A stretch of 64,000 bases of DNA from Spirometra erinaceieuropaei (Eukaryota; Platyhelminthes; Cestoda; Diphyllobothriidea; Diphyllobothriidae), in contig CACRXP010000016.1 of the NCBI GenBank assembly GCA_902702965.1, positions 2,518,208 to 2,582,207 of the forward strand, written 5' to 3'. Made by a program: the position numbers and the translations under genes. Each line of letters starts with the position of its first letter. The stretch's first letter is position 1. The notes beneath the pieces were generated by a model. That model saw nothing but the letters and a program-made list of their open reading frames with translations, was not told where the DNA came from and ran no database searches. Shown here one piece after another: positions 1 through 64,000 of this stretch.

Positions 1-504
1 AGCTGACATAAAGGCAAAAACGGGGAATGTGTGGTTGGCTGCTGAGTCGGGAAGACCAGCGAAACCTGTGACAGGGAGTTGAGTTGCATGTTGACGGTGA
101 GGAGTGGAATGGGCAGGCTAATCAAGTGAGATTGGAAAATATAAAAGCTCGATGGACAAGTAAACTGAGTCGCGGGCTGGCAGAATCTTCGGATACCCGG
201 GCTACTTTTCCGTCGAATTTCGCTTTAGTCTTAACAGCATCCACTGGCTCTAAGTGCCCGCTTACGTCACCCCGAATGTCCATATTTGGTATACGTGCCG
301 AACTAAATCGAACTAGTGAACAGTGAAATGACTAACAAAGACCAACCTAAGCTCTGCTACGGCGCTCAAGGAACCCACTAACCGAAATAAGCCTAATTTC
401 CTCTTGCGGACTGTGTGAGGCTAGGGTATATAACCCCTTGGGGTCGTTTTTCAAGTGTACCTTTATATCTCACATAGGTGGGTATACTGGGTCTCCAAAG
501 CACG
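1..504. other. no recognisable feature
   Basis: I see no coding similarity, RNA gene or clear repeat here. Short open frames exist on both strands but have no recognisable domain. Confidence 0.4.
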
Positions 505-745
505 CAGGAGTAGTGAGTTCCGTATCGCGACCGGTAAGCGCCCCATTATCATTGTACATACCCGATCGTAACCGACAGAACAAGGAGCCCGTGGTTAGAG
601 GCGTTAGGCTTCTAACCGACAGGTCGTGGGACCGAGCCTCAAGGTTTGCACACCTTGAGGCTAGAGATGACTGACTGACATCGGCTAATAAACCACAAAT
701 TGTTATTCGAGTTTTCCCTGTCTTTATCGACAATGCTACTCTGGG
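505..745 (+). repeat. SINE-A copy (tRNA-Arg-like SINE), diverged
   Basis: The order of blocks matches the other SINE-A copies in this window: a head ending in a 'cggtaagcgcc' block, a 'cccgatcgtaaccgacag' block, a tRNA-like part with 'ggcttctaaccgacagg', then a tail with a 'ctgtctttatcgacaat' block. The tRNA-like part has lost much of its A box and acceptor region. Coordinates are approximate. Confidence 0.6.
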
Positions 746-834
746 GCCCATAACGGTTTGCCTAACAAAAGGCCCACAAGGGGGCCATAGAATATGCGGA
801 TTTTGATCTTTGCTGGCGGTACTGACGTTAAAGT

Positions 835-1105
835 TGCCAGGACCGGGCTCAAGGTTAGAGTCATGGTTAGTACCGGGAATTGGGTTATTCCTAAGATTGA
901 GGTTATCGAGCTTGAAATATAGTTTGGACTTACGGTTGTGGCTAGAGTTGGAGTCTGGAATCAGGCTTGAAAGTTTGGGCTAGATTTAAGGTCTAGGATT
1001 AAGGCTGTGGTTACGTTCGACTTTTCTTTAAATGCTTACGGTTTAAGGGTTAGGATTCCCCATTAAAGCCATGGTCATGGCTGACGCTAGGGTCAGAGTT
1101 AACTA
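835..1105 (+). repeat. degenerate GGTTAG-rich tract
   Basis: Short motifs such as ggttag, ggttagag and gggttagg recur irregularly through about 270 bp. There is no intact TTAGGG array. It may be a decayed telomere-like simple repeat or a low-complexity expansion. Confidence 0.35.
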
Positions 1106-1277
1106 TGATTTTTCCAGGGGGTTACATACCATACCTCTTTTGGGGATTTACTGGTTCAAGCAAATGCGGAAACACCATCTGGTTTGATTTAGCTAAAGCA
1201 TAGAAAAGTTCATCTTTAACGCAGTTATGGCTCACCTGGTTGACAGCGATCACTGAGTAAACGCTAATCAAATATTT

Positions 1278-1682
1278 AGAGCATTCTGTTAGGCTTCGGT
1301 GAGATAATCGCTGTTTTTGCGTCAGCAAGTACCTACAGTGACGGTGCCTATGAGGTTATTAAAGAGCAACCAACTCCCGAAAAGGGCGTTTGTTCGAATC
1401 CTCCCGCTACTCTGTCCCAAGCGAAATCCCATATATTCCTATCCACATCACACAATGTCACGATACAGCAATGGAACACAAATGCATCCCATCGATTAAC
1501 CCGAGGCGGGGTGATGACCAACTAGACAGCCAGGGAGGCACATAATTGGACTGGAAACGGGAATAAGTATCTCTTTTGCTAAATGCCCGCAGAGTTCCTA
1601 TACCCTACTTTATACATTAAAATTATTAGCCTAATTCGAATCAAAACGCTAATCCTCTCCATTCTGACCTTATCAAAAAAAC
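1278..1682 (+). repeat. repeat E, 5' part, interrupted by a SINE-B pair
   Basis: The first half matches 2895-3130 closely; both share the block 'aagcgaaatcccatatatt' and the following 'cacaatgtcacgatacagc'. The second half matches 4370-4570, sharing 'agacagcc', a 'ggactgg..acggga' block and 'atctcttttgc'. The alignment to the 4340-4840 copy breaks at about 1680, where a SINE-B inverted pair begins, and resumes at about 2416. A 'gttcgaatcc' block resembles a tRNA B box, so E may be another tRNA-derived SINE. Confidence 0.7.
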
Positions 1683-1995
1683 TAATTCGTATTGACCCAA
1701 CTGTGAAAAACTCAGTGCCTCGGTAGGATTCGAACCCACGCAGTAAGAGCAAGTCTTTAGTACAGCCAACGCTCTAGCCATTGAACTACGAGGCCCCGCC
1801 GGACGACACGAGTTTAATCACATTTGGGTCAAGTTACCCGCCCAACCTTCTTCAACGTCTAGAATCCACCAAATCTGATACAGTAAGTTGACTGCCCAAG
1901 CAAGATTTCCTAAGTTAGTTACCTATAATCCAACAGATGACTACCACGCGTACGTAATTCATGTATGTCTTGGCAGATTTTGAATAATTCATATT
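1683..1995 (-). repeat. SINE-B copy (tRNA-derived, long variable arm)
   Basis: Read on the minus strand, the tRNA-like part (about 1717-1798) has an A box like 'tagttcaatggctaga', a long variable arm and a B box 'gggttcgaatcc', followed by 'accgaggcac'. A conserved body of about 200 bp lies on the other side. The long variable arm suggests a type II (Leu- or Ser-like) ancestor. It faces the 2085-2412 copy and forms a large inverted repeat with it. Confidence 0.85.
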
Positions 1996-2084
1996 GACCC
2001 AACTGTGAAAAACTCGTACCTCAGTGGGATTCGAACCCACGCAGTAAGAAAAAGGCTTTAGAACTGCCAATGCTCTAACCACCA
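1986..2084 (-). repeat. SINE-B tRNA-like head only, at hairpin centre
   Basis: This is a second minus-strand tRNA-like segment that directly follows the terminal block 'ggcagattttgaataattc'. It ends abruptly at 2084, where the sense copy starts. It makes up the spacer of the inverted pair. Confidence 0.75.
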
Positions 2085-2412
2085 GAATTATTCAAAATCT
2101 GCCAAAACATCTATAAATTACGTAAGCCTGGTAGACATCTGTTGGATTCTAGATGAATATCTTAGGAAATCCTGCTTGTGTAGTCAACTTACTGTATCAG
2201 ATTTGGTGGATTCAAGACGTTGCAGTAGGTTGGGCGGGTAACTTGACCCAAATGTGATTAACCTCGAATCGCCCGGTTGGGTCTCGCAGCTGAGGTGGTT
2301 AGAGCGTTGGCTGTACTAAAGCCTTCTCCTTACTGCGTGGGTTTGAATCCCACCGAAGAACCCAGTTCTTCACAGTTAGATCAATATGAATTATTAAAAA
2401 TCAGCCAACACA
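2085..2412 (+). repeat. SINE-B copy, sense arm of inverted pair
   Basis: The copy runs from 'attattcaaaatctgccaaa' through the conserved body to the tRNA-like segment (about 2278-2360), with the B box-like 'gggtttgaatcc'. The same terminal block recurs, slightly altered, at 2389-2412, so the unit is bounded by direct copies of a ~27-bp sequence. Confidence 0.85.
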
Positions 2413-2415
2413 TCT

Positions 2416-2665
2416 ACGAAGAACACTAATCCCAGCCCTAACCCCCGAACTTAGCGCAAGGTCTTTTGTAATACGGGGGCTATTTATTTTCGTCTCCTAA
2501 TATAAATAATTAACAAAAGTTGGGAAGTTCTGAAATTTGCGATTTAGCAAAACTGATGCTGTGGATTTTCTGAAGTCAGCGGATTTCCTGGTAAGATTTC
2601 AAGTTAACGTTTTTTTTGACAAACTGAAGAATATTAAGGAAAGAGAAATGCATTTGTTATGCTTG
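2416..2665 (+). repeat. repeat E, 3' part resumed after SINE-B insertion
   Basis: This aligns to 4585-4835: both carry 'tagcgcaaggtc', 'tgtaatacggg', 'tccgtctccta' (or a variant), 'aaaagttgg' and 'agatttcaagtta'. It continues the 1278-1682 segment and so defines the nested insertion. Confidence 0.75.
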
Positions 2666-2667
2666 TA

Positions 2668-2890
2668 TGAGGCGTTCACCGATCGTTGGAGAGAGAGCAC
2701 GTAAGGCAAAACGGTACGAGTGAGTTCTGTAAGAACGATCGGTGAGCGCCCCTTACCACTGCATATTCCCGATCAAAATCGACAGGGCAACGGGCTCGTG
2801 GCTCAGTGGTTAGAATCATGGACTTCTAACTAACAGGTAGCGAGTTCGAGCCTCGGGTGTTCCACACTTCGGGGTTGGGTATGAATGGTT
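2668..2890 (+). repeat. SINE-A copy, nearly complete
   Basis: The head has the 'gagagagagcacgtaaggc' and 'cgatcggtgagcg' blocks. The tRNA-like part (about 2791-2862) has an A box-like 'ggctcagtggttag', an anticodon loop CTTCTAA and a B box 'gagttcgagcc'. The anticodon TCT points to tRNA-Arg as ancestor. It is followed by the conserved 'cacacttcggggttg'. It is not a functional tRNA, because the acceptor strands do not pair properly and it has SINE flanks. Confidence 0.85.
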
Positions 2891-2894
2891 GACG

Positions 2895-3130
2895 GGGGCT
2901 TATGAGCATTCTGTTAGCTGTCAGTGAGATACTCCGTGGTTCTGCGCCGACAGGTACCTGCGGTGACGGTGCCCATAAGGTTAAACTAAGTAACTCCCGC
3001 AAAGGGCGTTTGTTCGTGCCCTCCAGCTACTCTGGTCCAAGCGAAATCCCATATATTCCTATCCACCTCACACAATGTCACGATACAGCAATGAAACACA
3101 ATTGCATCCCAATCACTAAAGCCTTTAGCT
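2895..3130 (+). repeat. repeat E, 5' part, second copy
   Basis: This is similar to 1278-1500 over about 230 bp, including 'gagcattctgttag', 'aaagggcgtttgttcg' and 'aagcgaaatcccatatatt'. The similarity stops at about 3115, so this copy is 3'-truncated. It directly follows a SINE-A. Confidence 0.75.
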
Positions 3131-3478
3131 GGTCTTCTGATCCTCCAAACTCCCCCATGTTTGGAAAAAAATGTCAGCCGATCAGTGATTCTTCGCTATC
3201 TCCCCTACAATTGGTTGCCCTTTAATTTTTTTTCCTTTTGCTCTATTTCACCGTGGGCAAAACTGATGATAAATAAGCAAAAAATTATGTTTACCGAATT
3301 TAATTTCTTTCATGGGGTTGACTTTGGTAAATTGCATTAGACGAAGAATCTCTTCGTGTTAAGACCCTCCCCAGTGCGCTAGTCAAAGTGCAGTTATCGA
3401 CTGCTCCTCTGCCCTAAATAATACCCACCAAAAGGTCAGTTTAATCGAGCCTCTCATGTTAATTCAATACAGTCAGTG

Positions 3479-3810
3479 TTTTGGCAGATTTTGAATAATT
3501 CATATTGACCCAACTGTGAAAAACTCAGCGCCTCGGTAAGATTCGAACCCATGTAGTAACGGCAAGGCCTTAGTACAACTAACGCTTTAACCATTAAACT
3601 ACGAGGCCCCACCGGACGACGCGAGTTCAATCACATTTGGGTCAAGTTACCCACCCAACCTACTTCAACTTCTAGAATCCACTAAATCTGGTACAGTAGG
3701 TTAACTGCCTAAGCAGGATATCCCAAGTAATTCGCCTAGAATCCACCAGATAACTATCGGGCTCACGTAATGCCGAGATGTTTTGGCAGATTTTGAATAA
3801 TTCATATTGT
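3479..3810 (-). repeat. SINE-B copy with direct terminal blocks
   Basis: A minus-strand tRNA-like part (about 3530-3607) is followed by the standard body. The block 'ttggcagattttgaataatt' is present at both ends (3481 and 3782), exactly as in the 1683-2412 copies. Because the same sequence bounds different copies, it belongs to the element and is not a target-site duplication. Confidence 0.85.
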
Positions 3811-3866
3811 TCCAGCCCACCGAGGCGCCGAGATTTTCACAGTTTGGTCAATATGAATAATTCAGT
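3811..3866 (+). repeat. SINE-B tRNA-like 3' end, inverted fragment
   Basis: A fragment with 'cccaccgaggcgccgag', 'ttcacagtttggtcaatat' and 'gaataattc' lies in the opposite orientation directly after the minus-strand copy. It repeats the head-to-head arrangement seen at 1986-2085. Confidence 0.7.
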
Positions 3867-4217
3867 ATAGTTGATGTGATAGGTGTGCGGGCGGCCTAGG
3901 ACCCGATACCTGTTCGTTCCTTACTTCCATCGCGCTTGATTAATGCATTTTTAAACTCCTCCTTAGGCAAATTCTTGAAGTAGTATTCTGCGCAACCTGG
4001 GACCCTTCAGTAAGTAAAAGCAAAGCTACAAGTTCGAGACAGCAGACAAGGAGAAGAGTAGGCGCTTGTTGGCGTATCCGCCTCACGCTCGAACACATCC
4101 TCGAACGCAGCAACCGATGAATGCTGCAGTTCTCGGGTGCCCACTAGCCCCTGCATGTTGAACTCGCCATTATTAGGTCTGGCCGTGAACCGCAAATGTC
4201 AGTAGGCATAATTCTTA

Positions 4218-4275
4218 TCTGTTCTTCTTCTTCTCCTTCTTCTTCTTCTTCTTCTTTTTCTTCTTCTTCTTCCTC
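4218..4275 (+). repeat. (CTT)n microsatellite
   Basis: This is a run of CTT triplets with few interruptions. The serine-rich open frame across it is a product of the simple repeat. Confidence 0.9.
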
Positions 4276-4339
4276 AAGGCACCTTCGCAGTGCAAAGACG
4301 GCTGACGCTTGGAAAGAGGAAAGTCATAAAGGGCTGTTT

Positions 4340-4840
4340 ATGCGCGGATTCTCACAAACATCCGATGCATCGATTATCCCGAGCCGAGATTATGACCTCC
4401 TAGACAGCCTGGGATGCATGTCATTGGACTGGGCACGGGAAAAATTATCTCTTTTGCGTACTTCCCGCGGAGTACCTATTCCCGTTATTTTACTTTAACT
4501 CTACTTTTAACACACTAATATTACTATTCCAATTCTAATAAAAACATTAACTGTCTTCACCCTGACCTTAACAATAACACATGTCACAGAGCTAAGCCCG
4601 GAACGTAGCGCAAGGTCATCTGTAATACGGGAGCTACTTATTTCCGTCTCCTAGCATAAATAATTCACAAAAGTTGGAAAGTCCTGCGATTAGGCGAATT
4701 AATAAAACTAATGTTGTGGATTTTCAGAAGAGACATTAAAATCTAGGACGGCAACAGATTTCCTAGTGAGATTTCAAGTTACAGTTTTGTTTGAGAAATG
4801 GGAAAATATTTAGGAGAGAGGAAGGTTTTTGTTACCAAAA
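4340..4840 (+). repeat. repeat E, uninterrupted copy
   Basis: This copy covers both the part matched at 1490-1680 and the part matched at 2416-2665, with no SINE-B between them. It is the reference that shows the SINE-B pair at 1683-2412 to be a later insertion. Confidence 0.75.
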
Positions 4841-4994
4841 ATGTGGTCAAGTTGGAACATAATAATTCTGGTTGTACTTTTGCAAAAACGGTGACCTAAA
4901 GGTATGTTAGAAAGTCTTTCTAATTTGATAAGCAATCGACATCTTCCAAGTTATGTTAATGGCAAAAAGAATCATTTTAAGAGTAGGGGGGGGG

Positions 4995-5105
4995 TGAGCT
5001 CAGCGGTCGCGCGGGACGAATGCGTTCGGTACCGCGATCGGCGAGCACTCCTCTACCGTTGATAAATGCCCCATCGCCACCGACAGTATAGGGAGCCCGA
5101 GTGCT
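4995..5105 (+). repeat. SINE-A fragment (head and start of tRNA-like part)
   Basis: The 'gcgatcggcgagcactcctc' block, the 'ccgacag' block and 'gggagcccg' are recognisable. The copy stops within the tRNA-like A box region. A run of G (4986-4995) precedes it. Confidence 0.6.
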
Positions 5106-5179
5106 CATATTCCCCCAGCTGAACAGATTTTCATTGTGGTGGAGCAGTTTGGGTTACCAAAATCTAGTCTGTGTGCGCG

Positions 5180-5705
5180 CGTGCATGACTGTGTTCTGCA
5201 CACGGTGGACATCGTCAGAGATGACGGTTAAAGTGTTGTATGTGTGAGTGTGTACCCCCAGAACGGACCATCTGTAGATGCGTTAGAAAAACCCGGAGAC
5301 CATATCAGATTCCGGCAGGCGTCATCAAATTTGTGCACCATAAAAAATGTCAACCTTTCGGGGTGCGGTGGCAGACCCAGTTGCCGGAAGCCGTCGCGCA
5401 CATTGAGATGCCGCCGAACCTATTTTGGTTAAAGTCCTGGTCGTCTGCTGTGTGAACCAGAGAGTGTGAATTAGAGCGCCAAGGTGTGGGCTCGACGGTG
5501 CCCCCCAACCTGCGCCCTCCCCCGCCTCCGGTCTTCTTGACTCTGTCTTGAAACCCGGTACAGGTGAGGGAGGAGAGAGTGCGGCAAATGCTGCGTAAGT
5601 CCACTATCATTATAAACTAAGTCACGAACAAGTCATCATTCCTGCTTTAATTGCCGTGGAGCATACGGTCGACGTCTGGGGGGCGAAGATCGAACTGTCG
5701 TGTGT
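5180..5705 (+). repeat. repeat F (shared with 44979-45140)
   Basis: The segment 5565-5705 aligns with 44979-45140: 'gaggagagagtg', 'atgctgcgtaagtc', 'tataaac', a 'catacggtcgac' block and 'gatcgaactgtc'. A shorter match, 'gcacacggtggacatc', occurs at 5198. The family looks dispersed and may be the 3' part of a non-LTR element or SINE. No coding capacity is evident. Confidence 0.6.
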
Positions 5706-8334
5706 AGTATTTTTGTAAATATGAAGCTAACTTGTACGCATCATCCGCATGAAATCTATTGGCTTAACGCCGCATTTTTAGTCGAGTCGAATTATTCGCT
5801 GCTTACCAAACTGATTTTAGGGTGCGTTTATCATCTGCCGAGGACGAAGGTGGACTTCTGTTGTTCAGGTAGCGATTAAGGGGGAGGGCGGGCCAGCGAG
5901 TCAGCAACGGCAGCATCCAATCCGGATTAAGCTAAAGCGGTCTTTGGTTGTAACCTGGTTGTAAACCCGATTTACGTTTTCACTCGAATGTGATGTTGAT
6001 AACGGAGAGGTTGCTGAATGAAAAACCCCATGGTGTAGCTTGTAAAGCTTTTCTAAAATTAGAAAATCGGACTTAATAAATGTGCACTTTTTGTGCGCAG
6101 ATTTTCAATTCGTCGCATTGTTGCCCGGATAATTGTATTGGCGCCAGGCCTGGACACCGGTCTCTTTGATAACACTGACATTTTTTACATTTATTTTACG
6201 CTCATTTTTACACCAGTCGCTTGCTCACCGTGAACAATATCACAGGCAGGTCATACGGTTTAGTGTCTTCTTACGACTCGAAATCACATAAGTTTCTCTC
6301 AAAGCCTGTATTTATGATGCGTATAGGATTTTACTTTTGTTCGAATATGGGAACTTTAGAAGACAGAAAGCAAAGTACGTGAGAAAACGCAGACAGCCCG
6401 GATGGTGGAAGAGACGATAATGCTGCGTTGGCAATGAAAACCAACGAATGGCTATATAACCTCGAAGAAAAAGTGTTCCTTGCAAACTTCCAGAAAGCTG
6501 TCTCTACTGGGCGATCAATTAAAGAGCAGCAAAACATACTTTGTTGTTATTCGAGCTGCAGATTATTATGTATCCCTACGGCAACATGACAATGCATGAT
6601 AAGACTACTGTGCCTCTGCTATCGAGATGTTACATTCGATGGATTTTTGGAGTTGACGCCTTTCAATTCCATTTGTTATTCTCAGAAGCAGCGTATTCAC
6701 AGGGAAGCATTTTCTGACATCTCCATTTTCAGGGGTTTTATGGTTTCCTTTGATTCCAACGTGAGATCAGTTTTCTCTTATAACATTTGATTTATCCGCC
6801 TTCGTTGGAGTAGCCGTTTGCGGACTTTTATTGCTGGCTCCACGATTGACGGTCATCTTTTAAACATATGTTACTAATTCTAAAAAAGCAGTGTTAAAGA
6901 CACAAACCAGTTTAGGAGGCTACACAAGCAGTTCTGGCCTGGAATGATATTCCTGAATTTTAGATTAACCTGTCTGCTGGAAGTCCAGAGCATAATAAGC
7001 GGCAAAGGTCTCCGCCGTCAAAAGAAGGATAAGCACATGAGAAATTGTTCGGTTTAGGGGTAAGTTGTGGATCAAAGTTCTGAAGGCAAAAATGACAGTC
7101 GATTCAGGCTCTCACTTGTTTACTAGCACTAATATAGGTTGCTCGAAAATGTTCACATTTGGCTAGTTAAAAAGGTAGAGAATCTCATTTTCAAGATGCA
7201 CTTCAATTTATAAATACTTCCTAATCGTGTTATAAAGACAACTTTTCAAATTACTATGCGTCATGGTCCAGGCAGGCGAAAAATGGAATCACAACCAACA
7301 AGAAATATTTACCTTTATATTTCAACTCCTTCTTCTTAAAAAGGTACTCTAGATTCAACGACTGGTGCTAGTCCTGTAGCGGAGACATTATCTTTTGTAA
7401 ATATTTATAATGAATACTGGAAGTGTAAGGTCTGATGAATGAAGAGGACATTCTGTGAATCCCTTTGCCAAATACGCCCGTTCGTAAAGGCCACATCAAA
7501 ATAGGATCCTAAAGCCCGACAGTTGTAAGTGGTGCTTCATTTTGCGAAAATATAACCCCTAATCTTCAAGGACCGCTCTAATGCGTGGTATGACAGGCTG
7601 ATATTGCAAATTCAAACGAATGAGACAAGTTACGTTCTCATCAAAAAGAACGAAGGCAGACCAGATCACACTGTTAGTCATAGTAAAGCAACATGATCTT
7701 GCGTTATGACATGCACGTTATTAGGTCCTCTCTAAGTGCAACTGTGACGTATAACTAAACCGCTGATTTAAATATAGCCTCATCATTTCACATAACGTTT
7801 TTGTGGGAAACGTCATTTTGTACACTCCACCTCCCAGTCCAGATCAGTTCGGTGAAGGTAAGAAACAATCTTCACAAGTAAATATTTAAATGAAAACTCC
7901 CCGTCATTCTATAGACTGGCTGCTTCAAACGTTCTACACCACGACTCGCTCCCCACATCTATTTCACTAGTAATATGTTCCCGGTATTTTTTCTGAGTTT
8001 GAAGGGTTTGCTGATGCCCTCGGTCTTCCGGTAAGATTCTTGTGAGCATACGCAATAGTTTTATTGGCTTCAAGCTTGGCTTACCTTGAATGATGGGTGA
8101 GTTGCATAGGTGGATCCGTTTGATACCACCTCGCCAAATCCGCGTTTGTGGCTCAGTCGCATTTGCAAATTTCCAATGGTATCTTGGAATGAGTCGTCGT
8201 TCTTCGAAGCTTTGTCTGCTTGCCGTTATACTTTTTAAGTCAATAGGAAAATACGTTTATAGGACAGTCAGCTGGTAAAGTGAGTATGCACTTTCAGAAC
8301 GCCCTGCATACAAACGAAGCTAGTTACTTTTTGA
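5706..8334. other. no gene or clear repeat recognised
   Basis: This is mostly AT-rich DNA. Open frames are short (the longest about 68 codons), lack recognisable domains and show no splice-site-bounded conserved coding. I cannot exclude intronic sequence. Confidence 0.4.
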
Positions 8335-9052
8335 AATGAAAACAAGCATGTACAGCAGAATTTATTGGGGCCAATAAATTTCGTGACGGTTTTTCAACTG
8401 AAGCCCGTCTCTGCATAACATAGGTAAAGAATGAAAGCGTACAGCAGTATGAATTTGTACAGAATGGCAGTGCATAAGAGCAAGGTCAAGGATCAAGGCA
8501 ATGAATAATCAGATAAGACGTCCACATAAGCATCATATAGAAAAGGGTGGAGACGAAATTTTAACAACAAATCACAGTCAGGAGTACTTGAGGGGTGAGA
8601 TTACCAGGGCAATTGCAGATTGATTACGTGATCTAACTGCTTGCAGAGGTCTCGTTTCTCCCTCCATATGTAAGCCGCTTCCAAATAATGCAAGGTTCGA
8701 GTTGTACGTGCTCAGACAAGTACTCGAAAAGATGCTTTAGGGTCGAAAACATGACCGCTATCCAACAGGTGTTTCGTTATAGACGAACGGGGCGTTTTGT
8801 TTTCCTGACTGTGATTTGTTGTTAACATTTCATCTCCCCCCTTTTCTATATGATGCTTATGTGGACGTCTTATCTGATTATTCATTGCCATGATCCTTGA
8901 CCTTGCTCTTATGCACTGCCATTCTGTACAAATTCATACTGCTGTAAGCTTTCATTCGTTACCTATGTTATGCAGAGACGGGCTGCAGTTAAAAAGCCGT
9001 CACAAAATCTATTGGTGCCAATAAATTCTGCTGTACATGCTTGTTTTCAATT
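8335..9052 (-). mobile_element. PLE-Q 3' end flanked by inverted copies of its tail
   Basis: Arms 8335-8582 and 8804-9052 are inverted copies with only scattered mismatches by eye. The 221-bp loop, read on the minus strand (about 8635-8775), encodes a Penelope-type tail: HLLDSGHVFDPKASFRVL, a stop, then a segment with YLEA and DLCKQ. This resembles the C-terminal part after the GIY-YIG domain seen in PLE-P at 49 kb. The left arm is therefore the element's 3' region and the right arm an inverted copy of it. The reverse transcriptase is missing. Confidence 0.65.
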
Positions 9053-10039
9053 CATACCCCGGAAAAAATGTTTCAAACTTTTTGAAATGTTGCTTTTCAA
9101 CTTAATGAAGTTTGAAATGTGCCCGAGGGATTGACGCATTGATTTTAATTTTGAATTTTTTTGCCTACCCCTTTTATGTCAAACAGTAAAGTACAAACAT
9201 GTGGTAATGTCCTTACTGTGTTCTTTGAAATGCAGATCAAAAAAGTGGTATTACCTGCTTTTACTCTAAAAATGAGCTCTAAATTTGCCCAGGGGGAATG
9301 CCTTTATTATGCGATTTGAAAAGCCACAGCTTATCATCCGATTAATCGCCTTGGCAAACGTTTCTGCGGTCTGTTTTTGCTCGAACTGACAACGGAGGAG
9401 CGGCAGCAGTATCTGTTTGAAAAATATATGACTTTACTTCAAGAGAATGCGGTTTCTGAATTAGGTACTTTTGGATTTGTAGATAGGACTGTACAATGAA
9501 AAGCATTGGCGAAATGCCCGCGAATATTTGAATTGATGAAAGATCGCCGTCAGCGAGGACGGCCTTTTAGCAAATGGTAGTGATCTTACTGTCCCTGCAG
9601 CAACATCGACCGCACATCGGTTGGCCTGGCCATTTGTGGCACTGTGGATAACCAACATGCTATAGTTTGTCCGTTATGAGCTCGTTTTCCACACTTGGCA
9701 ATAAATTTTGGTTAAGGTTATGCATAAGCAGTGTAACATCTTCAAAAGTCAAACAGTATTCATTTACTGGATGTTCCTATTCCACTGCAAAGCGTGTCAA
9801 GAAAGACAAACATTGACCAGAGAGGTTACAAACCAGTGCCTTTCGAAGGATCGCTTATCTTCCCGACAATCCCCACAATCCTTCACCCACACAGTCTCTT
9901 TCGTTTTCACCACAGGGCCAGGAGTCCTTGGCATTGATCCCAAAATACCATGTACGCCAGGTTTCCTGCTTCCTAAATACTGGCTTTTGCAGGTCAGTAG
10001 TATACACACTATTTTCAAGTTCAGCGAATATTCCCATGT

Positions 10040-10112
10040 TAAAAATGAAAAATCAAATTGGCGAGCACGTGTTTTCAGTAACTCTTCATCAGGCAAAAAC
10101 GGTTACCGACCC
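10040..10112 (-). repeat. repeat G, copy 1
   Basis: On the minus strand a block 'cctgatgaagagt.act' is followed by 'gaaaacacgtg' and a 'caa.ttga' block. It matches 17325-17394. The CTGATGA ... GAAAAC spacing recalls retroelement tails, but no stem II is visible. Confidence 0.45.
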
Positions 10113-10899
10113 TTCAAGTAGTTATACTTTACATGTATACGTGTCTCTGGACCGACTACGGCCCACTCATTTGGACACGGAGAACGCCAAAGCAACACCA
10201 TCGACATCGAAGATATTAAACCCCTGCCGAGTATTTAGATTTCTTGTGAATGATGTTCCGCCTAAGTCCCTGCGGAAAACGACATTGAAGTTTATATATG
10301 ATTTTATAGAAGAAACTTACAATTAGAAAATTCTTGCCTTTAGCATAAAAGTATTTTATTAGACAACTCTCCCCGGTCAGGTACGGTAATGTAGCCACAC
10401 CTGAGGTAAACAAACCCCAGTCACCTGTAATACGGGACCGGTGGTAATAGGAGTTTTTGCAGGTGGGACCGGGGCACGCACAGGCGACGAGGTGAAATAA
10501 TTGTATGTGAAAGAAAAGCTACTGGGAATGCGCGGTTGTTCTTTGATTGGTTGGAAAATATTTGCTCTAACCCCAAACTCCAACCCCTAAGCCTAACTCC
10601 TAATCATAATTCCTAAATCCAACAGTTTTGTGCCCATCAGATGCGTCTACATAACCATATCTTAGCCTCGCCTCATCATTAGGTAGTTTTATATAGCGCC
10701 GCATACGAGTGCGGGCGTTAGAATGAATTTTATAAAGACGCAGAAAACATAAAATGAAACAGGGAAGAGGGTCAAATTTCGATTTCGGTACAATCAGGAG
10801 AGGGCAGCAAAACATCCATTGCCTAGAAAAAATACCTGCTATACCTATTTGAGTAGGTTATGACCCCACATATTTGTTGTTTCATCCGACATTAATTTT

Positions 10900-11350
10900 A
10901 TCTGATCTGCAGTCCACATTCTGCTTCACTTAGATTATCACAGTCTGCAGCAGTTGAGATGCGACCGCTGCAGACCGAGCCATGGTTAATCAACCTTGAC
11001 CTAGGCTTACATGACTGAAGAGTTACAGCAGTAGTGGGGTTGCGGCTAAATCTACCCTCGCATACCTTAGGAGAGTTGAGAAACGATCGCCGTAGACCCA
11101 CCCTAGGTTAAACAACCAGAATATAAGTTTGCACTTCTGACAAGCGATCGCAATAGTCCCTATGTGGATTATTCTATAGTAGCTTACCTACGGAAAATTG
11201 TAATACGATCGGCGTTGATCGGACACTTCGATTATCAATTTCTGTCATTACTTCCAGAGGTCAGGAGCTACTGCAGTCGCCAGTATGCGGCTCAGTCAAT
11301 GGCTGCGTAGTTTAGGACAGTTGCGATAAGATCGCTGCTTTGACCGGCAG
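10900..11350. repeat. degenerate ~61-bp tandem minisatellite
   Basis: A block like 'agttgagataCGATCGCcg' recurs with starts near 10951, 11011, 11073, 11135, 11196, 11261 and 11319, a period of about 58-65 bp. Units share a 'gatcgc' core, a 'taga.c' block and an 'aggttaa.caacc' block, and they are strongly diverged from one another. There is no coding capacity. Confidence 0.6.
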
Positions 11351-11393
11351 TATTTTTTTGGGTGCCCTCTCCCGATTGTTATCCCTAATTCTA

Positions 11394-12387
11394 CAGTAAT
11401 TGGGCTAACTCACAAAATGTCAACCTAAATTCCGAAACGTGTCTTCGTTTCGAAATGATTAATAAAGTTGGATTGCAAAACTTGTCAGCCTGCGACATAG
11501 TTCTATAATATTTCTGTTACCGGACGACGCCGGCTTTCGGACGAACTTCCTTTTGACTGCATATAAAAATATCACTTTGTAAAAAATGACTACTGATGTG
11601 GCATGCATTTTTCTCATTGATTTTCAATGACCCTTAAAGTTAAATTATATTTCAAGGAAAACATGCATAAGTATTTGCGTTCTTTTTCTCATTTGGTAGA
11701 CAACTAGGTCTTCTTCAAAGCTTACATTCGAAAAAGGGTATTATTTGGTTTTCAAAAACTTTTCAAATTTGCGAATAAATTTGAACCCGCTCTACCGTTA
11801 CACTTGGGTTCAAGGTTTGAAAACTACAAGCCGTATATTTTCCGCGAACGGAAAATCACGCTTTTCTTTACGGTACCAAAGGCGGACTTTAAAGGGTTCA
11901 TAAAATTTAACAGTGGATTTTATCCATATAGTTAACTTTACGAGGCACATTGGCAAATGCAGAGATATGACGATTTATGGACGGCCATTTCAAAGCATTT
12001 AAAGTCCCACAATTAGAAACCTTTTCAAAACCAGATTCTACCTTTTGTCCGAGTACAAAATTAGAGGCAGACGTAATTAGCTACTGAATTAGCAAAAAAA
12101 TGAATATGTTTATGAATGTTTTCCATGAAATATAATGCGACTTTTAGGGACATCAAAAATCAATGAGAAAAAATCATGCCTCTCAAGAGGTAATTTTTTA
12201 CAGAGTGTAGTTTTTGCATGCATCCAGAAGGAAGTTTACTCGAAAGCCGGCATCGTGAGGTAACTAAAATATTGTAGAATTATGTTGCATGCTGCTTAGT
12301 TTTACAACCCTATGTAATTTATATTTTCTAAACGAAAACGCATTTGGGAATTTCGGTTGTTATTTCATGAGTTAACCCACCGTCCAA
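11394..12387. mobile_element. foldback MITE, subfamily H, copy H1
   Basis: The left end is TA followed by CAGTAATTGGGCTAACTCAC. The right end carries the inverse of the subfamily terminus (tttcatgagttaacccacc), with the last bases decayed. The two halves are inverted copies over about 375 bp each, with an unpaired middle of about 250 bp. No open frame resembles a transposase. CAGT...ACTG ends and a TA target are typical of Tc1/mariner-type non-autonomous elements; that assignment is inference. Confidence 0.8.
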
Positions 12388-13358
12388 CACTTAGATCCGC
12401 GGTTTATATGGTTGACCTTTTAGCTTACGAACCGATATCAGGAGGGGCAATATTTACTCTACAGTACAACCAATCAACAGCCAGCAACAAAATTCCGCCG
12501 GGTAATGTACTCAGAAGGCAAGTCAATACATTTATTGACCGAGCGCGTTCTTATCGGATCTTTAGCTCACCTTTGTTCCACGCTCTGCTCACGCAATTAA
12601 CCAGGCAAGGGGGTTGTCGTATGAAAAACCCGTCTCGGGTGTGTGGGCGGCAACATACGATAGTTTATATTCACGTCACATACACAACTGCTTTGCGTTC
12701 ACACGTATTTGACGCCAGATTTTGTCCGTTGTGACTTTGGTACAAGCAGTCCATACACAAGGTATGACAGATAACATCAAGCTGTTCACTCGAGCTTAGC
12801 TGCCTTCAGATTTTAGTGATAGGATTGTACTCTAGGCTGCAGTGAGCAATCAGGTCCACAGCTTCCGTAAAGACCTGAATTCATGTCTCTGCAGCGACTA
12901 CGATAGGGTGTGCCAAGTCATCCGGTATTTACTTGCAAAGAGGACAAGAGAGCGCTTCCCGGTAAAAAAAACCTTTGGACAATTGTCTCGCATCAATCGC
13001 TCACAAACGTGGGCTCACATGCCCTGTCCCCCTGGTTATTGCACTAAGTATGCATCTGAAGAGTGTCTTTGTGCAGTTTCGCTTGCAAACAAGGAATACT
13101 TGTTGCGGGAGGTGAAATTTCAGTAATATTTTGTTGCTTTTCTGCATATCACGCCTTGGCGCTGGACAAATGAGTTTAAGTTAATGCTCCTTCAAATCGG
13201 GAGAACACAGGCAGCTCAGACATCGGCAGTCGCATATTACCATAGTTTCTGATCCAGTCGTCGTTATTGTGTCTGAGTGAGCTGTCAGAATGTTCCCAAG
13301 CCGGGTCTGGCTCTAGCCAATCATCGAAAACAAAACTATTGATCGGCGCCACTACGTA
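12388..13358. other. no recognisable gene
   Basis: Open frames at 12360-12734 and 12842-13126 on the plus strand lack recognisable domains and codon-level signs of conservation. I treat them as chance. Confidence 0.4.
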
Positions 13359-14334
13359 CAGTGAGTGACCGATCTCATGAAATGTTGGCTGAAATTCTGT
13401 AATGTGTTTTCGATTAGGAAGGTTTACTTAGGTGGGGTTGAAATATGCATTATCATGGGACACAGTCTTAATACATTTCGGACTCGACAGGATGTCAGTG
13501 TTTGAATGCTCTATCTTTTAACCTTATTTAGAAACCTTACTCGGTAACAGATGACTACTAAAGTAGCATGCATTTTTACAATGACTCCCGATGGTCTTGT
13601 AAATTTAAATATACAGTATATAAACCCCGAACAAAAATATGCTTTCTTTCAGTCGTTTAATAGGGAAATAAATCGTCTTTATATGTTATATTCGAAAAGG
13701 GAATATAATTAGGTTTTTAAAAAATTTTCTTATTACCGAATAATTTGGAGCATGGTCAGCCGTTGCATTAGTGCTTAGTGATTTCAGTCTAAAACGTTCA
13801 TGTGTTCCCCTTAAAGAACATCGCATGTAAGAAGATAATACAAAGTATTCATAAAATTTTGCAATGGATATGAATCATGTTGTAAATTTTATGAGGACTA
13901 GTGGTATACAATACGATGCTGTATGAATGGACATTGCATGGTCTTAAAAATATCATAATTAGAAACTTTTTTCAAAACCTAATTATATACACTTCCTCTA
14001 GCATAAAATATAAAGACGACGTGATTCTCTATCAAACGACTTAAATAAAGCATATTTTTGTTCGGGGTTTCTTTAAAATATATTTGAATTTGCAAGATCA
14101 TCGAAAATTAACGTTAGAAATGTATGCTGATTAAGTAGTCATTTCTTAACAAATGTGGTTCTTGCGGGAGGTTTAAAAGCACTGCATTTAAAAGTTGACG
14201 TTCTGCCGAGTTCGAAATATTCTATAATTATGCCGCGAAAAAATCAGTTTTGCAACCGCGCTTAAATAATCCTTCCTAATCGAAAACTCATTTCAAAATT
14301 TCAGTCAACATTTCATGAGATTGGTCACTCACTG
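13359..14334. mobile_element. foldback MITE, subfamily K, copy K1
   Basis: It starts TA + CAGTGAGTGACCGATCTCATG and ends GGTCACTCACTG + TA (14335-14336). The termini are inverted and the inner halves pair for several hundred bp. It shares the 'tgaaatgttggctgaaattc' block with K2 and K3. It has no coding capacity. Confidence 0.85.
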
Positions 14335-16029
14335 TAGCCGAGAGAACACAGTCAAACAACATGCTGCACAAAAAGCTTCCGTCTCCACGGCAAGTCAACC
14401 CCCATACCAACGACTGAAATCAATCATGCCGAGGTTTTTTTGGTAATTTCGCCGCGAGGGTATCGCTGGAGGTGCGCCTCAGAGATCTGCTTATCCGCCA
14501 ATATATCCACCCACCAAAATCGGAAGAAAGGTTTCTTGAACGGCTTTTTGAGACCTTCCGTCTTAAGTGGAGTCCACGCGTCGTTGCACCACTTTCCGAG
14601 GCGTTCACTTGGGGCATTGATTAGTAACACGGGTGAGATCAATATGAGCAACGATGTAATAACGAAGTAGCCAGCCGAATTGTCTGGCATTTTATGCTTG
14701 AAATGAGAACAACCATTGAATTTATTAAGCTTGTTTCCGTTTCCTTGGCGAAGACCGCTTTCAGAGTGAACCCATTCCAGCAAATTTTAGGAAACGCTGT
14801 CTTAAACGGCAACAAATGACCGTAGTGTAGCACCTATTTTGAGCATTTATGGGTGACTACAAAGTCCGACGAGGAGGGTATCAGCTAATTCCATCTGGCG
14901 CATGGTACTCAGTGTTGTTACACCTTGGCGTCAGAGTTAATTTAGCCCCGCGTTTTACGGGATTGTCACTTTGTCGACCCACGATAACTGTACTGGCGTG
15001 CCAAACGCGCGATGTCTCGTCTGTCTCATTTTATTTCGCACGATCCTTCACGACTATTGGTCATTCTCCGTCGTTAGATTCCTGTCCACAAAGCCGGGGA
15101 CGTTGGAATTGAGATTTCTGACTTGGAAGGACAGGTGGTCACTGGAATAGCAACTACATTAATCTGGAATCGTACAAAAGTCCATCGAATAAGACTATGA
15201 GGGTACAAAACAGGCGTTGTCTTCCCTCTGTAATTTCAAGAGCAGTCGTGGCAAAGAACTTCTCGCCTTTACTCAGTCTTCGAAGCCCGTATTGGAAATG
15301 CACATGCTAAGACCGGTTTGGCTGGTTATATACGAAATTGAAAATACGGCCGATTGAGAACTCGATGCGGTTCAACCGGCCTAAGAGCCGAGCATGAAGA
15401 AAATCGAATGCGAGTACGATTTTTATTAGGGATGTATTTTCAAAAACAATCCGCTAACCGGCGTTTCTTTCGCACTAGAATTACAATTACCTATCCTAGA
15501 CAGCGACAGACGTATGAAAAGGAGGCGTTTACGGGACGGGGTTTAGTAGAGGTCTCAGGTTTCGTGTAGTTACTTCGTCAACTCACTCTCAGAGAGCGGG
15601 AAGTCCTTCGGACTGCTCTCCTTATATGGCGCACTTTGCTTGATGCGCCAATGTGTGGCTGCATCCGACCGGCATTTCACTAGGACTCGAGTCGCACACG
15701 ACTTCATCGACCACGAAGGCAGCCCACGCCCTCGGTTGCCCCGCGCCGTGGCTATTCCCCATCAAGAGGGTTCGTAAAGCCAGTTTGAAGGGAGGCAAAT
15801 TGAGGTGGCGGTTGAAAGAGCAGTCGGTGGACAGCCAGGCTTCTTGAACCCGCCTTGTTGTATAATCGTTGTGCTGGTAACCAATCTAAACAGCGTTAAT
15901 GTTAGGGATGTGTTCGATTTGCGCGGCATGGGCTGCTACCTCTGACATTAAGTCCAACGACTACGCGTTTGCAGTCGTCAGTCGGTTTCCTCAACGTAGT
16001 TGCACTTTCCTCAACTGCATTGAAGTCGG
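14335..16029. other. no clear gene; one unassigned minus-strand frame
   Basis: A 119-codon minus-strand frame (14424-14783) contains a hydrophobic stretch near its middle and a basic, aromatic C-terminal part. I do not recognise it, and it could be a chance frame or an exon. The rest (14834-16029) shows no recognisable coding or RNA gene. Confidence 0.3.
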
Positions 16030-16622
16030 TAGACAACAGCTGAAGCAACCATTAGGTGCCAAGTCATGAAGCCAAAAGACCCACTGCCACGGCAGGGAAC
16101 GTCTGGAATGGTTTATCGGATCTGGTATATTTGCGGATAAAGCAACTGTGTCGGAGAAACTAGGAGATTACTCTGTACGCGAATTGCTGAGCACGCAGCA
16201 GCAGTGAGGCGGGGAGACGCTAATTCTCAGGTGGCGGCGCACTCGACGTGATCCGGCCATATTTTCAAATTTCTAGAGGCCAAAATCTTCGCAAGAGGTG
16301 ACAACCGCGTGAGCCGCGAGCTGCTCGAGTAATGGTTTTCAGGCCCGAAATCCATCAACAAGCGCAATGACCTCCCGGTACCATATTCCGTGCAGAGCTT
16401 TTCCCTGGGCAGGGCAAGGGTGCGGGTGAGCAATTATCCCAGTGACAGTGAGTCAATTTGCCGAGCAATCGTTACACTAACATCCAGCACGGATGACGAA
16501 ATCACGGCAATTAGCGACTCGGACTCGGGCTGACAAGCCACCACCGCATTAATTACAACCCCAGCGGTGATTGCGAGAACTGTTGATTACAGTGCACATA
16601 CGGTCCCACGGCAGCCACGTGT

Positions 16623-16630
16623 TATAAATA
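16623..16630 (+). promoter_or_regulatory. TATAAATA box in PLE-1 tail
   Basis: The exact 8-mer lies 42 bp before the ribozyme-like core. The same box recurs at equivalent sites in other PLE copies. Promoter function is inferred from its form and conservation. Confidence 0.45.
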
Positions 16631-16667
16631 CTACACTCCTTGCGCCACCGTCACCTTTATTTGCGAA

Positions 16668-16717
16668 TGTCTCTGATGATGGATTCAAGTGAGAATCCGA
16701 AGCGTCCGGTCAATAAA
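16668..16717 (+). ncRNA. hammerhead-ribozyme-like motif in PLE-1 tail
   Basis: CTGATGA (16673-16679) is followed by a perfect 6-bp stem II, GGATTC/GAATCC (16681-16686 with 16693-16698), then GAAG where GAAA is expected. AATAAA follows at 16712. PLEs are known to carry hammerhead motifs in their terminal repeats. Stems I and III could not be resolved by eye, and the GAAA to GAAG change would probably impair cleavage. Confidence 0.55.
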
Positions 16718-16745
16718 TCTCTTGTTTTAGTGATCTTATCTTTGT

Positions 16746-18639
16746 CTTCTGAGCTTATATCTCCTGCTTAGAGATTAGATCTTTTGACCGCATTATTTGC
16801 CGTCGGATTGTCGATTTCGGGTCAGCGGGCAACGCCTATTCCGAGTGGCACCGAGACTCCTTTAATGAACGGAATGCTTCACCACTATTTTGGCTGACTA
16901 TGCTCTTTATTCCGCCTCTTTGACTGCCTTCGACTCCCTTCAAGGACAAATAAAGGTCAGTAATCGATCGCCAAGGCAAGATTACGGCAATTCACGTTTA
17001 ACGTATGGACGAACAAGCATATTTCTCGATAAATACGACACCGCTACAAATGTAGAAGCTGCCAATTCTTTAGTCGAATTGTACGGCACACTCTGCTTTT
17101 CCATCACACTGGTCGAGGACTGTTTTTACTGTTGGATTCAAAACACCAAATCAGCAAAATATTTGTTCAAGTGATTACACCCCTTCTTATCAACTGGTCT
17201 TCATTTACTCACCTATGAAAGGCCGCCCTCAATAACATGCCGAGATAATAATATTCCTCCTCTATTTATTTTGCGCGTTTATTGCCTATGGAAGATCGAA
17301 TTCTCGCCTCCACCAAACATAATTTGACAATTGAAAAGTCTATTTTGCAAACACGTGTTTTCGGTTACTCTTCATCAGGCCAAAATGGTGACCGTTTACT
17401 CCAGATTTTGTCCCAAAATAGAGATAGGCTGGCAACTCAGCTTTACGAGCGCAATGACCGTTAGCCGGTAATCGGAAGGAAATTTTCCGATGGTAACCTC
17501 TAGTCCTAACGTCCTGTCTCTTTAAAACACACTGGCAGAAAGGTTCTACTGGTGACTGATTTGCTGAAAGAGGCCTCCTGTAATGCATAACCGCTTTTTG
17601 AAATTTGCGAATGACCACCCGGATCCTAATTATAATCGATGAGGTTGGAAGCTAGACTATTGATCTCGCAACAACAACAAGTTTTCTATCATGCACCGAA
17701 CTTTCTGGAGTGCCAGGAGGGTCATGAAACTTTAGAAGCTAAACTTCCCGATGTCAACGATTAAACGACAAAATATTTGACTAAGTACATGATTATAACT
17801 CTTGGACAAATTGTCCTAGGCTATATGGATTGCCAATGCAAGCAAGAAGGGAATTTTTAAAAAGCAGTTGAGATAAAAAAACAAGGAAAAAGATGCGAAC
17901 TGTTGTATGATGTGTCCTGGTGTAAATCCGAAACTTAAAGCGCACGAAGATGGGAGATCGCGCCTCCTTTTTAGAAATAAAGTCTACCAAATTACCGTAG
18001 GTGAATGTACAACTGCGCATATATCTATTGAGTGTTGGTCCTCTCCGATGAAAGCCCTCTTAATTGAGCTATAACCAATACGAAGTGAGCTCGCTGTCAA
18101 TTAACCGTCCCAAATGACGATTTCCATCGTGTTTCCCACAGACGGTTACCTGCTGGAAATTAATTTATAGTGACGACAGACTTGCGCAACGCCTGCCACA
18201 CTCTCGCTTTCTTATCCATCCGGACCCGGTGACAAGACAGATTCAAAACTACTGGATGTGGGATCATGTGCAGTACCCGTTTACACATAAGCCCGCTTTC
18301 TGTGCTTCAAGGGGGGCCTTTTATTTTTTAGTGCATTTCAAGTGTCTCAGCATTTCCAGATATTTTATGATCTCTTTGGACAAAAAAGTCTTACTTACGA
18401 ATGCATAAGTAAATAAAATATCAGTTGTCATGCTCATCAGTGCGTCTGGAGATTTTATGTCATCCAAGCTACACACAACCTGCTGTAATTCCGAATTTAA
18501 ATGTAGAAGAGGGAAGTCCACTCTAACTGCCATTTACTAGGACAGCACAGATGCAAAATTGGTACCAAAATTGAAGGTGTGTTGAAGATAAAATCGTTTA
18601 TTTTAAAAACAACTGGCTTACTTTGAATCTACGTTTTTT
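16746..18639. other. mostly unassigned; contains repeat G copy 2
   Basis: Apart from repeat G near 17.3 kb I see no recognisable gene. Short frames at 16890-17174, 17793-18020 and elsewhere lack domains. Confidence 0.35.
17325..17394 (-). repeat. repeat G, copy 2
   Basis: This is the same minus-strand block as 10040-10112: a 'cctgatgaagagtaaccg' start followed by 'aaaacacgtg' and a 'ttttcaa' tail. Similarity may extend further on the right-hand side. Confidence 0.45.
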
Positions 18640-18772
18640 TGCCAACGAGGTGCGCACTATGGTTAAATATCTGGTGGCAATGGCGCAGGAAGACGGATTA
18701 TCTTTCTTGGACATCTCTATGCAAAAACAAGGTGACCCTTGATGCTGACGCCCAGTCTTCGGAAAGAATGTA
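18640..18772 (+). pseudogene. PLE reverse-transcriptase scrap interrupted by a MITE
   Basis: The plus strand encodes AQEDGLSFLDISMQKQGD, which fits the PLE palm block usually reading LAFLDVLVxR. A frameshift then leads to LMLTPSLRKN, matching the next PLE block. Similarity ends at the MITE boundary at 18772. It is a different PLE lineage from PLE-1. Confidence 0.5.
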
Positions 18773-19180
18773 CAGTGACAAATCTAATGAAATAGTAACC
18801 AAATTCTGAAATGCGACCTCGATTAGAAAGAATGACTTAATTTGAATCAGGCCAGGATTCCGGCCTTTAAATACACTTTTCCGGCCGCCTGTGAAGACCG
18901 CACTAGGTAAAAAAATAGAGTGACTTTTAACTGCTTTTCGAGGCCCCTATTAATTCAAATATAGTTGATTAAAAATAGTTACAAATATCCACTTTTGAAC
19001 TTTCGTGCTAGCAAATCACATCTATTTCAAATATGATATTTGGATAAAGGTCCTCTTTTGGTTTTAAAAGTTCAAAACTATGAGACTTTTAAGACCGTGA
19101 AGTGACCATTTAAGTAAATGCACATAATCTCGTTTATCAATGTTCCTTAAAAAATACACAGTATAGTTCACATTTACTGC
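18773..19180. mobile_element. foldback MITE, subfamily K, truncated copy (K5)
   Basis: TA (18771-18772) is followed by CAGTGACAAATCTAATGAAA and then 'aaattctgaaatgcg', the K left terminus. The later 'ctaggtaaaaaaatagagtg' corresponds to the inner K block. No matching right terminus is found before the PLE-1 copy begins, so the element is truncated. Confidence 0.55.
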
Positions 19181-19184
19181 GAAA

Positions 19185-19529
19185 TGGTCGGTCCGTCGGT
19201 GTTATTGCACCCTAATACTCCAGTGCCAACAGTGTTGCATTAATTTCGCGTGTCAGCGTTTTTACGGGGTTGGTTTCAAATAGGACATGAAACTTGCGAT
19301 TTTTGACTTTCTGAAGGTAGTCTGTACTGTTCAGTTCAACGATTGAGCGACCCTAGTACGCGGCACGATGACGATGTCCTTGTCGTCATTGAGTCCTCTT
19401 AGTACATCGCGTTCGACATTTTGGAGTATTTTTCGTGGTTTGTGAGTCATAGGCATGGACGGAACTTTGTGTCGGATAAGGTTCTTCGTATCCCACACCA
19501 AGTGTCGTCCCTCCCTATACATCATAAGC
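19185..19529 (-). pseudogene. PLE-1 N-terminal segment, inverted (5' inversion)
   Basis: Read on the minus strand, 19529 to 19185 encodes the region before the RT core: NVERDVLRGLNDDKDIVIVP, then after a frameshift TDYLQKVKN, TNPVKTLTREINATLLALE, a stop, and GAITPTDR. The adjacent plus-strand copy starts with MARAYETSLVRFYSLP, which is the next block of the same protein. The segment is therefore the inverted 5' part of the 19531-21200 element. It is non-functional. Confidence 0.75.
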
Positions 19530-19772
19530 CATGGCGAGAGCCTACGAAACGTCCTTGGTCCGATTCTATAGTCTCCCCATGGTGTACAAGGAGTGCGCTC
19601 CTCTCCGGGCCACTGTATCGCTCAAAAACCCTCCAACGTACAGACTGGCAAAATCGCTGTTTCGACACCTCAAATTTCTGACCGCTGATTCGGATAGCAT
19701 CGCCTGTTGGTCAACATAATTCCCGGAGAAGCTTAAACGAGACCGTCGAGCTACTCCTGCGAAGCAAATACA

Positions 19773-20762
19773 ATGAAACGGAGAATCGTCTCGGACATGC
19801 CCAAGTCCTTCAGATTCTCAAGGTTCTGTCTCAGGACATACTTAACGTGTGACGGAGCAATTTACGAGCAGGTAAAGGGAACACCACTGGGCTCGCCGAT
19901 TTTGGGATTCATCGTCGAAGCGGTAATAAATCCATTAGAGTCGCTGATCTCCCAACACCACAGACAGAAATTCTGGACTCCGTATGTGAACGATACCTTC
20001 GTCGTCATCGAACGGGATCAGGTGCCAACGTTCAAAGAACGTCTCAACACCGTCTTCCCTGACATACAATTTACGATGGAGGGGAAAGAAAATAACCAGC
20101 TGGCATTCCTTGATGTTCTCGTCTGTCGCAAACCCCGTGGTGGCCTAAAGACAAAAGTGTTCAGAAAAGTGACGAACACGACGCACATACTTAACTACAA
20201 CAGTAGCCACCCAAACAGCCACAAACGCAGTTGCATAAGAACGTTATATCGGCGTGTTGAGAGGTACTGCAGTGAACCAAAAGACATGGTTGCAAATCCC
20301 AATATCTTCGACTGGTTTTTAGAGAAAATGGTTACCCGCGCAACTTCCTTAACCGGAGCATGCGCAAACGAGACGAGCGACAAAATCCCTGCCGAACCCA
20401 AATTCTGGCGGGCGATCTCGTACATCAAGAACGTCTGCGAGGCCGTTAGCTGCCTTCTTGCACCACTTGGGGTTGGAGTTGCACACAGACTGGAGGCCAC
20501 CATAAGGCGCCAGGTGATGAGACCGAAAGACCTACTGCCACGGCAAGAAACATCTAGAGTCGTTTACCGGATCTGGCACAGTTGCGGACAAAGCAACTAC
20601 GTCAGAGAAACTGAAAGACTGCTCCGGACGGGAATTGCCGAACACGCGGCAGCGGTACGGAGAAATGACGCCAACTCTAAGATAGCGGCCTATTCGACGA
20701 GACCCGGCCACACATCAAGCTTGAAGAGGTCGAAATTCTTGCGAGAGGGGATAATCGCGTGA
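19773..20762 (+). pseudogene. PLE-1 RT-endonuclease frame (329 codons), inactive
   Basis: This is an open frame of 329 codons covering part of the reverse transcriptase, the thumb and the GIY-YIG endonuclease of a Penelope-like element. The upstream part of the RT (motif A region) lies before 19773 in other frames, beyond a stop. Key points seen: VKGTPLGSPI (motif B-like), YVND (motif C; the first catalytic Asp is Asn), AFLDVLVCRK, HILNYNSSHPNSHKRSC, then GIY-YIG as VYRI...SNYVRETERLL, where the family reads VGETGR. The loss of catalytic residues in both domains indicates a dead copy. The nominal ATG is internal and not the native start. Confidence 0.9.
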
Positions 20763-21064
20763 GCTGCGAGTAGCTTGAGTCATGCTTTACGGGACTTCAG
20801 CCTATCAACAAGTGCAAAGACATTCCCATTCCATATTCCGTGCTGAGGCATAGGCTGGCCAAATTAATTGACCATTCGGAGAGAGCGTAAGCCGGTGAGC
20901 CAGATGGCCGAGCAATAATCCCGCCAACACGGGTGATGAGATTTTAGCAAGTAACAACTTGCATGCCGACCATCAAGCAATAAGTGCACCAGTGGGAAAC
21001 AATCCTCGATGAAGGGACGCGCGGTTAATTAATATAAGAATGCGGTAGTATAGCGACTGCACCC

Positions 21065-21072
21065 TATAAATA
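21065..21072 (+). promoter_or_regulatory. TATAAATA box in PLE-1 tail
   Basis: The exact 8-mer lies 43 bp before the CTGATGA core, the same layout as at 16623 and 48574. Confidence 0.45.
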
Positions 21073-21110
21073 CTGCAAATTCCTGTGCACGATTCAGCCT
21101 TTTCTACCAC

Positions 21111-21160
21111 TGTCTCTGATGATAAGTTCAAGTAAAAATCCGAAACGTCAGGCGAATAAA
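21111..21160 (+). ncRNA. hammerhead-like motif in PLE-1 tail
   Basis: CTGATGA (21116-21122) and GAAAC (21142-21146) are intact. Stem II is decayed: the expected GGATTC/GAATCC reads AAGTTC/AAATCC. AATAAA is at 21155-21160. Confidence 0.5.
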
Positions 21161-21239
21161 GCCCTTGTTCCAGCCGTCGCCTTCACTTTTGATCAAAATG
21201 GATACTGTGATTCCGTTACTCGTAAAACATAAGCTTATA

Positions 21240-21475
21240 AGGGTGCTGAAAATTTATGCCAAAATCCATACTTCTTAAAAGGCCATTGTTACCGAATTGG
21301 TTTTGACAGGTGGCCGCAGAAATTGATTTCAAAGACCGGACTAGTTGCATGAGTGGCATACTTTGGAATTACTCGCCCTAATAATGAATATTGCAAACTT
21401 ATTTGAGCAATCTGTCCAAATAGAAAACAAATTTCGGATTCTCGATCATTATTTCATGAGGGCGGTCGCGACTGA
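21240..21475. mobile_element. foldback MITE right-end fragment (K-like)
   Basis: Near 21430-21475 the order 'aaatttcggattctcgatc', 'atttcatgag', 'ggtcgcgactg' follows the K right terminus (aattt..tcaacatttcatgagat.ggtcactcactg), diverged. The left part is missing or unrecognisable. Confidence 0.4.
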
Positions 21476-22379
21476 ACATAGGAAGATCGATATCCGAACT
21501 GCGCGATTTTAGTTCCAATATAAAGAAAACGAGCTAGCGCCTATAGATCCTCCGAAAACGCAAGGAAACGTTCCCAAACCATCAAAGTGGATTCAGTATC
21601 TGCCGGTCTCAATGCAACTTTGGTTTCACATGATAATCCTGCCCTCCTCACACAGAAGTAGAAAAGCTATGCAAAAATCAACTCCAAAAAGACCGCCCCC
21701 GAGCTGCTCAATACTTGAAAAGTAATCAGGATCAAGTCAAGATTTGTCACTATCCTTAGAAATGTCTCCCAACCAAAGGGACCAAAGATGCCCTACTCAT
21801 GCATCTCACATGAAATTGCCTTTGTAAATTCGCACGCACTAGTTAATGAATGCGGGTGGTTAGCAACCAAGCCAGAACGAGACTTGTTTAAATAGCTTTT
21901 ACGGTCAGATAGCGACATTCTCAGCTCTATTATCGCGAAGAAATATGCAGCTTGGATCTTTTGGGCTCATGCAAGAACAGTTCATCTTTGAGTCAGGCGG
22001 GGCAGCCTGCAGGCGTTTCGGTGGGACCCAGTACGTCCACAGTAATCCACCGCTAAGCCGTCGATCTGGTGGTAAACTTAGCCATCGGATGTGAATTCAA
22101 CATTTAACCTGCAGCGAAAGAGAAATTAGTTTATGTCTCCGACCAACATGCCCAGCGGAAAACCCCGCCTTAAAATCTCGTCACAAAAATTATATGGTTT
22201 CCATGAGAAGGCTATTGGTGAACAAAGACGCAGCATCTAGGGACAGCATCGTTTTACGATTGTGATTTGTATACTTCTATGAAATCGAGTAATTTAAATG
22301 TGTCCCGTAGACTACGTGGTTCTATTTTGCGTCAAATTGGTTGGAACCTTTCTGCTAGTCATCTATTCAAAAAAATTCA
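21476..22379. other. no recognisable feature
   Basis: I see no coding similarity or repeat match within the window. Confidence 0.35.
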
Positions 22380-22465
22380 AATATCGATGAAAAAACTATG
22401 TTTTCCTTAGATGTTGCGTCTTTGTTCACCAATAGTCCAGTCGGAAGCGGTGTTGTCGAAAGACG
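22380..22465 (+). pseudogene. PLE-like RT motif A scrap
   Basis: The frame reads TMFSLDVASLFTNSPV, which fits RT motif A of PLEs (the (S/F)FDVxSLFTxIP pattern). The frame continues to 22661 but without further recognisable RT blocks. This is probably a short relic of another PLE lineage. Confidence 0.5.
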
Positions 22466-25400
22466 AAGATTCTATGATGATGCCCATTTACATATTAAGG
22501 AAGTTAAAGTCGGCGAACGTACGTTTTCCCAAACTCTCACGGAAACTAAACTGGGTCACTTGAGAAAGTCTACTGGCGTCTTGGTGGGATCCGGCTTGCG
22601 CGAAACAGCTAGAGCATGCGGCACAAGCGACCCCGTTCTGGCCTACTGCAATTATTGCTAGATTTCACACTCCGCGTGAGTTACTGAATTGCGTTCTAAG
22701 ATGAATTTTTTCCAAAGAAATGGCGTTTACAAGTCCAGTTTTCAAAGAAATTCAAAGTGGGGGGGGGGAGGTGGGTGGGTCAGAATGGTTCCCTGGAACA
22801 GATTTATGTTTACGACGAGCGATTGCTTCAGCAAATATTATCACACTGGAACTATCGAAATTGCAGCTGGAAAACAGTCGTTGAGTTTTTTGGTGTCAAT
22901 AAACTTTGCTTTATGTGCCTTTGGATTTTATTCTGGAGATGAAGTACTTTAGAACGGCACCGGCAACGAAGCACTTTGAAATTCTCACGAGCTGTTTTCG
23001 CAAAATATGCAAAGTGGTCTGGAAAAAAGTTCTCTCCCCGTCTTATAAGCAGTGAAGAATTTCTGAGCGGATTACTGACATCGGAAATGCGCTGAAGTAG
23101 TGGCGTCGTGCCATTTTACAAGCTTTTTAGCTGGAGCTGAATTCGGAAATGATATCCAAGTAGAAAGACGCCATGAGTGTGAACGTTGGAGGATCATGAG
23201 ATGAATGTGACTTGATTTCTGAAACTAGAATTTCATTTACTCGACTTATCAGATTTGCTCTCGAAATCATCATAAGAGACAACTAAAAAGGGTAGCGAGT
23301 GCATCACGTTGGTTGCAGCATTTTTCAGTCGTTGTTGCTGGTGATAAATTCGAGTGTTGGTCCGAGACATCGAGCATATAAGATTCTTGAGATAGGATCG
23401 GGTGAAGGCCCCGAACATCCGTGGCATACAAATAATACTAACTAAACTTATTTAAGTGAGTTTTAGTCCGGCACGATTATTTCGGTTTGGTGTTTCATCG
23501 TACAAGGTTATGTCGTCTGTTGTAGACGGCCCGATGCATTATCTACATTAATCTCAGCTCAGCATTAAAACCTTTCAGTCTGAAAAACAACTTTATCAAT
23601 TATCTATACCTATTTTTTCATTCCTCTATGTGTACAAAGACCCCTACTACCATCATTTCCCGTAAAACAGGCACATTTGGCTGGTCGTATGTTTGGGTCC
23701 TTCACCCGATCGTTGCCGTTTGGTTAAAAAGGGCCGTCCTGTAGGCTGCACCATAAAATGTACTCAGTTACTTTTAGTATTGATCAACGCCTTTTTGGTC
23801 TCAGCCGTCGGTCGAACGACTCACAGACTGTTTTAGTTTCTACGGTATCCTAAAAGTGCACCGTCCTTCCACACCATCGAATCTATTCACCTGACGCGCA
23901 CGAAACGCCGTTAAATCTTTATCTACTCATGCAAGCGTTATCTTCCATCACAGTGTATTGCATGCGAATGAAACTGAGCTGTCCGAATTGTGCCATCACA
24001 GTATAGACAGCACCTTGCTCAAAAATAGCCCGGCAAGTCCCCAACACTTTGTGGTTGGCCGCAGTATTGATGTGCCTGACACATCTGCAAGAGCAAGGGT
24101 CGTGTGTATCCACCGCGTAGAAGAATCGACTGACTTTTTCAGCTGCTATAATCAGTCTCATCATGAGCCGTTCGGCGAGCCCGAGTATTCAATCGGCGCA
24201 TGAAAGAACAACACTGAGTAATCCATCTCATGGCACATTAGAGCACTCTTCGTTGTAATAAATTCGACATAATCGAATCGATCAGGGCGCCCTATCAGTT
24301 TTAGCTTTGATGGCTACCAGGTGGTGTGATTAAGTAACGCCTCTCGGGACTGTGGCGACCATTTCACAAAGTGTTTTTTATGACATTCTCATCTATGAAA
24401 AAGCCTAGCCGTCTTTAAAGTATTCTGGAACATATGAAGCGCAGCCATGGTCGTGTGTGACGCGTGTAAACGGACCGCTTAACTTTAACTGCGTCCATGC
24501 GTACCTCTGGTTCATTTATTTGGGGGAAGGAGCGAGTGTGGTGGACGTTGTACAAGCATGCAGCAACAGAAACTAATTTTCCCGCAAGTCACCACCGCCC
24601 TGCTTCGTTAGGCATCGGTGAACTGCCAAAATGTCTTGGAAAATGTGAGGAGAATTTTGTGGCTGGGACTTGTGCACGCGATAACATCAATGTACACACT
24701 TTATCGCTGAGATGAGATTTCAGACCATTCGGATGAGTGGGATTTGTGACTTTTGGAACACCTCTGATTGTCGTCAACGACCATTCAATCAGGAGAAGAA
24801 AATACCGCCAGACAGACTATGCTGCAAATTACCCCAAAATATAAAAAAAAGATTTTTTTCAGTCAGACTTGCATGCTTTGTTATAAAAGCATTGAGATGC
24901 TGGAAGAGGGTTGCATTACTGCTAGTATTGTCGACATATGTAAAGCCACTGTCTCAAATTTCGCCGTCCGGGGAAGCAACAACTTTAGTCACTACGGAAA
25001 GCAGACTAGACGCCATGCTTCTGCACTCAGTTCACCTTTTCAGTATAAAGATAATTGTCACGGAGATTAGAAGTAGATGCTAAGACTTAGAGACTGAATA
25101 ACGATTATCACTTCAGTTAATCGAACATGAGAATAGGTGTGTCTAGGCGCCAGAAAGCGGTTAATTAAAGTAAACCCTTTTTTAAGTAAAAAAGAGACTT
25201 CCTAGGTACGGTGCGAGAACTAAGATGAGATCTCTCGGACAACTGGGATAGAAGAACGACGGAAAAATCCAGATCGGCGGACGGTCCTATTTGGCCAACA
25301 TGACCGATTTTATCAAATGTTGTTTGCTTTTTTGCATGACAACTCATTTCTCTGAAAGTAAGAGTTTGTACTTGCATGTGTGACACGTCAGTCGGATAAA

Positions 25401-25862
25401 AAGCGTGTTCAGAGATCGCGCCATCATTCGGCAAAAAAAGCATTGTGTCCAAAGAGACGGGCTGATCTCTTGTAACTTTGTGGACAGTCGTTCACAAGGC
25501 CTGGCCTCCGGGCTCCTAGTTTAGTCTTTCAGGATAATGCAAATTCCACAGGGTTATCAGACTATGGGATGTGTACAAAGAAAATTAAATGGTTAATCGT
25601 GCCAAACAATGGATTCTACAGTTGGACGGCTTCTGCGCCGACAGGTGTTTATTGCACCGCGTCATCTCATTCTTGATCGGCTATGCTCATTTTAATTTAT
25701 CCACAAGATATTTGTACGTGGTACCTACTTTGGTACGCCGATTAATGCAAGAGTCGTCTGAGTGCAACTTTTTCATAAAAAAACAGTAAGGGTTTTACAT
25801 TTCTAAAGTTTTATCATTTCCTAATTAAATCTCTTTGTTGACCACTGTATGACTGCTGGTTG
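22466..25862. other. no gene recognised; one G10 tract
   Basis: A 10-base G run (22759-22768) is the only notable low-complexity site. Open frames at 22689-22952, 23958-24203 and 24712-25083 have no domain I recognise. Confidence 0.35.
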
Positions 25863-26028
25863 CGATAGAGAGAGACAGGCCTTAGTCTCATCGGGACAAG
25901 TGAGTAACGCAACACTAACGGTGGGCACCCGACTATCATTGTATACTCATGCTCGCAACTCACAGGACAACGAACCCGTAGCTCAGCAATTAATGTCGCC
26001 CTTGGCTTTGTCACTAATAACATATAAT
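25863..26028 (+). repeat. SINE-A copy with internal deletion
   Basis: Head blocks (gagagagacaggc, 'catcgggac..gtgag') and the A box region (aacccgtagctcagcaatta) lead directly into the family tail 'ttggctttgtcactaataac'. The B box and following body are missing. Confidence 0.6.
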
Positions 26029-26080
26029 TGCAATATATGTATGTATATATATGTATCGCACATATATATATGTATATATT
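26029..26080. repeat. (TA)n/(TG)n-rich microsatellite
   Basis: An impure ATATATGTATATATA tract lies directly left of the palindromic cluster. A matching TA tract lies at its right end (27276-27295). Confidence 0.85.
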
Positions 26081-26185
26081 CACTCAAGAATGGGCGCACA
26101 CCGATCCATTGGCTTCCCGAAGCAAACAAGCTTCGTATGGGCGATAGGGGTCACGGACAGGCAACCACCTACCAGGCCGAAGTCG
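26081..26185 (+). repeat. repeat X1, left terminal copy
   Basis: It begins 'cactcaagaatgggcgcaca' and contains 'ccattggcttcccgaagc'. It is the inverse of 27176-27280 and the outer left arm of the cluster. Confidence 0.75.
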
Positions 26186-26197
26186 GCCAAGCTATGA

Positions 26198-26442
26198 TAG
26201 CAGAGCGGATACGACAGAGTCTGGGGGGTAGATTGATACAGCACTGTTTCGGGCTTGTTTGCCTTCATTCAGCCAACCACAACCCTGACCACCAGCAGCT
26301 GGGACCAGAAACACAAACATGCGCACAGACGCAGCTGGCGCAGATGGTCCACCACTGGGGTCTACCAGATGGGTCATAAGCACTTCATCGAACCGAAGTT
26401 CATCAGTGCCTCGCCACCCGCCATTCTCTGTCGCTGCAGATC
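26198..26442 (+). repeat. repeat Y, sense copy 1
   Basis: It runs from 'gagcggatacgacagagtct' through 'cagcactgtttcgggctt', 'ccagcagctgggacc' and 'cgaaccgaagttcatc' to 'gtcgctgcagatc'. It is about 90% identical by eye to 26942-27155. Confidence 0.8.
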
Positions 26443-26450
26443 AAGGTATT

Positions 26451-26577
26451 TATTTACTCAGGAATGGGCGCACGCTGATCCATTGGCTTCCCGAAGCAAA
26501 CAAGCTTCGTGTGGGTGATAGCGGTCACGAACGGACAACCGCCTACCAGACCGAAGTCGGCTAAGCTATGATAGCAG
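26451..26577 (+). repeat. repeat X1, internal copy
   Basis: This is the same as 26081-26185, preceded by 'tatttatttactcag', showing that X1 directly follows Y in a tandem unit of about 370 bp. Confidence 0.75.
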
Positions 26578-26656
26578 ATGAGGGAGACGACGGAATACGG
26601 AGTTGTTTGCATGGATCTGACTGGCTGACTGAAAGCAAACAAGTGAAAAAATACCC

Positions 26657-26905
26657 GATCTGCAGCAACAGAGAACGGCAGGTGGCGAGGCACTGATGAA
26701 CTTCGGTTCGATGAAGTGCTTATGACCCATCTGGTAGACCCCAGTGGTGGACCATCTGCGCCAGCTGCGTCTGTGCGCATGTTTGTGTTTCTGGTCCCAG
26801 CTGCTGGTGGTCAGGGTTGTGGTTGGCTGAATGAAGGCAGAATAAGCCCGAAACAGTGCTGTATCAATCTACCTCCCAGACTATGTCGAATCCGCTCTGA
26901 TATAT
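26657..26905 (-). repeat. repeat Y, inverted copy
   Basis: This is the reverse complement of the Y unit, beginning 'gatctgcagcaacagagaac' and ending with 'acagtgctgtatcaatc' and the 'agactatgtcgaatccgctc' block. Confidence 0.8.
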
Positions 26906-26941
26906 ATATAACAGCAAGGAAGGACGACAGAGAATGCGGGT

Positions 26942-27155
26942 AGATTGAAACAGCACTGTTTCGGGCTTATTCTGCCTTCATTCAGCCAACCACAACCCTG
27001 ACCACCAGCAGCTGGGACCAGAAACACAAACATGCGCACAGACGCACCTGACGCAGTCGGTCCACCACTAAGGCCTACCAGATGGGTCATAAGCACTTTA
27101 TCGAACCGAAGTTCATCAATGCCTCGCCACCTGTCATTCTCTGTCGCTGCAGATC
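26942..27155 (+). repeat. repeat Y, sense copy 2
   Basis: This is the third copy of Y, again followed by 'gggtatttattcaatcagga'. Confidence 0.8.
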
Positions 27156-27175
27156 GGGTATTTATTCAATCAGGA

Positions 27176-27280
27176 AAAGCCTGGTAATTGGTTGCCTGTT
27201 CGTGACCTTTGCCACCCATACGGAGCTTGTTTGCTTCGTGAAGCCAATAGATCGGTGTGCGCCCTTTCCTGATTGAATAT
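27176..27280 (-). repeat. repeat X1, right terminal inverted copy
   Basis: 'gttgcctgttcgtgacc', 'gcttgtttgcttcgtgaagc' and 'atcggtgtgcgccc' are the inverse of the left X1. A TA tract follows. A more decayed minus-strand copy lies at about 32449-32520. Confidence 0.75.
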
Positions 27281-27875
27281 ATATATATATTATTAGGGCA
27301 GTTAGGCGGATGGACCCGTTGTCTCTAGTGGCGGAGCACTGCGCAAACTCTGGACACGCGTTCGCCTTCCAGAATGCTGAAATCCTAGGCCGAGGAAATA
27401 ACCGCATCACCAGGGAAACAATCGAGGTCTGGCACACTAGCGCGAACTCCATCAACCGCAGCGTAGCGCTTCCTGAGGCTTACCAGGCTCTCCGGACGCA
27501 GCTCAGTGAACAGAAGAGCAGAGTCAGGCTACGACAAGACAGAAACCCAAGTACGGCCGAGTCCATGGGGACACACGCGCAACTGTACTTCCATGCGAAT
27601 CTGACGAAGGTGCGATCGTCACTACAGCCGCGCCGTCCACTTATCTGGCAGGAGCGAGGACGACCGATCGCAGTAACGCTAACGGACCCGATGAAGGTGC
27701 TATCATCACTGCCACTCATGCGGCAGGTGAGAACACAAGTGGCTGCGGGTTGACAAAGAAGATTGCCAGCCTAGGACGAGAGCTAAGGTCAATGCAAACA
27801 CGTGCGATGACAGCTAGCGTCCAGACGACAGCCCCCGAGTAGACGCGAACCCGTTGTAACAAGATCGTCACCGCC

Positions 27876-27883
27876 TATAAATA
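27876..27883 (+). promoter_or_regulatory. TATAAATA box in PLE-4 tail
   Basis: The exact 8-mer lies 27 bp before the core, closer than in PLE-1 copies (42-43 bp). Confidence 0.4.
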
Positions 27884-27907
27884 CTGTAAGGCGCGGTTCA
27901 ATACTCA

Positions 27908-27955
27908 ACGCCGACGATGAAAGCTTGTTTGCTTTTGAAACGTCAGGGCAATATA
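27908..27955 (+). ncRNA. hammerhead-like motif in PLE-4 tail
   Basis: The core reads CCGACGA (27911-27917; one change from CTGANGA). Stem II is AAAGC/GCTTT (27920-27924 with 27931-27935), followed by TGAAAC (GAAAC 27937-27941) and 'gtcagggcaatata'. Stem II differs in sequence from PLE-1 yet still pairs, which supports a folded RNA. Confidence 0.5.
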
Positions 27956-28009
27956 ACTATGGTTCCCGAGATAGCCTCTTCTTCTCACATATATCTATAA
28001 GTAGGGGTT

Positions 28010-28075
28010 TTGACAGATTCTGAATAACTTTCTTCAATTCACTTGTGAAAAACTTGGCGTCTCGGCGTTATATAT
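28010..28075 (-). repeat. SINE-B terminal fragment
   Basis: 'ttttgacagattctgaataa' and 'tgtgaaaaacttggcgtctc' match the SINE-B terminal block and tRNA 3' end. The body is missing. Confidence 0.55.
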
Positions 28076-28174
28076 ACGTCGGAAGTGCGTCCACCGATTG
28101 GGTTACGAAAACTGTTCGTCCTGTCGTGCCTCATGACTGGATCCCACACCGATGTGAGAGTCAAACCCTTACGT

Positions 28175-28240
28175 CATATGTCCTATGACATACTGATGAT
28201 CCGTAACTACCGTAAAACAACTGTCAGCCTCTGGCCCGTT
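28175..28240 (+). repeat. left flank block of SINE-A cluster
   Basis: 'cctatgacatactgatgatc' is the inverse of 'gatcatcagtacgtcatagg' at 29230-29250, so the SINE-A cluster sits between inverted flanks. Confidence 0.5.
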
Positions 28241-28294
28241 GTACTCTTTGTGAGCTGATTATGTTGGTTCAGCAAATACAAGGGGGCCGGAACA

Positions 28295-28465
28295 GTCATT
28301 TCTAGTCAGTCAGCCAGTCATACCCAACACCAAGTTGTGGGACACTTGGTGCTTGATTCCGCGACCTGTTGTTTAGAAGTCTACCACCGCGACGCTTCTA
28401 ACCACTGAGCCACGGGCTCGTTGTCCAGTCAGCTGCGATCGGGAATATACAGTAATTATACAATG
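28295..28465 (-). repeat. SINE-A copy, antisense
   Basis: The minus strand contains the tRNA-like A box (ggctcagtggttagaagcg) and the head block 'cccgatcgcagctgactgg', plus the 'acttggtgttgggtatgact' tail. It faces the sense copy that starts at about 28470. Confidence 0.75.
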
Positions 28466-28469
28466 GCTG

Positions 28470-28765
28470 CTGTATGGGCTCGAGAGAGAGCTCCTCAGGC
28501 GCAACGGGACGAGTTCGCTCCATAACACGATCGGTGAGCGTCACTCAACTATTGCATACTCCCTACCGCAACCGACAGGAGAACGGGTTCGTGGCTCGAT
28601 GATTAGAGAAGCTGGACTTCTAATCAACAGTTTTCGGGATCGAGCTCCTGGGGTTCTGCACTTCGGGGTTGAATGTGACTGGCTGACAACGGCTAATAAG
28701 CCAGAGATGGCCAATTCAGTCCTCCTTGCCTTTGTTGGTAATGTCATTCTGCATATATAAAGTGG
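28470..28765 (+). repeat. SINE-A copy, sense
   Basis: The head (gctcgagagagagctcc), the 'cgatcggtgagcg' block, the tRNA-like part with 'ctggacttctaatcaacag', 'cacttcggggttg' and the tail 'cctttgttggtaatg' are all present. It is nearly full length. Confidence 0.8.
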
Positions 28766-28770
28766 TAGAG

Positions 28771-28905
28771 GGGTACTCACCGATCGCTTCCGCGAAACTC
28801 ACTAGTCCGGTTGCGCCTTACGGGTTCTCTCTCGAGCCCAGCCAGCAGCCGCACGGTGGCGCATGATATGAACAGTATGTTATTACTGACAAAGACAGGG
28901 GAAAC
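28771..28905 (-). repeat. SINE-A head and tail fragments, antisense
   Basis: The minus-strand head (gggctcgagagagaacccg) is followed on the plus map by an isolated antisense tail (tatgttattactgacaaag). The tRNA-like part is missing. Confidence 0.65.
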
Positions 28906-28907
28906 TG

Positions 28908-29165
28908 GAGTTCCGTAAGAACAATCGGTGAGCGCTCTTCTACCATTGTATATTCCCTATTGAAACCGGCAAGGCAACGGGCCCGTGGCCCACCGGTTAG
29001 AAGCGTTGGACTTCTAACTAACAGGTCGCGAATTCGAGCCTCAGATGTTCCACACTTCGGGGTTGGCTATGACTGGTTGACGACGGTTAGTAAGTCAGAA
29101 ATGAGGATGCCAGTCCCCCTTGTCTCTGTTGGTAATAACATACTGCCCAGATATACATATATATT
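28908..29165 (+). repeat. SINE-A copy, sense, well preserved
   Basis: The head starts 'gttccgtaagaacaatcggt'. The tRNA-like part has 'ggttagaagcgttggac', loop CTTCTAA and B box-like 'gaattcgagcc'. The tail is 'cttgtctctgttggtaataa'. Confidence 0.85.
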
Positions 29166-29204
29166 GCATATGCAGCTCACCTAGACTGTAGCAAGTCAGA
29201 CTCT

Positions 29205-29260
29205 CATTGGTGTTTGACGGTCGTCCCCGGATCATCAGTACGTCATAGGCTATGCAAAGT
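29205..29260 (-). repeat. right flank block of SINE-A cluster (inverted)
   Basis: The reverse complement of the 28175-28240 block with modest divergence; it closes the palindrome. Confidence 0.5.
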
Positions 29261-30249
29261 AGATGTGCAGGCATAATAGCATAACCGAAAAAGACAAAGT
29301 ATATCGGAATGTTCATTTTCGTTTTATAGAGCGTAGTCAGCTACACAAGGAAACTGGAAGTCGTGTTCTTTGGTAGTTACGCGTTATAATGTCCAACGCT
29401 CTTCCATGTCAGCCAGGTAGTCGTTGTTCTGAAGAGCTGTAGACCGAATCCCAAAGCAAAACGTGATGAGCATCGCTCGTAACCAACCCAATTCCAACAT
29501 AGTTAATAATCTTGGTCAAGACCATATGCCATAATCCAGTTCCAGTCGGCTCTCATCTGTCTCATTTCCCCTGTGCTTACTGGAGATAGATAAGTTTTCA
29601 GCTGAATCTGGCAAAAATATACTATTCCGACCAGGAATCTATCGCATAGATCAAAATTACCTGATATAATTTGTTTGTTATGACTTATCTAAAGATATTG
29701 CACGATAACGCCTGAGACAGTAGGCGGCAAAATAAAAGAAACTAGCCAAAGCCAAATACCTGACAAGGCCTTCTTTACTTTAAGAATATGGGTGTAAATG
29801 CTGAAAAAAATATAAGCAGCAAGCAAACGAACTACTACTTTACCTAGCGACAATTCAGATAGAAAGGAATTCGTCTTCAAAGCTCGTTCGATACCGACGA
29901 TGTAATGCATTGTCGTCAAACTGGAAACTGCGCATTCATTAGCTTTTGTTAGCATTAAAAAGGCGAGGCCACCTACCCAGATAGCCATGAACACCCTGCA
30001 TAGTTTTTTAAGGCCCTTTGCTTAAGTTACCGCTTTTGTACCTTTTCTTACCATCTGACGAATACGGCCCCTGGAATCGGCGTTGCTTAATTGCAGAAAA
30101 AATGCTGTCTCCTTTTCCAAGGACTGTATCTGACTTCTGTGTATCCTATAATTATATTAGGTTCTCTGTTAAAGAAACAATGGTAAAAATAGCATTATCG
30201 ATAAAGACAAGGGAGTCTGCGAGACTTTATCGGTAATAATATTTTGTCT
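29261..30249. other. unassigned; hydrophobic minus-strand frame
   Basis: A 101-codon minus-strand frame (29689-29994) is rich in hydrophobic residues and could span membranes. I recognise no family, and AT-rich DNA often yields such frames. Nothing else is recognised. Confidence 0.3.
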
Positions 30250-30345
30250 CTATCATGCGCCGCTGAAGCAGCCGCTGGTTGGGCTCGAGAGAGAGCCCGT
30301 AAGGTACAGTGGGACGAGTCAGTTGCACAGAACCGATCGGAGAGG
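30250..30345 (+). repeat. SINE-A head fragment
   Basis: 'gggctcgagagagagcccgt', 'aaggtacagtgggacgag' and 'cgatcggagaggtcctcctc' match the SINE-A head. It ends before the tRNA-like part. Confidence 0.65.
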
Positions 30346-30544
30346 TCCTCCTCTAACAAGCAATGGTTAATAGGCAAATGTTTGAAACTTGCTCCCGTAC
30401 ACGTTGCCAAAAGCACAAATAATTTTTAATTAGAAATTATTAAGCGGTTGGTTGAAGCTCGTGTCAGATGGTTTTCACGTATTCCGTTCACCCGGTCGAA
30501 CTTGGCTGCCTCCGTCTCCATTTGCCTTTTAGAATTCTTATACT

Positions 30545-30722
30545 GACTCAGCTGAAAAAAACGGCGCCTCGGCGATATCGGAAGTCAAAACAGCAAGGGG
30601 AAGACTTTAGTGTAGCCAACGTTTTAGCCCCCTAGGACTGCGAGGCCCCGCCGTTAGGCCTGAGTTTAACCATATCTGGGTCAGGTTATTCGTCCAACCT
30701 ACTGCAACGTATGGAATTTTAA
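30545..30722 (-). repeat. SINE-B copy, truncated
   Basis: The terminal block, the tRNA-like part (diverged) and the first part of the body (ccaacctactgcaacgt) are present. It stops at about 30722. Confidence 0.65.
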
Positions 30723-30817
30723 ATAACAACGTTGCGAGCATATGTAAGCTTTCGATAAATTCTCATCAGCCCTACACATTTATATTGCTATGGTAATGCG
30801 ATTGTAATGTGAGAACG

Positions 30818-31024
30818 GACGAACTTCTGCTCTGTTAAGGCATGAAAACATTCACAAAAGGAAAAGACATCTGCCAGTATGCGAAGGACTTCTTTGCGAA
30901 GTATGACTTTGATGTCCATTTTGTCGGTTTTGTATGTACTGATTGTGCCTCTGCTATGTTAGAAGATAAGTCAGGCTTTTTTACGCTAACTATGATCATC
31001 CCATTTGGGACGACTTACTTGTAA
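30818..31024 (+). pseudogene. hAT-family (ZBED/SCAND3-like) transposase fragment
   Basis: The frame reads DELLLC, stop, GMKTFTKGKDICQYAKDFF, AKYDFDVHFVGFVCTDCASA and MLEDKSGF. This follows the hAT transposase block in which LFCxxLxxxTxGxDIF is followed by a CTDGAxAMxGxxSGF motif. The expected Gly after CTD is Cys, and a stop lies in the first block. It is a short relic of a domesticated-type or free hAT element. Confidence 0.6.
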
Positions 31025-31164
31025 AAATCGCAGCTTTTTTGTCAATTTAAACAAGATCCAGAAATCAGTTGAATGACCAAGCAAATATGCGACTTGTTAT
31101 AAGCAACAAAGTGCCAAGATTTTAAAAATTTTTGTCCAATAAACAGAAGTTAAAGAGTCATTAT

Positions 31165-31495
31165 TTTTTTAAAATTCATATTGACCCAACTGTGAAAACC
31201 TTGGTGCCTCGGTGGGATTCGAACCCACTCAGTAAAGGGGCGGCTTTAGTACAGCCAACGCTCTAACCACTTGAGATACGAGGCCCTGTCGGACGACGCG
31301 GATTTAATCAAATTTGCGTCAAGTTAAACATCCAACATACTGCAACGTCTGGAATTCACCAAATCTGATACAGTAAAGTGACTGCCTAAGCAGGATTTCC
31401 TAAGTAATTTAACTAGAATCCTCCAGATGACTACCAGGCTCACGTAATTCATAGATGTTTTGGCAGATTTTGAATGATTCATATTGACTCAACTA
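31165..31495 (-). repeat. SINE-B copy, complete with terminal block
   Basis: 'cgtattgaccc'-type end, tRNA-like part (about 31203-31286) with B box 'ggattcgaacccac' on the plus strand, conserved body and terminal 'ttggcagattttgaatgatt'. It is among the best preserved copies. Confidence 0.85.
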
Positions 31496-32448
31496 TTTAA
31501 ATATGATTACATTTCTTTTGGTTTTGTTTCCCTTTTAGATTCTATTTAAGGGGGTTGGTGGACACATTAGAATTTAAGAAGTGCGGGACATAAGGAAACT
31601 TGGAAACCCCTGGCTTATGGTGAAATGGAGTGACGCTTATTGCTGGAGTCGGAAGTTAATAAGGTGTTAAGGTGCAATGAGGACACGCGGCCGCAGCTAC
31701 CAGCGATTGGAGTAAGGCTACTACATGATCCTAGAGTGTACTCGTTAACTGTCCCCGAAGTGCCCTATCACATGACCTTAAATTTTCATACAAGACGAAT
31801 GAGGGGACTCTGGACCTCATATGCTCCACAGACCGTGGCTTTTCGATTTGCCGACTTCCTTAAAATATCAAAAGAGATGCGACTGTAACGTCCAACTTTG
31901 CGACCCGTCTGACTGTTCTTTCATTTTCCTGTTCTTATGCCAGTCTCTGTCCTGAATGAGTGGTTGGGTTGACAGTTGTATGCCTGGGTCAGTCATTGTC
32001 CTCTATTCATAACACGCTGGAAGGTTTTTTTGTATTCCTTGTGGCAGCGTTTGTGGGGGAGGACATATTGGTCGCACGAGCCGGCAAAGTCGTTTCACTT
32101 CCAAAGAATTTGGTCTATATATGAGTAAAATAGTAATGGAGCCAATTTTTAGTTGATATCCACGCACACACATCCGGGAAATACTCGTCCACGGCCATCT
32201 CAGGTAATCATATGCAGTATGAAGAAGGACTGCAGAGTGTTGGAATGAACAACGCTCGGAAACCAAGGCCGTGGCTCTGAGTCCAAGCTCCTGCAAACCG
32301 GGAGCCAGATAACTTTGAAAAGTGTCGTCCAGTAAGCCGAAAAAGGCCATTCCGGTCTTATATTCTTTGGCCAATTTTCCGCATTTGTTTATGCGAGGTG
32401 AGGTAGCGAGATGAGCGTGTCTCATATTCTATCGGTAAACGCATTTTC
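31496..32448. other. no recognisable gene
   Basis: Frames at 31640-31888 (plus) and 32003-32425 (minus, 140 codons) have no domain I recognise. Confidence 0.35.
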
Positions 32449-32620
32449 AGGTGGTTGCCTGTTTGTGACCCCTTATCACCCAGGCAAGGCTTGTCTGCTT
32501 CGGTCAGTCAACGAATCGCAGGCTTGTTGTATTGTCGGTTATGACGGAAGTGGTGCTCACCGATCAGGCCGCGGGACGTGCTCGTCCCATATTTTAGTCG
32601 TTATGCGACTGCTTATTAGG
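32449..32620 (-). repeat. X1-like block followed by SINE-A head fragment
   Basis: 'ggttgcctgtttgtgacccc' to 'cttcggtcagtcaacgaatc' resembles X1 on the minus strand. 'gtgctcaccgatcaggccgc' and 'ggacgtgctcgtccc' resemble the SINE-A head on the minus strand. Confidence 0.45.
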
Positions 32621-33153
32621 CGTCTAAATTGATCTCTAAGACCCGACGGAACGAGCCTATCGCTTAATATGATTGCTGAAAGAAATACTGTGGTTGTTTA
32701 TGTATGTATATAAACATGAGTCAAAAAGGGGCAAGAAATTTTATTAAAAAAAGGAAATTCCTTAGGAAACTTCATTATCTGTCTAGAAAGACGAGGAGGA
32801 AGAAGGAGGAGGAGGTACGGCAAGTACTTGAACCAAATTATGCTAAGAGCTTTCTTGTTGACATTATCAGAGTTGTGCGGCTGCTGTTTCTGAATTAATC
32901 CAACGATTATTTTTCAGTGCTCATAGCAGCTACTTTATCAAAACTCCGATTATTGTTTTGGATGATAATCTGTTTGCTTCGCTTCAAATGCCGCAAAAAT
33001 GAGAGCCTTTGACATAGACAAGACCTTCATTTGGGAACTTTACGATATTCTAACGTGAAGTGATGTGTACCTTAGCTAAACAACCTTAGTAATTATTCCT
33101 TCGATCCCCGGATGGGATCGAAAATATCACACAAAAAAGGCGGCGGAAAGACC
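32621..33153. other. no recognisable feature
   Basis: A short lysine/arginine-rich frame (32704-32898) reflects A-rich DNA. No gene is recognised. Confidence 0.35.
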
Positions 33154-33155
33154 TA

Positions 33156-34016
33156 CAGTGAGTGACCTATCTCATGAAATGTTGGCTGAAATTCTGAAAT
33201 GCGTTTTCGATTGGAAAGGATTACTTGGTCGCGGTTGTAATACTGACTATCTTGCGGCATACTCTTATCCCATTTCGGACTTGGCAGGATGTCGGCTTTT
33301 GAATGCTTTTCTTTTCAATCTCCTGTAGAAAGCGTACTCGGTAAAAAATGACCACTTAAGTAGCATGCTTTTTTCCCACTGATTTTCGATGGTCTTTGAA
33401 AATCAAATATGTTTTATAGAAATCACAAAAAAATATGCTTCCTTTTTGTCAATCAATAGAGAATCACGTCTTCTTTATATTTTATACTTAAGGAAGGAGT
33501 ATAATTAGATTTTAAAAAAAGTTTCTAATTCTGAGACTTTGTATGACAGCGATATGTCCATTCACATAGCATCGTACCTGGCCGTTTACCACTGCTCCTC
33601 ATGAAATATACAACATGGTCCGCATTCATTGCAAAAGTTTATGGACTTTGTATGATATCACTTTAATGACATAGAAAAATATGGGATTTTCTTTACGCGG
33701 AGACGTGATTCTATATTGATGGGATAAAAGGAAGCATATTTTTTTGTGATTTCTATAAAATATATTTGAATTTGCAAGACCATCGAAAATCATTGGGAAA
33801 AATGCATGCTACTTAAGTAGGCATTTTTCACCGAGTACGCTTTCTACAGGAGATTTTAAAGAAGTGCATTTAAAAGCCGACATTCTTCCAAGTCCGAAAT
33901 AAGATAAAAGTATGCCGCAAGATAGTCAGTTTTACAACCGCGACCAAGTATACCTTCCCAATCGAAAAAGCATTCCAGAATTTCAGCCAACATTTCATGA
34001 GTTCGGTCACTCACTG
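33156..34016. mobile_element. foldback MITE, subfamily K, copy K2
   Basis: TA + CAGTGAGTGACCTATCTCATG at the left, GGTCACTCACTG + TA at the right (34017-34018). At 861 bp it is shorter than K1 and K3, through loss in the middle. Inverted halves share 'gaaatgttggctgaaattct' and its complement. Confidence 0.9.
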
Positions 34017-34018
34017 TA

Positions 34019-34660
34019 GGTTGTCAAAACTGCTATTATTTGCCTGCTAGCGCATTGTTACATTACAACAAAAGCTATCTTTTAGGCAAAGAGCAGTCAA
34101 TCGGTGGGGATGTTGAAATTCGTGGTGTGCGAGGAAGAACATACCAAGGGGTAAACTTGGTGTGATTGGCATGCGGATGGCAAGCACCAGGGCTGAAAAG
34201 TCTGCGTAGACATCTATTCTGCTCACAGGACCTGCAATCCTAGCTTGACTGTCCCTCACCCGCCTTCACTTTTGCAGAAATTCGTAGTCTGAGGGTCTTC
34301 CGACGTCTTATCTCGATTAGCTGGTAGGTTTCGGCGACACCAACCTGGTGTCTATTTTCCATCACAATGCCTACAAAAGAACCGTCTTTTCTTACCCTGT
34401 CTGCAATTGCAAGTCATGCTGGTACGCAGTTGTTCTTATTCCTTAGTTCATGTCCTATTACAACCATTCACGGTGACAGCCTGTCTTTGTTCTAAAGACA
34501 CCGTCGAAAGACTGCGAGTTAATATTTCGAAGAAAACCTGACAGAGCACTTTCTAACCTTAAGTACCACCTCTTTTCCAATGTCTGGAACCCCCAATGGA
34601 GGTCGCACTAATGGATGCGATACACTACCGACGAACACAGAGAACACTAAGACGAACGTA
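34019..34660. other. no recognisable feature
   Basis: This lies between two MITEs. No coding or RNA gene is recognised. Confidence 0.35.
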
Positions 34661-35664
34661 CAGCAGGTGGGCTTACTCATTGCACATAACGCATGAAATG
34701 TCAAGCGAAATTCCGAAATGTGTTTCCAGCTCGAAAATATCAATTAAGTATGGTTGTAAAACTGGTCAGCCTGCAACATAATTCTATAATATTTCAGTTA
34801 CCTCATGATGCCGGCTTTCGAATGAAATTCCATCCGGCTACATACACAAACTACAGTCAGAAAAAACTTTCTACTTATTTAGCATGAATTCGTCTGGTTG
34901 ATTTTTGATGTCCCTAAAAGTCCTATTATATTTCATGAACAACAAGCATAAAAATAATCGTTCCACTGCTCATTCGCTAGACAATTACGTCTTTTAATTG
35001 TATACTCAAAGAAAGTTATTGTTCGGTTTTCGAAAACTTTTAAAATTCCCGACTAATTTTGAATTAGCTCTGCCGTCATTGTTGTATTAAGGATTTCCAA
35101 ACTGCAAGTAGTATATTTTTGGTGTACGGAAAACCAAATATCGCTCTACAGTATTAAGAGGAGACCGCATAGGGTTCATAAAATTTAGAATTGACCTTGA
35201 TCCATATTGTCAACTTTACAAACCACATTGGTAAATGCAGAGACATGACGATTTATGAACGGCTATTTCACTGTATTAAAAAGTCTCACAATTAGAAACT
35301 TCTTTAAAAACGAATTATGTCCCTACTTCGTGTATTAGATTGGAAGGAGACGTAAGTTACAACCGAATGAGTAAATAAATGAATATTTTTATGCATGTCT
35401 TCAATGAAATATAGTAGGACTTTTAGGGGCATCGAAAATCAACGAGACAAGTCCATGCCAAATTAGTAGTCATGTTTAACGAATTATAGTTTCGTATGCA
35501 GCCGGGAGAAAGTTCGTTCGAAGGCCGGTATCCTGAGGTAACTGAATTATTATAGAATTAAACTGCAGGTTAATTAGTTTTACAATCATACTTGATGAAT
35601 CTTTCTAAAACGAAAATACATTTCGGAATGTAAGTTGACATTTCATGAGTTAGCCCATCTACTG
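34661..35664. mobile_element. foldback MITE, subfamily H, copy H2 (intact ends)
   Basis: TA (34659-34660) + CAGCAGGTGGGCTTACTCAT at the left; GAGTTAGCCCATCTACTG + TA (35665-35666) at the right. It is 1004 bp. Arms of about 380 bp pair with each other (for example 'ataattctataatatttcag' against its inverse near 35545), around a loop of about 240 bp. No transposase frame. Confidence 0.9.
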
Positions 35665-35666
35665 TA

Positions 35667-36605
35667 TCTGCCTCGTCTCTTTTTATTGGTCCATGTCTGG
35701 CGTTTGAATTTGACCACATATGTTGTAAGTATACGCCAAAATAACTCGCATATCGTAGGTCTGAATGGGCTTCTTAGTTGTCTCAGAGTCGTCAGAAGAA
35801 GCATGCAACAACTGGGTAACCAAGACCTCGTTCGCTGTAGTTTCGGACTGGGCAATTCTTTGAGTGTTGCAAGATTTACGATCTCGTGCAGATTGTGAAA
35901 AATCCATTAATCACTTCTGGGCTCATAAAATTAAGTCCACTTTGATGAGATGTGCCCTAGTTTTCTCATCGTCGGCGTGGAATAGATTTTCCACTTAATC
36001 ATATTCCTTGCATTCTGCTTACTGTCTTCTACACAACTTTCAATAGCCATTTTCAGCGCATCTATCTAAGCGAAGGTAATAACGACAATCGTTTTTCTTA
36101 AATTTTTGGTAGTTAGACCGTCGAAGGCAGCTGAGAGCTACTCAGGGTAAACGCAGCGTATACCCTCTCCTTCCTCACCAAACTTACTCCGATGACAAGA
36201 CTGATCTAAGCCGACCAGGAGTGAGTTCTGGCTGACAAAGCCTAACAAGCCCTGTCCCCATGCCACGCACGACCTGATTCCCGCAGAATGTACCAATTTG
36301 GCACACGGATGGCTCGGACTTTACCCAACTTGGAATGCCGCAAGTGCAGCGCTAGGAAGGATCCGTCTGCTGTCGCCCATCCGAACCACAACTCCCAGCT
36401 CATCGCGTGAGATTTCAACGTACCACCTATATTATGGTGAAAATGCCATTGATTGGCAGTGAGCATGGGTTTCCTAGTGTAGTCTTCGATTTGTTTGTCG
36501 CCTAATATTTTCCAGCAGTATGCCCGAGTCGGGAGTTTATTGACTTTGCAGTGCGACAGTGCGAACTGTTTAAAAGAAGACGAAGGCACGATCACTGGGA
36601 CGGTA
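35667..36605. other. no recognisable gene
   Basis: Minus-strand frame 36242-36649 overlaps the PLE-3 tail and has no domain. Other frames are short. Confidence 0.35.
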
Positions 36606-36607
36606 AA

Positions 36608-36652
36608 TTTATTGGCCTTAGCTTTCGAACTCGAACATGAGTTCATCATCAG
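36608..36652 (-). ncRNA. hammerhead-like motif, PLE-3 tail (minus)
   Basis: On the minus strand: CTGATGA (36646-36652), perfect stem II GAACTC/GAGTTC (36639-36644 with 36627-36632), GAAAG, then 'ctaaggccaataaa'. The stem sequence differs completely from PLE-1 but pairs perfectly, which is strong evidence for selection on structure. Confidence 0.6.
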
Positions 36653-36680
36653 AGACTGCTAGGGTGCAGCAACGTGGGAA

Positions 36681-36688
36681 CATTTATA
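36681..36688 (-). promoter_or_regulatory. TATAAATG box in PLE-3 tail
   Basis: On the minus strand the variant box lies 28 bp before the CTGATGA core. Confidence 0.35.
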
Positions 36689-36701
36689 TCGTTGTGCCGT
36701 T

Positions 36702-36711
36702 GGGGGGGGGG
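36702..36711 (+). repeat. G10 homopolymer in PLE-3
   Basis: A run of ten G lies just upstream (minus-strand sense) of the TATA-like box. Confidence 0.9.
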
Positions 36712-37689
36712 ACTACGCCCGTGGCTAGGTCTGGTTTGTGCTGCATGGCCCACAATGGTCCCTCGGCGTGGTTACGGCGTTTGTTCTTCGCGGCGACGTG
36801 AGCTGCGTCACCTGGTGGCGTGGGCGGAAGCGTGATAACACGCAGGCAAATCAGTGCGTCTATTGATAGAGTTGGTTTCCCACACCCACGCCTCTAACAG
36901 TTCTCGCTCCGTCTTTCAGCTGGCTCGCGCCAATATCCGCGTGTTGGCGAAGTCGGACTCCTGGCCTTCCCCCAGCGTGTGAGTGACGACTTGAGATAGT
37001 GAGTCGCCTCTCCGAACGGCCTGTTTGTGCTGAAGTATTTGTCAGCTGAGACGTCGTTCTGTTTAGCCTGTGTAGTGGCAAGATCAGTTATGGCACGGAA
37101 GTTGATAGACTACGCCCGACTGCTCGCCTGCGTCCAGCCGATGCTTCATTTTCATGATTCTGCTTCGCATGGTGGCGGCCGGGTGATGAGCGATGCCCAC
37201 GCCTAACTCTGACGCAGTGCGTTCTGTAGCCTCGGACACATTCTTTATGTACGGTAGGGACTGCCAAATTGTTGGTGTCTGTCTTCCGTTTGTCCGTCGT
37301 GGGTGCGTGCGTATGCAGCGGCTGACGAAACTATTTGGGTAGCCGTTCTCTGTTTATTGCTCCTGGAGATGCCGTAATTTTTGCATCCTTCCTTCGGGTT
37401 TGCTACAATGCGTTTTTACCAGGTCGAAAAGCGCTCTCGCACAGCCCCGTTTGAGCACCAATAGGTTTTTGCTATGATAGTTGAGGGCTTGGGTTGTATT
37501 GGTCGCCTTTTTGTACACTGTAATGCTGAGCTCACCGTCAGGTGTGCGCGTGACGAGCACGTCCTGGAAGGGTAGTTTCTCGTCTTCTCTTGTAAGCTGA
37601 ATGTCGGAGAAGATGCTGTTGAGCAAGTCTTGAAAACCCGATTGCCTGTCCTTTTCAATAAATGTTCACAGGTTGGTGCACTCTAGCAA

Positions 37690-37760
37690 TCTCTGATGAT
37701 AAATTCCATTTCGAGTTCGAAAGTTAGGGCCAATAAATCTACGGTCCTAGTGAACCTGCC
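37690..37760 (+). ncRNA. hammerhead-like motif, inverted PLE-3 tail copy (plus)
   Basis: CTGATGA (37693-37699), stem II AATTC/GAGTT (37702-37706 with 37713-37717, one G-T pair), GAAAG, then AATAAA (37732-37737) and the family end 'ccttcgtcttctttt'. It lies immediately right of PLE-3 but on the opposite strand, so PLE-3 is bounded by inverted tails. Confidence 0.6.
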
Positions 37761-38547
37761 TTCGTCTTCTTTTGAACAAGAACCTGGGCTGCGCATATTC
37801 CCCTTCATTAGTGTGAACGGTCTTTATCTCACTTGAACAGAAATTAAGCTGGACGAATCAATTTGCGCCAAGAAGTTCTCTTCGTAGTACTTTAATTTTT
37901 TATACGTAATTGCATTTCTCAAGATAGCAACTGCATTCAATATCAAATTTTTGCATTTGCTTTATTGATGTGCCCTTTGTAAACTTCTATGCCCACCCTT
38001 AATCCATTTAAAGATGTGGAATTTTAAGGGCGAGGTTAACCTGTCTATTTCTGTTTTCTTTAGAAAGCATTTTTTGAATTCTTAGATGGAATTTTCCTTT
38101 GATTATTACCCTAGTCTATATTTATTCTCGAGAATGTAGCCTGAGGAGCACTATGCCCTTATGAAAGTCAGGACCCCTAGTGACATGCTAATAACTTACC
38201 TGTCAGTTTTGCTGAAGTCCTTTCACTGATGTCTGGCCTAGAAACAACCATCGGCTGGCAAAAAATATTTGGACAGAGTCCCATCCATCAAGCAGGCTGT
38301 CCAGGATTGATGGCTTCTTGGAGGGCTGAATGTTGAAAAAAGAAGGCGCGAAAAACTTTCGAAAGAAACGGGAAATAGTCAATTTAAATAGGCTTGGGGT
38401 AAGATATTATACGCACAGCCACTTATGGAATTGACTACTTTTTTCAATGTTGTTTTGAAATATTATGTACATGCGTAAGGACAGCAAATAAGCCAGAAAT
38501 CGCAATTCCTGTGTTTCTGTCTCTGTCGACAACTACCCTTCAATAAA
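37761..38547. other. no recognisable feature
   Basis: AT-rich DNA between the inverted PLE-3 tail and MITE K3. No gene is recognised. Confidence 0.35.
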
Positions 38548-39540
38548 CAGTGCGTGGCCTATCTCATGAAATGTTGGCTGAAATTCTGAAATGCGTTTTC
38601 GATTAGGAAGGATTACTTGGTCGCGGTTGAAATACTGACCATCTTGCGGCATACTCTTATAACATTTCGGACTCGGCAGGATGACGGTCTTCAATGCACT
38701 TCTTTACAATCTCCTGTAGAAAGTGTACTCGGTAAAAAATGACAACTTAATTAGCATGCATTTTTCCTATTGATTTTCGATGGTCTTGCAAATTCAAAGA
38801 TATTTTATAGAACCCATAAATAAAAATATGCATTCTTTTAGTCAATCAATAGAGAATCACCTCTTCTTGATATATTATACTTAAGAAAGGAGTATAATTA
38901 GGTTTTAAAAAAGTTTTCTATTTGCCGAAAAATTTGGAGCCTGATCATTCGTCGCATTAGCGCTTAGTGATTACACTCTACAAGGTGCATGCGTTCCGCG
39001 TAAAGAAAATTCCATATTTTTCCATGTCATTAAAGAGATATTATACAGGGTCCATAAAATTTTGTAATGGATGCGGACCATGTTGTACATTTCATCAGGA
39101 GCAGTGGTAAACGGCTAAGTACGATGCTATGTGAATGGGCATATCGCGGTTTTAAAAAGTCTCATAATTGAAACTTTTTTAAAACCTAATTATGCTCCTT
39201 TCGTAAGTATAAATTATAAATAAGACGTGATTTTCTATTGATTGACTAAAAGAATGCATATTTTTGTGTGTGGTTTCTATAATATATATTTGAATTTCCA
39301 AGACCATCGAAAATCAATGGCAAAAATGCGTGCAACTTATGTAATCATTTTTTACCGAGCACACATTCTACAGGAGATTGAAAAGAAGTCGTTTTAAAAG
39401 CCGACATCCTGCCGAGTCTAAAATGTTATAAGAGTATGCTTTATGATAATCAGTATCACAACCGCGACCAAGTAATCCTTCCAAATTGGAAACGCATTTC
39501 AGAATTTCAACCAACATTTCATGAGATAGGTCACGTACTG
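38548..39540. mobile_element. foldback MITE, subfamily K, copy K3
   Basis: The left end is CAGTGCGTGGCCTATCTCATG (flank AA instead of TA); the right end is GGTCACGTACTG + TA (39541-39542). It is 993 bp with long inverted halves. K3 is nearly identical to K2 over 'gaaatgcgttttcgatt.gg'. Confidence 0.9.
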
Positions 39541-39889
39541 TATGTGCATACATATGTTGAATAACTGAGGCAGTGTGCATTACAAAATGTAATGATGGAG
39601 GGAGAAGGTTAGGGAAAAAATATCGGGTTTTTCATATTGATTTATCTAACGTCGTCCCGCGAACAAAGGCTAATTGCTAATCCGGTCTTCCTCGTCTTTG
39701 TCGGTGTCACTTTATCTACCTATAAGACAAGTCGCTGTGCGACTGCCCAGAATGGTTCCAGTTTTAGAACCACGGCCAAATAAAAATTACACGTTCCGTA
39801 ACCTGATTAATAAATTTATCGCAAATTTTCGACTTTGGTCCCCTAAGTTGTCCTCGGCCGTGAAGTAAGTGTGCAAAACAGTTAACAGT
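39541..39889. other. no recognisable gene; possible SINE-A tail scrap
   Basis: 'tcctcgtctttgtcggtgtc' near 39689 recalls the SINE-A tail. Nothing else is recognised. Confidence 0.3.
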
Positions 39890-40055
39890 TAAACATACCT
39901 AATAATCGATTTTACCCTGTAACTCCTGCTGGCGTAACGTTCTCATTAGCCAATGCCTTTTCCACCCTTCCTTGAGATTGTTATACACAGCATTCGCTAC
40001 CCTTTTTATATGAGCAGATACCTGCGATGCGAGTCCTGTGCCATGCGAATTCGTG

Positions 40056-40331
40056 TCAAGTTTCCAGCGTATGCATGGCAGCTTGGGACAAGTGGTCACG
40101 CCTTTTTACGGCCAACTGATGTTCGTGTATTCGTGTAGAGGCCGATTTCCCAGTTTGACCGTAGTAAATCGTATTAGAGGTGTTGCATGATATCTCATAG
40201 ACGACTCCCCTTTTCTTAAAATAGCCAACCCTATCCTTAGGGTGTACAAGCTGGTTACGAGGTGTAGTCGTCGGCCTGCGTGCCAAATGTATTTGGTGCC
40301 TCTTAAGATGTCTTTCAACTAGTTCGGACAC
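40056..40331 (-). pseudogene. PLE-2 GIY-YIG endonuclease part
   Basis: The 91-codon frame contains GVVYEISC, IYYGQTGKSASTRIHEH and QLAVKRRDH, fitting the GIY-YIG pattern (GVVY for GIY, YYGQTG for YIG). The catalytic Arg position (TRIHEH) is present. It is separated from the RT by about 100 bp in which the frame is broken. The C-terminal tail (about 39899-40060) is in other frames. Confidence 0.8.
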
Positions 40332-40430
40332 ATTCTTAATTTTCGGAAGTGTTCGCCAAATTTTCGGTTTGGGCGCCTGATCGAAACAATCTTGTATGTT
40401 GTCTTTTTCCTTTTTTTATTTCCTATCGTC

Positions 40431-41006
40431 TCATGAATCGGTGTACAAAATATTTAAGATACCCATTCTGGAAAACAGTTTGAACAGGTAATCCAGTTCT
40501 GTTTGATAGGTTTCGTTATCAAAGCAGTGAGTTCTTGCTAAATTTAGGCTATTCACGGCACTCCGTTTGTGAGAGATCAGGTGATTGTTCTCCCGTTGTA
40601 AAAGAATTTTGGCGTATGTTTCTTTGCGGTAAACCGAATTTTGAAATGTCCTATCAGGCTTTCTCTGTACGAGAACATCAAGAAACGGGAGTTTGTTGTC
40701 AGCCTCTTTCTCGAGCGCGAATCTGATTCCTGGAAGTATTGAGTTAATAATGCTGTGAAGTATTTCCAGTTGAATACTTTTAACAATGAAAAACGTGTCA
40801 TCAACATAACGTACGCATTTTCGTGGTTCAATAATGGCAAGGCGATAGCCTCTAATTCCTTCATGGTGACTTTTGCAAGAAAACCAGAGATGGGTGATCC
40901 CATAGGGGTTCCCTTCAACTGTGGGGTAGTACTTCTGTGCAAATGAAAAGTTCGTTTCCAAACAAAGATTTAAGAGTTCTAACGAAGCAGGTGTAGGAAT
41001 ATCCAT
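40431..41006 (-). pseudogene. PLE-2 reverse transcriptase, frameshifted
   Basis: The 191-codon frame holds the later RT (YVDD, then PFLDVL). Motif B (KGTPMGSPISG) is in another frame at 40577-40942, so one frameshift separates motif B from motif C. RT of PLE type, acting with the GIY-YIG endonuclease in element insertion. The frame starts within the protein; the true N-terminus is lost or decayed to the right. Confidence 0.85.
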
Positions 41007-41180
41007 GTCGTCATACTGGAGACGTTACTCTGTACATTGTCTTGTTAAATTGAATGGTATGGAGGTGAACAGAGAAGGATACCATTATTTCATTTGCTGC
41101 GATTCTCAGTCCTTGTAATTCGTCCAGAAACTCTATTGAATTATTGACTGATGTTTCGCAATCCTTTGTCAACGGATACA

Positions 41181-41849
41181 GTTTGTGAAATAATCATTTA
41201 TAAATCTTTTAATTAGATGCTCCGATTAACTATACTATCGGTCGTAGTAGTACCTCAGGTTTGTGACCCTTATTTAGTCAATAGATCTAAGCATTGTTTG
41301 GTTCAGTTTGTCGTAAGGATTTGACAATATCTCCTGTTATTTGCTACATTCCTCTAAAAAAATAATGGTCTAGGAGTAAAAAATTCTTTACAAAAATGAC
41401 GGTAGACTTGACATCATCTGCCCTTATCCGCTCCGGACATTGTTCGTGCCTAGACTCGAGTAGCGTGAAGAAAAATTTCGAAAGCGAAATTTCGCAACAA
41501 ACCTTGCCTAAAGCAGTCAGACGCATTCATGTTTTGGCCAAGACGAGAAAGCAGCTTCAATTGTTAACAGAAACGGAAGACCGTTGATAAGTGCGCCGTT
41601 GCATAATTAAAACCAAAAATGGAGTTGAGAAAGATTAGCTTACTGAGAACGAGATGCTTCTTCCCTTCAATGTAATAATCTTTTGCGTCCCTATTAGTAG
41701 CAGTTTTGCCTGCACTGAATTAATTATATCAGACTAGGAATTTCGTTTACTGGCGGGCAAACGACGGTTCAAACTGCCTGTCCAAGTGCCTAGTTTATGA
41801 CCAAAACAGAAGGGTCATTTTGGAGAGCAGGCGAAGAGAAAAGAACAGG
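41181..41849. other. no clear feature; 5' flank of PLE-2
   Basis: This may hold decayed PLE-2 N-terminal sequence on the minus strand, but I cannot identify conserved blocks. Confidence 0.3.
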
Positions 41850-42170
41850 GAACCGGGACGCGCAGACATGCATTCAGGTATTTGAGCTTTGACCACGGTA
41901 GACGCGGAGCTTGCAAGAGGCTCTTTTACGCGCGCAGGAATGGCCTCCATATCCTGATGGCAGTCGCTTCTGCTGTTGCTAGTAAGTGCTGACCCAGCCG
42001 CTTGGGGTAGTTAGATGGCTCCTTGTCAATCGATGTCCACACGATGCCCAGAATCAACCGTGTGTGCAAGGATGGAGCTGTGTATACTTTTAACATCACC
42101 CTTCCTCAGCCATGCCGGCAAGCGTTCTCGTACTCTTGTAGATAGGCGTCGACCCATACGACCTAGGATT
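41850..42170 (-). mobile_element. PLE-P C-terminal fragment (minus)
   Basis: On the minus strand: KGDVKSIHSSILAHTVDSGH then RVD with stops and frame changes; 'caacagcagaagcg' and 'ccatcagg' blocks match the PLE-P copies at 49.5-50.0 kb. It has no RT. Confidence 0.65.
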
Positions 42171-42178
42171 TAACGCAA

Positions 42179-42190
42179 CCCCCCCCCCCC
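42179..42190 (+). repeat. C12 homopolymer
   Basis: Twelve consecutive C at the edge of a PLE-P fragment. Confidence 0.9.
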
Positions 42191-42696
42191 ACGTAAAATT
42201 AAGGCGTACATGGTTCCTACTCACTTCCATTTAGGATACTCGTCTGCATTCGGCCTATCGGTCTCAAACAGAATATCTGTAATAGTCCCTTTGCCACATT
42301 CCTTTTTTTAACCCGGAAAATAAAACGTTTAAAGGAACGGTCATCTTAGTTAATTAGTTATTGCAGTTTATATCATAAAGTCGTAGAAAAAGTCCTAGTA
42401 CCTCCGTATGTTAACATCATTGGGTTTTACTTAGACTGGTATGAACAATACTTAATCATAATGACGTACGGACAAAGTTCAGCTCTTGAGCGATTCAATG
42501 GGAAGGACAGAGTTGTGGAATGTGCGCTTTAAGATGATTTGAAATTATTAATGAAGTTGGTTCTGTTTGCTACCGCTCCCGCAGACATTATAAGCGGTCA
42601 TTAAAGGGAACACGGAAGTGGCGTTGTGAGTTGTCGTGTTACAGGCGGTAAGTTCATAGCGAGGAAATCTGTTAAGCACCTTTTGAAGGTTGCCAG
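42191..42696. other. intergenic or intronic; ends at NUP54 splice acceptor
   Basis: No coding is recognised. The right end, 'ggttgccag', serves as the likely splice acceptor of the next exon. If the exon call is right this is intron. Confidence 0.4.
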
Positions 42697-43085
42697 TGAC
42701 CTGCACACACACCACTTGTCGATTTCACAAAAAAATTTCTCAACTCAAACGAAAGCAGATTGAATTAAGTCATCGCGTTCTCAAGCTTCTGTCTAAGCAG
42801 ACGGTGGTACGACGTGCCGGTTTTGCCATAAGTGCGGATGAGGAGGCCCTCCGTAACGCTTTGGAGCATATCTGGACTGAGCTCACTTCCCCTCGCGGAC
42901 TGCGGGCTCGCATCCAACAACTCCTGCCAACCCTGCGCTCCAGTAATGCACTGGACTCCAAACTTCCGACTTGCACCTCTACCTCAGCTGTAGATGCTGG
43001 GGACAAGAAATCCGTGTCTGACGTGTCCTCGTTAATGACAGCGGCCTGGTGGCAGCAGCCAGAGATCGTGGAGGACCTCAAAGAG
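42697..43085 (+). CDS. NUP54: NUP54 C-terminal exon (nucleoporin p54)
   Basis: This is the only host-gene exon I recognise. Nup54 is a nuclear-pore channel component of the Nup62-Nup58-Nup54 complex, using coiled coils in its C-terminal half. The translated exon reads FHKKISQLKRKQIELSHRVL, KLLSKQTVVRRAGFAISADE, EALRNALEHIW, and ends QQPEIVEDLKE. It matches the family pattern K(I/L)xxxKRKxxxLSHRxLxxLxKQ followed by RxxGxAxxADEExLR and a later acidic DLxEIK-like block. Between ~88 and 115 is a Ser/Thr-rich insert. The exon is bounded by a likely acceptor AG at 42695-42696 and donor GAG|GTGGGT at 43086. The frame has no ATG near its start, as expected of an internal exon. Neighbouring exons were not found, so introns are likely long and transposon-filled. 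Confidence 0.8.
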
Positions 43086-43789
43086 GTGGGTCCTTTGTTT
43101 TTTCTCTAGTCACCAGAATCACTATCCCTCATATGCTGGGATTGGACTCGAGCGGCTGATGCAATGAGCCTGCGCCAGTGCGTGCCCCCTCCACCCCACG
43201 TGTACCACTTGTCATGGGATACGCGTAACCTGCCCTAACCTCTTCCCCGTGTTGGCCTAACGCATTTACCGCGTTGCCCGTTGTGGGGGCACAACAGCCC
43301 GCCCAAGGGTTTCACGCGACCTTGTTCCCATAGCGTATACCAGGCCTATCTCACATGCGTGGGAGCGCCATAAGCGAGTCATTAAGCCTGACTCTCAGCC
43401 CTCCTGTTAGTGACTCCACTCACATACGCAGTCTTGACCACAGAAACCGAGTTATCCGGCCAGTTAGCACCCTTCTAAGCCACGACTTCTAGCACTTCCT
43501 GGTAGATCCAAGCGCGCCAGACTTATTATGGTGAGAACAAAATTACACACGTGGCATATCACAAAATGTCGTGAATTTCGCTGGAAAGATCCTGCAACGC
43601 AAAATTCGTCCATACCACGTCCCCCAAAGTTTTACAGCAATAAAGAAACGACTGTCCTTCAAAAGAAGGCAGTTGAGTTTATAAGTTATCCACTAACTTA
43701 AAAATAAATCCTTTTTACAGAAAATCAGTATTTTAGAGAAGGGCTATATTACATGTCGCTTTATTAAGGCTAAGTGGGGTGGGTTCACG
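43086..43789. other. putative NUP54 intron start; no other gene seen
   Basis: It begins with a donor-like GTGGGT. A GC-richer stretch 43105-43520 looks different from the AT-rich background and may be an unrecognised repeat. I find no coding similarity. Confidence 0.35.
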
Positions 43790-44337
43790 TAATGGTCGTG
43801 GTGGTCGCTCACTTGCTTGCAGGTGAGACTGCGCCTAGCGTCCACTTGCTGGCACTCAACTCTCACCTGTGGCTCCACGTAGCTGGGCTCTGCTCAGCGG
43901 CCACACCCCGGGCAACCGTCTCGACCGGCGGGCTAAACCAGGTGAGGGGGCCCTGTGCGCTGTGCCGTGTGCACAGGGTTTGCGGATTCCGCTGGATGGA
44001 AGGTCGGATGGAACCTTGCGTCGGCACCGTCGTGACGTGGTTCGTCTCTGCACGTCGCTCGACAGCCGGTGACGGGATGGATCTCCACATCGACACCGCC
44101 TTGACGCGCCCACCTTCGCCGACGGAAACCGCGGCTTACGGCGAATTCGAGTCGCTCTCCACTACAACCCGAAGTCGTGGTCCCATAGTGGAGTTCGGCC
44201 GTGCCACACCGGCACATGGCAGCCCTATTCAGGGATGGCACTGCCAGCCCCCACGAGGGGAAGGGCCTAGAAAAGGTGGCCTAAACATTGCTGGGTACCA
44301 CGCCGTCTCCAGGCTAGCCAGGGCCGCAGACGTCTAA
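43774..44337 (+). other. 187-codon frame in the 5' region of the RTE-like element
   Basis: The frame is Gly/Arg/Pro/His-rich in its second half (GWHCQPPRGEGPRKGGLNIA near its end) and has no domain I recognise. The two other plus frames and the minus strand are also fairly open, as expected of a GC-rich 5' UTR. It could be ORF1 or non-coding 5' UTR. It ends with TAA at 44335, four bases before the frame that leads into the endonuclease. Confidence 0.4.
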
Positions 44338-44977
44338 ACATGGTCGAAACAATGAAAATCGAAAAAACAACAATACCAATAACAACAACAACAACAACCA
44401 TACTCATTCTCCTCATCCTACCTCTTCTTCCTCTACCTCCGTCTATTCTTCTGCCTATTCTTCTCCTTCGTCATCTTCTCCATCTCCTTCCCGTCGCCCC
44501 ACTCGTTGTCACCAGACTGGCAGGGTGAGCGCGCTCACTCTGGCAGCCTGGAATGTTCGTTCCCTTTTAGACAATCCGAGGAGCAACCGACCGGAGCGGA
44601 GGACGGCGCTAGTGGCACGAGAACTGGCGCGCTACAAGGTGGACATCGCCGCACTCAGCGAGACCCGTTTCTCCGAACAAGGCCAACTGGAGGAGGTAGG
44701 TGCCGGCTACACCTTCTTCTGGAGCGGTCGACCCAGGGCAGAGCGACGAGACGCGGGCGTCGCCTTCGCCATTCGGAACGACATCGTGGGACGACTGCCC
44801 TGTTTGCCGCAGGGCATCAACGATCGCCTGATGAGCCTCCGCCTGCCTCTCTGGGGAGGCAAATTCGCCACCATCATCAGCGCCTACGCTCCGACGATGA
44901 CCAACCCCGACGCCGTCAGAGACAAATTCTACGAGGACCTGCACGCCCTCTTGGCGACTGTGTCGAAGGCGGACAAG
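43790..44977 (+). mobile_element. RTE-like non-LTR retrotransposon 5' end
   Basis: A GC-rich block distinct from its surroundings. It has a 5' region with a 187-codon frame (43774-44337), then a coding low-complexity linker and an endonuclease frame. The element is cut by the N at 44978 and continues with unrelated repeat F, so the reverse transcriptase is absent from the assembly. Confidence 0.8.
44318..44977 (+). pseudogene. APE-type endonuclease (EEP) of an RTE-like element, truncated by N
   Basis: From about 44525 the frame encodes [47 protein letters not shown], and AIRNDI ... SAYAPTM. This is the endonuclease/exonuclease/phosphatase fold: Asn of WNVRSL and Glu of LSETRF are the first two catalytic residues. 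The later GDFN and SDH motifs are missing beyond N. Upstream in the same frame, 44339-44520 encodes an Asn-rich then Ser-rich stretch from (AAC)n and CT-rich DNA. That frame is open back to a TAG at 44315 with no ATG, so translation would need an upstream start, frameshift or reinitiation. Length here is about 150 residues against several hundred for the full protein. Confidence 0.85.
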
Positions 44978-44978
44978 N
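44978..44978. other. single undetermined base (assembly join)
   Basis: The only N in the window. Sequence to its left is RTE-like endonuclease; to its right is repeat F. It most likely marks a scaffold join with lost sequence and not a one-base ambiguity. Confidence 0.75.
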
Positions 44979-45140
44979 GGAGGAGAGAGTGTAGGTAGAT
45001 GCTACGCAAGTCTACCGGCACTATAAACCCCTGCGTAAGTCACCGTCCCTGCTCCCATTGCTGCTGCAACTGTGGGGCACACGGTGGACATCATCGAAAC
45101 CGATGGTCGAACTGTCAAGTTCATAGCGAGGCTGTATACA
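44979..45140 (+). repeat. repeat F, second copy
   Basis: It has 'ggaggagagagtgtagg', 'atgctacgcaagtc', 'gcacacggtggacatcatcg' and 'ggtcgaactgtcaagttcat'. It matches 5565-5705. 'agttcatagcgagg' also occurs at 42649. Confidence 0.65.
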
Positions 45141-48100
45141 CTTCACTCAATCCCGAGTCAGTATTGATCATTTTTGCATGATACAGGGCTCCCCAAACTG
45201 CCGCCGAGCACCACCTTCGGATTTCCCCTTTGACTCGGAGCCCCCAAACATACCCCGTCTTCTGTGTAGATGGGCGGCAGGGAAACTTAGAGCTCCACTG
45301 GATGATGAAAACACTTACATACAAATGAAGAAGCATAAACTCGTGGAACGCAGGATATTGTTCAAGCATCTGGAGGTACAGGGCTCAGTGCTTAATTAAT
45401 AAGTAGTAATCATGCTTCAAGACTCATCAAACTCTGACTGAAACCTTCTCATATGCGCTCGCCTAGAAAACTTTACTTAATTCCAATTAGAGAAATGACT
45501 GGCACTTGATGCAATCTCATGTGAATTTGCAGAAATTAACATGTCACTGATCTACTGGTGAATACTGCTGTTTTCACTTTTCACACTTGTACACGTCTTT
45601 CTTACATCCAAGAATTGATTCGTACAAATGTCCTCTACTGTACATGTGTCGTGGAGATTAGCGTCTTTCTCAAGTTTTGCGCCTTAAGAATGCGGGTAAT
45701 TTTTCCGTAAAGTTTGAATTGTCTGCATAAGTATGCGAGCAGTAAATATCTATTAGTCGGCTGAAGCTTGTCACAGCGTGATCCATAGATATTTCTGAAC
45801 ATTAGAAATCACTTTAATACTAACTCCGGCTTGCTATTGGCGGCAACGAACGTTGCGCCATGGGACACAAACAAAATATAATATGTAGACAGGTCATTGG
45901 AAGTGCAAGGGGCCTGTTGCAAACGGCTGTTTCACGGCCGTTAGCAATCGTCAGTACGCCATGGGACTTGTGAAGTGAGGTGCACACATGCATATACATT
46001 ACGTGATCTTACTCGCAGAACCTGATTACAAAACATATAAAAGAATTTTCGGACATCTAAGGATTTATGCATTTTGCGCGTTCGTCGAGCCTCTTCAAAT
46101 AGATGTCCTTTTCCTCAGCGGAAATTGGATCCACGTTATTTTATCAGGCAATATTTCCATAAATTTGAGCAAAAATGGACGTTGTGATATATTTGGGCAA
46201 CGTTTTCATACCAATATATGTCTTAGACTTCGGTTACACATTTGAATGTGTTTCCTTCGAGAGGAGTGTAATTGATTCTCGAGCGGTTTACCAAACAGAT
46301 CTCGCCGCACCTGAAAATTGATCTTCTGACCTTAAAAATCAGTTTGGAAACGGAGGTTTTCTTTAGAGAACCGGACGTTTTATTATTCTTCAGGAGTCTG
46401 ATTAGCAGAGCTGTGCGATTTGGGAGCCCAAAAGAGTGGTAAGAGCGCACACAAGCAATCCTTCGTTTAAATGAGTCTAAAACGTACTACCATTTTCGAA
46501 ATTTCTATGTTTTGTCATCAAAGTGACCAATACTGAATAGTCATTTTCAGTTTTGAACATACGAAACATTACTTTCCGTGCGGTTTGGCTTTTGCGCATA
46601 CGTAACTTAAAAATAAAATGAGTAAGACCTTGACAGATTTAGCAAACTTTCAGCGATTATATGGCCACTCTGAAATGCATTCATAAAGATAGAACGCAGT
46701 CCGCATGTGAGTAAAGATGCCGAAAATCGAAGCAATATGAAGAGACAAGCATGTTTTCAGGTTTACGGTAGAAAAAATAACAGTATTGTTTAAGAAAGTG
46801 AAAGAAACGGAGTTTGTGCTTCACCTAATGAAAATGTAAAATACACAGACATCCGCCAACGCAATGCAGTATCAAAGCACTCCTAAACACGGCGACCTAT
46901 TGGAGAAGGATATTTGTTGCTAATCTTTGTTGTGGATGTTAATTTTTTCGATGATGAGGTTTCCTGTTTGGATACGTCTTCAAATATAACCCACATGACC
47001 TTTTACATGAAAACGAACGCCCAAGCGGTCACTACTTGGGTAAATGCTCTTAATATAGAAACTGTCTCTACGGGCAGTCGTATGAAAACACTGAAAATCG
47101 CGATATTTTAGGGCCGATCCGCAAGTCAGTGCTATCCAGAACAAACGAAAAGCACAAAGCAATTTTGCGGAGGAAATCTCCTCTTTGTAAAAACTGGTAT
47201 GTTTACGATTACATCTGTCAATTCTATTTTAAGTTATTATTCGCCTATCGGCCTGACAGCATGATACTTTATTAAGACTTTCGTTTCTGTAACGTCCTAG
47301 CGGCGAGCAAAAGCCTTTTTACCTTACTGAACTGCATCTCAGTCAATTCAAAAGCGTAGAGAATTCGACGAATCCTCGGTAAACCGTTTTGTAATTTTTA
47401 CTCGTAATGTAGGCTGTTGGCAAACCGCCATACCTGAAATTCCACTAATTTCTTAAGGAAATTTAAATGCAACCTTCACTATATGGCTATTTATAGCGGT
47501 TACTATATCTGTGCTTTCATATTTCCGCAATTAATTGCATAGACAGACATTCTGCACATCTAAAGTGAATTTTACTTAATGAAAACTATTTCTGAAGTTT
47601 TCGGGATATTGAGCTTTTCTAAAAAAACTGGCATTCCTAAACAACGCGACATTGCCTTTAATATTTCTTTTATGTTTTTAATTCTTTTAAAGTCGTTCGC
47701 CATTAAGACGGATAACGGGTCCAAACAGTGGTGCCAGTTTGCGGATAATTGACAATCATTTGTGGATCTCGACGCCTTTCATCATTTAGATCCCCAACAG
47801 TACACTGGCGTCGCGCTGGGGCCTTAAAGCCTCAACGCCTGACACACTTGGTTGAAACGACAACTTGGTGCAACTACTTGCTGATCTGACTATACGCTCA
47901 CTAGCCTCAGTACATGTTGAGTTAGCACGACATACCATACGTGACAACATAGGTACTAGTCATTATCCTTGCTGTCAAATGTGGCATGCACTACTGGCTG
48001 CATGTTAGTAGTTTATGGCTATTGCGCGGTTATTCCGCAGTGGCTGGTGGACCTGAGCCCACATTTTCACATCAAGATTCAGTCTGAGCCTATCAGTCTC

Positions 48101-48203
48101 AAACGCATTAACTTTCTTCAAGTTAGCGACTACGTTTAGATGAGATTAAAAAGCTACAGCCTTTGTATAGCTTTCTCAAACTAACCTGGCTTCCATGACT
48201 AAC
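45141..48203. other. no gene recognised
   Basis: AT-rich DNA with scattered short frames (45988-46245, 46914-47111). A small hairpin-like block (gcaaacggc ... gccgttagc) lies near 45918-45942. No additional NUP54 exon was found here. Confidence 0.35.
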
Positions 48204-48573
48204 GATTAGAGGCCGAAATCCTCGCGAAGGGTGCCACCATCGTGAGCCGAAAGCTGCTCAAGTCATGGCTCTCAGGCCCGCAGTCCATCGACAAGCTCGA
48301 TGACCTCCCGTTACGGCATTCATTGCTGAGATTTTCCCTGGGTGAAGGATCGGCCACGTGGGGGGGGGGAAGGCGGGCGAGCAATAATCTCAGTGACAGT
48401 GAGCCAATTTGCCGAGCAATTTTCACGCCTGCATCCAAAACGGATGATGAAATCGCGGCCATTAATGACTCGGACGCGGACTGACATGCCATCATCGCAT
48501 CAATTACGACCCCAGCGGCGATTGTGAGAGCTGTTAATTACACTGAGCATAAGGTCCCACGGCAGCTACGTGC

Positions 48574-48581
48574 TATAAATA
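48574..48581 (+). promoter_or_regulatory. TATAAATA box in PLE-1 tail
   Basis: The exact 8-mer lies 42 bp before CTGACGA, matching the other PLE-1 tails. Confidence 0.45.
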
Positions 48582-48620
48582 CTGCACTTCCTGTGCCACC
48601 ATTACCCATATCTGCGATTG

Positions 48621-48668
48621 TTTCTGACGATGGGTTCGAGTGAGAATCCGAAACGTCAGACAAATAAA
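48621..48668 (+). ncRNA. hammerhead-like motif, best PLE-1 copy
   Basis: CTGACGA (48624-48630), stem II GGGTTC/GAATCC (48632-48637 with 48644-48649; six pairs including one G-T), GAAAC (48650-48654), then AATAAA (48663-48668). All core positions fit CTGANGA...GAAA. Stems I and III were not resolved by eye. Confidence 0.6.
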
Positions 48669-48710
48669 TTCCTTGTTCCAATGGTTGCATCTTCGTCTTC
48701 TAAACTGCTT

Positions 48711-49189
48711 CCTGGAACTCGCTTGTTTGCTTATATTTGGGAACTTTAATCTTCTTGACCATCGAAACTTATTGAGAAAGAACCAGCTCCTGACTGGCAC
48801 GCGCATGCGGGCTGTTAAGCATTGACAGCCAACGGACCAAAGTTGTTTTGGTTTTGGACAAGTGCGGCAGATGGGCAGCAGCTGATGTCGCCGATGCCGA
48901 CTGTTTAACTTTAAAAGTGCAACGAATCGATAATTTAGCTACCCGAATATCGTACAGGTCCTACAATAATTTTTTTCTGAGTTATCAAACAACATACAGC
49001 ACCATTACAGATCCACCGATTACTAACAGACCATGTTTTGATTTCCTTTTAAGATACCTCAAAATTTATGGAAAATGGTCGCGATTATTGGCTTGAGATC
49101 TGGGACGTCGTCAGAAATAAAAAAATAGCCCCCCTGTAACTGTCGCTTATTTTTTGTTATCATTATCTCCGACGAGAGACTTCTGTGCA
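48711..49189. other. no recognisable feature
   Basis: No coding or RNA gene is recognised. Confidence 0.3.
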
Positions 49190-49740
49190 AGTTCGAAGGC
49201 TCGAAACAATAAACAAACTCAGAAGACGAGGTGGCAAGCATGCGTAGCTTTCGATTAATTGTCTTCGGGCCCGTACAGTTATACGGGAACGGAGATGAAG
49301 TAAAACATGTCAGTAATAAGACAAATCGATTAAAGTTCGTCTAAGGACACAGGCGGGGATGTGGGAATGTGGGGGATTGATGGGGGTGGGGGGGGGTAAT
49401 AGTAATCAGCGTCAGGGACGGGGTGAACGGAAGGGCGCGAACAAATGCAGCGTTAGTCCATCTTCGACCACTGCATGCCCGGAGCCCGAATGTGGTTTTT
49501 CTGTGCGCATAAGATGGGCTTTCGTAATCTGATGGCGAACGCTTCTGCTGTTGCTAACAGGCGCTGGCACAGAAGCTTAGGATAGCTCGACGGGACCTTA
49601 TATATCATACGAAAGGCTTCCTTGGGGGCCACACGATGTCCGGAATCGACAACATGCGCGAGAATGGCGCTGTTTATGCTCCTCGTTTTAAGGTGAACGT
49701 TTTCACCGATTTCTTATATCGCTAAAATATTTTTAGTTCT
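49190..49740 (-). mobile_element. PLE-P 3' end, left arm (minus)
   Basis: On the minus strand: INSAILAHVVDSGHRVAPKE, AFRMIYKVPSSYPKLLCQRL, LATAEAFAIRLRKPILCAQK, then a stop and a 3' UTR with C-rich tracts and 'cgaactttaatcgattt'. It is the post-GIY-YIG tail of a PLE. It is inverted relative to 49870-50280. Confidence 0.75.
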
Positions 49741-49869
49741 ACCCCGTTCCCTTATTCTCGCCACCTTATCTTCTGGTTTTCTATATGGTTGAGTTCTGAA
49801 ATGTGACCTAGACGACCATCTTCATGAAATTGAACGTCCAAATCCCAGACTTCCTCAATATGCTCCGAT

Positions 49870-50280
49870 TCAGTTTTATTATGGACATCATGTAGACTCA
49901 AAAGAAGCGTTTCTTGTGATCTATAGGGTCCCAACAAGGTATCCTAAACTACTGGGCCAGTGCCTGTTAGGAACAACAGAGGCGGCCGCCATCAGGTTAG
50001 GAAGGCCCACCTTATGCGCACAGAAAAACCACGTTCAGGCTCCGCGCCTACGGTGGTCGAAGGTCGACTAACGCTGCAACTCTCTGCACCCTTCCCCCAC
50101 TCATCTCGCCCCTGACACTGACTACTATTACCCCCCCCCATCCCCATCCCTCCCCCACATTCCCATATTCCCGCCTGTGTTTTAAGGCGAACTTTAATCG
50201 ATTTATCTTATTACTGACATGTACGGTTCCGACGATAATTTATTGGAAGCTAGGTACGCCCTCCACCTCGTCTTCTGATT
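49870..50280 (+). mobile_element. PLE-P 3' end, right arm (plus)
   Basis: Plus strand: HHVDSKEAFLVIYRVPTRYP, KLLGQCLLGTTEAAAIRLGR, PTLCAQKNHV, then the same C-rich 3' UTR and 'cctcgtcttctgatt'. It pairs with 49190-49740 as a head-to-head inverted repeat. Confidence 0.75.
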
Positions 50281-50334
50281 ACTGCTATGGGAATTAACAA
50301 ACTGTTTCGGTGTTCGACCAGTCTTCTTCGTTAC

Positions 50335-50430
50335 TTAATTTTAAATGTCCCTAATGATGGGGGTTGAAGCGTGAATTCAAAACGTCAGGCGAATAAAACT
50401 CTCGTTCCAGCGATTGCTGCTACTTTTCGG
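50335..50430 (+). ncRNA. decayed PLE-1 hammerhead-like tail
   Basis: CTAATGA (50351-50357; one change), 'gggttgaag..tgaattc', AAAAC and AATAAA (50392-50397) follow the PLE-1 order. Core substitutions suggest it is inactive. Confidence 0.45.
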
Positions 50431-51214
50431 CAATAAACAACTGTTTCGCTGCCCGACCCGTCTTCTGTGGTTGGAACTCGAGCTCTCGCGTCCGCGTTTT
50501 GTGCGAAAAGCACAAGTGACAAGAATTATATTAAGGATGGCCTTACTTTAATCAGTTCGCTTCAACCGGCATAAGAAACACCTAAATACGAATGTTGCCG
50601 TGTTATTTTTTGGGAAACAAATGTGTCAAAACGAGTAAATGACCCAAGGCAGTGTCAACTATCTTTAGGCACCACATGAAAGTTTGTAAAGACGATAGTG
50701 TTGTCGACATTTAATTAACTTGTCTGCAGTTGAAGGATCAGAAAGGGCTAATATCGATCGGTGCCACTCTCTCTCTGGCGCGGTTACGATAGTTCGAAGA
50801 TGAATGTGACTGCATAATCAGATCGCAGGCCGTTGTTTCTGGATGTGTGAATCGCCTATGGTGTACTGTCGGTTCGAATATGTCTAGACCGATTGTCGCA
50901 AGTGCGGTGTGTCATTTGATTCAAGGCGGAGTGGATGATACACCTTTGGCACAACTGATGCAAGCGAGATAAAATGTGATTTGTTTGGCGGATTTTAGGA
51001 CTTCGTTTGCTGCAGCACGGTGTTATTGGAAACATCAACCCACCGCATGTTGTTTCGTATATTATTCTCTTTCTGATAATATTTCAGAATGTTGTCATTA
51101 GTGCCATGGATCAAAAAATTCTATTCAAATAGCCAAGTTCCAGATCTTTGGAGCAGGGAGCTGAGGAAGACTTGAATACGCTGCGGGATGGATAAAAGAA
51201 CCATTTGTCTTCTG
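50431..51214. other. no recognisable feature
   Basis: No coding or repeat match is recognised. Confidence 0.3.
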
Positions 51215-51915
51215 ATTCTCCTAATTTTGACAAACTGTGACATGTACAAATCGAAATTCTGAAACATGCTTTTGACTAGAAATAAGTACTTAGACGGGGC
51301 TGTAATATTGACTATCGTCCCAAAATATTTCATTCAAGACTGAATGTCGGCTTCCATATGATCTTCAGGACAGCCATCTGCAGAACTACTCTCGATAAAA
51401 GTGGCTACTTAAGTAATGTGAATTTTTTAAAAGTATCTTGTGAAAAACATGCACAAAATTAGTTTTACTATAGTCGCTTGTTAAAAAAATATGTTTTTAT
51501 ATTTTTGGCCTACAGAAGAGGTATCTTCCGGTCTTAAGAAATTTTTTTAATTCCCAATAATTAGCAATCTACCCTGGAGTCACATTCGCGCAAAGGGTTT
51601 CCAAACTGCATGCTGCACACATTTTTTGTAAGAAAATCACACATTTCTCTAGGTTATTTAGAAAATGCTATCTAAATCTCGGACAATTTTGCAATGGATA
51701 TGGAAAATATTGTGTAGTTCCTCGGTAAAACTAATAATAAAACAGGTACAATGCTATGTGAGTGGCCACCTCGCAATCTTGGCAGGCCTCATAATTCCTA
51801 ACTTTTTTAAACTTAAAATTCCTTTTTTTCGCAAGCACAACGCTTTAAAAAGACGCAATTTACTACCAAATGCTAACAAAAACGAGTACTATTATGCATG
51901 TTTTCCATAACAAAA
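51215..51915. mobile_element. foldback MITE, K-like, left part (L)
   Basis: 'aaactgtgacatgtac', 'aaattctgaaacatgctttt', 'actatcg.cccaaaatatttc' and 'tggctacttaagtaatgtg' follow the K left arm in order but diverged. The right arm is mostly missing after 51910. Confidence 0.55.
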
Positions 51916-52528
51916 GGGAAATCCAAAATCCAACTCGTCTCCAGGAGCACCGGCTGCAAAGGGTTAGACACCTAAGACGAAGCAAGACGAAAATTCCATC
52001 CAGCGCGCATGCAGAAGGAGTATATAGCGGGTGAGAAATATGCCTCCCTAAATATGTGGACAGATGCAAGGACAACTTAGAAAGGAGCCACCCATATGTC
52101 TGGTTAAAATTGTGTCGACAGGAGTTGCAAAAAACGGACCTCTTCATCATTGATCATTTTCAATGCGGTTACACAGGAGAAACCAGATCATAAAATCTAA
52201 TTTACATATGCGAACGTGAAAGAACAAATCTTATTCGGCCATACGGCCGTTCGACTAGTAGGTAGAGACGGCAACCCATGGCGCTTAGTCCGGACGTCTC
52301 ATCAGCTTGTCGAAGTTTCGAGTGAAAGCAGGGGCAAGAAAGCGGACTGTCAACCGATTGTTCAATTATTCCCTTTCCATCACCACCAGCACCACCACCA
52401 CCATGCACAAAAACCTACATGCCTTCCGCCCATCTTCTCGAGAGGCAGTTAAGGTGTGACACCTTCGAAGCCACAAATTATAGTCACGATTAAATGGTGA
52501 GTTTTGGTAGAACTCACGTCTCACAAGG
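51916..52528. other. no gene; short (CAC)n tract
   Basis: A CAC-rich run lies at 52379-52405, and His/Gly-rich frames over it are artefacts. No gene is recognised. Confidence 0.35.
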
Positions 52529-52530
52529 TA

Positions 52531-53494
52531 CAGTAGTTGCGCTAACTCGCGATATGTCAACCGAAACTACGAAAACCGTTTTTGTTTTGAAAGAATAATT
52601 AAGTAGGGTTGTAAAACTTATCAGCCTACAGAATCATTCTATAATACTGCAGTTACCGCTGAATGCCGGCCTACGAATGCACTTCCTTTCAGTTGAATGA
52701 AAAACTACACTCTGTTAAAAATTAATACTTAAGCATCATGATTTTTTTTTCATTTATTTTTGTTGCCCCAAATGTTCAATTATATTTCACTGAAAACATG
52801 CATAACACTATTCGTTATTTCGCTCATGCGGTAGGTAATTACGTCTTCTTCCAATCTTATACTCGAAGAAATAGTATTATTCCGTTTTCAGAAACTTTTT
52901 CAATTACCGAATACTTTTGAACCCGCTCTGTATTCAGGGTTTCAAAACTACGTGCAGTATAATTTCCACATACGGAAAACCATACATTTCTTTACAGAAG
53001 AAAGAGAAGACCATATAAGGGTTCATAAAATTAAGCAATAGATTTGATCCATATTGTTAAATTTACGAGCTACATTGGTAAATGCAGAGGCATGGCGATT
53101 TATGAAGGGTCATTTCAAGATACTTAAAAGTCCCAAAATTAAAAACTTTTTAAAACCCAATTATATCCCTCCTTCAAATATAAAATTACAAGAAGAAGTA
53201 ATTATCTACCGAAGGAGCAAAAGAAGAAATATTTGTATGCATATTTTCCAAGAATTATAATTGGACTTTAGGGACATCGAAAATGAATGAGAAAAATGCA
53301 TGCTACTTAAGCAGTCATTTGTTACAGGGCACAGATTTTATGCAGCCAGAAGGAACTTCGTCCTGAAGTAATTGAAATATTACATAATTATGCTGTACGA
53401 TGATTAGTTTTACAACCCTACTTAGTTGATCTTTTCAAAACGAAAACACATTTTGGAATTTCTGTTGTTATTTCATGAGTTACCCCACCTACTG
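52531..53494. mobile_element. foldback MITE, subfamily H, copy H3
   Basis: TA + CAGTAGTTGCGCTAACTCGC at the left, GAGTTACCCCACCTACTG + TA (53495-53496) at the right; 964 bp. Inner halves pair as in H1 and H2. Confidence 0.9.
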
Positions 53495-53496
53495 TA

Positions 53497-56400
53497 GTGC
53501 CAGGTGGTCTGGTGAGGTCTGGTCTAAGGAAATTCTGTTACCCCTTGTGAAGCGAAGGTAACGCGGGAGAGACAGCATGTTGTCAAGATGCCACAACTTA
53601 ATAATGTGAATGAGGATGAAGAGGACGGAGATATGTACACTGATCGGTTTACGGAACCAGCGCGTTCGTCGCGCTCTGGAGTTCGATCTGCAGCCCTGTC
53701 ATGCAGTTTTGCATCCAGGTGTAATAGAAGGACGAAGACCAGGGAGACTGAGATAGCCATCATAGGTTTTAGGTTGGAATCCTTGTCTACCGAAACCTTC
53801 CCTAGATTGCTGCCAGATAGACGCCGTCTAGAATGCCAGGAATGTTCTCATGGTGCGTGTTATCACACCAGACATTCAGCTCGTTGGCCGTTCGATGAAC
53901 GAAGAAAAGATATAAGCTCTTAATGAGGCAGTTCGCCTATCAAGACAGAAGAGAAACCTGTTTAAAACAGGAGGCACGACAAAGGAATTGTAACCGAGCA
54001 TCACGAAGTTTCAGGACTACTGCATTTATAGAGGGCATACAAAGTAGGTACCAAACTCACGAATCGTTCTTGAAAGCTTTAAAGATTTTTATCAAACTAA
54101 AATAGGACTGCAATTCGACGCTTAAAGGTATCAGACCTCGGCTATGTGTCCTTGCAGCCAACTGCGCAGATCCTGCTTCCACAACTTAACTACTTTCAAC
54201 TGTTTTGCATAAAAAAATTTTGGAATACGGAATTTTAGAACGGAGTGTTTCCTTAACTAAAAGATATAATTTTACTTGAATATACATCAAAACTCAATGA
54301 AAAAAGCTCAGTTTTTCACGTTTTTAATGATTCACCAAGACGTCGGAATCGGAAGGGGAATATCAGTCAGATTATGATTCTGGCTAGTGTTAATCAATTT
54401 TGCAGTCTTAAAGAATGTTGACTAACTCAATGGGCATGCTCTGATCTTCACTGCCTATTTTAATATTGTGAAGCAGTGACAATTTGGGAGGAAAGACAGC
54501 CTTGATCTCGCCATACTCCTAACACAACTGTGCAAACATTCTGCACAAATATAATCGGGGTTATGTTTTAAGAGCTTCTTTCTGCAACGAGAAAAGATAC
54601 AAACAGTCACCTTTCTTATGTAAACCAGGAGTAAGCATGCAAACTCACCGATAAAAGGCCTATCCGGGGTGTTGATGGTACATAAGTAATATAAACTTAG
54701 TCCCGTCCCCGTGACTCTATAAGATTGATTTGCGTTTATATTCATTTACTTTTAAATCTCTGCTTCTTGATTTATTTTACTCTGTAAATATTGATTCAGC
54801 CCTTGCTTCGCCTAAATGGTTTGAAATTATGTAGCCGCTAGTAGACAACGATGGAAACGTTGAAATGGAAATAAGAAATCGCTTTAACTGTGCGTCGAAA
54901 TCGCCCAGAGTGGTTCACAGAGTCGACAACTGAAGTGTGTGGTCAGTATACCGTTTTCTTTCTAGTCTCTCAACGCAGACACTGCCCAGCTACGGGTGGC
55001 ATGCTGCTCTTAGGAAGGAACTTAAACACCCTGTTGTCCATTGTTGGCTTTCTTAAGCTGAATCGTCGTTTTCTTGCTAACGAGAGGGCATCTGTAAACT
55101 GAAGTGCTTTGCTCTCAAAAAACAGGACTGAAAGCTAATAACAGTAGCCGGCAGTCACCAGCACAACTGGTCTTCTCCTTGTTTTGAAAGTTTAAAACCC
55201 TGGTCACAACTGGTGCCAAATCGTCATGCTATTGTTATTACAACTTGATGACTGTAGGGATGTTGCATCTGACATCTTCAAACTACGCTGGCTACGATGG
55301 GATATTTAAGCCCATGTCTCCGTCATTTTAGGTTATTTACTTAGTTATGGTAGGCATGTTATATTTGCGTTACGTTTTTGTCTAGACTTAGGACATCGAC
55401 TAAATTTTAGGACTGATATTGGTCTAAAGCTAAGTTTAGGGTCCGATTTAAGTTTGCCCGCCTCATACCATTTTGCTCAATCCGGCCTTCTTTGACCAAT
55501 TACCATGGTTTCTCTGTTTTCCGCCAGCTTACACGCCCTAAACGGTCAATTCCGGTGTTTTGTTGGAGTAATAAAACAACCATATGGCGGAAACATGGGT
55601 TTTCTCAATGTCTTCCGCAGATTCCGTTAATTGCCGACTCCATCTGCCCTGATGATAAAACTAATATTAACGTCCTTCCGCTGAAACAGGAATCCATGAT
55701 CTCTAATTGCTCACTTGACTTACATATGTAGTCCTCGTAGTGTAGTTTTACAACAAAGCTAGAGAAAATTTTATTTGACCTAGCGTATAATCCCTCTAAC
55801 CTCCGCTGACGAGTGTGTCCGAAGTGCTTAGTTCATTGGACTGTTAATTATAATGGCTTTCCCCATTTTTCCTTTACTCCGAATACCTTGACTTCTTTAA
55901 CGTTCGCCCCAATGCTTATATTAAGTACATCTTGCATGACTTCCCCGGATTACTTTGTAGTAAAGTATAGGGCACGTTTGCTGGCCCCGACAATTTTTAT
56001 CGATTTTTAAGTCATTTATTTCATTTTGAAATAGACATCAATGACTGAAGATTTTCAATTCCAGTTTTTTTCCCAAGTATTCGATCTTCCTTTGGGTTTT
56101 GTCCTTGTGGAATCTTTCATTCCTAGACCTAAATGAGACAGTTTTCTTGTCAGAAAATGTTTGAGACCGTTTTCCTGCGAATGCCAGTCGAAGAATGTCC
56201 GGTTCCTGCTAAATTGCATGTCTTTGTTTCAGAATCCGATTTTTATTCAATGTCCAGACATCGTTCCTGTGACTGCGGCATGGACAATGTCCTCGTTTGT
56301 TTAATCCCAGCCATGCCTCTCTTCCTGTCCACACTTATGCTCGAAATGCTCACTGACGCAGGCGGGGTCGGGGAAACTAAGACAAACGTTGGTGATCACA

Positions 56401-56824
56401 CGCCGCCCCGGCGCCCTGAGAACAGTCACGCGCACTCCGCGTGTTTGACATGCAAACAGTGATCATAACCTAACCCGAACTCCTCCCCTTCCCCCCTTCC
56501 CCGTCCAACCCCAGCTCCACCGTCCTCAACAGGCTAATTCTGTCAGGCAGCAGGCGTGGGAACAAGGAGTTTGACTAACCCTGGATCTTAATCCTGTCAG
56601 AAACTCACGTAATTGCATTGCCAACTGACTTTTCAGATCACTTTTGTCAGCCGTCAGATTTCCGCCCATGTCTTGCCGCAGTAAGAGATGTGTATTGATT
56701 GCAAGTTCCTACTAAGATATTTACTCTCTACCGGACGGTTACGTCTAGCGTCCCGCTAGAATCAATAAGGAGTCTGATGTTTGGCTCTCTGGGTAATTTC
56801 ACGCTGTCGTTGATTTACAAATTG
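53497..56824. other. no gene recognised
   Basis: Frames at 53588-53923, 55492-55731 and 56133-56462 on the plus strand and 54455-54745 on the minus strand have no domain I recognise. A GGTTAG/TTTAGG-rich stretch at 55325-55460 recalls 835-1105. Confidence 0.35.
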
Positions 56825-57776
56825 CAGTAGTTATGCTATCCCTTAAAACGGTTAGCTGTAATTCCCAAAGATATTTTTGGTTAGAAATGAGTATTTAAGT
56901 AGGGTTACGAAACTAACCACTGCGAAGCATAATAGCAAGATATTTCAGTCACGTCAGGATTTGGGCTTGCAAAAGCTCCATTATGTAATAACTGGCGGCA
57001 TACATGGTACGACATTTTTTTTAAACTCGATTTTCGGTGCCCTTATAAATTCGGATATATTTTATAGAAAACATGCGGAACATTTATGTTTGGTGCCCAT
57101 TTAAGGACTAATGACATTTTCTCTAAATCAGGTCCCTGAAAGAGGCGTATCTTCCAATTTTTAAAGCCGCCTTAATAACCAAACTACTTTTAACCTGACT
57201 TGATATTGTACTCATATTTATAGTTTATAAATTGCAAGATGTAGACTTATCCTGTAAGGAAAATCCCCCATCCACATATTCCGTTAAAAAGATGTCATAT
57301 ATTGTTTGTAGGATTTAAAATGGCTGTAGACCATGTTATATACTTCATAAGCAACATTAACAGACGTATGGATATAGCGATTTATAGGTAAATATTTTAC
57401 TGTGTTCAAAATATCATTATGGAAACTCTTTGAAGAAAAAAAATGCTCCTTCCTTAAGCATACTATCTTCAGAAATCATGAATTGTTATTAACTGCGAAT
57501 AGGAAAAATATTTTTTCGCACACTCTCTATAAAATAGAGGAGAATTGGTAGAGGTTTCGGAAATCCATAAAAATTATATACCATAATAGCACTCAATTAC
57601 TACAGAGTCTGTTTTATGAAGGCGGCCAGAAAAAAATGTCCGCGCAAAGGCGGGCATTCTGATGCGATTGAAATATCTTGTGATTATGCTGCCCATTAGT
57701 TAATACTGCAAGCTGTTTTAATCAAAGGCACATATCAGCGCTTTGATTATAATTTCAAGAGATGCCATATCTACTG
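56825..57776. mobile_element. foldback MITE, decayed H-like copy (M)
   Basis: CAGTAGTTATGCTATCCC at the left and GCCATATCTACTG + TA at the right. Inside, 'aagtagggttacgaaacta' matches the H left arm. 952 bp. Confidence 0.7.
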
Positions 57777-58349
57777 TAGTTTCTATTGCCTTTAATCCGC
57801 CTGAAGTCTCTTCCAGTCTTAAATAATTTCGGGCCTTTGATGCCGGGCAAAACAATTAGGTTGTATATGTTCCTTCTCGACGATCAAGCATGTTTGCGTT
57901 AATCACTTAGAGAGGTCTACGCTTTCATGCTTGTGATTTCTCAGTCAACTTGCTGATAATGATCATAATGCAGTTATTCCAACACTTGAGTTCGGAGGCT
58001 ATAGCATTAACCCTGAAAAATTACATAGATTTTTTAATTAATTATCAGCCTACTCGCAAGCAATACCGACAGACAGAACGTTTTAAATTCAGACGGGTTT
58101 GTTTCTTATCTCGAATCTGAATCTTTGCAATGCAAATGGCTAGTAAAATTTGGACCACCATATTAGTTGTTTTTTCCCGTAAGAAGGCAACTGATTTCAC
58201 TGATGGCGTTTTGCAATCCTCATTTTTGCACTGCAAATTATTTAAACCCTTACATCTTCTGAGGACCACTGACTTCCACATTTTAATCCTGAAGGGTTTG
58301 GGGTCATAAGAAGCTGTAGGTCTCGGTGTGACAGTCAACTTTTTGACTT
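57777..58349. other. unassigned; minus-strand frame 58045-58338
   Basis: A 97-codon minus-strand frame is rich in Lys/Cys and not recognised. It could be an exon or chance. Confidence 0.25.
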
Positions 58350-59032
58350 TCTTGCTCGAGGACTCAAGTATAATTAAGTTTACTTAGATATAATTAGGGT
58401 TCAAACAGTTTCTAACTATGATATTTTAAGGGCCGCGTAATGTCCATTCATATGTCATCGTACCGGTCCGGTTACCACTGCTTCTCATGAAATGTACAAC
58501 ATAGTCCACATTTATGGCAAAATTTTATGGACTTCATATGGTGCCCTTTTAAGACATAGGAGAATATGTGATCGTCATTACCTGGGGCGCACGCACCTTG
58601 TTGGCTAAAATCACTAAGCGTTAATGCAACGACTGATCAGGTTTCAAACTATTCGGCCATTAAAAAAACTTTTTAAAACCTAATTACACTCCTTCTTCGG
58701 CTATAAAATATAAAGACGACGTGCTTCTCCATCAAACGACTGAAAAAAACATATTTTTATTCGTGGTTTCTAGAAAATATATTTGGATTTGCAAGACGAC
58801 CGAAAATCAACATGAAAAAGACATGCTACTTTGGTAGTCATTTTTTCCGAGTACGGTTTCTACAGGAGTTTGAAAAGCAGTGTATTTAAAAGCTGACAAC
58901 CTGTCGAGTCTAAAATATCATAGGAATATTCCGCAAGATAATTAGTATCACAAACGCGCGAAAATAATCCTTCTTAATCGAAAACGCTTTTCAAAATTTC
59001 GGTCAACATTTCACGAGATCGGTCACGCACTG
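58350..59032. mobile_element. foldback MITE, subfamily K, left-truncated copy (K4)
   Basis: It ends GGTCACGCACTG + TA (59033-59034) with the K right arm. The left terminus is missing; from about 58370 the sequence is the inner K region in both orientations (for example 'cttctcatgaaatgtacaac'). Confidence 0.75.
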
Positions 59033-59034
59033 TA

Positions 59035-59819
59035 ACCCACTTGTCAAAATCGGAAAGTTTCGACCTTATCACGACGATTTTTAGGGAGTCAGGTCGTTGA
59101 TTTGTTTTGCTCAACAACCAAGTATCCTTGAGCTGTGCTTCTCTGAAGACTGTCCGCGTTCTCCTCTGTCACTCGAACCAAGATATTACTGTTTCAAAAC
59201 ATGACAATAAGTTTGCTAAAGTAGCTTCTAAAACCTATTTTTAAATAATACCTGACTGACCCATCGGCAAGACTTACTAGCATACTTAAGGTCTCACGAC
59301 TGTGCCGGTCTCTTTTTAGGTACTCATCTGATTATTTTCGGAGAAAATATTTACCATGTTCTGTCTTGAGTTGTTTGCTGTCTCCTCCTTCGTTGCACTG
59401 CTGACGACATATTTCGCCAAAACTGCGGAGATTCTTCTAGATTCCTTATCTTACAAAGGTTGCTTCCGTTCTCCTCTGAAACCACTGCACGGTTAAGCAG
59501 GTAAGACTTTTTTTTGAGGAAAGCGGCTTGCCGTCCGTCAAGATGAACTTGGAAATCAAATAGTCGCTGTCAAGATGATTGCTGATAATGCCGATTGTGT
59601 CTTTTGTCCAAAAAATATTACTAAATACCCAAACGATCGGCTGTAAAATATGCAAGTACCGAACAAGACAAACTTACGACTTCCTTACTTTACTCTCTCC
59701 AGAGAAACGTTTTCTAGGAATGTGCTTACCAGGATTTCTCTTGACATCATAAAAGTCTGTCTTTTTTTGCAAGACATTGAATTCTGTTGCATGGACAGAG
59801 ACACAATCGTTGGACCAAG
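59035..59819. other. no recognisable feature
   Basis: No coding or RNA gene is recognised. Confidence 0.3.
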
Positions 59820-61270
59820 AGCTTTATTAGCCAGACGTTTTGGTTCCTCAATCGAATCAATCATCAGAGGCAGAGTCAGATAAGTGGGACAAAATTCCCA
59901 GGTGTTGCAGTATTTAAAGAATATGGTTGCTAGGCCGCCACTTACCTATCAAAGTTGACAGCTTATGAGTGCCATAAGGCTCCACTGGCCAGGTTTTGAA
60001 TTATTTAATTGTCATGAAACTGTGCGTGAGTCAATATTATCGGCTCCCACGCTCTTCGCACGCAGTCGAGTTGCTGACTGCCGAATTTTTTTATCCTTGT
60101 GGACTTTTGGGCAATTTGGCTTACCGAATTTGACACCAGTAACAGTAGTTATACCCACGGTCTCCTCGTGGCTAGCTAGTTTCCTAAACAAAGAGTCAGC
60201 GTCTAATATAAGGCGAGGAGGTCGTTGCGCTTATTAAATTATTGAGGTCCGGACGACACTGACTCGAGCAATCAGCGGCTCACTCGGTTGTCGCCTAAAA
60301 CAAGAACTTCTGCTTCGTAAAACTTACATTTGTGGTGGGGTTCCGTCGAATGTGTCGCGACTTGGGAGTTGGCGCCTTTCCTCCTCACTGCTGTCGCGTG
60401 TTCGTTCAATCGGTTTCTCTGACATAGTTGCTTTGCCTACAGTTGCATCAGACACGGCAAACAACTCCAGATGTTTGTTGCTGTTGAAATGGGTCCTTCA
60501 CCTTCATGATCTGGCGCTTTATGATTGCCTCCGGTCTTTGTGCAACTTCACTTCCAAGGTGCGCAAGGAGGCGGTCGACGGCTTTCGAAACGTTTTTCAC
60601 GTACGCAAGAGCTCGCCAAAATTTGGGGCCGGTTGGACTTTGTCTCTCATCTCGTTTGCGCAGGCATTGGCTGACAAAGTTGCGTGGGTAGGCATTGGTT
60701 TTGAATACTCCTCGAAGGTACTTTACTTCACCAACCTTGTCTTCCGGTTCACTAAAGTGTCTCCACCCGCTGGTGTAGCGCCCTTACGCATCTGCGTTTG
60801 TGACTGCTTGGGTGATTGCTGTTGTGGCTTAGTATTTGCGTCGTATTTGTCGCTTTCCTGAATGCTTTGGTTTTTAGGCCACCACAAACTTTGCGGCAGA
60901 CAAGGACATCAGGAAAGGCCAGCTGGTTGTTTTCTTCCTTCTGCATCGTAAGTTGAATGTTCGGGAAGACGGCTTTGGGGTGTTCTTTAAATTCCAGCAC
61001 CTGACCTAGTCCGATGAAGGCGCAGGTACTATCCACATACCGAGTCTAGAATTTTGCTTTTGTGGTGTCGGGAAGCAAGTGACTCAACCCAGTGCAGGAC
61101 CACCTCGGCTATGAGACCCGAAATCGGCGAACCCTTTGGCGTATCCCTCATTTGCTCGTAGATTGTTTCGTCGAACGCAAAGTACGTCTTGAGACAGGAC
61201 TGCAAAAGTTAAAGGAATTTGGCGTGTCTATGGCGATTCTCCGTTCCATTGTATTTGCTTTGTAGAAGCA
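59820..61270 (-). mobile_element. PLE-1 copy A (minus): RT, GIY-YIG and tail
   Basis: On the minus strand, from 61270: LLLQSKYNGTENRHRHA, a stop, KTYFAFDETIYEQM, SPISGLIAEVVLHWVESL, then YVDS where YVDD is expected, ENNQLAFPDVLVCRK, NTTQILSHNSNHPSSHKRRC. The GIY-YIG part near 60440 reads SGVVCRV, stop, CNCRQSNYVRETD. The 3' UTR ends with a decayed hammerhead-like motif. Many stops and frameshifts make it dead. Confidence 0.85.
59823..59867 (-). ncRNA. decayed hammerhead-like motif, PLE-1 copy A
   Basis: On the minus strand: CTGATGA (59861-59867), weak stem II (TGATTC/GGAACC), AAAAC for GAAAC, and AATAAA at the end. The TATA-like box upstream is also altered (ttaaata). Confidence 0.45.
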
Positions 61271-61279
61271 GCTCGGTTT

Positions 61280-62160
61280 TCTGAAGACCTTTCGAAGATA
61301 TTGGGATTCGGCAACCTTGTCTTCCCGTTCCCACGCCGATATAACCTTCTTACGCAACAGCGTTTGTGACTGATTGGATGGTTGCTGTTGAAATTCAGTG
61401 TTCGCGTCGTGCACGTCGCTTTTCTGAACACTTTGGACTTTAGGCCACCACAATCTTTGCGACAGACGAGGACGTCACGGAATGTCAGCTGGTAATTTTC
61501 TTCCCCTTCCATCGTAAATTGTATGCCCGGGAAGACGCTTCTGAGACGTTCTTTAAACGTTAGCACCGCATCCCATTCGATGACGACGACGGTATCGTTC
61601 ACATACCGAGCCTACAATTTATGTCTGTAGTTTGGAAGACCAGCGACTCTAACCGTTGTAGGACCGCCTCAGCGATGAATACCGAAATCGGCGAACACAT
61701 TGATGTTCCTTTCAGCTGCTCGTAGATTGTTCCATCAAACGTAAAGTACGTGCTGAGGCAGAGTTTTAGGAGCTGATGGACTTAGGCACGTCCGAGACGT
61801 TTATCCTTTGTAATTTATTCGCTTCGTAAGAGCGGCTCAGTGGTCTCGACTGCCAGGCCCGGCGGAATAGAAGTAAAAAGAGACGTGACGTCAAGGTATA
61901 CCATGCCATCCCTTAGCTGGATGCTTACCCCTTCCAGTTTTTCCAGAAATTATGTTGACGAACTGACTTTAGTGTCAGAATTAGAGGTCCGAAATGTGAT
62001 ATGCCTAAATAGCCACATTGTCAGTCCGTACGTTGGAGAACCTTTGAGTGAGACGATGTGCCGGAGGGGGACACTTTCTTTGTGCACTTTAGGATGGCCA
62101 TAGAAGCGGGCCAAAGACGTGTTCTCGCCATGCTTCGGTCGTGACTAAGTCCTGGAACTC
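61280..62160 (-). mobile_element. PLE-1 copy B (minus): RT part, in tandem with copy A
   Basis: On the minus strand: TDRSMAR near 62130, ARFYGHPKVHKESVPLRHIV, SLKGSPTYGLTMWLFRHI, MVYLDVTSLFTSIPPGLAVE (motif A intact), TIYEQLKGTSMCSPISVF, then YVNDTVVVIEWD (motif C Asp changed to Asn), YQLTFRDVLVCRKDCGG, NHPISHKRCCVR. It stops near 61280, where copy A starts with its own RT in the same orientation. No GIY-YIG domain. Dead. Confidence 0.85.
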
Positions 62161-62690
62161 GCCTCACTGCATCTTTTATTAAAGTCCGTTGTCAGAAGCG
62201 AAACCTATCCGGGCTCATGGAGGGAGTCACGTAAGAAACCTCTCTACACACATGATCTTTCTGCATGGTTTGGTAATTTTTGGCCCGACAGCTCCACCTG
62301 TGAGACGCGTTGCTTGATTATGTTTGCTGAGGCCCAAAACATGTGGACAAAAAACTCCGTTTCGTACGCAGTTTATTTCGGCTTCGATGTAGGATTTGAT
62401 TCGCGGTCTGTCCACTTCCTCAACCGAAGATATTTGCCTGTGTAATCGAAGGAAACAACCGGAATTTGATACCCTCCTACCTGGGCACTTGCACGCAAGA
62501 TGTTGTATTCCAGTGTTGTCTGCATTTCTTCTTGAGTAGGGATAGGGGCTTTTTAAAACCCTATGCTTGGCCCGATCCTATTCCTTAATCGACCTAATTA
62601 AGAATAATAGGCTTTTTTCGCAAATTCACATTTGATAGTCACGGACTAAAGAAGGACGTAGGCCGCGACATCGTGTTCCAGACTTTAGGA
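62161..62690. other. no recognisable feature
   Basis: A minus-strand frame at 62227-62415 is not recognised. It may include the decayed 5' end of PLE-1 copy B. Confidence 0.3.
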
Positions 62691-64000
62691 ACTTGGCAAT
62701 GGTTTTGAAACTCGGCACCTTTCCATGTCCAGACATAAATGTTCCTCTTCCTTTTTCATTATATCGTCTCGGAATGCCTACCACTTCTACTCTACAACAT
62801 ATATTTGGGCGTCAAACGCTTATTCTTACGAGACGTTGGGAGAAATTTGCACAGAGACAGGCGACGACGTTCGAACAATTGACCTTCCTCCACCGTTGCC
62901 GCGATCATGGCGTGTTACCGAAGTCTCTTCGTTTTAAACCAACGTTGTCGAATGAGACTGGGAGATGCCTTGCGTACAAATACGGATGGCGCGTTCTGGG
63001 TGCTATCATATCTGACGTCCACAATCGACTTCGCAGATTCGAAACCACTCTTGCTGACCTTAAAATCAGTGTGCTTCAGCCTTACCTGAAAATGTTCTCG
63101 AGGAGGTGCAACAGCGAATCAATGCCACAGCCAAGGATGCGAGACTGAAGAAGAGAGCTGACCTCCAGATGAAACTCCAGTCTCTGCTCCGCCCCATGAA
63201 TGAAAGAAGTATGGCCACGAGAGTTGTTAACCTCTCGAAAAGGAATCTCCTACCGGCTGAAATCAACCTCCTGTCTAAGAGAATAGGATTTAATCCCACG
63301 GATGCTACACCTACCAACTTTCTAGCTGGTCTCGAATCCATTCTTCTGACCTCTGTCCTGCCTGAAGACAAGCGCGCGGACATACGCAGCTGTGCCACTG
63401 GTATCCTCCGGCAAAAAAGACACCAGCAAACTCTACCGGCCGAAGAAGCGCAAGGATTGCGAGCACTGAAATCGGACCACAGCATCGTTGTTGTTCCTGC
63501 CGACAAAGGTGGCGCTACCGTCATCATGGACAAAACTGACTACGTCAACAAGGCGAATATAATCTTCAGTGACACGGATTCTTACACCATTCTCACCGAA
63601 GACCCAACGAAAAAGCAAGCCGCAGCCATCAAGAAAAAGGTTAATGAGCTTGCTCGTCTGAAAGTCATAGGTCCAGATGACTCAAAGTTTATGACCCTCA
63701 GTGATCCCCATGTCGCACACGCATACGGTCTCCCAAATGTTCACAAAATTGGTGCCCCACTGAGGATTATAGTACCGCTCATCGGATCCCCTACCTAAAA
63801 TTTAGCCAAGTGGCTGTACAAGCATCTAAAGCCGCTAAATCAGGGATCTCGCTACAGCATTAACAGCTCCCACGAATTCCTCAACCGGATTGACGGCCTC
63901 AATGTAAGCACTGATGAATGCTTCTTGTCTTTTGACGTCGTTGCCTTATTTTCTTCTATACCGCACGACTTGGCAATTGACTGCGTAGCCCAACGGCTAC
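62690..64000 (+). mobile_element. PLE-5 N-terminal and RT start, runs off window
   Basis: This is the best preserved PLE N-terminus here. Plus strand: RRWEKFAQRQATTFEQLTFL, HRCRDHGVLPKSLRF, then frame change near 63075-63095, LRALKSDHSIVVVPADKGGA, AYGLPNVHKIGAPLR, a stop at 63796-63798, NLAKWLYKHLK and motif A (SFDVVALFSSIP). Only one frameshift and one nonsense change are seen over 1.3 kb. The remaining RT and endonuclease lie to the right of the window. Confidence 0.9.
63106..63798 (+). pseudogene. PLE-5 RT N-terminal frame (230 codons)
   Basis: Contains a basic helical region (QQRINATAKDARLKKRADLQ), then LPAEEAQGLRALKSDHSIVV and VPADKGGATVIMDKTDYVNK (the conserved pre-RT block of PLEs), PTKKQAAAIKKKVNELARL, and AYGLPNVHKIGAPLRIIVPL. 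TAA follows PT where PLEs have Tyr, then the homologous frame continues. The N-terminal 130 or so residues are in the frame 62693-63148, joined by a one-base shift. The nominal ATG at 63121 is internal. Confidence 0.85.

Follow-up and report, generated by a model that had tools for sequence, protein, structure and literature searches.

Long-armed, non-coding foldback elements with Tc1-type ends in the genome of Spirometra erinaceieuropaei

Stowaway MITEs of plants are described as being mobilised by elements of the mariner superfamily. Like the families H and K reported here, they use a TA target and reach a high copy number; however, they are short elements with short ends, whereas the arms of H and K are 370 bp long. 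The element Tc4 of Caenorhabditis elegans is described as having an 'unusual fold-back structure', and in this it resembles H and K. Its copies, few or none of them coding, likewise occur alongside a coding variant. Its ends and its target are unlike those of H and K, and its copy number is far lower. Very long inverted ends, as in H and K, are also described for Galileo of Drosophila, a member of the P superfamily (PMC3573991). Copies consisting of the two arms only are reported as well, and exchange among copies and arms is proposed by its authors (PMC3573991). Galileo, however, has a P-type transposase and a 7-bp target duplication (PMC3573991), whereas H and K are of the Tc1 type and use TA.

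The Bari-related MITEs of Drosophila (Tc1 group) are described with a Tc1-type terminal sequence, a TA target, an interior unlike that of the parent and no coding capacity, all as in H and K (PMC4877112). They are 77–692 bp long with inverted ends of 46–50 bp where given, whereas H and K are about 1 kb long with 370-bp arms; the set includes a single-copy 467-bp element marked as having long inverted repeats (PMC4877112). Among the rows listed in that source, the Bari-related MITEs do not exceed some tens of copies in any genome (PMC4877112), compared with thousands of ends for H and K.

Families H and K in the window and in the genome

The window is the whole stretch of 64,000 nucleotides that was analysed. 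Profile searches with nhmmer (cut-off E<=1e-3) were performed against it, using one profile built for family H from 42 copies plus the majority sequence of the family, and one for family K from 7 copies or fragments. An earlier note, made from the sequence alone, had named ten copies or fragments. All ten were recovered as one superfamily, together with an eleventh fragment, and reversed sequence gave 0 matches at E<=1e-5. H1–H3 and K1–K4 are members of the profiles; M, L, K5 and the eleventh site are independent matches. In their longest matches to H and K, the sites M, L and K5 reach only 59–66% identity; their profile E-values (1e-33 to 1e-68) nevertheless make the term superfamily fair. 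The parts sum to 8744 bp, or 13.7% of the window, and the profile mask covers 8971 bp, the excess arising because the K profile takes in about 20 bp of flank. Both values agree with the 8–9 kb estimated earlier.

Three full-length copies of family H lie on the forward strand. H2 occupies 34661–35664 (E 8.5e-290), and its arms, at about 34661–35044 and 35290–35664, were detected as inverse matches. Near its left end it has about 14 bases more than the H majority sequence (an alignment gap), and with H2 as the query most genome matches begin at query position 27. H1 occupies 11394–12384 (E 4.4e-292) and H3 52531–53494 (E 4.1e-265). In family K, K1 (13359–14334, forward) and K3 (38548–39540, forward) are full-length foldbacks; the K profile, which contains both, gives E 3.4e-303 and E 0, and the H profile E 9.1e-123 and E 3.1e-162, respectively. 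In a genome search with K3, all 40 scored places (K3 itself counted) matched at 89% or more. K2 (33156–34016, reverse) aligns to K3 448–993 plus 1–317; it has lost about 130 bp at one arm–loop border, and its arms are 90% alike. K4 (58387–59032, reverse; H profile E 5.5e-83) is a fragment of about two thirds of the element, 84% alike to the K majority 1–644.

Among the divergent members, M (56825–57776, forward) is full length and 60% alike to H, with E 1.2e-68 over H profile 1–994. L (51238–51909, forward) is a fragment matching H profile 20–736 (E 2e-53). K5 (18773–19186, reverse) is a fragment found by the H profile at 18784–19186 (E 1.4e-33) and by the K profile at 18773–19185 (E 9.6e-37). 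The eleventh site, an arm fragment absent from the earlier list, lies at 21197–21467 on the forward strand (H profile E 4.3e-14, K profile E 7.2e-16). Of the positions given earlier, the K4 start of 58350 was about 37 bp early and the H1 end was slightly off. The size range of 861–1004 bp was reproduced in the seven copies with both ends placed. The claimed TA flanks are present on both sides of H2, H3, K1 and K2, whereas K3 has AA at the left and TA at the right, M has TG at the left and TA at the right, and H1 has TA at the left only, its right end being decayed. In K4, TA adjoins the single intact end.

The H majority sequence, built from 20 fetched copies and H1–H3, is 995 bp long, with gap-free arms of 370 bp that are 96.5% alike and a loop of about 255 bp. 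The majority sequence of the K3 subfamily (K3 and five fetched copies) is 994 bp long, with arms of 370 bp that are 99.7% alike. The foldback with long arms round a loop is thus as the earlier note described it, and its finding of no coding capacity also holds: the longest stop-to-stop frame is 78 aa in H, and 56 and 50 aa in the two K majority sequences (50 aa in the K3 subfamily). The ends, CAGT at the start and ACTG at the finish, are sharp. Identity per 50 alignment columns is about 0.75–0.94 inside the element and about 0.3–0.5 outside, and the sampled copies do not align beyond the ends; such alignment is what the note had named as refuting it. It had also stated that H and K differ at their first 12 bases; in direct reading only four of the 12 differ. 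The two majority sequences are 72.8% identical overall.

The 39 fetched H copies, picked as best hits, are 981–998 bp long. In being non-coding, high in copy number, homogeneous in length and furnished with inverted ends, H and K are like MITEs; their size is about 995 bp, with 370-bp arms. Small size is a further mark of MITEs, which are described as generally shorter than 600 bp with few exceptions, and mariner-derived MITEs of 900–1000 bp are also cited (PMC4877112).

Two internal features were noticed. In the loop of the K majority, positions 536–547 repeat the terminal motif ACATTTCATGAG without mismatch over 12 bases, and the aligned stretch of H lacks the motif. A block conserved between H and K around CTACTTAAGTAG contains an identical run of 27 bases, compared with a mean of 19 and a maximum of 37 for the longest run in permutations; its best 40-base window has 38 identical bases, and the permutation 95% point is also 38. 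Divergence among copies is no lower there. The block was dropped as a candidate second binding site, since the run length is not unusual and the copies are no less divergent in it.

Genome-wide abundance was examined in an assembly of 758.7 Mb in 1932 contigs. A DNA search with H2 gave 13750 candidates. Of these, 40 were scored, among them H2 itself, and every one was full length or close to it. When up to 2 mismatches are allowed, the 39-bp H end is present 7102 times in the assembly, compared with 0 for the reversed pattern; the resemblance is not due to chance. For a random sample, twenty stretches of 3.5 kb were taken, each starting at position 400001 in one contig out of ten between C5 and C195. 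Four of the stretches consisted of N only, and 50750 non-N bases were obtained. BLAST with H and the window members covered 5374 of these (10.6%), and the H and K profiles covered 5625 (11.1%; bootstrap over stretches 5–17%). The BLAST value is the cleaner figure because two sample stretches, L078 and L085, had already been used in the K profile. These results suggest that the superfamily makes up around a tenth of the genome, on a small sample.

Other repeats were observed in the window. Five further inverted-repeat structures, with arms of about 110 to 340 nt, lie at 8332–9054, 49305–50222, 1683–2393, 26066–27290 and 36567–37778; the H and K profiles have no match at these five places, which may represent other foldback families with other ends. 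The structure at 1683–2393 has relatives at 3477–3816 and 31166–31494. The frame 63064–63798 belongs to the reverse-transcriptase-related family PF28514 (some relatives carry PF00078, one PF01541), abundant in Spirometra and Sparganum. A protein of Sparganum proliferum shares 94% identity with it; identity reaches 90% with S. erinaceieuropaei over most of the frame and is 68% with Schistocephalus solidus over nearly the full length. We take it to be consistent with Penelope-like elements. The stretches 19737–20782 and 60260–61848 resemble each other and look like the kind of element in which this frame lies. An endonuclease frame with a low-complexity start (44318–44998, PF03372) is probably part of a non-LTR retrotransposon.

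Insertion sites and Tc1-like families with matching ends

Flanks were compared for 42 H copies, namely the 39 best genome hits (L009–L028 and L049–L067) and the three window copies; 41 were readable. TA is present on both sides in 34 of the 41, and at 19 of 20 ends in ten K copies taken as top hits; apart from the window copies, both sets consist of the best-scoring hits, a choice that favours intact ends. TA is accordingly present at most sampled sites, and its absence would have spoken against the earlier proposal. A target duplication of 3–10 bp was seen in none of the 41 H copies, and this range includes the 7-bp duplication of Galileo and the P superfamily. Outside TA the target preference is symmetric. 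A is the third base before TA in 22/41 copies (p=7e-4) and T the third base after TA in 26/42 (p=6e-6), each against an assumed 28%; the counts are not fully independent, since L011 and L056 share flanks, as do L016 and L025.

Empty sites, which the earlier note had proposed to look for, were sought among paralogous repeats fetched from the same genome. The flanks of the H copy L022, joined at one TA, run through the paralogous repeat L071 with 83.6% identity over 152 columns, and the match is exact over 31 bases round the TA. This is one clean case. A second repeat, L081, passes through the joined L022 flanks with two extra bases, and the candidates for L023, L060 and L018 are weaker (62–74% alike). 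Together with the flank counts, the clean case indicates the duplicated TA target of Tc1/mariner elements. L010 is inserted within another member of the family. L011 and L056, both on contig C169, have similar flanks, which points to local duplication and could date conversion events; local duplication is also indicated by the similar flanks of the transposon pair L089/L088 (G000:C227:333868–335736 and 381478–383331).

The link to Tc1/mariner elements had been inferred earlier from ends and target, and a search for an autonomous-type element was suggested. A genome search with PF13358 (DDE_3) gave 150 scored matches. Most of the 20 best fetched loci are elements of about 1.7–1.9 kb with inverted ends of about 25–39 bp and TA flanks; one is shorter. 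Three Tc1-like families, A, B and C, were distinguished; their elements measure about 1.9 kb, and their representatives are 65–69% alike as DNA. PF13358 is above the cut-off in the loci L036 and L038, and also in the frames of L030 and L038. Family A has the ends CAGTACCTGTGC..., and its three compared copies are 96.8–98.6% identical and therefore young. For family B, with L038 as the query, 11 other copies were fetched, ten at 80–85% and one at 94% to L038; TA is present at 22 of 24 ends, L038 counted. Family C, with L036 as the query, has 39 other scored places at 81–92%. The Tc3-type helix-turn-helix PF01498 gave 21 matches, several within family C copies. The window itself contains a 3' fragment of family B at 43559–43772 on the reverse strand (72% over 221 aligned columns to L038 1620–1838, E 1.2e-29).

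Several coding copies of A, B and C have in-frame stop codons. In the family A copy L042, at about 1794–1835, the catalytic domain contains 42 in-frame nucleotides of the form GT...AG that include a CTAAC motif. According to a hand count in L042 and L030, the distance from the second D to the E is 34 residues, as in the DD34E spacing of the Tc1 group, only if this stretch is excised; the stretch may thus be a tiny intron. The family A transposase frame gave 0 matches against PDB sequences. Eight of the nine matches to a Tc1-type transposase frame are in Spirometra erinaceieuropaei, and the ninth is unnamed.

The ends of the foldbacks and of the coding families agree closely. Over 27 bases, the H end is identical to that of B at 26, of A at 23–24 and of C at 21–24. 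The K end is identical to the C 3' end at 25, to the C 5' and B 5' ends at 23, and to the others at 21–22. Any other placement of 27 bases within H or K gives at most 17. A terminal inverted repeat common to a DDE-coding element, as expected within Tc1/mariner, is thus found for both families, and the same genome contains autonomous-type elements that carry a DDE transposase domain and whose ends are almost identical, so that the inferred link is supported. The pairing of K with C appears likely from the end comparison, with a margin of two bases over the next best end. These end matches lead us to regard H and K as long-armed, non-autonomous and MITE-like. Beyond about 29 bp, low-stringency comparison of the H and K interiors with three A copies, one B copy and one C copy gave nothing convincing, and common descent beyond the ends is therefore not shown. 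The B copies (mostly 80–85% to L038) and the fetched H copies (90–93% to their majority) look similar in age.

Arms changing in concert

In the 42 H copies, the mean difference is 0.152 between the two arms of a single copy and 0.173 between left and right arms of different copies, and none of 20000 random pairings reached the observed value. The effect persists without L056, which shares flanks with L011. Between arm positions 31 and 330, 0 of 5000 permutations reached the observed value in each of three 100-base slices; at positions 1–30 (673/5000) and 331–370 (258/5000) the effect is not significant. The consensus arms are unlike at arm position 91; here both arms carry the same variant in 30 of the 42 copies (17 with one and 13 with the other), ten copies are mixed and two have a third base. 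At the loop-side position 367, the difference between left and right is retained in 34/42. The own other arm is the nearest of all 83 arms in only 7 of the 42 copies. Double changes unique to a single H copy number 18 (6.4 expected), and 11 of the 18 are complementary; these give modest support to copying between arms in place.

The K3 subfamily, which is younger, gives individual cases. L140 has 0 mismatches between its arms over 360 positions, and each arm has six differences from the majority, all six in common. The arms of L142 have five of six changes in common and those of L144 five. L141 (none in common), L143 (one) and the old copy K3 (three) are near chance. Over the six copies, the true arm pairing is the best of all 720.

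These results indicate that the arms of one copy change in concert, and therefore that sequence passes between arms. The transfer may take place within each copy where it lies, through repair or copying of the hairpin, or else in master copies that spread. Part of the signal could also arise from subfamilies with symmetric differences, without conversion within a copy.

Origin, rival explanations and meaning

We consider it very probable that H and K are long-armed, non-coding foldback MITEs of the Tc1 group, mobilised in trans through shared ends and with arms that are recopied from each other. Movement in trans by Tc1-type transposases is the most likely mode, judging from the end sequences. 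In the proposed mechanism, the Tc1-like elements of about 1.9 kb elsewhere in the genome would supply the transposase, which would bind the end of about 27 bp common to the coding element and the foldback. The foldback would be cut out and then inserted at a TA, which becomes duplicated. Its ends may be those of a coding family, either retained or gained later, with B for H and C for K; its 370-bp arms would have no recognisable inheritance from the coding element. The arms of such a near-perfect palindrome would recopy each other, most likely in the repair of a broken or hairpin-extruded element, and new copies would then begin with matched arms.

The shared ends could also be explained if H and K were ordinary MITEs, formed from Tc1-like elements by internal deletion and retaining long pieces of the parent. 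The 27–29 bp common to A, B and C are in line with this, and so are two weak matches to the 5' part of family A, at H 582–649 (E 3e-4 to 0.002) and H 735–816 (E 0.002 to 0.015). These matches, however, are absent from the B and C copies tested, neither the remainder of the 370-bp arms nor that of the loop matches A, B or C convincingly, and the inverted ends of the coding elements are only about 25–39 bp long. We think such an origin unlikely. The very long arms, typical of Galileo (PMC3573991) and of Mutator/Foldback elements such as Tm1 in the sources consulted, would be accounted for if the foldbacks were Mutator-like or of the Foldback/Galileo type in the P group, hence from a different superfamily, and only resembled Tc1. 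The TA target without any 3–10 bp duplication in 41 copies, and ends matching a DDE_3 element family of the same genome, make this extremely improbable.

The matching of the arms might be due to use rather than to recopying: a hairpin RNA with a role of its own, such as supplying small RNAs in worms lacking the piRNA pathway, could keep the arms alike. The perfect arms of L140 have a predicted fold of -719.5 kcal/mol (z -68 against 20 shuffles), the predicted transcript forming a hairpin of about 370 bp, and tapeworms are reported to be without a canonical piRNA pathway (PMC6880638). However, any palindrome folds equally well, and no block is clearly protected in the divergence among copies, so that we hold this explanation to be very unlikely. 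A bolder picture, in which about a tenth of the genome is one superfamily of self-correcting palindromes, moved by Tc1 transposases, copied from arm to arm and probably filed largely as unclassified repeat, whose double-stranded RNA feeds small-RNA silencing without piRNAs, is also quite improbable as a whole.

What appears to be new, on the reading of H and K as trans-mobilised foldbacks with recopied arms, is a Tc1-type foldback with unusually long, mutually corrected arms, in lineages that match distinct Tc1 families, and with an apparently high share of the genome. Among the titles found in the literature searched, none described H/K-type elements in Spirometra or its relatives; published repeat libraries may already contain them unnamed. 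The S. erinaceieuropaei v2.0 assembly (796 Mb, N50 821 kb) is reported with 0.53% TcMar-Tc1, 4.07% DNA elements and 21.55% unclassified repeats (PMC8166898), and Spiro_Aus1 with 1.4% DNA transposons and 24.4% unclassified (PMC12249497). Extrapolated from our small sample, a large part of these 21–24% unclassified repeats could be H and K. If the sample is right, the superfamily takes up more sequence than the published annotations of Spirometra assign to DNA transposons as a whole (4.07% and 1.4%), and the picture of a genome expansion driven by retrotransposons changes. The pairs H–B and K–C, together with the signature of arm copying, make a natural system for studying how foldback arms arise and persist, and for asking whether silencing draws on long hairpins in animals without piRNAs.
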